A stretch of 42,332 bases of DNA from Pseudomonadota bacterium (lineage in GTDB: Bacteria > Pseudomonadota > Alphaproteobacteria > Rhizobiales > Pleomorphomonadaceae): contig JAGSYV010000013.1 of assembly GCA_018262505.1 (NCBI GenBank), positions 1 to 42,332 on the forward strand, given 5' to 3'. The notes beneath the pieces are model-generated. The model saw only the letters and a list, made by a program, of their open reading frames with translations, was not told where the DNA came from and did not search any database. The first letter of the stretch is position 1; every line of letters starts with the position of its first letter. The position numbers and the translations under genes are program-made. Below are positions 1 to 42,332 of the stretch, in pieces.

Positions 1-678
1 CGCCCCAGGGCCGTGCTTGCGCTGGTAGTGGTATTCAGAAACGTATTCCTCGACGGGAGCCGCGTTGGGAGCCAGCATCACGGTCGTGGTGGCGATGCGA
101 GCGATTTCCTCGAGGAACACGGCGTTAAGCACCGAGTCGGGAGCGTTCTTGCCCCAGGTGAACGGGCCATGTCCGGCCACCAGCACCATCGGCTTGGCGA
201 GCGGATTCTCGTTGCCAAGACGCCGGACGATGGCCTCGCCGGTGTTGGCTTCATAGTCGGCCGCCACTTCCTCGGCGGTCAGCGGCGCCGTCAGAGGCAC
301 GGCACCGTGGCAGTAGTCGGCATGTGTGGTGCCGAAACAAGGAATTTCCTTGCGGGCCTGAGCCCAGGCGACCGCGTAGGCCGAATGCGTATGGGTGACG
401 CCACCGATGGTCGGAAAGGCGCGATAGAGCACCAGATGCGTCTTGGTATCGGTGGAGGGATTGAGATCGCCCTCGAGCACCTTGCCGTCGGCAAGGTTCA
501 CCACCACCAGCTTGTCCGGTGTCAGCTTGTCATAGGAAACGCCCGACGGCTTGATGACGATATAGCCCTTCTCGCGGTCGATACCCGAGACGTTGCCCCA
601 GGTGTGAACGACGATCTTGCGACGATTGAGCTCCAGGTTGGCCTCGCAAACCTGTTCGCGGAGTTCCTTGAGTTTCAT
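1..678 (-). CDS. araD: L-ribulose-5-phosphate 4-epimerase, 3' end cut by window
   Basis: Cytosolic class II aldolase-fold enzyme that converts L-ribulose 5-phosphate to D-xylulose 5-phosphate, the last step of L-arabinose breakdown. Read on the minus strand from the ATG at 678-676, it begins MKLKELREQVCEANLELN. It carries WGNVSG near residue 34, the zinc-ligand motif THTHSAYA near residue 95, THADYCHG, and VAGHGPFTWG. The E. coli enzyme has 231 residues and 226 codons are visible here, ending YHYQRKHGPGA, so only a few residues fall outside the window. It is transcribed divergently from the AraC-type regulator at 1233, the arrangement expected of an arabinose operon. Identification is firm; a UlaF/SgbE-type epimerase is the only close alternative. 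Confidence 0.93.
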   Translation of the reverse strand, partial: MKLKELREQVCEANLELNRRKIVVHTWGNVSGIDREKGYIVIKPSGVSYDKLTPDKLVVVNLADGKVLEGDLNPSTDTKTHLVLYRAFPTIGGVTHTHSAYAVAWAQARKEIPCFGTTHADYCHGAVPLTAPLTAEEVAADYEANTGEAIVRRLGNENPLAKPMVLVAGHGPFTWGKNAPDSVLNAVFLEEIARIATTTVMLAPNAAPVEEYVSEYHYQRKHGPGA

Positions 679-747
679 TGAAGGCTGCCTTCAGCATGAG
701 GTTGTCGGCCGGCCACGAATTTTGGCGCGGCTAGCAGGCTAGATAAC

Positions 748-915
748 TCAACGATGGACGTCGGTCTCGGCATAAGCACCGAGCTGCCGGCAACGCTCGC
801 ACATTTTCTGATCGAGCGCGGCGACTTCGCCGCCATTTGCAACGCGGATCGGTCCCGCAAGTGCACCGTCGGCCCCGACGTCAGGACCGGCCTCACGCTT
901 GTCGCTCTCGGTCAT
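748..915 (-). CDS. possible 55-residue protein upstream of araD
   Basis: This small open frame starts at the ATG at 915-913, directly behind a strong GGGAGGGG ribosome-binding sequence, and ends 70 bp before araD. It would encode a hydrophilic peptide with a CERC motif (ALDQKMCERCRQLGAYAE) and no signal peptide or membrane segment. I do not recognise a family. The good ribosome-binding site and its place as leader gene of araD are the only support; it may simply be untranslated leader. Confidence 0.3.
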   Translation of the reverse strand: MTESDKREAGPDVGADGALAGPIRVANGGEVAALDQKMCERCRQLGAYAETDVHR

Positions 916-1162
916 CCGCCCCTCCCAGGGAACGTTGTCTCGGTTGGCGCGCCCGTTCAGCCGCACCGCCATCCGAACTGTTGTTCTGTTTTCTCTCGGG
1001 CCCCAGCCTGCGGTACGGAGTCGGAAACACATCCGCTGACGTATCGAGAAGGCATGACGTGGTTTCGCTTAAGCGTTAGCCGCAATGCGGACGAATTTCG
1101 CTCATGTCGCGAAACGTTCAGCCTCTTCCTCCTTGTCGGCCATTGAATCCAAGCCGCTGTTA

Positions 1163-1191
1163 TTGCTCATTTTGATTGTGAGGATTATAGT
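1163..1191 (+). promoter_or_regulatory. candidate sigma-70 promoter of araC
   Basis: TTGCTC at 1163-1168 and TATAGT at 1186-1191 are separated by 17 bp, which puts a start point about 35 bp upstream of the araC ATG. It was found by eye only. Confidence 0.4.
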
Positions 1192-1232
1192 GCGGCCCAT
1201 CCGCTTCCCAAAGGGCTAATCCAGCTTTTTAC

Positions 1233-2189
1233 ATGGACGATACTGTCACCCCCCTTTCCGCTCCGGCTCAAGTCGAAAGCGTCATTCGCCGTTTGTCTCT
1301 CTTGCAAACGGAGGGGGAAACGACGTCCGACCCCTTTGTCGCTCCGCTGTTTCCCGGTTTCCATTTCGATACGCGGCTTGTCGCCGGCATTACGCCGATC
1401 GAGCGCGGTGGTCCGCTGGATTTCCGGATCGAACGGCCGGAGGGCATGCGCGGCTGGATCATCAACCTGACCGTCAAGGGAAGCGGCGAAGTTTTCGACG
1501 GCGAAAACCGCTTCACGGTCGAGCCGGGTGATCTTGTGCTATTCCCACCTGGCGCAATCCATGATTATGGCCGGGCGCCGGGGGCCTCGGAGTGGTGGCA
1601 CCGCTGGATCTATTTTCAGCCGCGCGCCTTCTGGAGCGGCTGGCTATCCTGGCGCGGTGTGCATGGGGCGTTCTTCGTGCAGCGGGTCGAGGACAAGTCG
1701 CTGGTTGCCACGCTGGAGACACTGTTCGGCGAGGTCGCGAGTTGGTCGGCGAACACCGATCTTCTTTCCATGGAACTCGCGATGAATCTCCTGGAAAGGG
1801 TCATTCTGCTTTGTGCGAAGAACGACCGGGCGACCGCGCCTCCGGGGCATTTCGACCAGCGTTTGCTGATGGCCTGCAAGTTTGTCACCGATAACCTGCA
1901 TCGGCCGCTTTCCGTGGCTGAAATCGCCCAAGCAGTGTGCCTTTCACCATCCCGCCTTGCCCACCTGTTCACCCAGACGCTGGGGCGATCGATCCTGAAA
2001 TGGCGTGAGGAGCAGGTGATCCAATTTGCCTGCCATTTGCTCTTGGTGACGCCGAGCCCGGTGAAGCAGATTGCCGCGCAGGTCGGATATGAGGACCCAC
2101 TCTATTTCAGCCGGGTCTTCCGTCGCTATACGGGGTGCAGTCCGAAGGCCTTCCGAGCCGAGCACGGACGTACGCAAAGCCTGCCGTAA
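1233..2189 (+). CDS. araC: AraC-type arabinose-responsive regulator
   Basis: Transcription factor with an N-terminal cupin sugar-binding and dimerisation domain and a C-terminal double helix-turn-helix (about residues 205-310). It can be aligned by eye along nearly all of E. coli AraC: LVAGITPIE, LFPPGAIHDYGR, CLSPSRLAHLF, YFSRVFRRYTG. The residues known to contact L-arabinose in E. coli AraC (Thr24, Arg38, Tyr82, His93, Trp95) all appear in equivalent places: GITPIE, IERPEGM, HDYGR, WWHRW. At 318 residues it is longer than E. coli AraC (292) because of an N-terminal extension of about 25-30 residues. It is divergent from araD and upstream of galK. The likely ligand is L-arabinose or a stereochemically similar sugar such as D-galactose or D-fucose; targets probably include araD and the nearby importer. 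Confidence 0.92.
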   Translation: MDDTVTPLSAPAQVESVIRRLSLLQTEGETTSDPFVAPLFPGFHFDTRLVAGITPIERGGPLDFRIERPEGMRGWIINLTVKGSGEVFDGENRFTVEPGDLVLFPPGAIHDYGRAPGASEWWHRWIYFQPRAFWSGWLSWRGVHGAFFVQRVEDKSLVATLETLFGEVASWSANTDLLSMELAMNLLERVILLCAKNDRATAPPGHFDQRLLMACKFVTDNLHRPLSVAEIAQAVCLSPSRLAHLFTQTLGRSILKWREEQVIQFACHLLLVTPSPVKQIAAQVGYEDPLYFSRVFRRYTGCSPKAFRAEHGRTQSLP

Positions 2190-2279
2190 GTCACAATAGA
2201 CCCGCCTGAGGCCGTCTCTGCTCTGATTGAAGGGGCGGGAGACCGCCGTCATACGCAAAGGCGCGCAAGCATGCGGCGC

Positions 2280-2308
2280 TTGCCGGGTTGTTTTATGCTG
2301 TCTATAAG
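2280..2308 (+). promoter_or_regulatory. candidate galKT promoter
   Basis: TTGCCG at 2280-2285 and TATAAG at 2303-2308 have a 17-bp spacer, a good match to a vegetative promoter. The predicted start lies about 110 bp upstream of the galK ATG, in the 237-bp gap after araC. It suggests galKT can be transcribed independently of araC. Confidence 0.42.
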
Positions 2309-2426
2309 GGGATGTCGCCTCGCTGCGTGAGCCCGAAGCGGCGCAATTGCACCAGCGCATTCATCCATGCCGGCAGCCGTTTCGGAGGGAGTGCCGGTCG
2401 TGACTCTCGGGAGGCGAGAAGCCAAC

Positions 2427-3584
2427 ATGTTTAGCGTCGACGAGCTCAAGGCGAGATTCAAGGATATCTACGGAAGCGAGCCGTTTTTCGTCAGGGCGCC
2501 GGGGCGCGTCAATCTGATTGGCGAGCATACCGACTATAACGACGGCTTCATCATGCCGGCGGCACTCGAATATGAAACGCGGGCCGCCGTGGCGCCGCGC
2601 GCGGACAGAATCCTCCGTGTTCACTCCGCCAAGATCGGCGAGACCCGTGAGTTCGATCTGGACAATCCTGCTCCTGAGCCGAAGCATGATTGGACCGATT
2701 ACGTGTTCGGCGTAGCGGTCGCGCTGGCTGGAGCCGGCAAGAGACTCAAGGGAGCCAACATTCTGGTCGCCTCTTCGGTGCCCGTGGGGTCGGGTCTGTC
2801 ATCCTCGGCGGCGCTCGAGGTATCGATTGGCTACAGTCTGCTCACCGTCGCCGGGCTACCGATCGACAAGGTTGAACTGGCCAAGCTCTGCCAGAAGGCC
2901 GAAAATGAGTTCGTCGGCATGCGCTGCGGCATCATGGACCAGTTCATTTCGTGCAACGGTCAGCATGACCATGCGTTGATGATCGACTGCCGCAGCCTCG
3001 ACAAGCGTTCCGTGCCGATCGACCCGCGGGCGCGAATCGTCGTCGCCAACTCAATGGTCCATCACGAGCTGGCGTCCGGCGAATATAACAAGCGTCGCGC
3101 TTCGTGCGAGGAAGCGGTCCGCCTTCTGTCGCCAGTGCTTGGTCCTATCAAGGCGCTTCGCGATGTGACGCCGGCTGAGCTGGAGGCCAACAAGGCGCTG
3201 CTTTCGGACACTACCTATCGCCGCGCCCGTCACATCGTCACCGAGAACGACCGGGTGGTGGAGGCGGCCGACGCGCTGGTAGCCGGTGATCTTGTCCGCT
3301 GCGGCGCGCTGATGAACCAGTCGCACAGTTCGATGCGCGACGATTACGAAATCTCCTGCGAGGAAGTCGACGTACTGGTCGACATCGCTCAGAAGCAGCC
3401 GGGCGTGTTCGGCTCGCGGATGACCGGCGGGGGCTTCGGTGGCTGCACGGTCAGCTTGGTCGAGGCCGGTGCGGCCGACGCCTTCATGGCGAACGTCAAA
3501 GCGGCCTATGAGAAGGCCACCGGCCTCAAGTCGACCGTCTTCGCCTGTTCACCGCAGCAGGGCGTTGGCCCCCTCGCAAGCTGA
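2427..3584 (+). CDS. galK: galactokinase
   Basis: GHMP-family kinase that phosphorylates D-galactose with ATP to galactose 1-phosphate, the first committed step of the Leloir pathway. It has the N-terminal galactokinase signature GRVNLIGEHTDYNDG, the phosphate-binding PVGSGLSSSAAL, the catalytic-Asp region GMRCGIMDQF and the C-terminal GHMP motif GGGFGGC. The start MFSVDELKARF at 2427 is preferred over an in-frame upstream codon at 2367. It has a GGGAGGCGAG ribosome-binding site and gives 385 residues, close to E. coli GalK (382). It is followed by galT with a 109-bp gap that can form a hairpin. No galE or galM is visible in the window. Confidence 0.95.
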   Translation: MFSVDELKARFKDIYGSEPFFVRAPGRVNLIGEHTDYNDGFIMPAALEYETRAAVAPRADRILRVHSAKIGETREFDLDNPAPEPKHDWTDYVFGVAVALAGAGKRLKGANILVASSVPVGSGLSSSAALEVSIGYSLLTVAGLPIDKVELAKLCQKAENEFVGMRCGIMDQFISCNGQHDHALMIDCRSLDKRSVPIDPRARIVVANSMVHHELASGEYNKRRASCEEAVRLLSPVLGPIKALRDVTPAELEANKALLSDTTYRRARHIVTENDRVVEAADALVAGDLVRCGALMNQSHSSMRDDYEISCEEVDVLVDIAQKQPGVFGSRMTGGGFGGCTVSLVEAGAADAFMANVKAAYEKATGLKSTVFACSPQQGVGPLAS

Positions 3585-3599
3585 ACCACCTGTGGCGGG

Positions 3600-3626
3600 T
3601 GGGCGGCCGGCAAGGTCGTCCGCCCA
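3600..3626 (+). terminator. galK-galT intercistronic hairpin
   Basis: TGGGCGG (3600-3606) pairs with CCGCCCA (3620-3626) just after the galK stop. No clear U-run follows, so it is more likely an RNA-processing or partial attenuation hairpin than a full terminator. Confidence 0.35.
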
Positions 3627-3693
3627 TTTCCGGGACGCCAGGGCGTTCCGACCGGTCGCCGACCGGTCCATCGGCCAGGACGGATCATCAATC

Positions 3694-4734
3694 ATGAACG
3701 CATTCGCCGATCATCCTCACCGCCGGTTCAACCCACTCACGGGGGAATGGGTGTTGGTTTCGCCGCATCGGGCCAAACGGCCATGGCAGGGGCAGGTGGA
3801 AAAGCTTCCGCCCGTCGCCGGCGTCGCGCATGACCCCAAGTGCAACCTCTGCACCGGCAATCTGCGCATGAACGGCGAACGCAATCCGGACTACAAGCAC
3901 ACCTTCGTTTTCACCAACGATTTCGCGGCGCTGACGCCCGACGCACCCTCGGACTATCGTGACGACGACGGGTTGATGATCGCCGAGGGCGAGTCCGGGA
4001 TCTGCCGGGTGCTGTGTTTTTCGCCGCGCCACGATCAGACGCTGTCGCGCATGTCGACCGAAGAGATCACCTATATCGTCGACGCCTGGGTCGAGCAGTT
4101 TGTCGACCTCGGTTCGAAGTCGGACATCGGCTCGGTGCTGATCTTCGAGAACCGCGGCGAAGTGATGGGCTGCTCGCAGCCGCATCCGCACGGCCAGATC
4201 TGGTCGAGCCGTCACATGCCGAACGAGACGGCCAAGGAGACCGATCGCCAGCTCGCCTATTTCAAGGAAAAGGGTAGGGCGATGCTGCTCGACTATGTCG
4301 AGAAGGAGGTGAAGCTCGGCGAGCGCGTCGTCCACGAGAATGAGAACTTCGTCGTGCTGGTGCCCTATTGGGCGATCTGGCCCTTCGAGACCATGGTGCT
4401 GCCCAAACGCCGCATCGGCGGCTTCGATGAGTTCACGACGGGCGAGCGCGCTTCGTTGGCCGACGCGCTATCCAATATCGCCATCCGCTACGACAACCTG
4501 TTCGAGACGTCCTTCCCCTATTCGATGGGCTTTCATCAGAAGCCGACCGATGGGCAGACGCACCAGGAGTGGATGTTCCACGCTCACTTCTATCCACCGC
4601 TTCTGCGCTCGGCGACGGTGAAGAAGTTCATGGTCGGCTTTGAGATGCTCGGCTCGCCACAACGCGACCTGACGCCGGAGACCGCTGCCCAACGGCTGCG
4701 CGACTTGCCGACCGTGCACTATCTCGATCGGTAA
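3694..4734 (+). CDS. galT: galactose-1-phosphate uridylyltransferase
   Basis: Leloir-pathway enzyme that exchanges UMP between UDP-glucose and galactose 1-phosphate, giving UDP-galactose and glucose 1-phosphate. It shows the HIT-superfamily active site HPHGQIW, containing the uridylylated histidine, at about residue 165. A CxxC zinc-site pair sits in CNLCTGN near residue 50, and GFHQKPTD lies near the C-terminus. The start MNAFADHPHRRFNPL gives 346 residues (E. coli 348). A longer upstream frame overlaps galK and is unlikely to be translated. It sits behind galK as a two-gene unit ending at a strong terminator. Confidence 0.95.
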   Translation: MNAFADHPHRRFNPLTGEWVLVSPHRAKRPWQGQVEKLPPVAGVAHDPKCNLCTGNLRMNGERNPDYKHTFVFTNDFAALTPDAPSDYRDDDGLMIAEGESGICRVLCFSPRHDQTLSRMSTEEITYIVDAWVEQFVDLGSKSDIGSVLIFENRGEVMGCSQPHPHGQIWSSRHMPNETAKETDRQLAYFKEKGRAMLLDYVEKEVKLGERVVHENENFVVLVPYWAIWPFETMVLPKRRIGGFDEFTTGERASLADALSNIAIRYDNLFETSFPYSMGFHQKPTDGQTHQEWMFHAHFYPPLLRSATVKKFMVGFEMLGSPQRDLTPETAAQRLRDLPTVHYLDR

Positions 4735-4766
4735 TCGAATTTTTGGCTTTGCCTACTCACGAATGC

Positions 4767-4798
4767 AAACCGCCGCCGGAGCGATCCGGCGGCGGTTT
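4767..4798. terminator. bidirectional terminator between galT and yjfF
   Basis: A perfect 14-bp inverted repeat, AAACCGCCGCCGGA (4767-4780) with TCCGGCGGCGGTTT (4785-4798), encloses a GCGA tetraloop. It lies between the convergent galT and yjfF genes. A-rich and T-rich ends on both arms let it act in both directions. Confidence 0.8.
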
Positions 4799-4823
4799 CG
4801 CCTTGAGGAAGGGTGGGAGCGTG

Positions 4824-5828
4824 TCAGGCGCTGCTTGGTTGGGCGGCTGAGGCATGGCGCATGTTGCGGGCGCTGCGCTCGGACATCCACATCAGGCCAC
4901 GCTGCAGGGCGATAAAGCCGAACAGGAGGAGGCCGATGACGATCTTTGTCCACCAGCTCGACAGCGTGCCGTCAAACACGATGTAGGTCTGGATCAGGCC
5001 CTGAATGCAGATGCCCAGGAAAGTCCCGGCTACGAAACCGTAGCCGCCGGTCAGCAGAGTTCCGCCGATCACCACGGCGGCGATGGCGTCGAGCTCGACG
5101 CCGACGGCCGCCAGCGAATAGCCGGCCGAGGTGTAGAGCGAGAAGACGATACCCGAAAGGCCGGCCAAGAAGCCGGACAGGGCGTAGATTCCGATCGTCG
5201 TCTTGGCCACCGGCACGCCCATCAGTTGAGCCGAGGTGAGGTTGCCACCAAGCGCATAGACGTAGGTGCCGAAACGGGTGCGTTGGGCGATGACGATACC
5301 GACAGCAAAGACCACCAGCATGATGATGGCAATCAGTGTCAGCCGGCCGCCGCCGGGCATCAGGAAATAGATATCCTGCAGGGTGGAATAGAACGGATGG
5401 TTGATTGGCACCGAATCCGTGGTCAGCAGGTAGGAGATGCCGCGGGCGAGAAACATGCCGGCCAACGTGACGATGAAGGGCGGCATTTCCAGGAAGAAGA
5501 TGACGCCGCCCATCGCCGCCCCGAAAGCCGTCGTCAGCACCAGCACCATCGCGAAGGCAACGAGCGGGTGGATGGAGGTGTCCCTCAGGATGACCGACAG
5601 GAACACACCGGTGAAGGCGATCACCGAGCCAACGGAGAGGTCGATGCCGCCCGACAGGATGACGAAGGTCATACCGACGGCCGTAATGCCAAGGAAAGCG
5701 TTGTCGGTGAGCAAGTTACCGGCGACACGCGTCGACAGCATGTTCGGGAACACCGAAACGCAGATGATATAGGCCAGCACGAAGACCACGAAGGTGGCCA
5801 AAAGCGGCAGGTACTTGGAGTTTTTCAT
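4824..5828 (-). CDS. yjfF: sugar ABC transporter permease, YjfF type
   Basis: Integral inner-membrane permease of the BPD_transp_2 (RbsC-like) family, with about 8-10 hydrophobic segments over 334 residues (E. coli YjfF 331). It has the family signature GMTFVILSGGIDLSVGS near residue 55 and a GGTLLTGGYG loop near the C-terminus. It is the last gene of a four-gene importer operon, and its ATG overlaps the ytfT stop by 4 nt (ATGA), which implies translational coupling. With YtfT it should form a heterodimeric channel. In E. coli the homologous system imports galactofuranose; related systems in other bacteria are predicted to take L-arabinose. Confidence 0.88.
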   Translation of the reverse strand: MKNSKYLPLLATFVVFVLAYIICVSVFPNMLSTRVAGNLLTDNAFLGITAVGMTFVILSGGIDLSVGSVIAFTGVFLSVILRDTSIHPLVAFAMVLVLTTAFGAAMGGVIFFLEMPPFIVTLAGMFLARGISYLLTTDSVPINHPFYSTLQDIYFLMPGGGRLTLIAIIMLVVFAVGIVIAQRTRFGTYVYALGGNLTSAQLMGVPVAKTTIGIYALSGFLAGLSGIVFSLYTSAGYSLAAVGVELDAIAAVVIGGTLLTGGYGFVAGTFLGICIQGLIQTYIVFDGTLSSWWTKIVIGLLLFGFIALQRGLMWMSERSARNMRHASAAQPSSA

Positions 5829-6859
5829 CGCGCCGCGTGCTCCCTGCTTTCAGTCTTGACCGCCACGGTTTGCCGATTGGCGCGGAAGTTGGCCATGGCC
5901 GCCTGACTGGCTGGCGATTGGACGATCAAGATGATCAGGATGATCGCCGCCTTGATGATGAGGTTGAACTCCGGCGGGAAGCCCGCCAGCAGAATGCCAG
6001 TATTCAGGGACTGGATGATCATCGCGCCCATCAGCGAGCCAACCAGCGAGAAGCGACCACCAAGCAATGACGTGCCGCCGATGACGACGGCCAGGATGGC
6101 ATCCATTTCCAGCCAGAGGCCGGCATTGTTGGCATCGGCGCCCTTGATGTCGGCGGCCGCGATAACGCCGGCGATGGCCGAGCAAAGCCCGGATGCCGCA
6201 TAGACGGCGAGCAGGATGACGCGAGAATTGACGCCCGACAGTGTCGAGGCGCGCCGATTGACGCCGATCGCCTCGATCAGGAGGCCGAGAGCCGACCGGC
6301 GCACCACCAGAATCGCCAGGATCGCGACGATGATCCAGATGATCACCGGCATCGGCAGGTTGAGGAACGAGCCGGAACCGACGAAGATCAGCTCAGGCTT
6401 GTCGTTAAATGTGAGGATGACGCCTTCGGTAATGAGCTGTGCGATGCCACGCCCGGCCACCATCAGAATCAGGGTGGCGATGATCGGTTGGATGTCGAGA
6501 AGGGCGACCAAGGCGCCATTCCAGACGCCGCAAGCCAATCCAACGAACAGCGAGCCGGCAAGCGTCGCCGGTAGCGAGTAGCCCGAGGTGATCAACGAGG
6601 CTGCGACGGCACCAACGATGGCCATGACAGCGCCGACCGAAAGATCAATGCCCTTGGTAGCGATCACCAACGTCATGCCGATGGCCAAAAGGGTCACCGG
6701 CGCACCGCGGTTCAGCACGTCGATCAACGAGCCGTAGAGACGGTCGTTTTGGATTTCGATGGAGAAGAAGCCCGGCGAGATAATCCCGTTGAGGGCGAGA
6801 ATCACAGCCAGAACCACTAACTGCGGTGTCCGCTCACGGACGATGGTAGGAACGGCCAT
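5825..6859 (-). CDS. ytfT: sugar ABC transporter permease, YtfT type
   Basis: Second membrane permease of the importer, 344 residues against 341 in E. coli YtfT. It has a hydrophobic multi-span pattern, the signature GMTLVIATKGIDLSVGA near residue 65, and the conserved GGTSLLGGRFSLVG loop near residue 265. Its start overlaps the ytfR stop by one base (TAATG) and its end overlaps yjfF by four, so the three genes are tightly packed. It is distinguished from YjfF by order and by the KGIDLSVGAVMAIVG segment. Two different permeases behind one ATPase is the layout of the E. coli ytfQRT-yjfF system. Confidence 0.88.
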   Translation of the reverse strand: MAVPTIVRERTPQLVVLAVILALNGIISPGFFSIEIQNDRLYGSLIDVLNRGAPVTLLAIGMTLVIATKGIDLSVGAVMAIVGAVAASLITSGYSLPATLAGSLFVGLACGVWNGALVALLDIQPIIATLILMVAGRGIAQLITEGVILTFNDKPELIFVGSGSFLNLPMPVIIWIIVAILAILVVRRSALGLLIEAIGVNRRASTLSGVNSRVILLAVYAASGLCSAIAGVIAAADIKGADANNAGLWLEMDAILAVVIGGTSLLGGRFSLVGSLMGAMIIQSLNTGILLAGFPPEFNLIIKAAIILIILIVQSPASQAAMANFRANRQTVAVKTESREHAAR

Positions 6860-8379
6860 TACGCTGCCTCCCCGGAAGCGCCATGCAAAGCAATGGCCTT
6901 CATGATGTGGTCGGTGGAAATCTCCTCCCCGGTCAGCTCGCTGACCATCTTGCGGTCTCTCAGCACGACAATGCGGGACGAGTAGCCGACAAGTTCGCCG
7001 AGTTCAGACGAGATGACCAGGAGCGCCATACCGCGCTCGCAAAGATCGATGATCAGGCGGATGATTTCGGCGTGGGCACCGACGTCAATGCCGCGCGTCG
7101 GCTCATCGAGGATCAGGAAACGCGGGTTGGTAGCAAGCCAACGGGCCAAAAGCACCTTCTGCTGGTTGCCGCCGGACAGGAACTTGATCGGCTTCTCGCG
7201 GTCGGACGTGCGAATATCGAGCGCGGCGATATAGCGATCGGCAAGAGTCTCCTGCTCCGAACGGGAGAGCGGCCGCATCCAGCCCCGTTGGGCCTGTAGC
7301 GCGAAGATGATGTTCTCGCGCACGGAGAGATCGCCGACAATGCCATCTGTTTTGCGATCCTCGGGGCAGAAGGCGAAACCCTGGGCAATCGCCTTACGCG
7401 GCGAGGACATATTGATCGGTTTACCAGCGACGCTGATGGTCCCACTATCGGCACGTTCGATACCGAATACGAGCTGCGCAGTTTCGGTGCGGCCGGAGCC
7501 GAGCAGGCCGGCAATGCCAACCACCTCACCCTGGCGAATATCGAGGTCGAGCGGGTCGATATTGCCGCGCTTGCCAAGACCGCGCAACGAGACGAGCGGG
7601 TCTGACTGCGCGGTAGTGGGGTCGATCGTACGCTTGATATCAGCCTCAAGCTGGCGGCCAAGCATCATCGAAACCAGCTTCAGACGATTGAGGCCGGCGA
7701 CAGGCACGGTATCGATCAGTCGACCGTTGCGCAGCACCGTGATGCTGTCGGCAATCTCATAGACCTGGTCGAGGAAGTGGCTGATGAAGATGATGCCCAT
7801 GCCGCGCGCGCGAAGCTGGCGAACCACGGCGAACAGCATCTCCACCTCGTGGGCGTCGAGACTGGCCGTCGGCTCGTCGAGCACCAGTACCTTGCCGGAG
7901 ATGTCGACGGCGCGAGCGATCGCAACCACCTGCTGAATGGCAACCGAGAAATTGGCGAGCGGCGCGGTGACGTCGATGTGGAGTCCGTAAGTGTCCAGGA
8001 TCGCTCGCGAGCGACGATTCATCTCGCGCACGTCGGTAAGGCCGAAGCGCTTGGGCTGCCGCCCAAGAAAAAGATTCTCCGCCACCGTAAGATTGGTCAG
8101 GAGGTTGACCTCCTGGTAGACGGTACCGATGCCGAGCTTCTGGGCATCGACCACGTCACGCGGGTGAATGGGGACTCCTTCGAGCAGGACCTCGCCCTCG
8201 TCTCGGCGGTAAGCGCCCGTGATGATCTTGATAAGAGTCGACTTGCCTGCGCCGTTCTCGCCGAGAAGGGCATGCACCTCACCGGCTTGAAGGGTGAAAT
8301 CGACATTCTCGAGCGCGGATACGCCGAGAAAGGCCTTGCTGACTCCGCGCACGGATAGCAGTGGCTGAGCGTTCGCCAT
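6859..8379 (-). CDS. ytfR: sugar ABC transporter ATP-binding protein, YtfR type
   Basis: Cytoplasmic double ATPase of the carbohydrate-uptake CUT2 class, 506 residues (E. coli YtfR 500). Domain 1 has Walker A GENGAGKST near residue 40, Walker B VLVLDEPTASLD and a degenerate signature (LANFSVAIQQ). Domain 2 has a degenerate Walker A (GLLGSGRTE), the signature LSGGNQQK and Walker B LILDEPTRGIDVG. Asymmetry between the two sites is normal for RbsA/MglA/YtfR proteins. It follows ytfQ after a 155-bp gap containing a stable hairpin, as is common where the binding protein is made in excess. Confidence 0.92.
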   Translation of the reverse strand: MANAQPLLSVRGVSKAFLGVSALENVDFTLQAGEVHALLGENGAGKSTLIKIITGAYRRDEGEVLLEGVPIHPRDVVDAQKLGIGTVYQEVNLLTNLTVAENLFLGRQPKRFGLTDVREMNRRSRAILDTYGLHIDVTAPLANFSVAIQQVVAIARAVDISGKVLVLDEPTASLDAHEVEMLFAVVRQLRARGMGIIFISHFLDQVYEIADSITVLRNGRLIDTVPVAGLNRLKLVSMMLGRQLEADIKRTIDPTTAQSDPLVSLRGLGKRGNIDPLDLDIRQGEVVGIAGLLGSGRTETAQLVFGIERADSGTISVAGKPINMSSPRKAIAQGFAFCPEDRKTDGIVGDLSVRENIIFALQAQRGWMRPLSRSEQETLADRYIAALDIRTSDREKPIKFLSGGNQQKVLLARWLATNPRFLILDEPTRGIDVGAHAEIIRLIIDLCERGMALLVISSELGELVGYSSRIVVLRDRKMVSELTGEEISTDHIMKAIALHGASGEAA

Positions 8380-8491
8380 GATAGCTGGTCCAACTATTGC
8401 CGATCAAAGTAACGGGCCGCCCTCCGATGCGGCGGCCTCACCCCGAGGGACAAGCCCGCCGGCAGCCGGAAAAGCGGCCCGGCAATGAAGG

Positions 8492-8525
8492 GGAACGCCG
8501 CCCTACCTGGATGGGGCGGCGTTCC
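8492..8525 (-). terminator. hairpin after ytfQ (mRNA-stabilising or partial terminator)
   Basis: GGAACGCCGCCC (8492-8503) pairs perfectly with GGGCGGCGTTCC (8514-8525) across a 10-nt loop, just beyond the ytfQ stop and upstream of ytfR. There is no strong U-tract. Such hairpins commonly raise the ratio of binding protein to membrane components by protecting the 3' end of the first cistron. Confidence 0.6.
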
Positions 8526-8534
8526 GGGTCGGTA

Positions 8535-9491
8535 TCAGTAACCGAGACCCTTCTTCTCGTCGTAGACCTTCTGCGGGTCATCAGCCGGCGTGTAGAGCTT
8601 GGACTCGGTCTGGATCCACTTGGCGGGCTCCTTCTTGTCCTTGAGGTAGGCATCAAGGGCATCGAAGGCCGGGCCGGCCATGTTGGGGGTCAGTTCGACG
8701 GTGGCGTTGGCTTCACCGGCGATGAAGGCCTGGAAGATATCCGGGACGGCGTCAACCGAGACGACCAGAATGTCCTTGCCCGGTTTCAGGCCGGCTTCCT
8801 TGATCGCCTGGATGGCGCCAACGGCCATGTCGTCATTGTGGGCATAGAGGGCGCAGATGTTCTTGCCGCCGCCTTCAGCCTTGATGAAGCTCTCCATGAC
8901 TTCCTTGCCCTTGGTGCGGGTGAAGTCGCCGGTCTGGCTGCGGATGATCTTCAGGTTGGCATGGCTGGCGATAGCGTCGTCAAAGCCCTTCTTGCGGTTG
9001 ATGGCAGGCGAGGAACCCGTCGTGCCCTGAAGCTCGACGATGTTACACGGCTTGTCGCCAACGTTCTTGACGAGCCACTCGCCCGCGACCTTGCCCTCGT
9101 AGACCGTGTCGGACGTGACGGCGGTGAGGTAGAGATCCTTGGGAGCGTCGATCGTACGGTCAAGCAGGATTACCGGAATCTTGGCTTCCTTGGCTTCCTT
9201 CAGGACTGCATCCCAGCCAGTGGCAACGACCGGGGCGATGAAGATGGCATCGACGCCCTGGGCAATGAACGAACGGACGGCCTTAATCTGGTTTTCCTGC
9301 TTCTGCTGAGCATCGGCAAACTTCAGGTCGATACCGCGCTTCTGGGCTTCGAGCTTGGTGACACTCGTCTCGGCGGCGCGCCAGCCGGATTCCGAACCGA
9401 TCTGCGAGAAGCCAACGGTCAGCGCGAAGGCGGACGAAATAGAAAGAGCCGTCGCAAAGGCGGTTGCGGCCAGCAAATTAAGAGTGCGCAT
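8535..9491 (-). CDS. ytfQ: periplasmic sugar-binding protein, YtfQ type
   Basis: Periplasmic substrate-binding protein of the importer (peripla_BP_4 family). A signal peptide MRTLNLLAATAFATALSI..SAFA ends near residue 23. The mature part shows VGFSQIGSESGWRAAE, LLDRTIDAP, LQGTTGSSPAINRKKGF, ALYAHNDDMAVGAIQA and VVSVDAVPDIFQA. The start at 9491 is chosen because GGAGGAGA precedes it and the product is 318 residues, the same as E. coli YtfQ. A longer frame to 9575 adds an unlikely N-terminus. YtfQ-type proteins bind galactofuranose and arabinofuranose-like sugars, which fits the araD/araC/galKT context. Confidence 0.93.
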   Translation of the reverse strand: MRTLNLLAATAFATALSISSAFALTVGFSQIGSESGWRAAETSVTKLEAQKRGIDLKFADAQQKQENQIKAVRSFIAQGVDAIFIAPVVATGWDAVLKEAKEAKIPVILLDRTIDAPKDLYLTAVTSDTVYEGKVAGEWLVKNVGDKPCNIVELQGTTGSSPAINRKKGFDDAIASHANLKIIRSQTGDFTRTKGKEVMESFIKAEGGGKNICALYAHNDDMAVGAIQAIKEAGLKPGKDILVVSVDAVPDIFQAFIAGEANATVELTPNMAGPAFDALDAYLKDKKEPAKWIQTESKLYTPADDPQKVYDEKKGLGY

Positions 9492-10058
9492 TCTCTCCTC
9501 CAAATTGATTCCAGGAGCGGCCGGAAGACCGTGTTTCGCTCCTTGGACGCCGGCCTCCACACCGGCTAATCGCAAGTTAACTCAGCGGGCATTTCTGCAA
9601 AAGAGACAAATCAGTCTCCTTCATGGAATATTCTGCTGATCGTCGCGAATTCGAGACCTATACTAAGGTATTATATCCGGGTCCGGAACAAGGTTTTTGG
9701 GAGCTATTCTGGCAAAAAGCCCGCCGGATCAACCCCCAATCCATTGATGAACGGCTTCATCCGCTTTTTAACTTGAGCGGATGAATCGATTTCTTTAGTA
9801 TGACAATTGACCTGACTTGCGACCAATTACCTTGAAATTTCCGACGCATCCCCGGCGTCAGGGCGTCAGGGGGCGAGTTGGAGCCCATTTGACCGCAGCA
9901 AAGCGGGTGAGAAAGCCGGATATTTCCGCCGCGGACGGCATTGAGGTGCCGGAAGCGTGTACTTTCGATGGATTTGGTTCCCGTCGCCTTGGCCGAGCGC
10001 TCGCCGGCCAAGGCTTCCGTCCATGTCGGCGCCAGGATGATCTCTCACAATTGTAAGT
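9492..10058. promoter_or_regulatory. ytfQ upstream control region
   Basis: About 570 bp without a convincing gene lie between ytfQ and the lipB stop. On the minus strand there is a TATAAT box (plus-strand 9670-9675) about 180 bp upstream of ytfQ with no good -35, as often seen at activator-dependent promoters. A perfect 10-bp inverted repeat lies upstream of it at 9756-9785. A long leader with AT-rich stretches follows. AraC control is a reasonable inference but no operator could be assigned. Confidence 0.4.
9756..9785. repeat. perfect inverted repeat upstream of ytfQ
   Basis: TTCATCCGCT (9756-9765) and AGCGGATGAA (9776-9785) form a perfect 10-bp inverted repeat around a 10-bp AT-rich centre. 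It has no U-tract on the lipB side. It is placed about 90-110 bp upstream of the candidate ytfQ -10 box, so an operator is as likely as a terminator of lipB. Confidence 0.45.
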
Positions 10059-10769
10059 TCAGGTTCGAGCTTTCTTGCAAGGTCCGAATACCTCAACGAA
10101 GCTTGCCTTAAGGGCTGCGTCGGCATCCTCAAGGGTGACCGGCAGCCCTAGGTCGACAAGACTGGTGACGCCATGCCCACGAATGCCGCAAGGTACGATA
10201 CCGGAGAAGTGGCTCAGGTCCGGCTCAACGTTGAGACTAATGCCGTGGAAGCTGACCCAGCGGCGGACACGGATGCCAATGGCGGCGATCTTGTCCTCGG
10301 CGCCGTCCCCTTTGTCGGGCCGACGAACCCAGACACCGACGCGGTCCTCCCTTCGCTCACCGCGAACGTTGAAAGAGGCCAGCGCACCAATGAGCCAGCG
10401 CTCAAGCGCGGCGACAAAGGCCCTGACGTCCTTGCCGCGTCGATCGAGATCGAGCATCACGTAGGCGACCCGCTGGCCAGGGCCATGATAGGTGTATTGT
10501 CCGCCACGTCCTGTCCGGTAGACGGGAAAGCGGTCGGGTTCCACGAGGTCGTCTTCATTGGCACTGGTGCCGGCGGTGTAGAGGGAGGGGTGCTCGACCA
10601 GCCAGACAAGTTCCGAGGCTCGCCCGTCGGCAATGGCAGCCACGCGATCCTCCATGAAGGCGACGGCAGGCTCGTAATCGGTAAGACCAGGTTGAACGCA
10701 CCACTCGACCGGTGGTGAGCCGGGGATGGCGTGCATGTCCGTCCTGATTTCGGATCGTTCGTTAACCAT
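10059..10769 (-). CDS. lipB: octanoyltransferase (lipoate biosynthesis)
   Basis: Cytosolic enzyme that moves octanoyl from acyl carrier protein onto the lipoyl domains of dehydrogenase complexes, before LipA inserts sulfur. It shows the LipB core [12 protein letters not shown] near residue 85, the catalytic Lys in [18 protein letters not shown], and the catalytic Cys in [14 protein letters not shown] near residue 195. The length of 236 residues is normal. The ATG at 10769 has an AAGG-like ribosome-binding site; [12 protein letters not shown] twelve residues on is an alternative start. It is divergent from the small fliN-type gene. Confidence 0.93.
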
Positions 10770-10887
10770 TCGGTAACCTTATGCCGCAAACACTCAACGG
10801 ACAACGACGCGCGGCTTGCCATTTCGTGTTCCGGGTGGCGCCGGCTGTCGTTCATGCATGTTGCCGGCGACACGGAAGATAGGACTG

Positions 10888-11154
10888 ATGGCCACTCTGG
10901 AGAAGATCAAAGTCGAGATCTCTGTCGTGCTTGGCGGGCAAACCATGCCCATCCACCAGCTCCTGCGGATGGGGCGCGGCGCGGTGATCGAACTGGACCA
11001 CTCTGCCGATGATGACGTCGACATTCTCGCCAATAACCTGCCGGTCGCCAAGGGGCAGGTGGTGCTGAAGGGGGAGCGCGTCACGGTGTCGATCACCGAG
11101 GTACTGGCGCGCCCGGCCTCCTATCGCCGACTCGACGACGTCGTGAAGATCTAA
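10888..11154 (+). CDS. fliN: short FliN-type motor switch protein (SpoA domain)
   Basis: An 88-residue protein consisting almost entirely of one SpoA/FliN C-terminal domain: IKVEISVVLGGQTMPIHQLL, GRGAVIELD, DVDILANNLPVAKGQVV and VTVSITEVL. FliN forms the lower C-ring of the flagellar switch with FliM and FliG and binds CheY-P or export components. The start MATLEKIKVE at 10888 is chosen because the domain begins there and GGA-type spacing precedes it; an upstream start at 10816 would add a non-homologous stretch. No other flagellar gene is in the window, so assignment as the motor FliN rather than a free SpoA protein is not certain. Confidence 0.78.
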   Translation: MATLEKIKVEISVVLGGQTMPIHQLLRMGRGAVIELDHSADDDVDILANNLPVAKGQVVLKGERVTVSITEVLARPASYRRLDDVVKI

Positions 11155-11214
11155 CGGTTTTTCCCGGATTCCAGCCGTTCTTGCGATGCTGGCAAAATTC
11201 TTCTTGCCTCCCTC

Positions 11215-11243
11215 TTGTGCCCCGCGGAATCTCTTGCTAGATA
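11215..11243 (+). promoter_or_regulatory. candidate promoter of tRNA-Leu
   Basis: TTGTGC (11215-11220) and TAGATA (11238-11243) are separated by 17 bp, about 40 bp before the mature tRNA 5' end. Confidence 0.45.
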
Positions 11244-11282
11244 CCCGGCGCCGGCCCGGAAGGGGTGGCGCCTACCACGGAT

Positions 11283-11367
11283 GCGGTCGTGGCGGAATTG
11301 GTAGACGCGCAGCGTTGAGGTCGCTGTGTCGCAAGACGTGGAAGTTCGAGTCTTCTCGACCGCACCA
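11283..11367 (+). tRNA. tRNA-Leu (anticodon GAG)
   Basis: An 85-nt tRNA with encoded CCA. The acceptor arm GCGGTCG pairs with CGACCGC. The D-arm has GGCGGAATTGGTAGAC, and the anticodon arm CAGCG-TTGAGGT-CGCTG has GAG at 11317-11319. A long variable arm typical of Leu follows, then the T-arm with GTTCGAGTC. A terminator follows directly. The 3' end faces an integrase remnant, making it the probable insertion site of the downstream island. Confidence 0.97.
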
Positions 11368-11378
11368 TTTTTAAAAAG

Positions 11379-11404
11379 TCCGGCCTTAAGTGCCGGATTT
11401 TTTT
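11379..11404 (+). terminator. rho-independent terminator after tRNA-Leu
   Basis: The stem TCCGGC (11379-11384) and GCCGGA (11392-11397) encloses a 7-nt loop and is followed by seven T residues. It lies directly downstream of tRNA-Leu. Confidence 0.85.
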
Positions 11405-11452
11405 ATGAAATTTTTTTAGGTGCGGGGAGCTTCTGCGAGGTGAGGGGATAGA

Positions 11453-11743
11453 CTATTCACGACCCGTTCCCTTCAGCTTGTCGATCGCTCCTTTGGCTAG
11501 GCGCCGCCTGTCCGCAGATCGGGTGTAGAGCGACGCCATGGCACCACCCTGCCAACCGAAAAGAGCCTCCGGCTCAGACACAGTGGCCCCTGCGTTTGCC
11601 GCCCTGGTGGCGCCAATCTTGCGCGCGCCATGGGCCGACTTCGACACGCCAGCGGCCGTGCACGATTGGAATAGCCCTCCTGGAGCCGCGCCCCCGCTTT
11701 CCGCATATGGGTTCGGAGGTAGGGCTCTGCTCAAGTGCCGCAA
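11453..11743 (-). pseudogene. C-terminal remnant of a phage-type tyrosine recombinase
   Basis: The 96-residue frame matches the C-terminal end of phage and island integrases. SAHGARKIGATRAANAGAT contains the conserved HxxR box. It is followed by the FGW...MASLYTRSADRRRLAKGAID segment carrying the position of the catalytic tyrosine (LYTR). The N-terminal DNA-binding part and the first catalytic Arg region are absent, so it cannot be active. Its 3' end lies 86 bp from the tRNA-Leu 3' end, the usual position for an island integrase. It is read here as the scar of an element that once entered the tRNA gene. Confidence 0.7.
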
Positions 11744-11869
11744 GCGGCCGGGAAGGGAACATCGAGCTGAGGCTTAAACTGCGATAGACAAATAGGTCTG
11801 CTGGCCCACAGTGCGTTTCGCACGCGGAGATGGACGTGATATGATTAGGCGCCCTGGGGTAGGCGGCCG

Positions 11870-13054
11870 ATGAATATTCTTGTGGTTGACGACGATGCAA
11901 GCCAGAGGCTCTATATCAAGATGCAGCTTGAGCGTCTTGGTCATCAGGTATGCAGCGTCGATCGCGGTGATGCCGTTCTTAAGGCCATAGAAGAGAACGC
12001 AATATCTGTCGCAATCTGCGATCTTGAGATGCCCGAGATGGACGGCCTAACGCTGGTCCGCCTCATCCGCGAGCGCAATTGGGGTAGATATATTTATGTT
12101 TTGATGCTCACGGGGCGTGATCAAATTCAGGACTATGTCGCGGGGCTTGACGCCGGTGCTGATGACTTCATGTCCAAGCCTGCAAACATGGCAGTCCTGA
12201 CAGTTCGTCTCAACGCCGCCCGACGGCTTCTTGAATATGACCGGGAGCTGAATGCTCGCAACCTTCGGTTGTCAGAGGCGCAGGATCGTATAGAGGAGGA
12301 TCTCAAGGCTGCGGAGCAGGCTCAAAGAGCAGTATTGCCAAATAAAGAAAAGAAGATAGGGCAAGTTATGGCTCGGAGTGTTTTCTTACCATGTAGTTAT
12401 GTAGCCGGAGATATCTTTAATTATTTCCAAATCGATAACGGTGGCGTCGGATTTTACGCCGCAGACGTCTCCGGGCACGGTGTTCGCGCTGCTTTACTGG
12501 CAGTTGCACTTGGTTACGTCCTTACCCCCTCGATGTTCAGTTCCTTATCTCGTGACGAAGGTGAAGGATGGCGTCCGGATCGACTTGTCGATGAGCTCAA
12601 TCGCAGGTTCGGGCCGATCAGTGAGATGACCGGCTACTTTACCATCGTCTGCGGTGTCATTGATCCCCAACGTCGTAGCCTTGCTTTATGCCAAGCCGGA
12701 CACCCGCCGCTGCTGCGCTGGTCGAAAAGTGGTGTGACGGAAACGATCAATTGTAATGGTTTGCCGGTCGCTGTCTTCCCGGAAGCGACGTATGAGGCCG
12801 TGCAATTGACTTTCGAACCAGGTGATCGGCTTTTGATTTTTTCCGACGGTGTGTCGGAGGCAGCCGACACTAACGACGAGGCCTTCGGTGAGGAACGGGT
12901 CATGTCGATTTTCAGCGAGGGGGACATGCTATCCTCCGCGAAGATACTGCCCAAGTTGATAGATCAACTTGAAGACTGGGTTGGCAGGAACGAGCCAAAA
13001 GCAGACGATATATCTGCAATCTGCTTCGAATTCGAGGAGGGAACGGATGATTAA
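11870..13054 (+). CDS. response regulator with PP2C-type (SpoIIE/RsbU) phosphatase domain
   Basis: Two-domain regulator of 394 residues. The receiver (residues 1-120) has the acidic pocket VVDDD, phospho-acceptor D51 in CDLEMPEMDG, T81 and K103. A coiled-coil-like linker (about 125-155) joins it to a PP2C phosphatase with metal-binding aspartates D181 (VAGDIFNYF), D199 (ADVSGHG), D326 (FSDGVSEA) and KADDIS at the end. RsbU/HsbR-type proteins dephosphorylate a STAS anti-anti-sigma partner when their receiver is phosphorylated, and the next gene encodes such a STAS protein. Its stop overlaps the next ATG (ATGATTAA). It is likely an output of the hybrid kinase at 14495 (inference). Confidence 0.9.
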   Translation: MNILVVDDDASQRLYIKMQLERLGHQVCSVDRGDAVLKAIEENAISVAICDLEMPEMDGLTLVRLIRERNWGRYIYVLMLTGRDQIQDYVAGLDAGADDFMSKPANMAVLTVRLNAARRLLEYDRELNARNLRLSEAQDRIEEDLKAAEQAQRAVLPNKEKKIGQVMARSVFLPCSYVAGDIFNYFQIDNGGVGFYAADVSGHGVRAALLAVALGYVLTPSMFSSLSRDEGEGWRPDRLVDELNRRFGPISEMTGYFTIVCGVIDPQRRSLALCQAGHPPLLRWSKSGVTETINCNGLPVAVFPEATYEAVQLTFEPGDRLLIFSDGVSEAADTNDEAFGEERVMSIFSEGDMLSSAKILPKLIDQLEDWVGRNEPKADDISAICFEFEEGTDD

Positions 13055-13397
13055 TTTGATCGAGAAACGAGGCTCGTTTGCGGTGGTGGCTATCGATATT
13101 AAGCGTATTGATGCTCAGAACGCTTGCATGTTTCGCGATGAGTTGACGGCTTTGCTCAACGCTGGCTCAGCAAGCTTGATCCTGGACATGTCAGCGGTCG
13201 AGTTTGTCGATTCCAGTGGCCTGGGGGCCTTGGTTGGAGTCTTCAAGTCAATAGGCCCCCGCGGGGACCTCGCTCTGGCCTCCCCCAGACCCCCTGTCGA
13301 GAAAATGCTGAAGCTTACGAGGATGGACCGCGTATTTCGGTTGTTCGGCACATTGAGAGAAGCCGTCGAGGCGATTGCGGGTGTAGGCTCAAGCTGA
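13047..13397 (+). CDS. STAS-domain anti-anti-sigma-type protein (RsbV/SpoIIAA-like)
   Basis: A single STAS domain of 116 residues. The phosphorylation loop FVDSSGLGALVG contains Ser56/Ser57, one of which is the expected target of the RsbW-like kinase encoded next and of dephosphorylation by the preceding PP2C protein. The start at 13047 follows a GAGGAGGGAA ribosome-binding site and overlaps the upstream stop by 8 nt. The longer upstream frame from 12969 runs inside the phosphatase gene and is rejected. Phosphatase, STAS and ATPase in a row is the classical partner-switching set. Confidence 0.9.
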   Translation: MINLIEKRGSFAVVAIDIKRIDAQNACMFRDELTALLNAGSASLILDMSAVEFVDSSGLGALVGVFKSIGPRGDLALASPRPPVEKMLKLTRMDRVFRLFGTLREAVEAIAGVGSS

Positions 13398-13399
13398 CC

Positions 13400-13825
13400 A
13401 TGTCAAGCGATCTCCTAACAATCGCAAGCACCTCTCTTGATGTTCGGCGCGCGTTGGACTGGATCGCCAGTCAAATAAGTTCATCACCGTTCGACCATCG
13501 CAGAGACGACATCACCCTGGCGGCCAGCGAGGTGCTGAACAACATCGTCAGGCACGGATATGCTGAGGCCGTCAACGGACGCATTGACTTGGAGATCCGC
13601 CAAACGGACACCGGCCTGACACTCGTGATAACGGATACCGCTCCGCTTTCCCTGCCGGAGGCCATCGAGTCGGAAACCCATGACTTTCCGAAGATCGAAG
13701 ATATTCCCCGCGACGAATTGCCCGAGTCGGGTTTTGGCCTAGCGTTGATCTACGCATGCGCGGACGGCGTTACCTTTGAGCGTCTAGTTGATCGCAATGT
13801 GACGGTGCTGGAATTCTTATCGTAA
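13400..13825 (+). CDS. RsbW-like serine kinase / anti-sigma ATPase
   Basis: A 141-residue GHKL ATPase of the RsbW/HATPase_c_2 type. It has the N-box AASEVLNNIVRHGY (N47/N48), a G1-like DTAP at about 79, and the G2 box ESGFGLALIYACADGV near residue 110. Such proteins phosphorylate a STAS partner and, when not bound to it, sequester a sigma factor or another target. It starts 2 bp after the STAS stop. No sigma factor gene is adjacent, so the target is unknown; it may control one encoded elsewhere or act on a polysaccharide component. Confidence 0.88.
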   Translation: MSSDLLTIASTSLDVRRALDWIASQISSSPFDHRRDDITLAASEVLNNIVRHGYAEAVNGRIDLEIRQTDTGLTLVITDTAPLSLPEAIESETHDFPKIEDIPRDELPESGFGLALIYACADGVTFERLVDRNVTVLEFLS

Positions 13826-13951
13826 TAATTGACTATATTTTATTGAATTTGGAAACCTTCCGGTGGCGTTAACCGATAATTACTTCGTATAGTTGCATTG
13901 AAGGCAAATGCATGTTTTCTATCAGCGGTGCAAACATGTGGGGGCAGCAAC

Positions 13952-14485
13952 ATGGCGCTTCCCGTCAAAATCGATCTGCTCTGGTCCACGATCGCGCTGT
14001 TGTTGACGCTCACGTCTGGGCCCTCGGCGGCCTCTGCCGGGGAGTTGGGTGAGCCGACGGGTGAGGTCATCCTGACGATCTCGGGCTCCATCAAGAACAC
14101 TAACAACAACACCGGTGTGGCCGAGTTCGACCTGCCGATGCTTGAGGCACTTGCTCACGCGTCCTTAGTCACGACCACACCATGGACTGTCGGCCCGACA
14201 GCTTTCGAGGGAGTGGCAATTACCGACTTGCTGGCGGCCGTTGGCGCCAGTGGAAGCGCTATGACGGTAACCGCGCTTAACGACTACATCGCCACCGTGC
14301 CAGTCGCCGACGCTCAGTCCGGTGCGATACTGGCCTACAGGATCAACGGGGCCTATTTCTCCATCAGGGAAAAAGGCCCGCTCTGGCTGATGTATCCCTT
14401 CGACACGTTGCCGCAACTGAGACGCGAAGAAATCTACGCGCGTTCCGTCTGGCAAATCCGCAAGATCGACATAACAGCCAAATGA
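13952..14485 (+). CDS. exported SUOX/molybdopterin-binding-fold protein lacking the Mo cysteine
   Basis: A 177-residue protein with a signal peptide (MALPVKIDLLWSTIALLLTL...ASAGE, cleavage about residue 29) and one domain resembling the oxidoreductase molybdopterin-binding fold: ILTISGSI near the start, FDLPMLEAL, FEGVAITDLLAAVGA, and GPLWLMYPFD near residue 145. The mature part contains no cysteine, so the molybdenum ligand of true sulfite-oxidase enzymes is missing and catalysis is unlikely. It sits 9 bp before the hybrid kinase and may be its periplasmic sensory partner (inference). The ATG at 13952 follows GGGGGC; an upstream in-frame TTG at 13898 is less likely. Confidence 0.72.
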   Translation: MALPVKIDLLWSTIALLLTLTSGPSAASAGELGEPTGEVILTISGSIKNTNNNTGVAEFDLPMLEALAHASLVTTTPWTVGPTAFEGVAITDLLAAVGASGSAMTVTALNDYIATVPVADAQSGAILAYRINGAYFSIREKGPLWLMYPFDTLPQLRREEIYARSVWQIRKIDITAK

Positions 14486-14494
14486 GGAGGATGC

Positions 14495-17062
14495 ATGCTG
14501 GGCAGGCAGGGCTCATCGAGAGTTCATGCGCGGCCTCGCTGGGCCCGCCTCGTGCCGATTTACGTCGCCGGAGCTATTGGCTTGGTGACTCTTGCCTTTC
14601 TTGTGTCGCATGCCGTTTCAGAATTGCGCCGCATGATCGAGTCCCCGGATGACAATCTTCAGTGGGCGACGTTTCAAGTACAGAACGAGTTCAACCGCCT
14701 CCAAGTCAGCCTTGCCGACTTGGATGCGGGAACATGGACCACCATCGAGGAAGTTCAAAAGCGTTTCGACATTTTTTACAGCAGGATCGATCTCATTCGC
14801 TCAGCGCCGACCTTCGCTGAACTCCGCGCGGAACCCGACATTGCACCACTTATAGGTAAATTGAGCGAGTTCGTAGAAAAATCAAACCCAATAATTCACT
14901 CAAAAGACAAATTATCGGAAGAGAAAATTAGATCTTATAGAATATATTTGGACACCCTGCAGGATGATATGTATGAGTTCGTGCTAAAATCCCTGCATTT
15001 TTTCTCCAATAGGACTGATGTGCGCCGGGATGATCTAAAGATAGTTCTCGAATACATTGCTTTTTGGGCTTCGGCACTTCTTCTCTCATTAGCCTTGGCC
15101 ATCTTCCTGCTCATTCGGCAACGCGGCGAGCTGGTCGCCAGGGAGAACGAACTGAGGGAAAGCGAACACAGTCTGGCGGAAGCGCAGCGGATAGCGGGAT
15201 TGGGTAGCTTCAGCCGGGATCTTGTAACCGACGAGGCGGTCTATTCGGACGAATACAGGCGCATCTTCGGCATTCCGCAAGGAGGTCCAGCGAGGCGGGA
15301 AGAAGTCCTCGAGCGTATCCATCCCGAGGATCGCAACACTACGCATTTCGCCCTCGACGAACTTGCACGGAATGGAAAGGTTTCGGATTTCATCGAGCAG
15401 ACCTTTCGGGTTGCAACACCGGACGGGCAATGGCGCTGGGTCCATGGCCTTGCTGAGTTGCGTGGAACCGAGAACGGCAAGGCCGTCAAGATGGTTGGCA
15501 CGGTCCATGACATTACTTCCGAGCGGGAGATACAAAGCGCTTTGATCGCCGCAAAGAACGCAGCCGAGGAGGCGACGCATGCTAAGAGTGAATTTCTAGC
15601 CATCATGAGTCACGAGATTCGCACGCCGATGAATGGCATTCTCGGCATGTTGTCGGTCCTCGACGATACATCGCTGACCGATGACCAGAGAAAGCTGGTG
15701 TCTGTCGCCAAGGCGAGCGCCGATAGTCTTCTGGTACTGCTGAACGACATATTGGACATGTCCAAAATTGAAGCCGGCAAGATGGAGTTCGAGTTGTCGA
15801 CGTTCGAACTTCTTCCGTTGGTTAGAAGCGTCATCCATCTTTATTCGCCTCAAGCTCGGTCAAAAGGACTTGTTCTCGACTCCGTGGTTGACGAGGAGGC
15901 CCCTTCGGTCGTCATTGGCGACGCAGGACGCATACGGCAGGTTTTGCTGAACCTAGTCAGCAATGCGCTGAAGTTCACGACTCATGGGACAGTGATTGTC
16001 CGCTTGTGCGCTCCCAGGTCTCTGGGCATGACGGTGCGTTTTGAAGTTACCGACACCGGCGTTGGGATCGCTGAGGACAAGCACACCGCGGTGTTCGTCA
16101 GCTTCAATCAGATCGACCACAGCTATGCGCGCCGTTTCGGCGGTACCGGCCTCGGCCTGTCGATCTGCCGCAGCCTGATCGAGGCGATGAAAGGTGAAAT
16201 CGGCTTCGACAGCGTTGCCGGAAGTGGGTCTACCTTCTGGTTCGAACTGCCGTTGCAAATATCGCAAGCTCCCATTCGCAAGGAAGCTCGGGAGGAAGGA
16301 ATTCATCAGCCAGCCGCGGCGCTGCGGATCCTGGTCGCGGAAGACAATACGACCAACCAGATGGTAGCTCGCATGCTTCTCGAGGGGCTTGGCCACAAGG
16401 TTGACGTCGTCAACGATGGCCTTGAGGCGGTCGAGGCAATCAAGCGGAGAGCATACGATCTGATCCTCATGGATATATCGATGCCTGTCATGGATGGCAT
16501 TGAAGCCTCGCATCGCATCCGTGAGATGGGCGGACCATATGGTTCCATACCCATCGTTGCACTGACCGCCAACGCCATGGCGGCCGACCGAGAGATTTGT
16601 CTTCGTGCCGGTATAAATCGTGTGATGACCAAGCCGATCGTCAAGGCGAAGCTCGAGGCGCTTTTGTCCGAGATCCAGCAAGTGGATTGGGAAACCGCCG
16701 AGGTCATCCCGGAAGTTCTGAACGCCGACACCCTGCAGCAGCTTTCCCTCGACCTTGGCGTGGAAGGAACTGCTCAGTTGCTTCGTGCCGCCGCGGAAGA
16801 CTTCAACAGACTGGAAGCGGATGCCCGGCAAGCGCTGGAACTGTCCGACGGCCTTCGGCTTCGCCGCGCCTTCCACGCTATGCGGGGCGTTGCTGGCAAT
16901 ATCGGTGCCGTGGAGCTTCAAGAGGCGACATCCAAGGGCGAAGACGCCTTGCTGAAGGATGATGGCGCTGCCTTGTCATCGCTCTGGTCGACGGTTGAGC
17001 GACCGCTTGCCAACGCACGGAACGAACTGGAACGCATAGAAAAGCAAAGCCAGACGGAGTGA
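14495..17062 (+). CDS. membrane hybrid sensor histidine kinase with PAS, receiver and Hpt domains
   Basis: An 855-residue phosphorelay kinase. TM1 is about residues 20-40, followed by a helical periplasmic region (45-185) and TM2 (186-207). A PAS domain (about 228-345) contains the IHPEDR and FRVATPDGQWRWVHG motifs. The HisKA phospho-acceptor is H373 in MSHEIRTPMN. HATPase boxes are NLVSNALKFT, DTGVGI and GGTGLGLSIC. The receiver has D660 in LILMDISMPVMDG, and a C-terminal Hpt has H794 in AFHAMRG. A GAGGAGG site precedes the ATG. The Hpt could pass phosphate to the receiver-phosphatase at 11870. The stretch 14860-15060 is notably AT-rich compared with the flanking chromosome. Confidence 0.93.
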   Translation: MLGRQGSSRVHARPRWARLVPIYVAGAIGLVTLAFLVSHAVSELRRMIESPDDNLQWATFQVQNEFNRLQVSLADLDAGTWTTIEEVQKRFDIFYSRIDLIRSAPTFAELRAEPDIAPLIGKLSEFVEKSNPIIHSKDKLSEEKIRSYRIYLDTLQDDMYEFVLKSLHFFSNRTDVRRDDLKIVLEYIAFWASALLLSLALAIFLLIRQRGELVARENELRESEHSLAEAQRIAGLGSFSRDLVTDEAVYSDEYRRIFGIPQGGPARREEVLERIHPEDRNTTHFALDELARNGKVSDFIEQTFRVATPDGQWRWVHGLAELRGTENGKAVKMVGTVHDITSEREIQSALIAAKNAAEEATHAKSEFLAIMSHEIRTPMNGILGMLSVLDDTSLTDDQRKLVSVAKASADSLLVLLNDILDMSKIEAGKMEFELSTFELLPLVRSVIHLYSPQARSKGLVLDSVVDEEAPSVVIGDAGRIRQVLLNLVSNALKFTTHGTVIVRLCAPRSLGMTVRFEVTDTGVGIAEDKHTAVFVSFNQIDHSYARRFGGTGLGLSICRSLIEAMKGEIGFDSVAGSGSTFWFELPLQISQAPIRKEAREEGIHQPAAALRILVAEDNTTNQMVARMLLEGLGHKVDVVNDGLEAVEAIKRRAYDLILMDISMPVMDGIEASHRIREMGGPYGSIPIVALTANAMAADREICLRAGINRVMTKPIVKAKLEALLSEIQQVDWETAEVIPEVLNADTLQQLSLDLGVEGTAQLLRAAAEDFNRLEADARQALELSDGLRLRRAFHAMRGVAGNIGAVELQEATSKGEDALLKDDGAALSSLWSTVERPLANARNELERIEKQSQTE

Positions 17063-17117
17063 TTAGTCCATCTTGAGAAACCTGCCCGAACTGGGTGCAG
17101 GAGCGAGGAATGGTGAA

Positions 17118-18707
17118 ATGTTCAAGTGTTCCCGTTGGGTCGCTTTGGCGGTCGGCCTAGGAGTGGTTCTGGGCGCGCAGCAGGCTTTCGCCGCCATTCA
17201 TAAACACGCCGGTCGCAATGGAGAGCTGACTCCGCAGGAGATGGCGATGGCGAAAGCTGCGTGGGCCTATTTCGAGGTTGCCACGCAAAAGGAAACGGGT
17301 CTCGCCGATTCGGTGTTGACCTATCCGTCAACAACCATGTGGGACACGGCTTCCTATATCGGTGGCATCGTTGCCGCCCATGAACTTGGTCTCATCGATA
17401 GGTATGCGTTTAATACGCGCCTGCTGCAGGTCCTGAGCAGCCTCCAGAAGCTTGAACTCTTCCGGGGAGAACTACCAAATAAAGTCTATGACACCCGGAC
17501 GGCAGCAAAGGTCGACTACGCCAACAAGCCAGGTGAGGTTGGATTCTCCGCCAATGACCTCGGACGCCTTTTGATTTGGCTGAAGATACTCAAGGGTCGC
17601 TATCCATACCTTGCCAACAGCGTCGACAACGTAGTGCTGCGTTGGCATTTCTGCAATGTCATCCAACCCGATGGAACCCTGATGGGGGCATCAATTTCCG
17701 CCGACGGGAAGACCAGCTATTTTCAGGAAGGTCGCCTCGGTTACGAAGAATATGCCGCCAAGGGGTTTGCGCTTTGGGGATTTCCCACGCGCGCGGCCGA
17801 GTCGCCAGACCCGTTGGCCTGGACCGAAGTCATGGGCGAACATATCCCCTATGACGGTCGTGACCCACGCTTCACCAAGACGATGAATTATGTGGTGACA
17901 GAGCCCTATATTCTGGACGGCCTAGAGCTCAATTTCGACCTTCCTGGGGATATCTTGACGTCTACGCAAGTTGCCAGCGATGGCTGGCGTGCCGAATTCG
18001 CGACGCGCGTTGTCGCGGCCCAGCAGCGTCGCTGGGAATACACGGGAATTATGACGGCAAGGTCCGAGCACAATGTTGAAGGCCCTCCGTATTTTGTCTA
18101 CGATACAGTATTTTCCGACGGATACGCTTGGAATACGCTCGATCCCCAGGACAATTACACACCAGAGCGCGCAGCCATCGCCACCAAAGCCGCCATTGGC
18201 ATTTGGGCGCTCTGGCCATCGGTCTATTCCGACATGTTGTTCGACGCGGTCTCCAATCTCTACGTTCCCGACAAGGGCTTCTATGAAGGTCTCTATGAGA
18301 ACGGGCGAGGCGTTATTCCTCTGCAGACGGCCAACAACAATGGCATCATCCTTACCGCACTTCTGTACAAGGTTAAGGGTCCTCTCCTAACCTATGCCAA
18401 TACCGATACTCAGATCTGGGAAAAAGCCGATTCGAACGAATACTTCTGCCGGCCATCGGTACGCACTCCGATGGTCTGCAAGGTGCGCCAGCCGATCGCC
18501 CCCAAGGAGTATACATATTGCAAGCCGGCAACAGGGGCCTCGGCATCGGCTGTGGCCAAGCTCGCCGGGCAGGGCGCCATCGGCGTTACCAATTGTGCCC
18601 TTCCGCGGCTTAGCCCGAAGGCGCCCCACCCAACCCCAAGGCTGCAACTGCGAGCGACGGCGGCGGCCGCAAACTGCCTGTGTCTGCCGGCACCTTTGAC
18701 GAGGTGA
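17118..18707 (+). CDS. exported DUF3131 protein, C-terminus apparently frameshifted
   Basis: Signal peptide MFKCSRWVALAVGLGVVLGA...AFA, then a DUF3131 domain predicted to be a helical barrel like glycan-active enzymes. Family blocks are YPSTTMWDTASYIGG, ELPNKVYDTRT, EGRLGYEEYAAKG, VTEPYILDGLELNFD and KGFYEGLYENG. The start at 17118 has AGGA 8 bp upstream; a TTG start at 17073 would precede the signal peptide. The last 30 or so residues look out of frame. An alternative frame from 18614 to 18742 reads KLPVSAGTFDEVIIEAREYG and ends in a TGA that overlaps the next TTG start. One missing C near 18614-18616 would restore it. The protein is paralogous to the product of 21734-23083. A role in trimming or modifying the polysaccharide is inferred. 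Confidence 0.8.
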   Translation: MFKCSRWVALAVGLGVVLGAQQAFAAIHKHAGRNGELTPQEMAMAKAAWAYFEVATQKETGLADSVLTYPSTTMWDTASYIGGIVAAHELGLIDRYAFNTRLLQVLSSLQKLELFRGELPNKVYDTRTAAKVDYANKPGEVGFSANDLGRLLIWLKILKGRYPYLANSVDNVVLRWHFCNVIQPDGTLMGASISADGKTSYFQEGRLGYEEYAAKGFALWGFPTRAAESPDPLAWTEVMGEHIPYDGRDPRFTKTMNYVVTEPYILDGLELNFDLPGDILTSTQVASDGWRAEFATRVVAAQQRRWEYTGIMTARSEHNVEGPPYFVYDTVFSDGYAWNTLDPQDNYTPERAAIATKAAIGIWALWPSVYSDMLFDAVSNLYVPDKGFYEGLYENGRGVIPLQTANNNGIILTALLYKVKGPLLTYANTDTQIWEKADSNEYFCRPSVRTPMVCKVRQPIAPKEYTYCKPATGASASAVAKLAGQGAIGVTNCALPRLSPKAPHPTPRLQLRATAAAANCLCLPAPLTR

Positions 18708-18738
18708 TCATAGAAGCCAGGGAATATGGGAGGCGTCT

Positions 18739-19923
18739 TTGAGCAAAGGCCATGTGACCGAATTGTCGGGCGGCAAGCCGCTGCGACTGACTTGGATCGA
18801 CGCTCTTCGCGTCTACGCGGCCCTTGGCGTGGTGCTGATCCATACGACTACCGACTTCGCCGGCCAGCCGTTCGAAGAGGCTACGCCCGGGGAACGCGTG
18901 GGACCTGCCGTGTTGCGTGTGGTGGGGGAGCTCTCAGGCTCCGAGCTATTCTTTCTTTTTTCGCTGTTTCTGCTCGCTTGGAAACTCGATCGACGGGACA
19001 TGAGCTGGTCGACTTCCGCGCTCGACCAAGCCAAACGATTGCTTATTCCTTTTCTCGCCTGGACGGTATTCTATGCCTTCTTTCGCCTCTGCAAGGCCAC
19101 CGAGTTCAACTACTCCGCTGCCATTCTTGCCGAATTAAGCCAAGTAAAGTCTTGGGTGCAATATCTGGTTCTAGGTAGCGCCCAATACCAGTTGCATTTC
19201 TTGCCGGAATTTTTCCTGATCAGTCTTTTCGTTCCCTTGATCAGGTCTGGGGCGCGCTATCCACTCGCCGGATTCTTCCTTGTCCCAGCGCTATTCGTCA
19301 TGAACGACGTGCAGGGGTGGCTCTGGGGCAATATTCAAGACCCCAACCTGCGTGACTATCTGCTCAGAGCTGTCAAGATCCTCTGCTATACCGGCTACGG
19401 CTTGGCTGCCTTTGCTCTTTTTGGCGTCTGGAAGCGACAGCTCGACAAGCCGGCATCTGAAGCAATTGCCCGACTGGCGATCCTTTCATCGATCATCCTC
19501 TTCACGGGTACACTCACTTATGCCGGGATGCTTGTGGCAAAGGGAAACTGGGGAATTCGTCCGCCAACTGCGTTCTATGCGCATTTTCTAATGCCCGTGG
19601 CGGTCTTCTCGATTTTTCTCGGTTTGCAGTATTGGCCCTGGAGCCCGATGTATTCGCGGTTGGCGCGCTTTTCTTTTGGCCTCTATCTGGTGCATCCCAT
19701 CTTCATCGACGCCATTGATATCGCCCTGCATCGAAGCGGCCTTGCTCTCGATCCGACGGTAATGGTCGTCGGCAAGTTCACGGTGGCCGCGACCCTCTCC
19801 TTCGCTTTCAGTGTCCTCATCGGCCGTTTTGCTGCCACCGCGTGGCTGATTGGTCTCGGGCCGGTTCCGCTGGTTACCCGCTTCAGCGAACGTGGGGCGA
19901 TCGGCAAAGGGGGAGGGGCGTGA
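18739..19923 (+). CDS. acyltransferase family 3 membrane protein
   Basis: A 394-residue polytopic inner-membrane protein of the acyltransferase-3 (OafA/WecH-like) family, with about ten hydrophobic segments. The N-terminal signature WIDALRVYAALGVVLIHTTTDF contains the expected catalytic His35; FGLYLVHPIFID lies near the C-terminus. Such enzymes acylate or succinylate sugars during envelope polysaccharide synthesis. The start is TTG with a GGGAGG site 5 bp upstream, overlapping the restored stop of the DUF3131 gene (TTGA). Its stop is directly followed by the GT2 ATG. It probably decorates the glycan made by that GT2. Confidence 0.85.
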   Translation: MSKGHVTELSGGKPLRLTWIDALRVYAALGVVLIHTTTDFAGQPFEEATPGERVGPAVLRVVGELSGSELFFLFSLFLLAWKLDRRDMSWSTSALDQAKRLLIPFLAWTVFYAFFRLCKATEFNYSAAILAELSQVKSWVQYLVLGSAQYQLHFLPEFFLISLFVPLIRSGARYPLAGFFLVPALFVMNDVQGWLWGNIQDPNLRDYLLRAVKILCYTGYGLAAFALFGVWKRQLDKPASEAIARLAILSSIILFTGTLTYAGMLVAKGNWGIRPPTAFYAHFLMPVAVFSIFLGLQYWPWSPMYSRLARFSFGLYLVHPIFIDAIDIALHRSGLALDPTVMVVGKFTVAATLSFAFSVLIGRFAATAWLIGLGPVPLVTRFSERGAIGKGGGA

Positions 19924-21747
19924 ATGGCTTTCTATTTCGACGCCTTCGAGGAAAGACAACCACCTCCGCCACTGTCTTATTCCCCGTGGCGCGAGCTTTT
20001 GTGGCAATATCTTGCCACGATCACTCTTATCATCGGTGCTTGGTACCTGTATTGGCGGTGGAGCGCTTCGCTCAACTTCGATGCCCTCTGGTTTGCGATC
20101 CCATTGGTTGTCGCAGAAACTGCGGCCTACGTTGGGCTTGTCCTTTTCGTCTTCAATCTATGGCGCGACGACCCGCCTCGCCCCCGCGAGCCGCCTGCTT
20201 CGATCAACGCTTGTCTCGAGGAGCCGCTGGCCGAAGATCGGCCGATTTCTGTCGACATCTTCTTTGCCACATATAGCGAAGATCCCGAACTCGTTCGCCT
20301 TGGGCTGATCGATGCGAAGAAGCTCGACTACCCTTTTCCAATCGACTTGCGCATCCATGTCCTCGACGACGGCCGGCGCCCTGCCATGGCCGCCGTCGCT
20401 CGGGAGGAAGGCGTCAATTATCTGACAAGGGCCAACAACATCGGCTTCAAGGCCGGCAATCTTCGCAACGCCATTGAGCAGACGTCCGGTGACTTCATCG
20501 TCATCTGCGACGCGGACACTCGACCGTTCCCAACCATGCTCGCGCGTTGCCTCGGCTATTTTCGTGACCCCAAGATGGCTTGGGTACAGACGCCGCAATG
20601 GTTCTTCGACTTGCCGGAAGGCACGCGCCTACCCGACTGGTTGGGCAAACGGCTTTATGCGCCGGGCCGCTGGATTGGGCGTGCGGTGGAGGCGATCGCG
20701 GGGCCGATCTCCATCGGCTACGATCCTTACGTCAACGATCCCAAGATGTTCTACGACGTGATCTTGCGGCGGCGGAACTGGGCCAACGCAGCCTTCTGTT
20801 GCGGCGCCGGTTCGATTCATCGGCGCGAGGCAGTGCTCGAAGCGGCCCTCAGGGCATATGGCGCCCAAATCGATCGTCTTGCTCTGAAATCGATCCGCAA
20901 GGCTGCACGCCACAGCGGAGAGACCGCGCTCGCCGGTCCGGTCGAAGCCATGATCCGTAGCGGCCTTGCCCACGAACACGAGTTCACTCCTTACAAGTTT
21001 CACGTTTCCGAGGACATATACACGTCGATCGAGCTGCACTCCGATCGTGAACGTGGATGGAAATCTGTTCTCCATCCTTACATCGAATCAAAGATGCTCT
21101 CACCGCAGGATCTGTTGAGCTGGACTGTTCAGCGCTTCAAGTACGCCGGAGGGACTCTTGATATTGCATTCAATGATAATCCGATTATTCGACCAGGACT
21201 TACGTTGCGTCAGAAGGTAATGTATACTGCGACGTTCTGGTCATATCTTGGATCTATATGGAATATAGTTTTCCTTATATCGCCGATGATCTATTTTTAT
21301 TTCAATATATCGCCGGTTAAGGCATATTCGGGAGATTTTTTCATACACTTTCTGCCTTTTGTAATGTCACTCGAACTGGCGATGATGATCGGCACTTGGG
21401 GGGTGCCCGGTTATGCGGCGAAGTCGAGCTACCTTTCCTTTTTCCCTATCAATTTCAGAGCGTTGTGGACGGCTTTGCGCGGACAGAAGATCAGCTTTCC
21501 TGTGACCCCCAAGCAGCGCCAGACCGGACGACATCTGTCGATTGTTCGCCCACAAATCGCGGTGGTGTTTTTGACGCTTTCCGGGCTGGTGTTGGCCGTC
21601 GGACTGCAACTGGGCGGTTTCAGGACCTACTCGACGGCGGGGTTGCTATCCAACGCGTTCTGGGGCCTCAATAACGTTTTTGCCATGCTCGGTATAATCC
21701 GGGCTGCTTTCTGGCGACCGATGGAGGAAAACAATGACCTTCCGTGA
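19924..21747 (+). CDS. cellulose-synthase-like family 2 glycosyltransferase
   Basis: A 607-residue processive membrane GT2. Two N-terminal TM helices (about 28-48 and 57-80) precede the catalytic domain with the UDP-sugar aspartates D148/D149 (VLDDG) and D196/D198 (CDADTRP). QTPQWFFD is near 225, FCCGAG near 291, the base-like SED near 362-364, and a variant QxxRW motif, QRFKY, at 403-407. Several C-terminal TM helices follow. These are the hallmarks of cellulose synthase and NdvB/NdvC-like enzymes. There is no PilZ domain, so c-di-GMP control is not built in. The gene starts with no gap after the acyltransferase and its end overlaps the next gene by 14 bp. The product polymer is unknown. Confidence 0.88.
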   Translation: MAFYFDAFEERQPPPPLSYSPWRELLWQYLATITLIIGAWYLYWRWSASLNFDALWFAIPLVVAETAAYVGLVLFVFNLWRDDPPRPREPPASINACLEEPLAEDRPISVDIFFATYSEDPELVRLGLIDAKKLDYPFPIDLRIHVLDDGRRPAMAAVAREEGVNYLTRANNIGFKAGNLRNAIEQTSGDFIVICDADTRPFPTMLARCLGYFRDPKMAWVQTPQWFFDLPEGTRLPDWLGKRLYAPGRWIGRAVEAIAGPISIGYDPYVNDPKMFYDVILRRRNWANAAFCCGAGSIHRREAVLEAALRAYGAQIDRLALKSIRKAARHSGETALAGPVEAMIRSGLAHEHEFTPYKFHVSEDIYTSIELHSDRERGWKSVLHPYIESKMLSPQDLLSWTVQRFKYAGGTLDIAFNDNPIIRPGLTLRQKVMYTATFWSYLGSIWNIVFLISPMIYFYFNISPVKAYSGDFFIHFLPFVMSLELAMMIGTWGVPGYAAKSSYLSFFPINFRALWTALRGQKISFPVTPKQRQTGRHLSIVRPQIAVVFLTLSGLVLAVGLQLGGFRTYSTAGLLSNAFWGLNNVFAMLGIIRAAFWRPMEENNDLP

Positions 21748-23083
21748 GGGGCTTTGGAGAGCTCGCAGCCACATTATTTTCATCGTCGGCCTTCTCTCGG
21801 CGATGGCGTTGATCGTCGCTGTCGATGCGGATGTGCTGAACCGGGAAGAGCCTGCAAACGCGAGCGTAATCGAGGCCGAGCGGTTGCTCGTGACGCCCGA
21901 TCCGCTGAAGCTTAGAGTGCCGCGCTCATTGCAACCGGACGAGCTTCAATGGGCGCGCTTGGCCTGGCATTATTTCGAGAACAACGTCGATCCCGGTACT
22001 GGGCTGGCCAATGCCGCCGACCGTTATCCATCGACCACGATGTGGGACACGGCATCCTATGTTTTCGCGCTGATGGCGGCCGAACGCCTCGGGATCATCG
22101 ATAGGGCCGAATTCGATCGACGTTGCGCGCTGATGCTGGCGAGTCTCGCGCATCTGCCTCTCTATGATGGCGCGTTGCCCAATAAGGCTTACCATACGCG
22201 AACGTTGTCGATGGTCGACTACAACAACAATCCGACCACTGTCGGTATCGGGTGGTCCGGCCTCGACATAGGACGCATGGCGGTGGCTTTGAGCGCCGTT
22301 GCGCGCGCTTATCCCGAACAGTCGGCAGCGGTCTGGGCCGTTATCGAACGCTGGAACCTCGGGCGCCTCGTCCGCGATGGATACCTGCGAGGGGGAGCGG
22401 TCGAGCCGGATGGTAGCCTCAAGGACACGCAGGAAGGGCGCCTCGGCTACGAGCAATATGCCGCGCGGGGCGTCCTACTACTGGGCGCAGATGCACTCTT
22501 TGCCGGTTATGGTCTCGCACACGTCGCCTTTGCTTCGGTGGAGGGCGTTCGCGTACCCTATGATGAGCGATCTCAGAAACAGTTTGATGCTCCTGTCTTT
22601 GCCACCAGCGAGCCTTATTTCCTGACTGGCCTGGAATTTGGACTAGACGGTTTGATGGAAGCCTTTGGACGGCAAATATACTATGCCCAGAAACAGCGCT
22701 ACCTTACCAAGGGGACAGTCACTGCCGTGAGCGAGGGGCATCTCGATCAACCGCCTTTCTTTAGCTACTCAACCGTCTACGGCAACGGCACGCCCTGGGC
22801 GGTGTTGACCGGAAAGGGCGAGACGCTACCCGGAATGCGGACCTTCAACACCAAGGCCGCGTTTTCCTGGGCAGCATTGGTCGATGACGATTATGCGCCT
22901 GTCCTTCAGACGGCGGCCCTTCCCCTCAACGACCCGCAACGAGGTTGGTACGAAGGACAATATGAAGGGGGAAAGGTCAATGCGGCCATGACTGCCAATA
23001 CCAACGGCATCATCTTGGAGAGCCTGCATTTTCGTGCCTTCGGGCCGATTCTCCGCGGTGTTGTACGAGATGGCTTAAAGTAA
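21734..23083 (+). CDS. second DUF3131 protein, membrane-anchored
   Basis: A 449-residue protein with an N-terminal hydrophobic anchor (RSHIIFIVGLLSAMALIVA), so probably periplasmic and tethered. The DUF3131 blocks match the product of 17118-18707 one by one: YPSTTMWDTASYVFAL, ALPNKAYHTRTLSMVDY, EGRLGYEQYAARG, ATSEPYFLTGLEFGLDG and RGWYEGQYEGG. Its start overlaps the GT2 gene by 14 bp, indicating coupling. It is intact, unlike its paralogue, and it is the last gene of the cluster before the IS remnant. It could be a glycan hydrolase or transglycosylase acting on the emerging polymer; no catalytic residues can be named from sequence alone. Confidence 0.85.
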   Translation: MTFREGLWRARSHIIFIVGLLSAMALIVAVDADVLNREEPANASVIEAERLLVTPDPLKLRVPRSLQPDELQWARLAWHYFENNVDPGTGLANAADRYPSTTMWDTASYVFALMAAERLGIIDRAEFDRRCALMLASLAHLPLYDGALPNKAYHTRTLSMVDYNNNPTTVGIGWSGLDIGRMAVALSAVARAYPEQSAAVWAVIERWNLGRLVRDGYLRGGAVEPDGSLKDTQEGRLGYEQYAARGVLLLGADALFAGYGLAHVAFASVEGVRVPYDERSQKQFDAPVFATSEPYFLTGLEFGLDGLMEAFGRQIYYAQKQRYLTKGTVTAVSEGHLDQPPFFSYSTVYGNGTPWAVLTGKGETLPGMRTFNTKAAFSWAALVDDDYAPVLQTAALPLNDPQRGWYEGQYEGGKVNAAMTANTNGIILESLHFRAFGPILRGVVRDGLK

Positions 23084-23132
23084 ATTTCCTCTTGTAATTA
23101 ATAGGGCTGCACTTGAGATCACCGCCTAGGAG

Positions 23133-23919
23133 TGACGTTGTCCCTTGCGCCTAATCCGGTTTGAAGTTCGTTCTGGCCCATTGAGAGGACCAGAACATGA
23201 GACGCAGTCGTTTCAGCGAAGAGCAGATCATCGGCATCCTGAAGGAGCGCGAGAGCGGCGTGCCTGTCGCGGAACTATGCCGCAAGCACGGCGTCAGCGA
23301 CGCCAGCATCTACAAATGGAAAGCCAAATACGGCGGCATGGACGTCAGCGATGCCAAGCGACTGAAGGCACTTGAGGACGAGAATGCCAAGCTGAAGCGG
23401 ATGCTGGCCGAAGCCATGCTGGACAATGTCGCGCTGAAGGGACTGTCCGGTATGCGTGTGGCTCGCGGGCTCGATCGGCTGATCGTCGAACGCGGCAAGC
23501 CGAAGATGATCGTCTCCGACAATGGCACCGAGTTCACCAGCAACGCCATCCTCACCTGGGCCGAAAAGGCCGTGGTCGAATGGCACTACATTGCGCCGGG
23601 CAAACCGATGCAGAACGGCTTCATCGAGAGCTTCAACGGCCGCCTTCGCGACGAGTTGCTCAACGAGACACTGTTCTCCTCGCTGGCCCAAGCAAGAGCT
23701 GCGCTGGCGAATTGGAGGGCCGATTACAACACGTCTCGCCCGCATACCCAGATCGACTGGCGTACGCCGTCCGAGTTTGCGGCGACCTTCCCATCCCGTC
23801 GGGCTCTGGCGCTCCGCCAAATGACAGGCTCCACGCCGACGCCCGACACCGTCGTCCGTCAGGACAAAACCAACACCGGAAACGAACTCAGAACTGGATA
23901 AATCCTAGGGGCGACGTCA
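23133..23919 (+). mobile_element. internally deleted IS3-family (IS407-like) element
   Basis: The left end TGACGTTGTCCCT (from 23133) is an imperfect inverted repeat of the right end AGGGGCGACGTCA (to 23919), both of the TGAC...GTCA type seen in the IS407 group. The 787-bp interior holds one fused transposase frame instead of the usual orfA/orfB pair of about 1.2 kb. No target duplication is visible: GGAG is on the left and GCCA on the right. This points to an old insertion or rearranged flanks. Confidence 0.75.
23197..23901 (+). pseudogene. OrfA-OrfB fusion remnant of an IS3-family transposase
   Basis: Residues 1 to about 84 are a complete OrfA: helix-turn-helix [36 protein letters not shown], and a leucine-zipper stretch ending [12 protein letters not shown]. 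They run straight into the C-terminal part of the OrfB integrase core: [13 protein letters not shown] with the second catalytic Asp, and [18 protein letters not shown] with the catalytic Glu. The N-terminal part of OrfB with its helix-turn-helix and first catalytic Asp is missing, about 100 residues or more. The DDE triad is therefore incomplete and the protein cannot transpose. The fusion stays in frame, so a 234-residue DNA-binding protein could still be made. Confidence 0.8.
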
Positions 23920-24707
23920 GCCAGGCTCGTAAGTGCCTGGTTTTTGTGCCTTCTCGAGAGAAGCAACGCACTTTGCGCTTTACTTTCGTGCCACCTCAGC
24001 TAACGCCCCTAAAGCATGTCGACCGTCCCTGTGTTACTCCGGAGAATTTTCTGGAAGCGGGCAGGGTGGAAATTTCCCTGCTGGTCAGTTCAGAACAAAA
24101 GACAATGCGCTCAACCTTAAGGTGACCAAAGGCCGACTTGTTACCCTTCTTCGCCCGTCGTAGAAAGTGGCCGACAGGGCTCCCGGTGTTTCTATTCTGT
24201 AGAATTTCAATTTCTTCGAATAAAGTATAATTCGTCTATATTATTAGAAATACACATCCATTATCTGGACATAAACGCAGATTTATCTCAATATTACAAT
24301 GAATTACTTATGAAGAAATGAATTAAACGCTGACGTACCCGTATAAAATTCTTCCGTCACTCAAGTTCTGCCGCAGAGTTTCAGATTTTCAATTCGATAT
24401 GATATTCTCTTAATAAATCTGGTCTTTTGTCTTCGGTCGCTGCACGAAAATTCTTTATGTCGGCGCAAAGTGCTAAATATTTACCAACCACGCTCCGGTG
24501 ACGCAGCGCAAGAGGCCCGATCGCATTATTCTCAGCGCAGACAGATCAACTAATGGCCGCCCTCCAAATGCATCGAGCCACATTGTAAACCATTCATTAA
24601 TTCGGTGTCAGGGTATAAAGTCTGCTTGTTAGGGTTGTGTTTTTTTGTATCTATCAATTCATATGCGCCGCGTTGCGGATCGCGAATGCGTGGCGAGAGG
24701 TGAGAAA
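23920..24707. other. AT-rich non-coding stretch at the island's right edge
   Basis: About 790 bp with no recognisable gene. From about 24180 it is clearly richer in A and T than the rest of the window. I see no tRNA-Leu 3' duplication that would mark an attachment site, and no second mobile element. A TATAAA box at 24614-24619 could serve the GGDEF-EAL gene, but it has no convincing -35. Confidence 0.5.
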
Positions 24708-26273
24708 ATGCGGCCTTTAAGGGTGGGAAGAGCAACCCGAGATGCAGCAGTCCTCGTTTTCATCGGTGTCTTCCTTTTTGCCGCCGCCTGGTGGCTTGAG
24801 TTATACGAGAAGTTGGCCGCCTTTATAGACAGTCATGAGTTCATGCAGGCGGATGAACTGTTTATCGCGCTGCTCATCGTTGGGATCTTGGGCTTCGCTT
24901 TCGGCTATCGCCGGCTTCACGACCTGAAGGTCGAGGTTGCCCACCGCAGGCGTGCCGAACGGGACGTGTCCTGGATTGCGGCGCACGATCCCCTGACTCG
25001 CCTCCCCAATCGCATCGGTCTCAAACAGCAGGTCGATCGGTTGAGAGAAGACGGCAAGACTGGAAAACCCCACATGGCCATGGTGATCGATATCCAAGGC
25101 TTTAAGCATATCAACGATCTTCAAGGAAACGAGATCGGCGACGAGATCTTGGCCGTCATCGCCGACCGACTGCGGGACATCTTTATCGGCTGCTATCTGT
25201 TCCGCCTCGGAGGCGATCAGTTTTACGCGGCCCAAGAAAGCTCGATAACGAAAGATTGGGAAAAGCTGGCCCGCCGGGCGATCAAGAAAGTAGCTGAGCC
25301 GATCGAGATCAACGGCCGCTCTTACGAAGTTTCGGCTTACGTCGGGATGGCCCGATATCCGGATGACGCCGCCAACATAAAATATCTTCTTCGATGCGCG
25401 CTTTCTGCGGCTTCCGCCGCAAAAAGGGAGCATTCCAACGAAATGAAATGGTTCGACACGGCCGTCGATGAGGCGACCGCGAGATATGCGGAGCTCGACA
25501 AGCAACTGCGAGCGGCGCTCAAGGCCGGAGAGGTGCGTCCCTATTATCAGCCGATGATCGATCTGACCTCAGGTCGGATAATCGGCTTTGAAGCTTTGGC
25601 GCGATGGCGCCGACCTGATGGCAGCTTTGTTTCGCCAGCGGAGTTCATTCCATTGGCTGAAGAAACCGGCATGATCGGTGAGCTTTCGAACGTATTGTTC
25701 ACCCAGGCATGCCAGGATGCCGCCAAATGGCCACGCGGTGTCAGGCTATCCTTCAATGTGTCGCCGACGCAGTTCAGCAATCGCAGCTTTGGGAGGCAAA
25801 TGCTCGATACGCTTGCGACAACAGGGCTTTCTCCAAACCAGCTCGAGGTGGAAATCACCGAGTCGATGTTTGTCAAAGATGTCCAGCTCGTCGCCGTGTT
25901 GCTCGACGAACTCAGGGAAGCGGGGGTTCACATTGCCATTGACGACTTCGGCACCGGCTATTCCAGTCTGTCGCAACTATCACGACTGAGATTTGACAAG
26001 CTCAAGATCGACCGCAGCTTTGTGTCGTCCTTCCTGGACGATGCGCGCCAGGCCATGATCATACGCGCAATGATCGGCCTCGGGCGGGGGCTCGGCATGA
26101 AGACCATTGCCGAAGGCATCGAAGAAGCCTCGCAGGCCGAGACCCTTAAACTGCTGGGTTGCCATCAGGGACAGGGATTCCTGTTCAGCCGCGCCGTGCC
26201 CGCCGAGCAAGCGACGAGTTTGCTCCAAATGACTTGGCCGACACGGTCGGAAGACACCACGGCAACGAACTAG
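24708..26273 (+). CDS. membrane GGDEF-EAL protein, probable c-di-GMP phosphodiesterase
   Basis: Two hydrophobic segments (VLVFIGVFLFAAAWW and LFIALLIVGILGFAFGY) precede a GGDEF domain and an EAL domain in about 521 residues. The GGDEF signature reads RLGGDQF, so the cyclase site is altered and probably inactive or GTP-sensing. The EAL domain keeps GFEALARW, NVSPTQF, EITES, IDDFGTGYSSL, DKLKIDRSF and AEGIEE, all expected metal- and substrate-binding motifs, so it should hydrolyse c-di-GMP. The ATG at 24708 is chosen for its AGAGGTGAG site; in-frame TTG (24645) and ATG (24663) lie upstream. Standing just beside the polysaccharide cluster, it may affect the same surface phenotype (inference). 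Confidence 0.88.
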   Translation: MRPLRVGRATRDAAVLVFIGVFLFAAAWWLELYEKLAAFIDSHEFMQADELFIALLIVGILGFAFGYRRLHDLKVEVAHRRRAERDVSWIAAHDPLTRLPNRIGLKQQVDRLREDGKTGKPHMAMVIDIQGFKHINDLQGNEIGDEILAVIADRLRDIFIGCYLFRLGGDQFYAAQESSITKDWEKLARRAIKKVAEPIEINGRSYEVSAYVGMARYPDDAANIKYLLRCALSAASAAKREHSNEMKWFDTAVDEATARYAELDKQLRAALKAGEVRPYYQPMIDLTSGRIIGFEALARWRRPDGSFVSPAEFIPLAEETGMIGELSNVLFTQACQDAAKWPRGVRLSFNVSPTQFSNRSFGRQMLDTLATTGLSPNQLEVEITESMFVKDVQLVAVLLDELREAGVHIAIDDFGTGYSSLSQLSRLRFDKLKIDRSFVSSFLDDARQAMIIRAMIGLGRGLGMKTIAEGIEEASQAETLKLLGCHQGQGFLFSRAVPAEQATSLLQMTWPTRSEDTTATN

Positions 26274-26495
26274 ATGGCGCCCATTGGTTTGGCTCAAGGC
26301 ATGTTTCCAGGCTTTGAAGGGCCGCGTGCGGGACAGCAACCACGGGCGAATTCCTTGATAGATTTGGCAGTCCTGTCCTAGCGGTTGGAATTTCTTCCTT
26401 GCGCCGTCCGGTTTGTCAGACTTAACTCCAGAGCAGCGATGCCAACCGTCGTCGATTCAATCTGTTCGCCACCTCAAATCCGTGGGAGACGCGCC

Positions 26496-27908
26496 ATGGC
26501 CGAAGCCGAGCCCAACGCGCCTGAAACGATCAGCCTAAGCGGTTTGCCGCCGCTCAGGGCAGAAGATGGCGAGCTTGATCCGCTTTTCCTCGACGCGATC
26601 CACTTGGTGATCGAGGCGGCCGATGCTCGGACTGTGACGGCGCTGGCCGCCGACCTGCACGAGGCCGACGTCGGCGACATCATTGAAGCGCTATCGGCCG
26701 ATGAGCGCGTGCGTTCATCCAGTTGCTCGGGGAGCATTTCGACTTCGCGGCGCTCACCGAGGTCGATGAAACCGTCCGCGTCCAGCTTATCGAGGAACTG
26801 TCGCCCGAGGCGGTCGCAGAGGGTGTCCGTGACCTCGATTCAGACGACGCGGTCTATATCCTCGAGGATCTCGACGATGCGGATCAGGAGGAGATCCTTG
26901 CCAAGCTGCCGGCGGTCGATCGCATGGCATTGCGTCGCAGCCTCGATTTTCCCGAGGAGACGGCCGGTCGGCGGATGCAGACCGATTTCATTGCCGTTCC
27001 ACCCTTCTGGACCGCCGGGCAGACCATCGACTACCTGAGGGAGCACAAGGACCTGCCAGACGAGTTCTATGAGGTTTTCGTCATCGATCCCGGGTTCCGT
27101 TTCCTGGGAGGCGTGGCGCTCAATCGGCTTCTGCGCGCGCCGCGGCCAACGCGAATGGCCGATATCATGAACGACGAGCGGCAACGCGTGTTCGCCACCG
27201 ACGACCAGGAAGACGTGGCGCGCATGTTCGAGCGCTACAACCTCGTCTCGGCGGCGGTGGTCGACGAGGCAGAGCGGCTGGTGGGCGTCATCACCGTCGA
27301 CGATGTTCTGGACGTGATCCAGGCGGAAGCCGAAGAGGATATCCGCGCCTTGGCGGGCGTCGGTGACGAGGAGATCTCCGACTCAGTGTTTTACACGCTC
27401 CGCACACGATGGGTCTGGCTCTTGGTCAACATGCTGACCGCTTTCCTTGCCTCATCGGTGATCAGCATGTTCTCCGGCTCGATCTCGAAAATGGTGGCGC
27501 TCGCCGTGCTGATGCCGATCGTCGCCTCGATGGGCGGCAATGCGGCGACGCAGACCATGACCGTGACGGTGCGGGCTCTGGCCACCCGCGATCTCGATGC
27601 ACACGATGTTTGGCGGATTTTCGGTCGAGAATTAAGTGTTGGTTTACTCAACGGCGGCAGTTTTGCAGTGATCGTCGGAGCGGCGGCCGCGCTTTGGTAC
27701 CAGGACATGGCTCTGGGAGAGTGTGATCGGCGTAGCGATGATCGTCAATCTGTTGTCTGCGGCAACGGCCGGCATCCTGATACCTCTGGCATTTGAGCGG
27801 TTCGATATCGATCCGGCAGTGGCTTCAGGGGTTTTCGTGACGATGGTGACCGATGTCGTGGGCTTTCTGGCGTTCCTCGGACTCGCGTCATGGATTTTGC
27901 TTGGGTGA
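26496..27908 (+). pseudogene. mgtE: MgtE magnesium transporter with two frame breaks
   Basis: The full MgtE architecture is present but spread over three frames. From 26496 (MAEAEPNAPETISLSG, ribosome-binding site GGGAGA) to about 26712 is the start of the N domain. From about 26714 to 27716 are the rest of the N domain (LGEHFDFAALTEVDE, LDDADQEEILAKL), two CBS modules (VVDEAERLVGVITVDDVLDV) and the first membrane helices with PIVASMGGNAATQTMTV. From about 27723 to 27908 are the last helices, VIGVAMIVNLLSAA and VTDVVGFLAFLGLAS. One missing base near 26712 and one extra (or two missing) near 27716-27723 would restore a protein of about 470 residues, normal for this Mg2+ channel. Either a true pseudogene or sequencing indels. 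Confidence 0.85.
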
Positions 27909-28711
27909 AGAAGGCTTTTCGGAGGAAGCGGCGCCGCGGTGGCAAATCGCCAGTCGAGGCAGGCCGCTGGGCCAGCCTTGCCGCTCGTCTGGTAAATCCG
28001 ATCGCCCTCGGCTCGGTTGCTTTTGGCCTATCGGCCTGTGCGCTGTTTGATTTCGGCCCGCCAGGCCCCGACGACTATCCGGTGAAGGGCATCGACGTTT
28101 CCTATTATCAGGACGATATCAACTGGCGCTCCGTGGTGGCCGACAACACCGCCTTTGCCTGGCTGAAGGCCACCGAGGGTGGCGACTGGTACGACCCCAA
28201 GTTCGACGCCAACTGGTACGGCGCGGCCATGGCGGGGCTGCCGCGCGGCGCCTATCATTTCTGGTATTTCTGCCGGCCTGCCGTGGAACAGGTGAGCTGG
28301 TTCCTGCAACACGTGCCTTACGACCCTTATGCGCTGCCGCCGGTGCTCGACATCGAGTGGGTCGATTCCAAAAACTGTCCCGGCCATCCGCCGCGCGAAG
28401 CGATCATTCCGGAAGTACGAACCTGGCTCGACGCCATTGAGCGCTACTACGGCAAGCGGCCGATCATCTACACGTCGATCAGCTTCTATAACGATCGCCT
28501 CAGGGGGGCTTTTCCGGGCTACTTTGTTTGGATAGCCTCCTACAAGGGGCATCCGGTGGTCCGCGATCCCAGCTTGCGCTGGAATTTCTGGCAGCATACC
28601 GAAGCCGGGCGGGTAGCAGGTATTCGCGGGCGGGTCGACCGCAACGTTTTCAATGGGTCGATCCGTGAGTGGCAAGCCTTCCTGCAGGGACAGCTCCACC
28701 CAGAGGGCTAG
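27905..28711 (+). CDS. GH25-family muramidase lipoprotein
   Basis: Glycoside hydrolase family 25 (lysozyme-type) domain in residues of about 60-265: VKGIDVSYYQDDINW, AWLKATEGGDW, GLPRGAYHFWYF, PPVLDIEW with the acidic pair, IIYTSISFYNDR, and WNFWQHTEAG. The N-terminus is basic, then hydrophobic, and ends in the lipobox LSAC, so it is probably a lipoprotein in the envelope. The GTG at 27905 overlaps the mgtE stop (GTGA); an ATG at 27890 is also possible. It should cleave the MurNAc-GlcNAc bond of peptidoglycan. An LprI-like gene follows. Confidence 0.87.
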   Translation: MKKAFRRKRRRGGKSPVEAGRWASLAARLVNPIALGSVAFGLSACALFDFGPPGPDDYPVKGIDVSYYQDDINWRSVVADNTAFAWLKATEGGDWYDPKFDANWYGAAMAGLPRGAYHFWYFCRPAVEQVSWFLQHVPYDPYALPPVLDIEWVDSKNCPGHPPREAIIPEVRTWLDAIERYYGKRPIIYTSISFYNDRLRGAFPGYFVWIASYKGHPVVRDPSLRWNFWQHTEAGRVAGIRGRVDRNVFNGSIREWQAFLQGQLHPEG

Positions 28712-28824
28712 AAGCGTCGGGCGGAAAAGTGAGAATCGGCTTTCCGCAAAAACCATGCGACAACAAAGAAACGAAGTGACGCTTCTGCGTTCGTCGGAAC
28801 GTGCGTTGCTCCCGGGAGGTGCAA

Positions 28825-29319
28825 ATGCGGCGGACTGTCATCCTTTGTTTCACGGTAGCCGCGATTTTTGCCGGCCCCCTCCGGGCTGAGGACAACAACC
28901 CAGCCGAGCCGACCGATGCCGACCGCAACATCATCGCCGCCTGTATCGACAAGGCGGGGGAGGAGGGGGCAAGCACGCTTCGCTGCGTCGGGGTGGTATC
29001 CGATCCCTGCCTCGCCGAACCGGGCAACGATAACACCGTCATGATGGCTGCTTGTCTCGAGCGCGAGTCCACCATCTGGGACGAGCGTCTCAACGACGAT
29101 TATAAGGCGCTGCTCGCGGGCCTCGAAAATGAAGCAAAAGACAAGCTCAAGACCGGTCAGAAGGCTTGGCTGACAGTGCGCGATACCACCTGCGACGTGG
29201 AGAGTGGGTTCTGGCAGGGCGGAACCGGCTTTGGCGGTGCTGTGGCTGGCTGCATGCTGAGAGAAACCGGCACGCGGGATCTGTCGCTCGTTGCTCTGCG
29301 TGCTTATCTCGATCAATGA
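28825..29319 (+). CDS. exported DUF1311/LprI-like protein
   Basis: A 164-residue secreted protein with signal peptide MRRTVILCFTVAAIFAGPLRA and a DUF1311 (LprI-like) domain: CLERESTIWDERLNDDYKALL, LKTGQKAWLTVRDTTCDVESGF, and paired cysteines including GCMLRET. The domain is named after mycobacterial LprI, reported as a lysozyme inhibitor, although most members are untested. A GGGAGGTG site precedes the ATG at 28825. It lies 113 bp after a GH25 muramidase gene, so a role in restraining muramidases is tempting but inferred. Confidence 0.8.
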   Translation: MRRTVILCFTVAAIFAGPLRAEDNNPAEPTDADRNIIAACIDKAGEEGASTLRCVGVVSDPCLAEPGNDNTVMMAACLERESTIWDERLNDDYKALLAGLENEAKDKLKTGQKAWLTVRDTTCDVESGFWQGGTGFGGAVAGCMLRETGTRDLSLVALRAYLDQ

Positions 29320-29379
29320 GTGCGCCGTTCACCCTGTCCGTCCGGTCGGGTTGCCGTCCGCTCCCCTGATGAGATACGA

Positions 29380-29984
29380 ATGGGTTCATCAGGATTTGCG
29401 AGTCACGAGGCCCGAACGAGAAGGCCAAGGACGCGACCCAAGCACCGCAGGTCGACAAGTATCTCTTCAAGTCGCGCACGGTTCTGATCACCGGCCAGGT
29501 GAGCCAGGAGATGGCGAAGGATGTGACCGCGCGCCTGTTGGCGCTTGCCGAAGCGAGCGCCACCGACCCCATCACCGTCATCGTGTCGTCGCCTGGCGGG
29601 CACGTTGAGTCCGGCGACATGATCCATGACATGATCGGGTTTGTCCCAGCCCCCGTGAACATCATCGGGACGGGCTGGGTGGCGAGCGCCGGCGCACTGA
29701 TCTATGTGTCGGTTCCCAGGGAGCGGCGGTTCTGCACGCCCAACACGCGTTTCCTGCTGCATCAACCGTCCGGTGGTACCGGCGGCATGGCCACCGACAT
29801 CGAGATCCAAGCGCGGGAGATCCTCAAGATGCGCGACCGTCTCAACCGGATCTTTGCCGATGCGACAGGCCAACCCGTCGAGCGCATCGAGAAGGACACC
29901 GATCGCGACTATTGGATGAGCGCCGAGGAAGGCATCGCTTACGGTCTCGTTGGCCGGGTGGTCCGCACGGCTTCGGACATTTGA
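29380..29984 (+). CDS. ClpP/SDH-family serine protease, N-terminal frame break likely
   Basis: ClpP-like fold protein of the rhizobial SDH class. It has [20 protein letters not shown], the nucleophile Ser in [12 protein letters not shown], the catalytic His in FLLHQPSGG, and the Asp-containing [19 protein letters not shown]. The conserved frame is open from before 29410, and [16 protein letters not shown] precedes the first in-frame alternative start (GTG 29499), so that GTG is too late. An ATG at 29380 (MGSSGFASH) is in another frame. One missing base near 29407-29411 would join it to the conserved frame. It is monocistronic with its own terminator. Confidence 0.82.
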
Positions 29985-29991
29985 ACACCCC

Positions 29992-30020
29992 AGGGCGGCC
30001 TCATCGGCCGCCCTCTTTGT
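29992..30020 (+). terminator. terminator after the ClpP-like gene
   Basis: AGGGCGGCC (29992-30000) and GGCCGCCCT (30006-30014) form a perfect 9-bp stem with a TCATC loop, followed by CTTTGT. Confidence 0.75.
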
Positions 30021-30234
30021 CAGAAGTCCGCCGATCCGGACGACCGTCCCGTCAAAAGTTGGGACTCGGTCAAAAAGTCTCGATGCTCGTTTGTCGAGCT
30101 TATGTTTCAATCAGTTCGCCGAACGCACTAGATCGATCAACGCATTGACCGCTTCGCGTTCCTCGGGTCATGTCCACGCCGAGGAAGCTGCGAGCCCCGT
30201 TTCGGCTGGGAGAACGAGATTGACCGGCTTTAGA

Positions 30235-30561
30235 ATGATTGTCCTTTCGATTGGCTTGGGCCTTTCGGCTGGGGCGGCGCTGGCGCAGTCGGCCAGTCCG
30301 TATGACATGACCTATGCGCTTCGCGACGGTAAGCCGACCTCGCTTTATGCCGACATGAGCGAGAAGGCGGCGAGGAAAGGCACGATTCCCGGTGATGCCA
30401 AGGGCATCGTGCTGCGGTGGTGTCGTGACGAGATTCCCTTCGGCTCTTGGCAGTTTGGTAGCCGCAAGGCTCAGCTTGCCCTGCTCGATGCACGCTGGTG
30501 TGAAATCTCCTACAATGGCGCCATCGGCAACGTTCCCGGGAAGGTTCTGACTCCTCAGTAG
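30235..30561 (+). CDS. small exported protein with SH3-like C-terminal part
   Basis: A 108-residue protein with signal peptide MIVLSIGLGLSAGAALAQ. Its C-terminus, LLDARWCEISYNGAIGNVPG, resembles the end of bacterial SH3 (SH3b) domains. The mature part has two cysteines (RWCRDE and RWCEIS) that could pair in the periplasm. A TTG at 30220 with GGGAGA upstream would add five residues and may be the real start. It stands alone, 38 bp before the YdcF-type gene. No specific function is recognised. Confidence 0.65.
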   Translation: MIVLSIGLGLSAGAALAQSASPYDMTYALRDGKPTSLYADMSEKAARKGTIPGDAKGIVLRWCRDEIPFGSWQFGSRKAQLALLDARWCEISYNGAIGNVPGKVLTPQ

Positions 30562-30598
30562 TCCGAACTTGCTATGCCTTAAGAAGGGGGGCGACTAG

Positions 30599-31399
30599 AT
30601 GTTCTATGTGCTCTCCAAGCTCGGTTTCCTTTTCCTGCGCCCATCAAACGCGCTTATTCTGGCGCTGTTGCTCGGTGCGGAATTACGACTGTTTGGTTGG
30701 CGACGGCGGGGCTCGGAACTCATCGGTATTGCCCTCGGCGTTCTTGTCGTCTGCGCCTGGACCGGCCTTCCAACGATCTTGTTGCGACCGCTCGAACAGC
30801 AATTCTCGACCCCGGCCGATCCTGATCGCCTTAACCCAGCCGGCATTCTGATACTCGGCGGCGTGATTGATACCGGCCTGTCGACCGAGCGGCATTCGCC
30901 CGAGCTGATTGACGGAGCCGAGCGGATCATTGTTGCCGCTGAACTTGCTCGGCGGTATCCTCAGGCTCGCATTGTGTTGTCGGGCGGCTCCAATGGCGTG
31001 TTTGCCAACACCGAAACCGCAGAATCCGTCATTGCCCGCGATTTGCTGATCGAGTTTGGCGTGCCCGCCACGCGAATTACCATTGAAGACCGCTCTCGCA
31101 ATACGCACGAGAACGCGGTCTTCAGCTTTTCCGCCGTCGAGCCGACGCCGCAGGAACAATGGTTGCTGGTGACTTCCGCCTTCCACATGCCGCGCGCCAT
31201 GGGCACGTTCCGCGCTGCCGGTTGGAATGGCGTCATTGCCTGGCCGGTCGACTACCGCAACGGCGCCGATACCAACTGGTTCGGTGGCCGTACCGCCGCG
31301 GAAGGGCTGACCATGACCGACCTGGCCATCCGCGAGTGGATCGGCCTCGTCGCCTATCGCTTCGCTGGCTATACGGACGCGTTGCTGCCGCGCCCCTGA
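30599..31399 (+). CDS. YdcF/ElyC-family membrane protein (DUF218)
   Basis: A 266-residue protein with two N-terminal hydrophobic segments (about 10-28 and 40-58) and a DUF218 domain: AGILILGGVIDTG, ELARRYPQARIVLSGGSNGVF, ESVIARDLLIEFGVP, EDRSRNTHENAVFS and LLVTSAFHMPRAMGTFRAAG. Members such as ElyC and SanA affect envelope integrity and peptidoglycan or undecaprenyl-phosphate metabolism in enterobacteria; the biochemical activity is uncertain. It runs convergently into the DUF3253 gene with a 9-bp gap. Confidence 0.85.
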   Translation: MFYVLSKLGFLFLRPSNALILALLLGAELRLFGWRRRGSELIGIALGVLVVCAWTGLPTILLRPLEQQFSTPADPDRLNPAGILILGGVIDTGLSTERHSPELIDGAERIIVAAELARRYPQARIVLSGGSNGVFANTETAESVIARDLLIEFGVPATRITIEDRSRNTHENAVFSFSAVEPTPQEQWLLVTSAFHMPRAMGTFRAAGWNGVIAWPVDYRNGADTNWFGGRTAAEGLTMTDLAIREWIGLVAYRFAGYTDALLPRP

Positions 31400-31408
31400 G
31401 GCACCGCT

Positions 31409-31774
31409 TCACGCCTCGTCGTCATCCGATATGAAGTCGTCGTCCAGCAGGTCATCGTCCGGCTTGGGCGCTTCGTAAGCCGGCATCGACTCTCCTTCGG
31501 CTCTGAGACGAATGCGGTAAAGCCCGCGGACACGATCTGGGTCGGCCGGCTTGCCTTTTCGCAGCAGAATCACCTTGCCGTCCTTGGCGAGGCGCACCGC
31601 TTCGTCCTTGATCGGCTTCATCAGGCGACGCCACACCTTTTCGTTCTTGCCGACGATGGCGCGGGCCACGGCGTCGGGGCCAATCGGCTTGCCGGCGGGT
31701 GACTCGGTCGCCATCAGAAGCAGGGCGTCGCGGATTCGGCCGGCCTTGACGCGGTGCGGATCGATGTCGGTCAT
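31409..31774 (-). CDS. DUF3253 protein
   Basis: A 121-residue soluble protein. It has the DUF3253 pattern of a small winged-helix-like domain: RIRDALLLMATESPAGKPIG, DAVARAIVGKNEKVWRRLM, VRLAKDGKVILLRKG. An acidic tail, DDDLLDDDFISDDDEA, follows. Its ATG overlaps the stop of the upstream DUF599 gene by 4 nt, so the two are co-translated. Function is unknown; a nucleic-acid-binding role would be a guess from the fold. Confidence 0.8.
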   Translation of the reverse strand: MTDIDPHRVKAGRIRDALLLMATESPAGKPIGPDAVARAIVGKNEKVWRRLMKPIKDEAVRLAKDGKVILLRKGKPADPDRVRGLYRIRLRAEGESMPAYEAPKPDDDLLDDDFISDDDEA

Positions 31775-32460
31775 TCGTATCTCTTCATGGCCTTGACGGC
31801 ATTGGAGGTAAACTGGCGGCGGGCAAGCACCACAGCGATGAAGGCCGACGTAGCGATCAGCGGCAACGGTCCGAAGAAGCAGCCGAGATAACCGATCGAC
31901 ATGAAGAAGGCACGGAGGCCGCGGTTGAAGTTGGTGCCCGCCACGACAATGATCGCCGACGCCCGCGCCACCGCTTTGTCCATTTCGACGGTCTCGGCCT
32001 CGTCCGGCGGCGGCAGCGCACCAAGCAGGATCGAGCCGAAGTTGAACATGCGATAGGCCCAGCCGAACTTGAAAAAGGCATAGGCATAGATACCGAGCAG
32101 TCCCAACACCTTGTATTCAAAGGCAATGCGATTGGTGGCTGTTAGGTCCGAAAGCGCAGAGACCACGCCGACCGCGTGATCGACGGAGTTCAACAGGGTG
32201 AACCCACCGCCGATGGCCAGGAGCGATGTCGAAGCGAAGAAGGCCGTCCCGTTTTGCAGGCCGGCGACAATGGCCGTATCGACCATGCGCAAGTCGCGCG
32301 TCGCCGCCTGTCGCACCCAGCCATGCCGACCGATGTTGATGAAATGGGTGAGCGAGTGCTTGGCCCAGGGGCTCTTTTCGGTGAGCCAGGCCTGTCCGAA
32401 CCACATGGCCAGGAACCAGACGAAGGAGGCGATGTCGAGAGGCGTGAAAGCGGTCGTCAT
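31771..32460 (-). CDS. DUF599 membrane protein
   Basis: A 229-residue integral membrane protein with about four to five hydrophobic segments. DUF599 features are LDIASFVWFLAMWFGQAW, HSLTHFINIGRHGWV, VDTAIVAGLQNGTAFFAST, AYAFFKFGWAYRMFNFGS and a C-terminal helix. The start MTTAFTPLDIA at 32460 is chosen; a frame to 32517 adds a non-homologous leader. It forms an overlapping pair with the DUF3253 gene. Function unknown. Confidence 0.85.
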   Translation of the reverse strand: MTTAFTPLDIASFVWFLAMWFGQAWLTEKSPWAKHSLTHFINIGRHGWVRQAATRDLRMVDTAIVAGLQNGTAFFASTSLLAIGGGFTLLNSVDHAVGVVSALSDLTATNRIAFEYKVLGLLGIYAYAFFKFGWAYRMFNFGSILLGALPPPDEAETVEMDKAVARASAIIVVAGTNFNRGLRAFFMSIGYLGCFFGPLPLIATSAFIAVVLARRQFTSNAVKAMKRYE

Positions 32461-32533
32461 GGCGGTCGTCCGGAGAGGCAGATGGGATTGACAATACAGG
32501 CTCGCGAGACAAGGCAAAAGCGGTTGGCGGCGA

Positions 32534-34423
32534 TCAGTTCTCCGCCGCCTCAGCCTCCTCGTATTCGGCCGAGAGCGTCAGCCATTCCTCTTCGAACGTA
32601 TCCAGACCGCGAACGGCGTCGGCTCGCTCCTTGGAGAGCTTGGCGCCCTTGGCGGGATCGCTCGTAAACAGGGCAGGGTCGGCGAGCGCGAGGTCAATCC
32701 GACCGATCAATTTCCTCAGCTTGTCCATTTCCGCTTCAATGCCCTGGATGCGCTTCCTGAGCGGAGCGAGCTGAGTGCGCCGCTCGGCGGCGAGACGGCG
32801 GCGATCGGCATTGGTGACCCTCTGATCGTCGCCTTTCACTGCCCGATCGGCATCGCCGGGGCCAGAAAGGATAAAGCGTTTGTAGTCGTCCATGTCACCG
32901 TCAAACGGCGTGATGGTGCCTTTGTCCACCAGCCAGAGACGATCCATGGTTGCCTCGACCAGATGCCGGTCGTGGCTGATCAGGATGACGGCGCCCTCGA
33001 ACTCGTTGAGGGCCTGGATCAGACTTTCGCGGCTGTCAATGTCGAGATGGTTGGTCGGCTCGTCGAGGATCAGCAGGTTCGGCCCGTGAAAAGTGGCAAG
33101 ACCGAGGAGCAGGCGGGCCTTCTCGCCACCTGAGAGTTCGCGAGCGGGCGTATCCATCTTGTTGGTGTCGAGGCCCATCTGGGCGACGCGCGACCGAACG
33201 CGGGCGTCGGGCGCATCCGGCATCAGGCGGCGAACATGGGCGACGGCCGTCTCGTCCGGATGCAGCTCGTCGAGTTGATGCTGGGCAAAGAACGCAATCT
33301 CCAGCTTGCCGGCCTTGACGATGTTGCCCGAGAACGGCTCCAATCGATCGGCCAGAGCCTTAGCGAAGGTGGACTTGCCGTTACCGTTCTTGCCCAAGAG
33401 GGCGATGCGGTCGTCGTCGTCGATGCGCAGCGTCAGACGCTTCAGAACCGGTTTCTCGAGATCGTAGCCGAGATCGACCTTGTCGTAGGTGACGATGGGC
33501 GGCGCCAGCTTGGCCTTGGGATTGGGGAAACTGATCTGCCGGACGTTGTCCTCCAATACGGCATCGACAATATCGAGCTTTTCCAGCATTTTGATGCGTG
33601 ATTGCGCCTGCGTCGCCTTGCTCGCCTTGTAGCGAAAGCGATCGACGAAGGCCTGCAGGTGCTTGCGCCGTGCCTCAACCTTTTCGCGCGCCTTTTCCTG
33701 CAGCAGCAGCTTCTCCTGTCGCTGGCGGGCAAACGAGCTATAGCCGCCTTTCCACAGCGTCAATTTGCCGTCGGACAGATGGCAGATGTGATCGACGGCG
33801 CTGTCAAGCAGGTCGCGGTCGTGGCTGATCAGCACGACCGTATAAGCGTAGCGCTGGACGTAGTTGGTCAGCCAGAGCGTACCTTCGAGGTCGAGATAGT
33901 TGGTTGGCTCGTCGAGCAGCAAAAGATCAGGCTCGGTGAACAGCACGGCGGCCAGCGCCACGCGCATTCGCCAGCCGCCGGAAAAGTCGGAGCACGGGCG
34001 TCGCTGGTCGGCCGAATCAAAGCCCAGGCCGGACAGGATGGTGGCGGCTCGCGCCTCGGCTGAATGCGCCTCGATGTCGGCGAGCCGCACCTGAATTTCG
34101 GCGATGCGATGAGGGTCGGCAGCCGTCTCGGCCTCGGTCATCAACGCGGTGCGTTCGGTGTCGGCGGCCAGCACGAAGTCGATCAGCGACGTGTCCGAGC
34201 CTGGAGCCTCCTGAGCGACCCGGCCAATACGGGCGCCGCGCTTGAGATCGATAGTGCCGCTCTCGGGCGAAAGCTCACCGGCGATGATATTGAACAGCGT
34301 CGTCTTGCCGGTGCCGTTGCGGCCGACGAGGCCGACTTTGGCACCATCATGGATGGTGACGGAGGCGCCCTCGATGAGAGTACGGCCGGCAATGCGATAG
34401 GTTAGATCGGAGATGATCAGCAT
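32534..34423 (-). CDS. ABC-F family ATPase (YheS/Uup type)
   Basis: A soluble double-ATPase with no membrane domain, 629 residues. Domain 1 has Walker A GRNGTGKTT, signature FSGGWRMR and LLLLDEPTNYLD. Domain 2 has GKNGNGKST, signature LSGGEKARLL and LLILDEPTNHLD. Between them is the charged helical linker (about 240-300) typical of ABC-F factors that bind the ribosomal E site. A C-terminal coiled-coil-like region (about 530-625, RKRIQGIEAEMDKLRKL) resembles YheS/Uup. The start MLIISDLTYRIAG at 34423 matches the family; an in-frame codon 14 residues upstream is less likely. Probable translation factor. Confidence 0.9.
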   Translation of the reverse strand: MLIISDLTYRIAGRTLIEGASVTIHDGAKVGLVGRNGTGKTTLFNIIAGELSPESGTIDLKRGARIGRVAQEAPGSDTSLIDFVLAADTERTALMTEAETAADPHRIAEIQVRLADIEAHSAEARAATILSGLGFDSADQRRPCSDFSGGWRMRVALAAVLFTEPDLLLLDEPTNYLDLEGTLWLTNYVQRYAYTVVLISHDRDLLDSAVDHICHLSDGKLTLWKGGYSSFARQRQEKLLLQEKAREKVEARRKHLQAFVDRFRYKASKATQAQSRIKMLEKLDIVDAVLEDNVRQISFPNPKAKLAPPIVTYDKVDLGYDLEKPVLKRLTLRIDDDDRIALLGKNGNGKSTFAKALADRLEPFSGNIVKAGKLEIAFFAQHQLDELHPDETAVAHVRRLMPDAPDARVRSRVAQMGLDTNKMDTPARELSGGEKARLLLGLATFHGPNLLILDEPTNHLDIDSRESLIQALNEFEGAVILISHDRHLVEATMDRLWLVDKGTITPFDGDMDDYKRFILSGPGDADRAVKGDDQRVTNADRRRLAAERRTQLAPLRKRIQGIEAEMDKLRKLIGRIDLALADPALFTSDPAKGAKLSKERADAVRGLDTFEEEWLTLSAEYEEAEAAEN

Positions 34424-34672
34424 GGTCGGGCGATTTCGCCCGAACCGCCGAGAAAGGCAAGACACAGCGGAGGAAAATTCGCGCGCTGCGGCAAGGCGCG
34501 GGATGCCCGACAGCCCCGCAGGCCGACAACCGGAACCGCCGAGGAGTTGGCCGATGACTTCGCCTTTGGTGCGTGTCGGAGCATGTCGCCATGGTTATTA
34601 ACCCGCACTTGTTGCCGTCGCACGGCATGCCCACTTCGGCTCCAAGCCAAGAGACGATGTCGGGGGAGCGCG

Positions 34673-36277
34673 ATGCGGGGACAGAAGTTGAAGCTTACAG
34701 TGGCCATTTTTGCTGCCACCATCGCGGCAGTGGGCGTTCTCGGCTACCAGGCTCACCAGATATTTGGCTCGGTGCCCTATCTCTTTCATCGCAACGCCGA
34801 ACTCAAGGCCGACGGTTACTACATGGCCGAGTTCGAGTTCAGGATGCTCGGCATCGTCAAGAAGCTCTCCGACGGCAACTATCTCGACGCCTATTCGACC
34901 TTGCGTCGGTTGCGATACCAAATGGAAAGCGGCGACGGTATGGTCAAAATGCCAGCCGATACGTCCGCGAAGGCGCGCTACGAATTTCTTCTGTCCCGCC
35001 AGGACCCGACGACGGGTGCTTTCATGAGCCCGGACTATCCAGCGTTCACATTTGTCGCGCCAACGCTCAACGTCGTCGAGGCGCTTGACAGGCTGGCCAC
35101 GGAAATTGGAGAGCCGCTGCGGCTCCGCTATCCTCTTCGTTTCCTGGACGCCATGGCTACGCCGGAGTCCCTCCGCGCCTATCTCGACGCCCATCTTTAC
35201 ACCGCTCGCTTCTGGGCGGAGCACCTCCCAGGGCCGGGCGTCTACGGCCCCGCCATTTCGGAGCTCGCCTACGTTGATCTGTTCGAAACGACCGGCACCT
35301 ATCGTTTCACGCCAGCCTGGCACGAGGCGTTTCGCGACTGGCTCGACGCGACGCAGGATCCGGAGTCTGGCATGTGGGGCGCCCGCATGGGCACGCCGCG
35401 CGCCTTCGAGACCAAACACGATGCCAACTCGACCTATCACATTCTCCATTATCTCCTGACCGATGATGGTGCCGACCGCGATCCGGCGCATCCGTTGCGC
35501 CACGCCGACGCGCTGGCTCGGAGCCTGATGGCGGCGATGACGGCCCCCATGCCGGCCGGCGAGGACGAGCAACACGCCTGGAGCCTTGAGCAGGCGCAGG
35601 CGACGCAGCTTCTGACGCGCCGCCTGTGGGGGCACCTCGACGCCTCGGGGAGGGCGGCGGTTCGCTCGGCGCTGGAAGTGGCGCTGACCGAGCGATACCG
35701 TCTGCTTGACGAGGCAAAGGGCGGCTTCTCCATCTATCTCGGCTCGGCGGCCGACGTCGACGGGACGACAACGGCACTCGGCTTCATCGAGGCGACAGGC
35801 AGCCTGCCGGGAACGTCCGACCACGCCCGCCTGTGGGGCGAAATAGAAACGCCCACCGTCGATACCGTTACCTTCACTTCGCCGGCAGCGATTGAATTGC
35901 CGGACAATCCGACCATCAACTCCTTCCGTCTTTACATCGGCCCGACGCTAACAAGTGCCGACAACGGCCAACCCATTGCCGTTCTCTATCCGCCCAACAA
36001 GGGGGTGGTGCGCGACGTGATCGACCTCAGGCAGAGCGTTGGGCGCTTCCTGGCCGGCGCTGGCGCCAGCTTCGGCAATTGGTCGACTGCCGACAGCATT
36101 CGCAGTTCGGCGCTGCATCCGGACAGTGCGGCGCCCACCATTCCCGTTCTGAGAGTCGGCCGCACGCCCGGCGACGCCATCGGCGACATCGGCAAAGGCG
36201 CGTCAGACCTCATGCTGGTCGGCTACGACGTCTTCCAGCGGCCAGTCTTCGCCCGCCACTGCCGCGTCGGGGGCTAA
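34673..36277 (+). CDS. exported protein of unknown function with toroid-like helical repeats
   Basis: A 534-residue protein with an N-terminal signal or anchor (LKLTVAIFAATIAAVGVLGY). The body contains helix-rich segments with SRQDPTTGAFMSPDY and DATQDPESGMWGARMGTP followed by HDANSTYHILHYLL. Short Q/D-P-x-x-G-x-W/F motifs like these occur in alpha/alpha-toroid proteins such as prenyltransferase/terpene-cyclase-like or glycan-active enzymes, but I do not recognise a family. The C-terminal third looks beta-rich. The start at 34673 has GGGGGAG upstream. It is divergent from the ABC-F gene and followed by the deacetylase after about 100 bp. Confidence 0.72.
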   Translation: MRGQKLKLTVAIFAATIAAVGVLGYQAHQIFGSVPYLFHRNAELKADGYYMAEFEFRMLGIVKKLSDGNYLDAYSTLRRLRYQMESGDGMVKMPADTSAKARYEFLLSRQDPTTGAFMSPDYPAFTFVAPTLNVVEALDRLATEIGEPLRLRYPLRFLDAMATPESLRAYLDAHLYTARFWAEHLPGPGVYGPAISELAYVDLFETTGTYRFTPAWHEAFRDWLDATQDPESGMWGARMGTPRAFETKHDANSTYHILHYLLTDDGADRDPAHPLRHADALARSLMAAMTAPMPAGEDEQHAWSLEQAQATQLLTRRLWGHLDASGRAAVRSALEVALTERYRLLDEAKGGFSIYLGSAADVDGTTTALGFIEATGSLPGTSDHARLWGEIETPTVDTVTFTSPAAIELPDNPTINSFRLYIGPTLTSADNGQPIAVLYPPNKGVVRDVIDLRQSVGRFLAGAGASFGNWSTADSIRSSALHPDSAAPTIPVLRVGRTPGDAIGDIGKGASDLMLVGYDVFQRPVFARHCRVGG

Positions 36278-36377
36278 CGGTCGCAGAACATCAGTTTCGC
36301 TTTGCCGTCCGTCGTCGACCCGTTACTGTCAACGTGGAACCGGCGGCAGCCCGTCGGCGCGTCGAAAAGCTCTTGCC

Positions 36378-37409
36378 ATGAAAACCGTCTGTTCCTCCCG
36401 CCACCGGCTTCATATCAACAATCAGGAACTCAACGCCGGAGTCATCACGCCCGCTTTCGAGCTGCCGGCCCGCGTTGACTTCATTCTGAAGCGGATTGCG
36501 GCGGTCGGTCTCGGCGACGTGATCGAGGCGGCCCCCATCGACGCCGTGGCGGCGGCGGCCAGAGTGCATGACGCCGGGTATCTCCAGTTCATGGCCGACT
36601 TCTGGACGCTCTGGCTTGCCGAGGGGCGAACTGGCCCGACCATGCCCTATGTGTGGCCGGCGCGTGGTCAGCGGGATATTCGGCCGGAACACGTCAACGG
36701 CCTGATGGGCTACTATTCCTTCGACGGCGGTGGCTCCTTCGTCGAAGGGACTTGGGAGGCGGTTCAGTCGGCGGTGTGGTCGGCGGTGGGAGCCGCCGAG
36801 TTGATTCATGGCGGCGAGAGGGCCGCCTATGCGCTTTGTCGGCCACCAGGGCATCATGCGGGATCATCGACCATGGGCGGCTATTGTTTCATCAACAATG
36901 CCGCCGTGGCCGCCCAGTGGTTCCTGGATCACGGGGCGCACCGCGTCACCATCCTCGACGTCGACTACCATCACGGCAACGGCACGCAGGAGATCTTCTA
37001 TCGGCGCAACGACGTGCAGACGGTGGATCTCCACGCCGACACGCGCTTTGCCTATCCCTTCTTCTCCGGCCGCGCCGACGAAACAGGCGAAGGGGAAGGC
37101 GAAGGCTTCGCCCTCAACCTGCCGATGCCGTTCGGGACTGACTGGAAGACCTGGGGCGGCGCGCTCGAGGATGCCTGCCGGGCGATAGAAGCCTTCGGGC
37201 CGGATGTCGTCGTCATATCGCTCGGTCTCGATACCTTCGAGGGCGACCCAATTTCAAAGTTCCGGTTGAAACGCGAGGACTATCCGAAGATCGGCGCCCG
37301 CATAGCCCGCCTAGGCCGGCCGACGCTCTTCGTGCAGGAAGGCGGTTACGCTGTCGAGGATATCGGCCACAACGCGGTTGGGGTGCTCACCGGTTTCGAG
37401 GAATCCTGA
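36378..37409 (+). CDS. histone-deacetylase-family amidohydrolase (acetylpolyamine type)
   Basis: A 343-residue zinc hydrolase of the arginase/deacetylase superfamily. The tandem histidines are H159/H160 (RPPGHHAG). Zinc ligands are D196 and H198 (DVDYHHGNGT) and D285 (LGLDTFEGDP), and the transition-state Tyr lies in the C-terminal EGGY. Length and the YHHGNGTQEIFY motif fit acetylpolyamine amidohydrolase better than histone deacetylase-like AcuC. It would remove acetyl from acetylputrescine or similar small amines. It is followed by two VOC genes on the same strand. Confidence 0.9.
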   Translation: MKTVCSSRHRLHINNQELNAGVITPAFELPARVDFILKRIAAVGLGDVIEAAPIDAVAAAARVHDAGYLQFMADFWTLWLAEGRTGPTMPYVWPARGQRDIRPEHVNGLMGYYSFDGGGSFVEGTWEAVQSAVWSAVGAAELIHGGERAAYALCRPPGHHAGSSTMGGYCFINNAAVAAQWFLDHGAHRVTILDVDYHHGNGTQEIFYRRNDVQTVDLHADTRFAYPFFSGRADETGEGEGEGFALNLPMPFGTDWKTWGGALEDACRAIEAFGPDVVVISLGLDTFEGDPISKFRLKREDYPKIGARIARLGRPTLFVQEGGYAVEDIGHNAVGVLTGFEES

Positions 37410-37490
37410 TAGTTTGCGTCAGTAGCCAATCCTGACAGAGGTTGGCGGGGTTAACAGCTATGTCTACCGCCATCAACAAGGGAGACAAAA

Positions 37491-37883
37491 ATGCTGGATC
37501 ACATGGGCTTTCCGGCCGTTGACTATGACAAGTCAAAGGCCTTTTACGACAAGGCTTTAGCTCCGCTCGGCGTCTCGGTGGTGATGTCCGTCTCTGCCGA
37601 GGAAACAGGCGGCGACGCGTTCGCCGGCTACGGTAGCGACGGCAAGCCGGATTTTTGGGTCGCGGCCGGCCGGCCGGCCGGCGAGATCACGCATTTCCAC
37701 GTCGCCTTCGTGGCCAAGGATCGTGCCACCGTTGATGCCTTTTATGCCGCGGCCATGGCAGCGGGCGGTCGTGACAACGGTGGGCCAGGACTTCGACCGC
37801 ATTATCATCCCAACTATTACGCCGCCTTTGTTCTGGACCCCGATGGCAACAACATCGAGGCTGTCTGCCACAAGCCAGAATGA
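37491..37883 (+). CDS. VOC-family (glyoxalase/dioxygenase fold) protein 1
   Basis: A 130-residue protein with two beta-alpha-beta-beta-beta modules. It starts MLDHMGFPAVDYDKSKAFYD, has a mid HFHVAFVAKD, and ends AFVLDPDGNNIEAVCH. The His near the N-terminus, the mid-domain His and the C-terminal Glu are the usual metal-ligand positions. The GGAGAC site is well placed. The substrate cannot be told. It is paralogous to the next gene. Confidence 0.85.
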   Translation: MLDHMGFPAVDYDKSKAFYDKALAPLGVSVVMSVSAEETGGDAFAGYGSDGKPDFWVAAGRPAGEITHFHVAFVAKDRATVDAFYAAAMAAGGRDNGGPGLRPHYHPNYYAAFVLDPDGNNIEAVCHKPE

Positions 37884-37885
37884 AA

Positions 37886-37918
37886 GGGCGGGCGACAGCC
37901 CCCTGCTGCCGTCCGCCC
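37886..37918 (+). terminator. hairpin between the two VOC genes
   Basis: GGGCGGGCGACAGC (37886-37899) pairs with GCTGCCGTCCGCCC (37905-37918) at 12 of 14 positions around a 5-nt loop. It sits in the 45-bp gap and has no U-tract; partial termination or mRNA stabilisation is possible. Confidence 0.5.
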
Positions 37919-37928
37919 CTGAACCGTA

Positions 37929-38336
37929 ATGTTTGATCATATCGACTGTCCGGTGACGGACATCCGCCGTTCTGTCGCCTTCTATGACGCGTTACTGGAA
38001 CCACTTGGCATCGCGCGGTTGATTACGCGCATTGCCTCAGGAGCTGCCAGCGCGTCGAATGCCGGCTACGGCCGCGATGGGCATGCCGGCTTCTGGCTGT
38101 CGGATGCAAGCCGCAAGGGACATCTCCATGTCGGCTTTTCCGCCTCGACGCGCGAGGCTGTTGCCGCCTTCCATGCGGCTGGGCTGGTAGCCGGCGGCGC
38201 GGACAATGGCGGGCCGGGACTTCGTCCCTATGCGGCGAACTATTATGCCGCCTATATCATCGATCCGGACGGCCATAACATTGAAGCGGTCTGCCGCGCG
38301 GATCCTGATCAACAGATGGTGCCGAATTGGGCATAG
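37929..38336 (+). CDS. VOC-family protein 2 (tandem paralogue)
   Basis: A 135-residue VOC protein. It shares with its neighbour the ADNGGPGLRP, NYYAAYIIDPDGHNIEAVC and N-terminal FDHIDCPVTDIRRSVAFYD segments, so the pair arose by duplication. Metal-site candidates are His near residue 4, His in HLHVGF and the Glu in NIEAVC. Its 3' end overlaps the convergent btaB gene by 28 bp. Confidence 0.85.
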   Translation: MFDHIDCPVTDIRRSVAFYDALLEPLGIARLITRIASGAASASNAGYGRDGHAGFWLSDASRKGHLHVGFSASTREAVAAFHAAGLVAGGADNGGPGLRPYAANYYAAYIIDPDGHNIEAVCRADPDQQMVPNWA

Positions 38337-38971
38337 CCACGCACCGGGCGCTCGAAGTTGAGCGTGCGGCCATTGGCCTGTGCCAGCCGGGCCATTTCCG
38401 CTTCCAGATTGGCGCGTGGCGCGACGTGGAAAAGGGAAAGCCAACCGTGCAGAAGCGCACGGGCCGGAGCGCCCAGTCCCTCGCAAAATCCGAAATCGAC
38501 TGCCGAGAGACGTCCTTCGTCCCTGACCAGGGCGAGACCGTGCGCCAGTGCCGTCGTCCAGTCGGGGATCATCGACAGCGTATAGGAGAAATAGACGCGG
38601 TCGAAACACCCCGTTCCGAAGGCCGTATCCGGATCGAAGAAGCAGGCGTCGCCTTCGGCGAGGCGAATGTCGAGGCCTGACCGTTCGACATTGCGACGCG
38701 CCGTCTTCAGCATTTCGGCCGAGATGTCGAAGCCGAAAAGACGTGCGCCGGGATAGCGCCGGCCGGCGGCGATGAGGTTTCGGCCGGTGCCGCAGCCGAT
38801 CTCCAGCACACAACCGCCCGGCGGAACATCGAGGGCATCGATCATGCGATCGCGGCCAAGGAGGTAGGGTTTGCGGGTCGCGTCATAGACGTGCCGGGTC
38901 AGCCGGTACATGCGATCCATGGCCACCTTCTGGCCGTCCGATGACCGGGAGGCCGAGGCCGGCGCGGTCAT
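38309..38971 (-). CDS. btaB: betaine-lipid N-methyltransferase BtaB
   Basis: A 220-residue class I SAM methyltransferase with motif I VLEIGCGTGRNLIAAG near residue 55, FGFDISAEML, and YFSYTLSMIPDW. N-terminal MYRLTRHVYDATRKPYLLGRD is typical of BtaB, which methylates diacylglyceryl-homoserine three times to the betaine lipid DGTS. The preceding gene is btaA and they overlap by 4 nt, which confirms the assignment. DGTS replaces phosphatidylcholine when phosphate is scarce in rhizobia and Rhodobacter. Confidence 0.9.
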   Translation of the reverse strand: MTAPASASRSSDGQKVAMDRMYRLTRHVYDATRKPYLLGRDRMIDALDVPPGGCVLEIGCGTGRNLIAAGRRYPGARLFGFDISAEMLKTARRNVERSGLDIRLAEGDACFFDPDTAFGTGCFDRVYFSYTLSMIPDWTTALAHGLALVRDEGRLSAVDFGFCEGLGAPARALLHGWLSLFHVAPRANLEAEMARLAQANGRTLNFERPVRGYAQFGTIC

Positions 38972-40194
38972 GCCGCCCTCACATAAAGATGGAAGCCGCC
39001 ATAGATCGACGAGCGGTCGCGGGCGACATAACCTGCCACGGTCGACGGGTCATAGGACCAGCCCGAGCGGATATCATCGGGCAGGACCGCCTCGAGCGGG
39101 CTGTCGAGGCCGGCCGAACGGAAAATGACGCGGGCGTTGGGGCGCGCCGTCCGGCTGATCTCGGTCCACAGGGCGATCATCTGGGCCGGCGTCATCCAGT
39201 CCTGGGCGTCGAGCAAAACGTAGCCATCAAGGCTGTTGGCCGGCATTCCGGCGAGTTGGTCGGTCATCGACGCGTGTATGGCCGTCACGCGATCCGCGTT
39301 GGCGCGGACGGCCTCGTAGGCGTCGCCCGTAAGGTAGGGCGGGACGGCGCGACGGTTCTCGCGGTCATAGCCGCGGCCAAAGGCTTGCCAGGCGAAATAA
39401 TTGTCCTCAAGCGGAAAGTCGCAAGCGAGGCGTGAGAGGCGCTGGCGCAGCAGACCGGCCAGATCGCCGCCGGCATCGGCGGAAAGGTAGGCGAACTGGG
39501 CCGGCGGAATGCCAAGACCGTAGAGCGATACCGGCATGCGGCAGAGCCAGCGGACAAGCCTGGAATCGAAGACCGGCGCCAGATTCTCTTCGAACAGTCG
39601 CCGCTGCTCGTCGAGCCCGTGAGCCGTCAGCATCAGCCGAGGGTTCTTGCCATAGGCGCGGGCGAGCAGGTGCATCACACCGATGAAGCGACCGAGCAGG
39701 CCGTAGCGGTAAATGTTGCGGGTGAAAATGGCGATCTGCCGACGGCCGATCAGCCCGCGCTTTTCCCAATACTCCCTGGCATCTTGCGGCAGGTGATCGC
39801 GCAGAAAGCGGTCATAACGGGCGGTATTTTCGCGTTCATCGGCATGGCCGAAGAAGCGGAAGAAGCTTTCGTGGTTCGGCAAATGGCGAGCCGCCGTCAG
39901 CTTCAGCTTGAGCAGGGCGATATGGGCGGGGTTGAGATCGACGGCAATAATCTCGGCGGGGGAGGCCGCCAGATAGTTCATGACGTTGCAGCCGCCCGAA
40001 GCAATCGTGATGATGCGCTTGTCCGGACCGAGCTCAAGCGCCGCCATGTCGACGGCCGGATCTTCCCAGATCTGCGGATAGACCAAGCCGGAGAAGGCGA
40101 GGGTGAAGAGGCGTTCGAGAATGCCCTGCCGACTGGTGAGCTTGTTGGCATGCACCGCGTTTGCCAGGAGGTCCTTGGTCTTCTGCTTGCTCAT
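38968..40194 (-). CDS. btaA: S-adenosylmethionine:diacylglycerol 3-amino-3-carboxypropyl transferase BtaA
   Basis: A 408-residue enzyme that moves the aminocarboxypropyl group of SAM to diacylglycerol, giving diacylglyceryl-homoserine, the first step of DGTS synthesis. Recognised by SGLVYPQIWEDPAVDM near residue 35, IASGGCNVMNYLAASP near residue 65, VDLNPAHIALLKLKL and the C-terminal YGGFHLYVRAA. It is first gene of the btaA-btaB unit. Upstream, a GTGTCAT half-site resembling a Pho box (minus strand, 40282-40288) may link it to PhoB, but the second half-site is poor. Confidence 0.93.
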   Translation of the reverse strand: MSKQKTKDLLANAVHANKLTSRQGILERLFTLAFSGLVYPQIWEDPAVDMAALELGPDKRIITIASGGCNVMNYLAASPAEIIAVDLNPAHIALLKLKLTAARHLPNHESFFRFFGHADERENTARYDRFLRDHLPQDAREYWEKRGLIGRRQIAIFTRNIYRYGLLGRFIGVMHLLARAYGKNPRLMLTAHGLDEQRRLFEENLAPVFDSRLVRWLCRMPVSLYGLGIPPAQFAYLSADAGGDLAGLLRQRLSRLACDFPLEDNYFAWQAFGRGYDRENRRAVPPYLTGDAYEAVRANADRVTAIHASMTDQLAGMPANSLDGYVLLDAQDWMTPAQMIALWTEISRTARPNARVIFRSAGLDSPLEAVLPDDIRSGWSYDPSTVAGYVARDRSSIYGGFHLYVRAA

Positions 40195-40541
40195 GGAGGC
40201 GTCCCCTCAGTCGGCAGGTGAAAATGGCCCGCGAGTCGCCGTGCGGCCTGCCGCCTGAGCGAAGGCTTCTCCCACAATCGGATGACACTATTCCGACGAA
40301 GCCGGCAAAGTCGGAAGCAACGAGCTTCGAAAACGCCGGCAATGGAAAATTCTTCCGTGGATACTGACCTTGTTCCGCACCACGGAGGGGCCGTCGATCA
40401 GCCGGTGAAGCATGCAATCCATCGTCTGAATTCTTGACAAATCCGCCCTGCCGTGCGCTTGTCGCGCCCACAGATCCGGCCGCCCCCGAGGCGAGATTCC
40501 GGAGCCGTTCCCGACGGATTCAACGAGACAGGACGATCATC
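40195..40541. promoter_or_regulatory. divergent btaA/aspS control region
   Basis: About 350 bp between the divergent starts, without a gene. Toward aspS there is a rhizobial-type CTTGAC -35 at 40433-40438, but the -10 is weak. Toward btaA, GTGTCAT (complement of 40282-40288) matches six of seven bases of a Pho-box half-site; the partner half-site at the expected 11-bp phase matches poorly. Confidence 0.4.
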
Positions 40542-42220
40542 ATGCACGCCTATCGCTCCCACACCTGCGGCCAACTTCGAGCCAGCGACGTTGGGCAGAA
40601 TGTGCGGCTGTCCGGAAGCTGGCCGAGACGCTGCGCGCCGAGTGGGTGATCCGCGTCGACTGCCTCGTCCGCGCCCGCACGCCCGAGACCATCAACGCGA
40701 ACCTGCCGACCGGCGAGATCGAAGTGTTTGCCAACGAGATCGTCGTGCTGGCGCAGGCCAAGGACCTGCCGCTGCCGGTGTTCGGCGAGCCGGATTATCC
40801 GGAAGACGTGCGTCTCAAGTACCGTTTCCTGGATCTTCGCCGCGAGACGTTGCATGGCAACATCGTCAAGCGGACGAAGGTCATTCGCTCCATGCGTCGC
40901 CGCATGGAAGATGCCGGCTTTACCGAATACTCGACGCCGATCCTGACGGCCTCTTCGCCGGAAGGCGCGCGCGACTTCCTGGTTCCGAGTCGCATCCACG
41001 CCGGCAAGTTCTATGCGTTGCCGCAGGCGCCGCAGCAGTACAAGCAGCTACTGATGGTGGCCGGTTTCGACCGCTATTTCCAGATCGCCCCCTGCTTCCG
41101 CGACGAAGACCCACGTGCGGACCGCCTGCCGGGCGAATTCTACCAGCTCGACCTCGAGATGAGCTTCGTGACGCAGGACGATGTCTTCAACACCATGGAG
41201 CCGGTGGTCCGTGGCGTCTTCGAAGAATTTGCCGAGGGCAAGCCGGTCACCCAGCAGTTCCGCCGCATCAAGTATGACGATGCCATCCGCCTCTACGGCT
41301 CCGACAAGCCGGACCTTCGCAACCCCATTGAAATGCAGGCGGTGACCCAGCATTTCGCCGGCTCCGGTTTCAAGGTTTTTGCCCGCATGATCGAGGCCGA
41401 TCCCAAGACGGAAGTCTGGGCGATCCCGGCCAAGACGGGCGGCAGCCGCGCCTTCTGCGACCGCATGAACTCCTGGGCACAGGGCCAGGGGCAGCCTGGT
41501 CTCGGCTATATTTTCTGGCGCTCCGAAAATGGCACGCTGGAAGGCGCCGGTCCGCTCGCCAAGAACATCGGGCCTGAGCGCACCGAAGCCATTCGGGTGC
41601 AGCTTGGCCTCGCCGAGGGCGATGCCGTATTCTTTGTCGCCGGTGACCCGACGAAGTTCTACAAGTTTGCTGGCGAGGCGCGCAATCGCGTCGGATTCGA
41701 TCTGAATCTGGTCGATACCGAGCGCTTCGAACTCTGCTGGATCGTCGATTTCCCCTTCTACGAGTGGAATGACGACGAGAAGAAGCTCGACTTTGCGCAC
41801 AATCCCTTCTCGATGCCGCAAGGCGGCCTTGATGCGCTGAACAATCAGGATCCGCTGACCATCAAGGCCTTCCAGTACGACATGGTCTGCAACGGCTATG
41901 AGATGGCCTCGGGTTCGATCCGGAACCAGTCGCCTGAGACCATGGTCAAGGCGTTCGAACTGGTCGGCACCTCCAAGGCTGAGGTTGAAGAGCGTTTCGG
42001 CGGCATGTATCGCGCCTTCCAGTACGGCGCACCGCCGCATGGTGGCATGGCGGCTGGCGTCGATCGCGTGGTGATGCTGCTGTGCGGTGCGCAGAATCTG
42101 CGCGAGATCACGCTGTTCCCGATGAACCAGCGTGCCGAAGACCCGTTGATGGGCGCGCCGTCGGAAGCCTCGACCAAGCAGCTGCGCGAGCTGCATCTGA
42201 AGCTGAACCTGCCGAACTGA
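40542..42220 (+). pseudogene. aspS: aspartyl-tRNA synthetase gene with internal deletion and frameshift
   Basis: The N-terminus [24 protein letters not shown] is the AspRS anticodon-binding domain start. After the codons for VRLSG (about 40614) the frame jumps to [15 protein letters not shown]. Some 35 residues of the OB-fold that normally lie between (the GW...RDHGG..FIDLRD region) are missing and the frame shifts. From 40616 the remainder is complete and conserved: [47 protein letters not shown] (motif 2) and GVDRVVML (motif 3). The family is the bacterial-type AspRS, probably non-discriminating as in other alphaproteobacteria. Because the gene is essential, a sequence or assembly error or a second copy is likely. 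Confidence 0.85.
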
Positions 42221-42236
42221 TCGGCAGGCCTCATCA

Positions 42237-42332
42237 ATCGGGATAGGGGGGATCATTTCTGATCCACCCCTCCCACACCACCCGGCATGCGGGTCCGCAC
42301 CGGGCGGTTCGCGAGATTGAGGTCAAGCAAGT
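42237..42332 (-). mobile_element. 3' end of a group II intron (domains V-VI), continues beyond window
   Basis: Read on the minus strand, a domain-V-like hairpin (ACCGCCCGG pairing with CCGGGTGGT, 42287-42309) is followed by a domain-VI-like hairpin. In the latter GGGG-T-GGATCA pairs with TGATCCCCCC around a GAAA loop. A TA bulge and a TCCC/GGGA pairing come next, and the intron ends CCGAT at 42237. The unpaired A lies 7 nt from the proposed 3' splice site, as expected of the branch-point. It starts 16 nt beyond the aspS stop. The reverse transcriptase gene would lie outside the window. Confidence 0.65.

Follow-up and report, generated by a model that had tools for sequence, protein, structure and literature searches.

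What is controlled by a gene run that places a partner-switching module and a phosphorelay upstream of a polysaccharide synthase, and on which protein does the switch act? The run lies in a window of 42,332 nucleotides, the whole stretch of DNA analysed here, and occupies positions 11870-23083 on the plus strand. All nine genes are confirmed as co-directional, and reading frames, coordinates and Pfam matches bear out the domains assigned to them in the first-pass annotation:

11870..13054, plus strand: receiver and PP2C (SpoIIE-type) phosphatase (Pfam Response_reg 4e-25, SpoIIE 2e-40)
13047..13397, plus strand: single STAS-domain protein with motif DSSGLG (Pfam STAS 4e-19)
13400..13825, plus strand: RsbW/SpoIIAB-like ATPase, presumed STAS serine kinase (Pfam HATPase_c_2 1e-18)
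13952..14485, plus strand: PruR orthologue, exported SUOX-fold protein, predicted to bind pterin (Pfam Oxidored_molyb weak, 4e-6; phmmer to 7kos)
14495..17062, plus strand: DTB-like hybrid kinase with two TM helices, WX7E and PAS-HisKA-HATPase-Response_reg-Hpt (Pfam)
17118..18707, plus strand: first DUF3131 protein, signal peptide (Pfam DUF3131 1e-117; hydrophobic N-terminus)
18739..19923, plus strand: acyltransferase 3 (AT3) membrane protein (Pfam Acyl_transf_3 5e-24)
19924..21747, plus strand: cellulose-synthase-like GT2 without PilZ (Pfam; NCBIfam best match CelA, below cut-off)
21734..23083, plus strand: second DUF3131 protein, N-terminal membrane anchor and (alpha/alpha) barrel (Pfam 2e-129)

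Starts were read from the frames (ATG 13047 for STAS, ATG 13952 for PruR, ATG at about 17118 for the first DUF3131 gene). The STAS and PP2C frames overlap by 8 nt, the stop of AT3 and the start of GT2 are contiguous (19923/19924), and GT2 overlaps the second DUF3131 gene by 14 nt. A promoter and terminator scan returned sites no commoner than in shuffled sequence (5 versus 7.2 and 13 versus 14.2). The absence of a sigma factor, remarked on in the first-pass annotation, holds both for the nine proteins of the cluster (0/9 by Pfam) and for the neighbouring genes.

The cluster recurs widely. We surveyed 92 loci, 80 of them retrieved on GT2 similarity alone (the best 80 of 407 relatives), and used a wider set of 106 loci for counts of sensors, sigma factors and gene losses. 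Among the 92 loci, the PP2C phosphatase is present in 84, a stand-alone STAS protein in 87 and the RsbW-like ATPase in 86, so that DUF3131 and GT2 genes consistently separated from the regulators, the pattern that would have spoken against a common system, are not what is seen in the close GT2 relatives. This core extends over Alpha-, Beta- and Gammaproteobacteria and Desulfobacterota, and none of seven control loci around other cellulose-synthase-like GT2s has any of the switch genes; from these two observations, co-occurrence is above chance. Remoter DUF3131-linked GT2s (L022, L023 and L024, which are 42-44% identical, and L127) have no switch, and the link is therefore to this GT2 clade rather than to DUF3131 in general. 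Conversely, on a Sphingobium plasmid this GT2 and the switch occur together, and the 26 kb there contain no DUF3131 match above 15 bits. In E. coli genomes, a search at the DNA level found no match to GT2-DUF3131.

All nine families occur together, with two DUF3131 genes, in 8 of 91 other loci (L028, L049, L051, L053, L085, L086, L107 and L108), in all of which the PruR-kinase pair is on the opposite strand; the gene order found here is repeated in L064 (Jiella), minus the first DUF3131 gene. PruR (13/92 loci) and the acyltransferase are accessories. The latter was considered as a core component and rejected, AT3 being present in just 47/92 loci and AT3 or OpgC in 57.

The cluster is an island in this genome, where a search for repeats at the island edges gave weak pairs only, and is plasmid-borne in other hosts. 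Such mobility would fit a mere co-travelling of regulatory and glycan genes with no functional coupling. We regard this as very improbable, as the same core is found in contigs of several classes with its sensors exchanged.

At the sensory end, the exported protein described earlier as having a SUOX fold does have that fold, but its specific identity was missed: it is an orthologue of PruR (phmmer against PDB: 7kos E 3.5e-42 over residues 28-173, 7rkb 2.2e-35, 7kp2 3.9e-21), 7kos being PruR of A. tumefaciens (PMC13259868). The molybdenum-ligating cysteine of the fold is absent, there being no cysteine within the fold in any of 13 PruR proteins, this locus included. A Trp and a Tyr of the pterin site are invariant in all 13 and in register with 7kos; their identity with Trp160 and Tyr104 is taken from the alignment, not from numbering. 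Export is indicated by a hydrophobic N-terminus, and pterin binding in the periplasm is a prediction. The genome has no second PruR copy, and the PruA profile TIGR02685 gives 26 matches there, all below the cut-off and all weaker relatives from the broader family of reductases.

The adjacent kinase carries the WX7E motif (WATFQVQNE, residues 57-65) between TM helices 17-44 and 181-210. The motif is present in 13/13 kinase proteins, this locus included, one of which (L044) has no PruR match. The stretch between the helices is about 137 residues, compared with the ~190-aa periplasmic region of DcpA/DTB, and the best NCBIfam match is TorS, below cut-off. Judged by the PruR and WX7E signatures, the PruR orthologue and the WX7E kinase are a PruR-DTB-like sensor pair. 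The earlier interpretation holds as regards one recurring system and falls short in having overlooked PruR and its pairing with the kinase.

Sensors vary among the 106 loci: PruR is present in 14 and H-NOX in 19, never both together. A LuxR-type response regulator adjoins PruR in nine PruR loci (L028, L049, L051, L053, L059, L079, L086, L107 and L108), and of the eight other loci carrying all nine families, six gave no Hpt. From these two features, the kinase may work through transcription in those loci. The locus studied here has no LuxR-type regulator beside PruR, and Hpt is present. A role of that regulator as a substitute for PP2C in L059 and L079 was discarded, the same regulator being found in the seven other PruR loci.

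The partner switch itself forms a complete RsbU/V/W-type set in its sequence features, with PP2C, STAS phosphoserine and HATPase_c_2 kinase, and its catalytic and phosphorylation residues are intact. D188, D206 and D333 of PP2C (stop-to-stop frame numbering) are invariant in 84 rows, the D and S of the STAS motif in 87 rows, and the E and N of the ATPase N-box, which we take to be catalytic, in 87 rows.

In two lineages, some of whose contigs are short, STAS is kept where neither ATPase nor PP2C is seen in the locus. The first comprises 2 Paracoccus loci, viewed in both directions over 10 kb or as far as the contig reaches; the second comprises 4 loci and the 4.6 kb L134, from one family of another class, with no ATPase between STAS and GT2 and, in L132, L133 and L134, only 1.8-2.9 kb available upstream of STAS. 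Where the locus has an ATPase, the motif DS[ST]xxG is present in 89/89 STAS rows that could be read (1 could not), and where it has none, in 0/7; in 2 of these 7 the phosphoserine is replaced by Ala. An ATPase without STAS occurs once in 106 loci, in L098, which is cut by a contig end. Other HATPase_c_2 and SpoIIE proteins are encoded elsewhere in these genomes and, given the short upstream contigs, a kinase may act in trans. A counter-example is L126, which combines this GT2 type (66-aa segment at the position discussed below) with Hpt and with a receiver-PP2C of divergent sequence, and has no recognisable STAS or ATPase.

Classical partner switches end in sigma factors (PMC8256260), and the hallmark residues are retained in both STAS and ATPase, as would be expected if the ATPase sequestered a sigma factor encoded elsewhere, STAS freed it and the glycan genes were its regulon. 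We consider this unlikely. Sigma-like ORFs at E 1 are absent from the 106 loci, in a search whose four queries found each other as a control, and SigB/F/G profiles are over cut-off in 0/30 genomes. Furthermore, an anti-anti-sigma factor would not need to be kept where the ATPase is not seen in the locus. Other sigma70-type proteins are encoded in 30/30 genomes, so the partner may be a non-canonical one.

The pattern of gene loss suggests instead that the switch would control not gene expression but the activity of the enzyme. Since STAS is kept, with its motif altered, where ATPase and phosphatase are not seen, we infer that STAS is the output of the switch and would act on the synthase in the way that SiaC does on SiaD. 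In its unphosphorylated form, SiaC binds SiaD at the stalk helices and activates the enzyme, and other STAS-type proteins acting on enzymes are seen in HsbA-HsbD and BgrV-BgrR of Sinorhizobium meliloti (PMC8457831). SypA S56A complements a sypA mutant and S56D does not (PMC4517449).

The suggestion that the target of the ATPase may be the synthase itself is altered by the losses, which point instead to STAS as the protein retained with the synthase. A direct version, in which binding of the ATPase would inhibit the synthase and STAS would do no more than titrate the ATPase away, could draw on the proximity of the two genes, with an ATPase frame no more than 300 nt from GT2 in 23 of the 85 loci that have STAS, ATPase and GT2, and on L086, where a single frame covers both the ATPase and a DUF3131 protein. 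Two lineages holding STAS and GT2 without a visible ATPase, and the reverse only at a contig end, make it improbable in our view.

The presumed target of STAS has cellulose synthase catalytic subunits as its nearest PDB chains, scores 207 bits against CelA (cut-off 699) and lacks a PilZ domain (Pfam). The classical motifs of cellulose synthases are QxxRW and TED; this GT2 carries QRFKYAGG and SED. Ahead of the SED motif is a helical hairpin (residues 301-351, positions 20824-20976; GT2 model pLDDT 85). The segment FCCG..SED measures 28 aa in the 5 readable of 7 controls, 45-57 aa in the 4 switchless DUF3131-linked GT2s and 66-85 aa in the remaining GT2s read. The hairpin keeps its length, not its sequence (mean entropy 2.3 bits versus 0.86 in the catalytic part). 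Its raw correlation with STAS is the highest among the stretches tried; the partial correlation does not single out STAS (r 0.32 with STAS and 0.47 with PP2C; another GT2 stretch 0.44 with STAS). The link between hairpin and switch follows clades and may reflect one event. A Nostoc relative with the switch genes has roughly 50 residues at the hairpin position, as estimated by eye.

The published pairs HsbA-HsbD and BgrV-BgrR raise the alternative that STAS acts on a diguanylate cyclase, with the synthase answering c-di-GMP only indirectly. A GGDEF-EAL gene is indeed located at 24645-26273, and a gene with a PilZ domain lies upstream of GT2 in the Sphingobium locus. However, the GT2 described here is without PilZ, a transposase remnant separates the GGDEF-EAL gene from the cluster, and the annotation tables examined, covering a subset of loci, show no GGDEF gene in its vicinity. 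We find this alternative rather unlikely.

As for the remaining glycan genes, the model of the second DUF3131 protein is an (alpha/alpha) barrel (pLDDT 92.8), for which Foldseek places beta-1,2-glucanases and a cyclic-glucan cyclisation domain nearest (4qt9 E 6e-12, 8wy1 TM 0.64) and epimerases and BcsZ as weaker matches. Its invariant acids include D178, E234, D253, D277, E301, D305 and E334. The first DUF3131 protein, with its signal peptide, is predicted to be periplasmic and, from its relation to this copy, glycoside-hydrolase-like. A family without Pfam domain, hypB (from L025), has profile matches in about 65/106 loci, an approximate count since the matched frames of L032, L046 and L048 overlap DUF3131. 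One query in a weak search found no match to it in the genome studied here, and our guess is that it is an export partner.

Taken together, we read the locus as a horizontally acquired, signal-gated polysaccharide machine in which a pterin sensor would act through a partner switch on a STAS-gated GT2, and assign this reading a probability of roughly 0.4. Reduced pterin on periplasmic PruR would be sensed by the DTB-like hybrid kinase, with a presumptive sign of control. Phosphate would pass from the kinase His to its own receiver and Hpt, and from there to the receiver domain fused to PP2C. The PP2C domain would then strip the serine phosphate from STAS. Dephosphorylated STAS would bind GT2, perhaps via the helical hairpin, and turn synthesis on, the RsbW-like ATPase being the putative kinase that switches STAS off again. 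The predicted polymer would cross the inner membrane through GT2 and be acylated by the acyltransferase, and both DUF3131 proteins would trim or transglycosylate it. A broader proposal, about which we are more doubtful, is that this is a widespread class of cellulose-synthase-family enzymes switched directly by STAS docking on a hairpin specific to the synthase, independently of c-di-GMP and PilZ and with exchangeable upstream sensors of redox state or gas (PruR-pterin, H-NOX or globin).

The cluster is common to many bacteria and apparently not described as a system. In the open PubMed Central literature, as far as its text was accessible, the one prior account of the gene set is that of an accessory 'block 3b' tied to a proposed ecocline of Klebsiella pneumoniae (PMC12974863), which by its gene list is the same system; the available part of that paper lists it as a population-genetic block and gives no mechanism. 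Bcs cellulose synthase shares the GT2 catalytic core, but the GT2 described here differs in the lack of PilZ, the QRFKYAGG and SED motifs and the helical hairpin, and BcsB- or BcsC-like proteins are absent from the nine (0/9 by Pfam). If the reading is true, a cellulose-synthase-like enzyme would be under c-di-GMP-independent control. In HmpUVW of Nostoc, the partner-switch proteins belong to a locus for motility and polysaccharide; the target is given as unknown, and DUF3131 is not mentioned in the accessible text (PMC8256260). SypE-SypA of Vibrio fischeri shares a phosphorelay-controlled STAS protein needed for polysaccharide biofilm, with post-transcriptional control suspected; in contrast, SypE is a fusion of kinase and phosphatase, and the syp locus has 18 genes (PMC4517449). 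With the targets of the STAS proteins SypA and HmpV described as unknown (PMC4517449, PMC8256260), a STAS gene beside one enzyme in several classes, even without a visible kinase or phosphatase, names a testable STAS target. SiaABCD of Pseudomonas aeruginosa shares a phosphatase, a kinase and a STAS-like protein that activates the adjacent enzyme when unphosphorylated, although that enzyme is a diguanylate cyclase instead of a membrane GT2 and SiaC belongs to DUF1987, not to Pfam STAS (PMC8457831). Finally, the PruR-DcpA and PruR-DTB systems of Agrobacterium and others share PruR beside a WX7E membrane sensor and a TorS-like kinase with PAS and receiver domains (PMC13259868). The present locus differs in that its sensor pair would feed a partner switch entered through a receiver-PP2C protein and, beyond it, a polysaccharide synthase, which, if true, would provide PruR-DTB kinases with a concrete output.

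The nine plus-strand genes at 11870-23083 carry the domains named in the first-pass annotation, as confirmed from reading frames and a domain search, and it was right to group them as one set; in our reading STAS starts at 13047 and the first DUF3131 gene at about 17118. The window comprises all of contig 9 in an alphaproteobacterial draft genome of 5.28 Mb, and the cluster is an island in it. Its nine genes have a GC content of 52-59%, against 61-62% for lipB and mgtE (putative names, our reading), and the cellulose-synthase-like GT2 was not found at E 1e-20 in any of 13 same-genus and six same-family genomes. The lipB-mgtE interval is 16.0 kb here and 1.0 to 8.8 kb in nine of the 13 same-genus genomes, while it measures 25 and 44 kb in two, and in another two the genes lie on separate contigs. 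Three features follow the last cluster gene:

23197-23901, transposase-like open reading frame or remnant, in our reading resembling a truncated IS3-type element
24645-26273, GGDEF-EAL protein (c-di-GMP enzyme), just past the remnant
26723-27796, mgtE-like frame

At its 3´ end the island is bounded by the transposase-like frame. The GC content of the GGDEF-EAL gene resembles that of the island, and the 1.0 kb interval of one same-genus genome (G003) is too short for this gene. The best copies of the mgtE-like frame in 12 of the 13 same-genus genomes match it only to residue 332-333 and lie in frames of about 480-530 aa; the window may contain a frameshift or a misassembly here.

The switch, consisting of PP2C phosphatase, STAS protein and RsbW-like ATPase, recurs with the synthase. 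Genome contigs were searched with a GT2 protein alignment (A1) and the best 80 of at least 407 relatives kept; as these loci were fetched by the GT2 alone, their neighbours are unselected. Adding the window and 11 loci found before (L021 by GT2; L022-L024 and L025-L031 by DUF3131) gives 92 loci. When the window proteins were used as profile seeds, PP2C was found in 84 loci, STAS in 88 (87 as proteins below 450 aa), the ATPase in 86 and DUF3131 in all 92; 47 had acyltransferase 3, 51 the core of a histidine kinase and 13 PruR. Of the 91 loci besides the window, 8 have the full set of nine families. The misses are three distant GT2s, 42-44% identical (L022, L023, L024), two loci truncated by a contig end close to the GT2 (L071, L098), an 8 kb contig without PP2C (L083) and two Paracoccus loci without PP2C or ATPase (L059, L079). 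Seven loci of 10.6-19.5 kb around further cellulose-synthase-like GT2s from the same order served as controls and had no match to PP2C, STAS, ATPase or DUF3131. Farther afield, a Nostoc plasmid has DUF3131, GT2, STAS, PP2C, ATPase and kinase genes inside 31 kb, on partly opposite strands, and a Sphingobium plasmid combines a GT2 of the same type with PP2C, STAS, ATPase, GH16 and a gene annotated bcsS, DUF3131 not being found above 15 bits in 26 kb. One exception is L126, where GT2 and DUF3131 are accompanied by Hpt and a divergent receiver-PP2C but by neither STAS nor ATPase.

Some individual loci deserve mention. The closest GT2 among the matches listed (68% identity; L032) is on a contig labelled Mycobacterium sp. 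KBS0706, a label that looks doubtful, the other matches being mostly proteobacterial. In Yoonia vestfoldensis (L086, 6651-8846), ATPase and DUF3131 protein share one reading frame, through either a true fusion or a lost stop. L192, a plasmid of Salmonella enterica typed as conjugative and IncF, has the set together with OpgC, a globin, a hybrid kinase, GH2 and three DUF3131 genes.

The sample was extended to 106 loci by L126-L139 (L128 and L064 are one contig). The first pass saw no sigma factor, and none was found in the larger sample: with four sigma-type proteins from the window's genome as queries, no open reading frame in the 106 loci was matched at E 1, while the queries matched each other in pairs. 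Of 30 genomes none has a SigB/F/G protein above the curated cut-off, against one of 14 controls. Other sigma70-type proteins occur in each of the 30, so the partner could be a non-canonical sigma factor.

On the input side, the protein first described as SUOX-fold matches PDB 7kos, A. tumefaciens PruR (PMC13259868), at 3.5e-42 over the entire fold. It is encoded once in the genome, contains no Cys within its fold and retains Trp and Tyr of the pterin site, all three residue features being ascribed to PruR in a review (PMC13259868). The hybrid kinase has two membrane segments with WATFQVQNE, a WX7E motif, between them; of three such patterns in the kinase, the intermembrane one is kept in 13/13 proteins, window included. 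The fold, its lack of Cys, the Trp/Tyr pair and WX7E identify the two as a predicted PruR-DTB pair, although the membrane segments are about 137 residues apart rather than enclosing the region of about 190 aa described for the DTB/DcpA type in the same text (PMC13259868). Sensors appear, from gene content, to be plug-ins to a shared core: PruR (14/106 loci) and H-NOX (19/106) never occur together, and a GT2 tree (108 rows, quick method) requires a minimum of 3 changes between these states. H-NOX adjoins a HisKA-HATPase-receiver-Hpt kinase in L027, and a globin gene precedes the hybrid kinase in Pantoea stewartii and a Salmonella plasmid. In nine PruR loci (L028, L049, L051, L053, L059, L079, L086, L107, L108) a LuxR-type response regulator adjoins PruR and kinase, so that the kinase there may also act on transcription, as a second output; the window has no such regulator beside PruR.

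The product is likely a decorated beta-glucan. With the DUF3131 model (pLDDT 92.8), Foldseek ranked putative glucoamylases, endo-beta-1,2-glucanases and the cyclisation domain of cyclic beta-1,2-glucan synthase highest (4qt9 E 6e-12; TM 0.5-0.64), and sugar epimerases, isomerases and BcsZ lower; the sequence profile matched 8wy1 at 3.6e-6 and NdvB at 0.048. GH16 (9), GH2 (20), OpgC (10) and esterase (18) had profile matches in the 106 loci. Accessory families trailing the operon in many relatives had no convincing profile match in the window, whose copy may therefore be a reduced version. Two conserved families without a Pfam domain follow the operon in L025 (14320-16940) and relatives, with matches in about 41 and 65 of the 106 loci; they are candidate export or anchoring proteins.

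The output is read from loci without a local ATPase. The Paracoccus pair, sister rows, retains PruR-kinase, LuxR-type regulator, STAS, DUF3131, acyltransferase and GT2. In family f222 (same phylum, other class), STAS lies upstream of GT2 in L129, L131, L132, L133 and L134, separated from it by a single gene in L129; no ATPase was found between the two and no PP2C in the available stretch, which extends 2.3, 4.4, 1.8, 2.9 and 1.8 kb upstream of STAS, so that genes farther upstream could be missed. L130 starts too late to judge and is outside this set. Immediately before STAS, L129 (13816-15260) and L131 (3215-4518) have two small membrane proteins, one or both of them PAP2-phosphatase-like by eye. 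The STAS motif DS[ST]xxG is kept in 89/89 readable rows with a local ATPase (one further row could not be read; L064 is included a second time as L128) and in 0/7 rows without (DSTAIS and DASGIA and NSSGLA twice each, DSTGLA once); these seven fall in two lineages and thus represent at least two events, not seven. Other HATPase_c_2 and SpoIIE proteins are present in all genomes with such loci, so a trans-encoded kinase for STAS is possible. On the simplest reading, the synthase would need STAS, with phosphorylation a removable layer.

A possible docking site is a GT2 hairpin. The spacing from FCCG to (S/T)ED is 28 residues in controls (5/7 with a readable pattern), 45-57 in four switchless DUF3131-linked GT2s and 66-85, commonest 74, in the remaining GT2s; in the model (mean pLDDT 85) the segment forms two helices, 301-331 and 338-351. 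Against docking here, the hairpin sequence is variable, its co-variation with STAS unspecific and its association with the switch follows clades; moreover, the segment measures 66 residues in L126, which has no local STAS, and by eye about 50 in the Nostoc GT2.

The first-pass grouping of sensing and glycan genes thus stands, and its unknown ATPase target gives way to STAS as the proposed output acting on the synthase; for the whole chain we put the probability somewhat below even, at about 0.42. Parallels exist in two reports: the diguanylate cyclase SiaD is activated by unphosphorylated SiaC, which binds its stalk helices and has SiaB for its kinase and SiaA for its phosphatase (PMC8457831), and the S56A form of SypA is active (PMC4517449).
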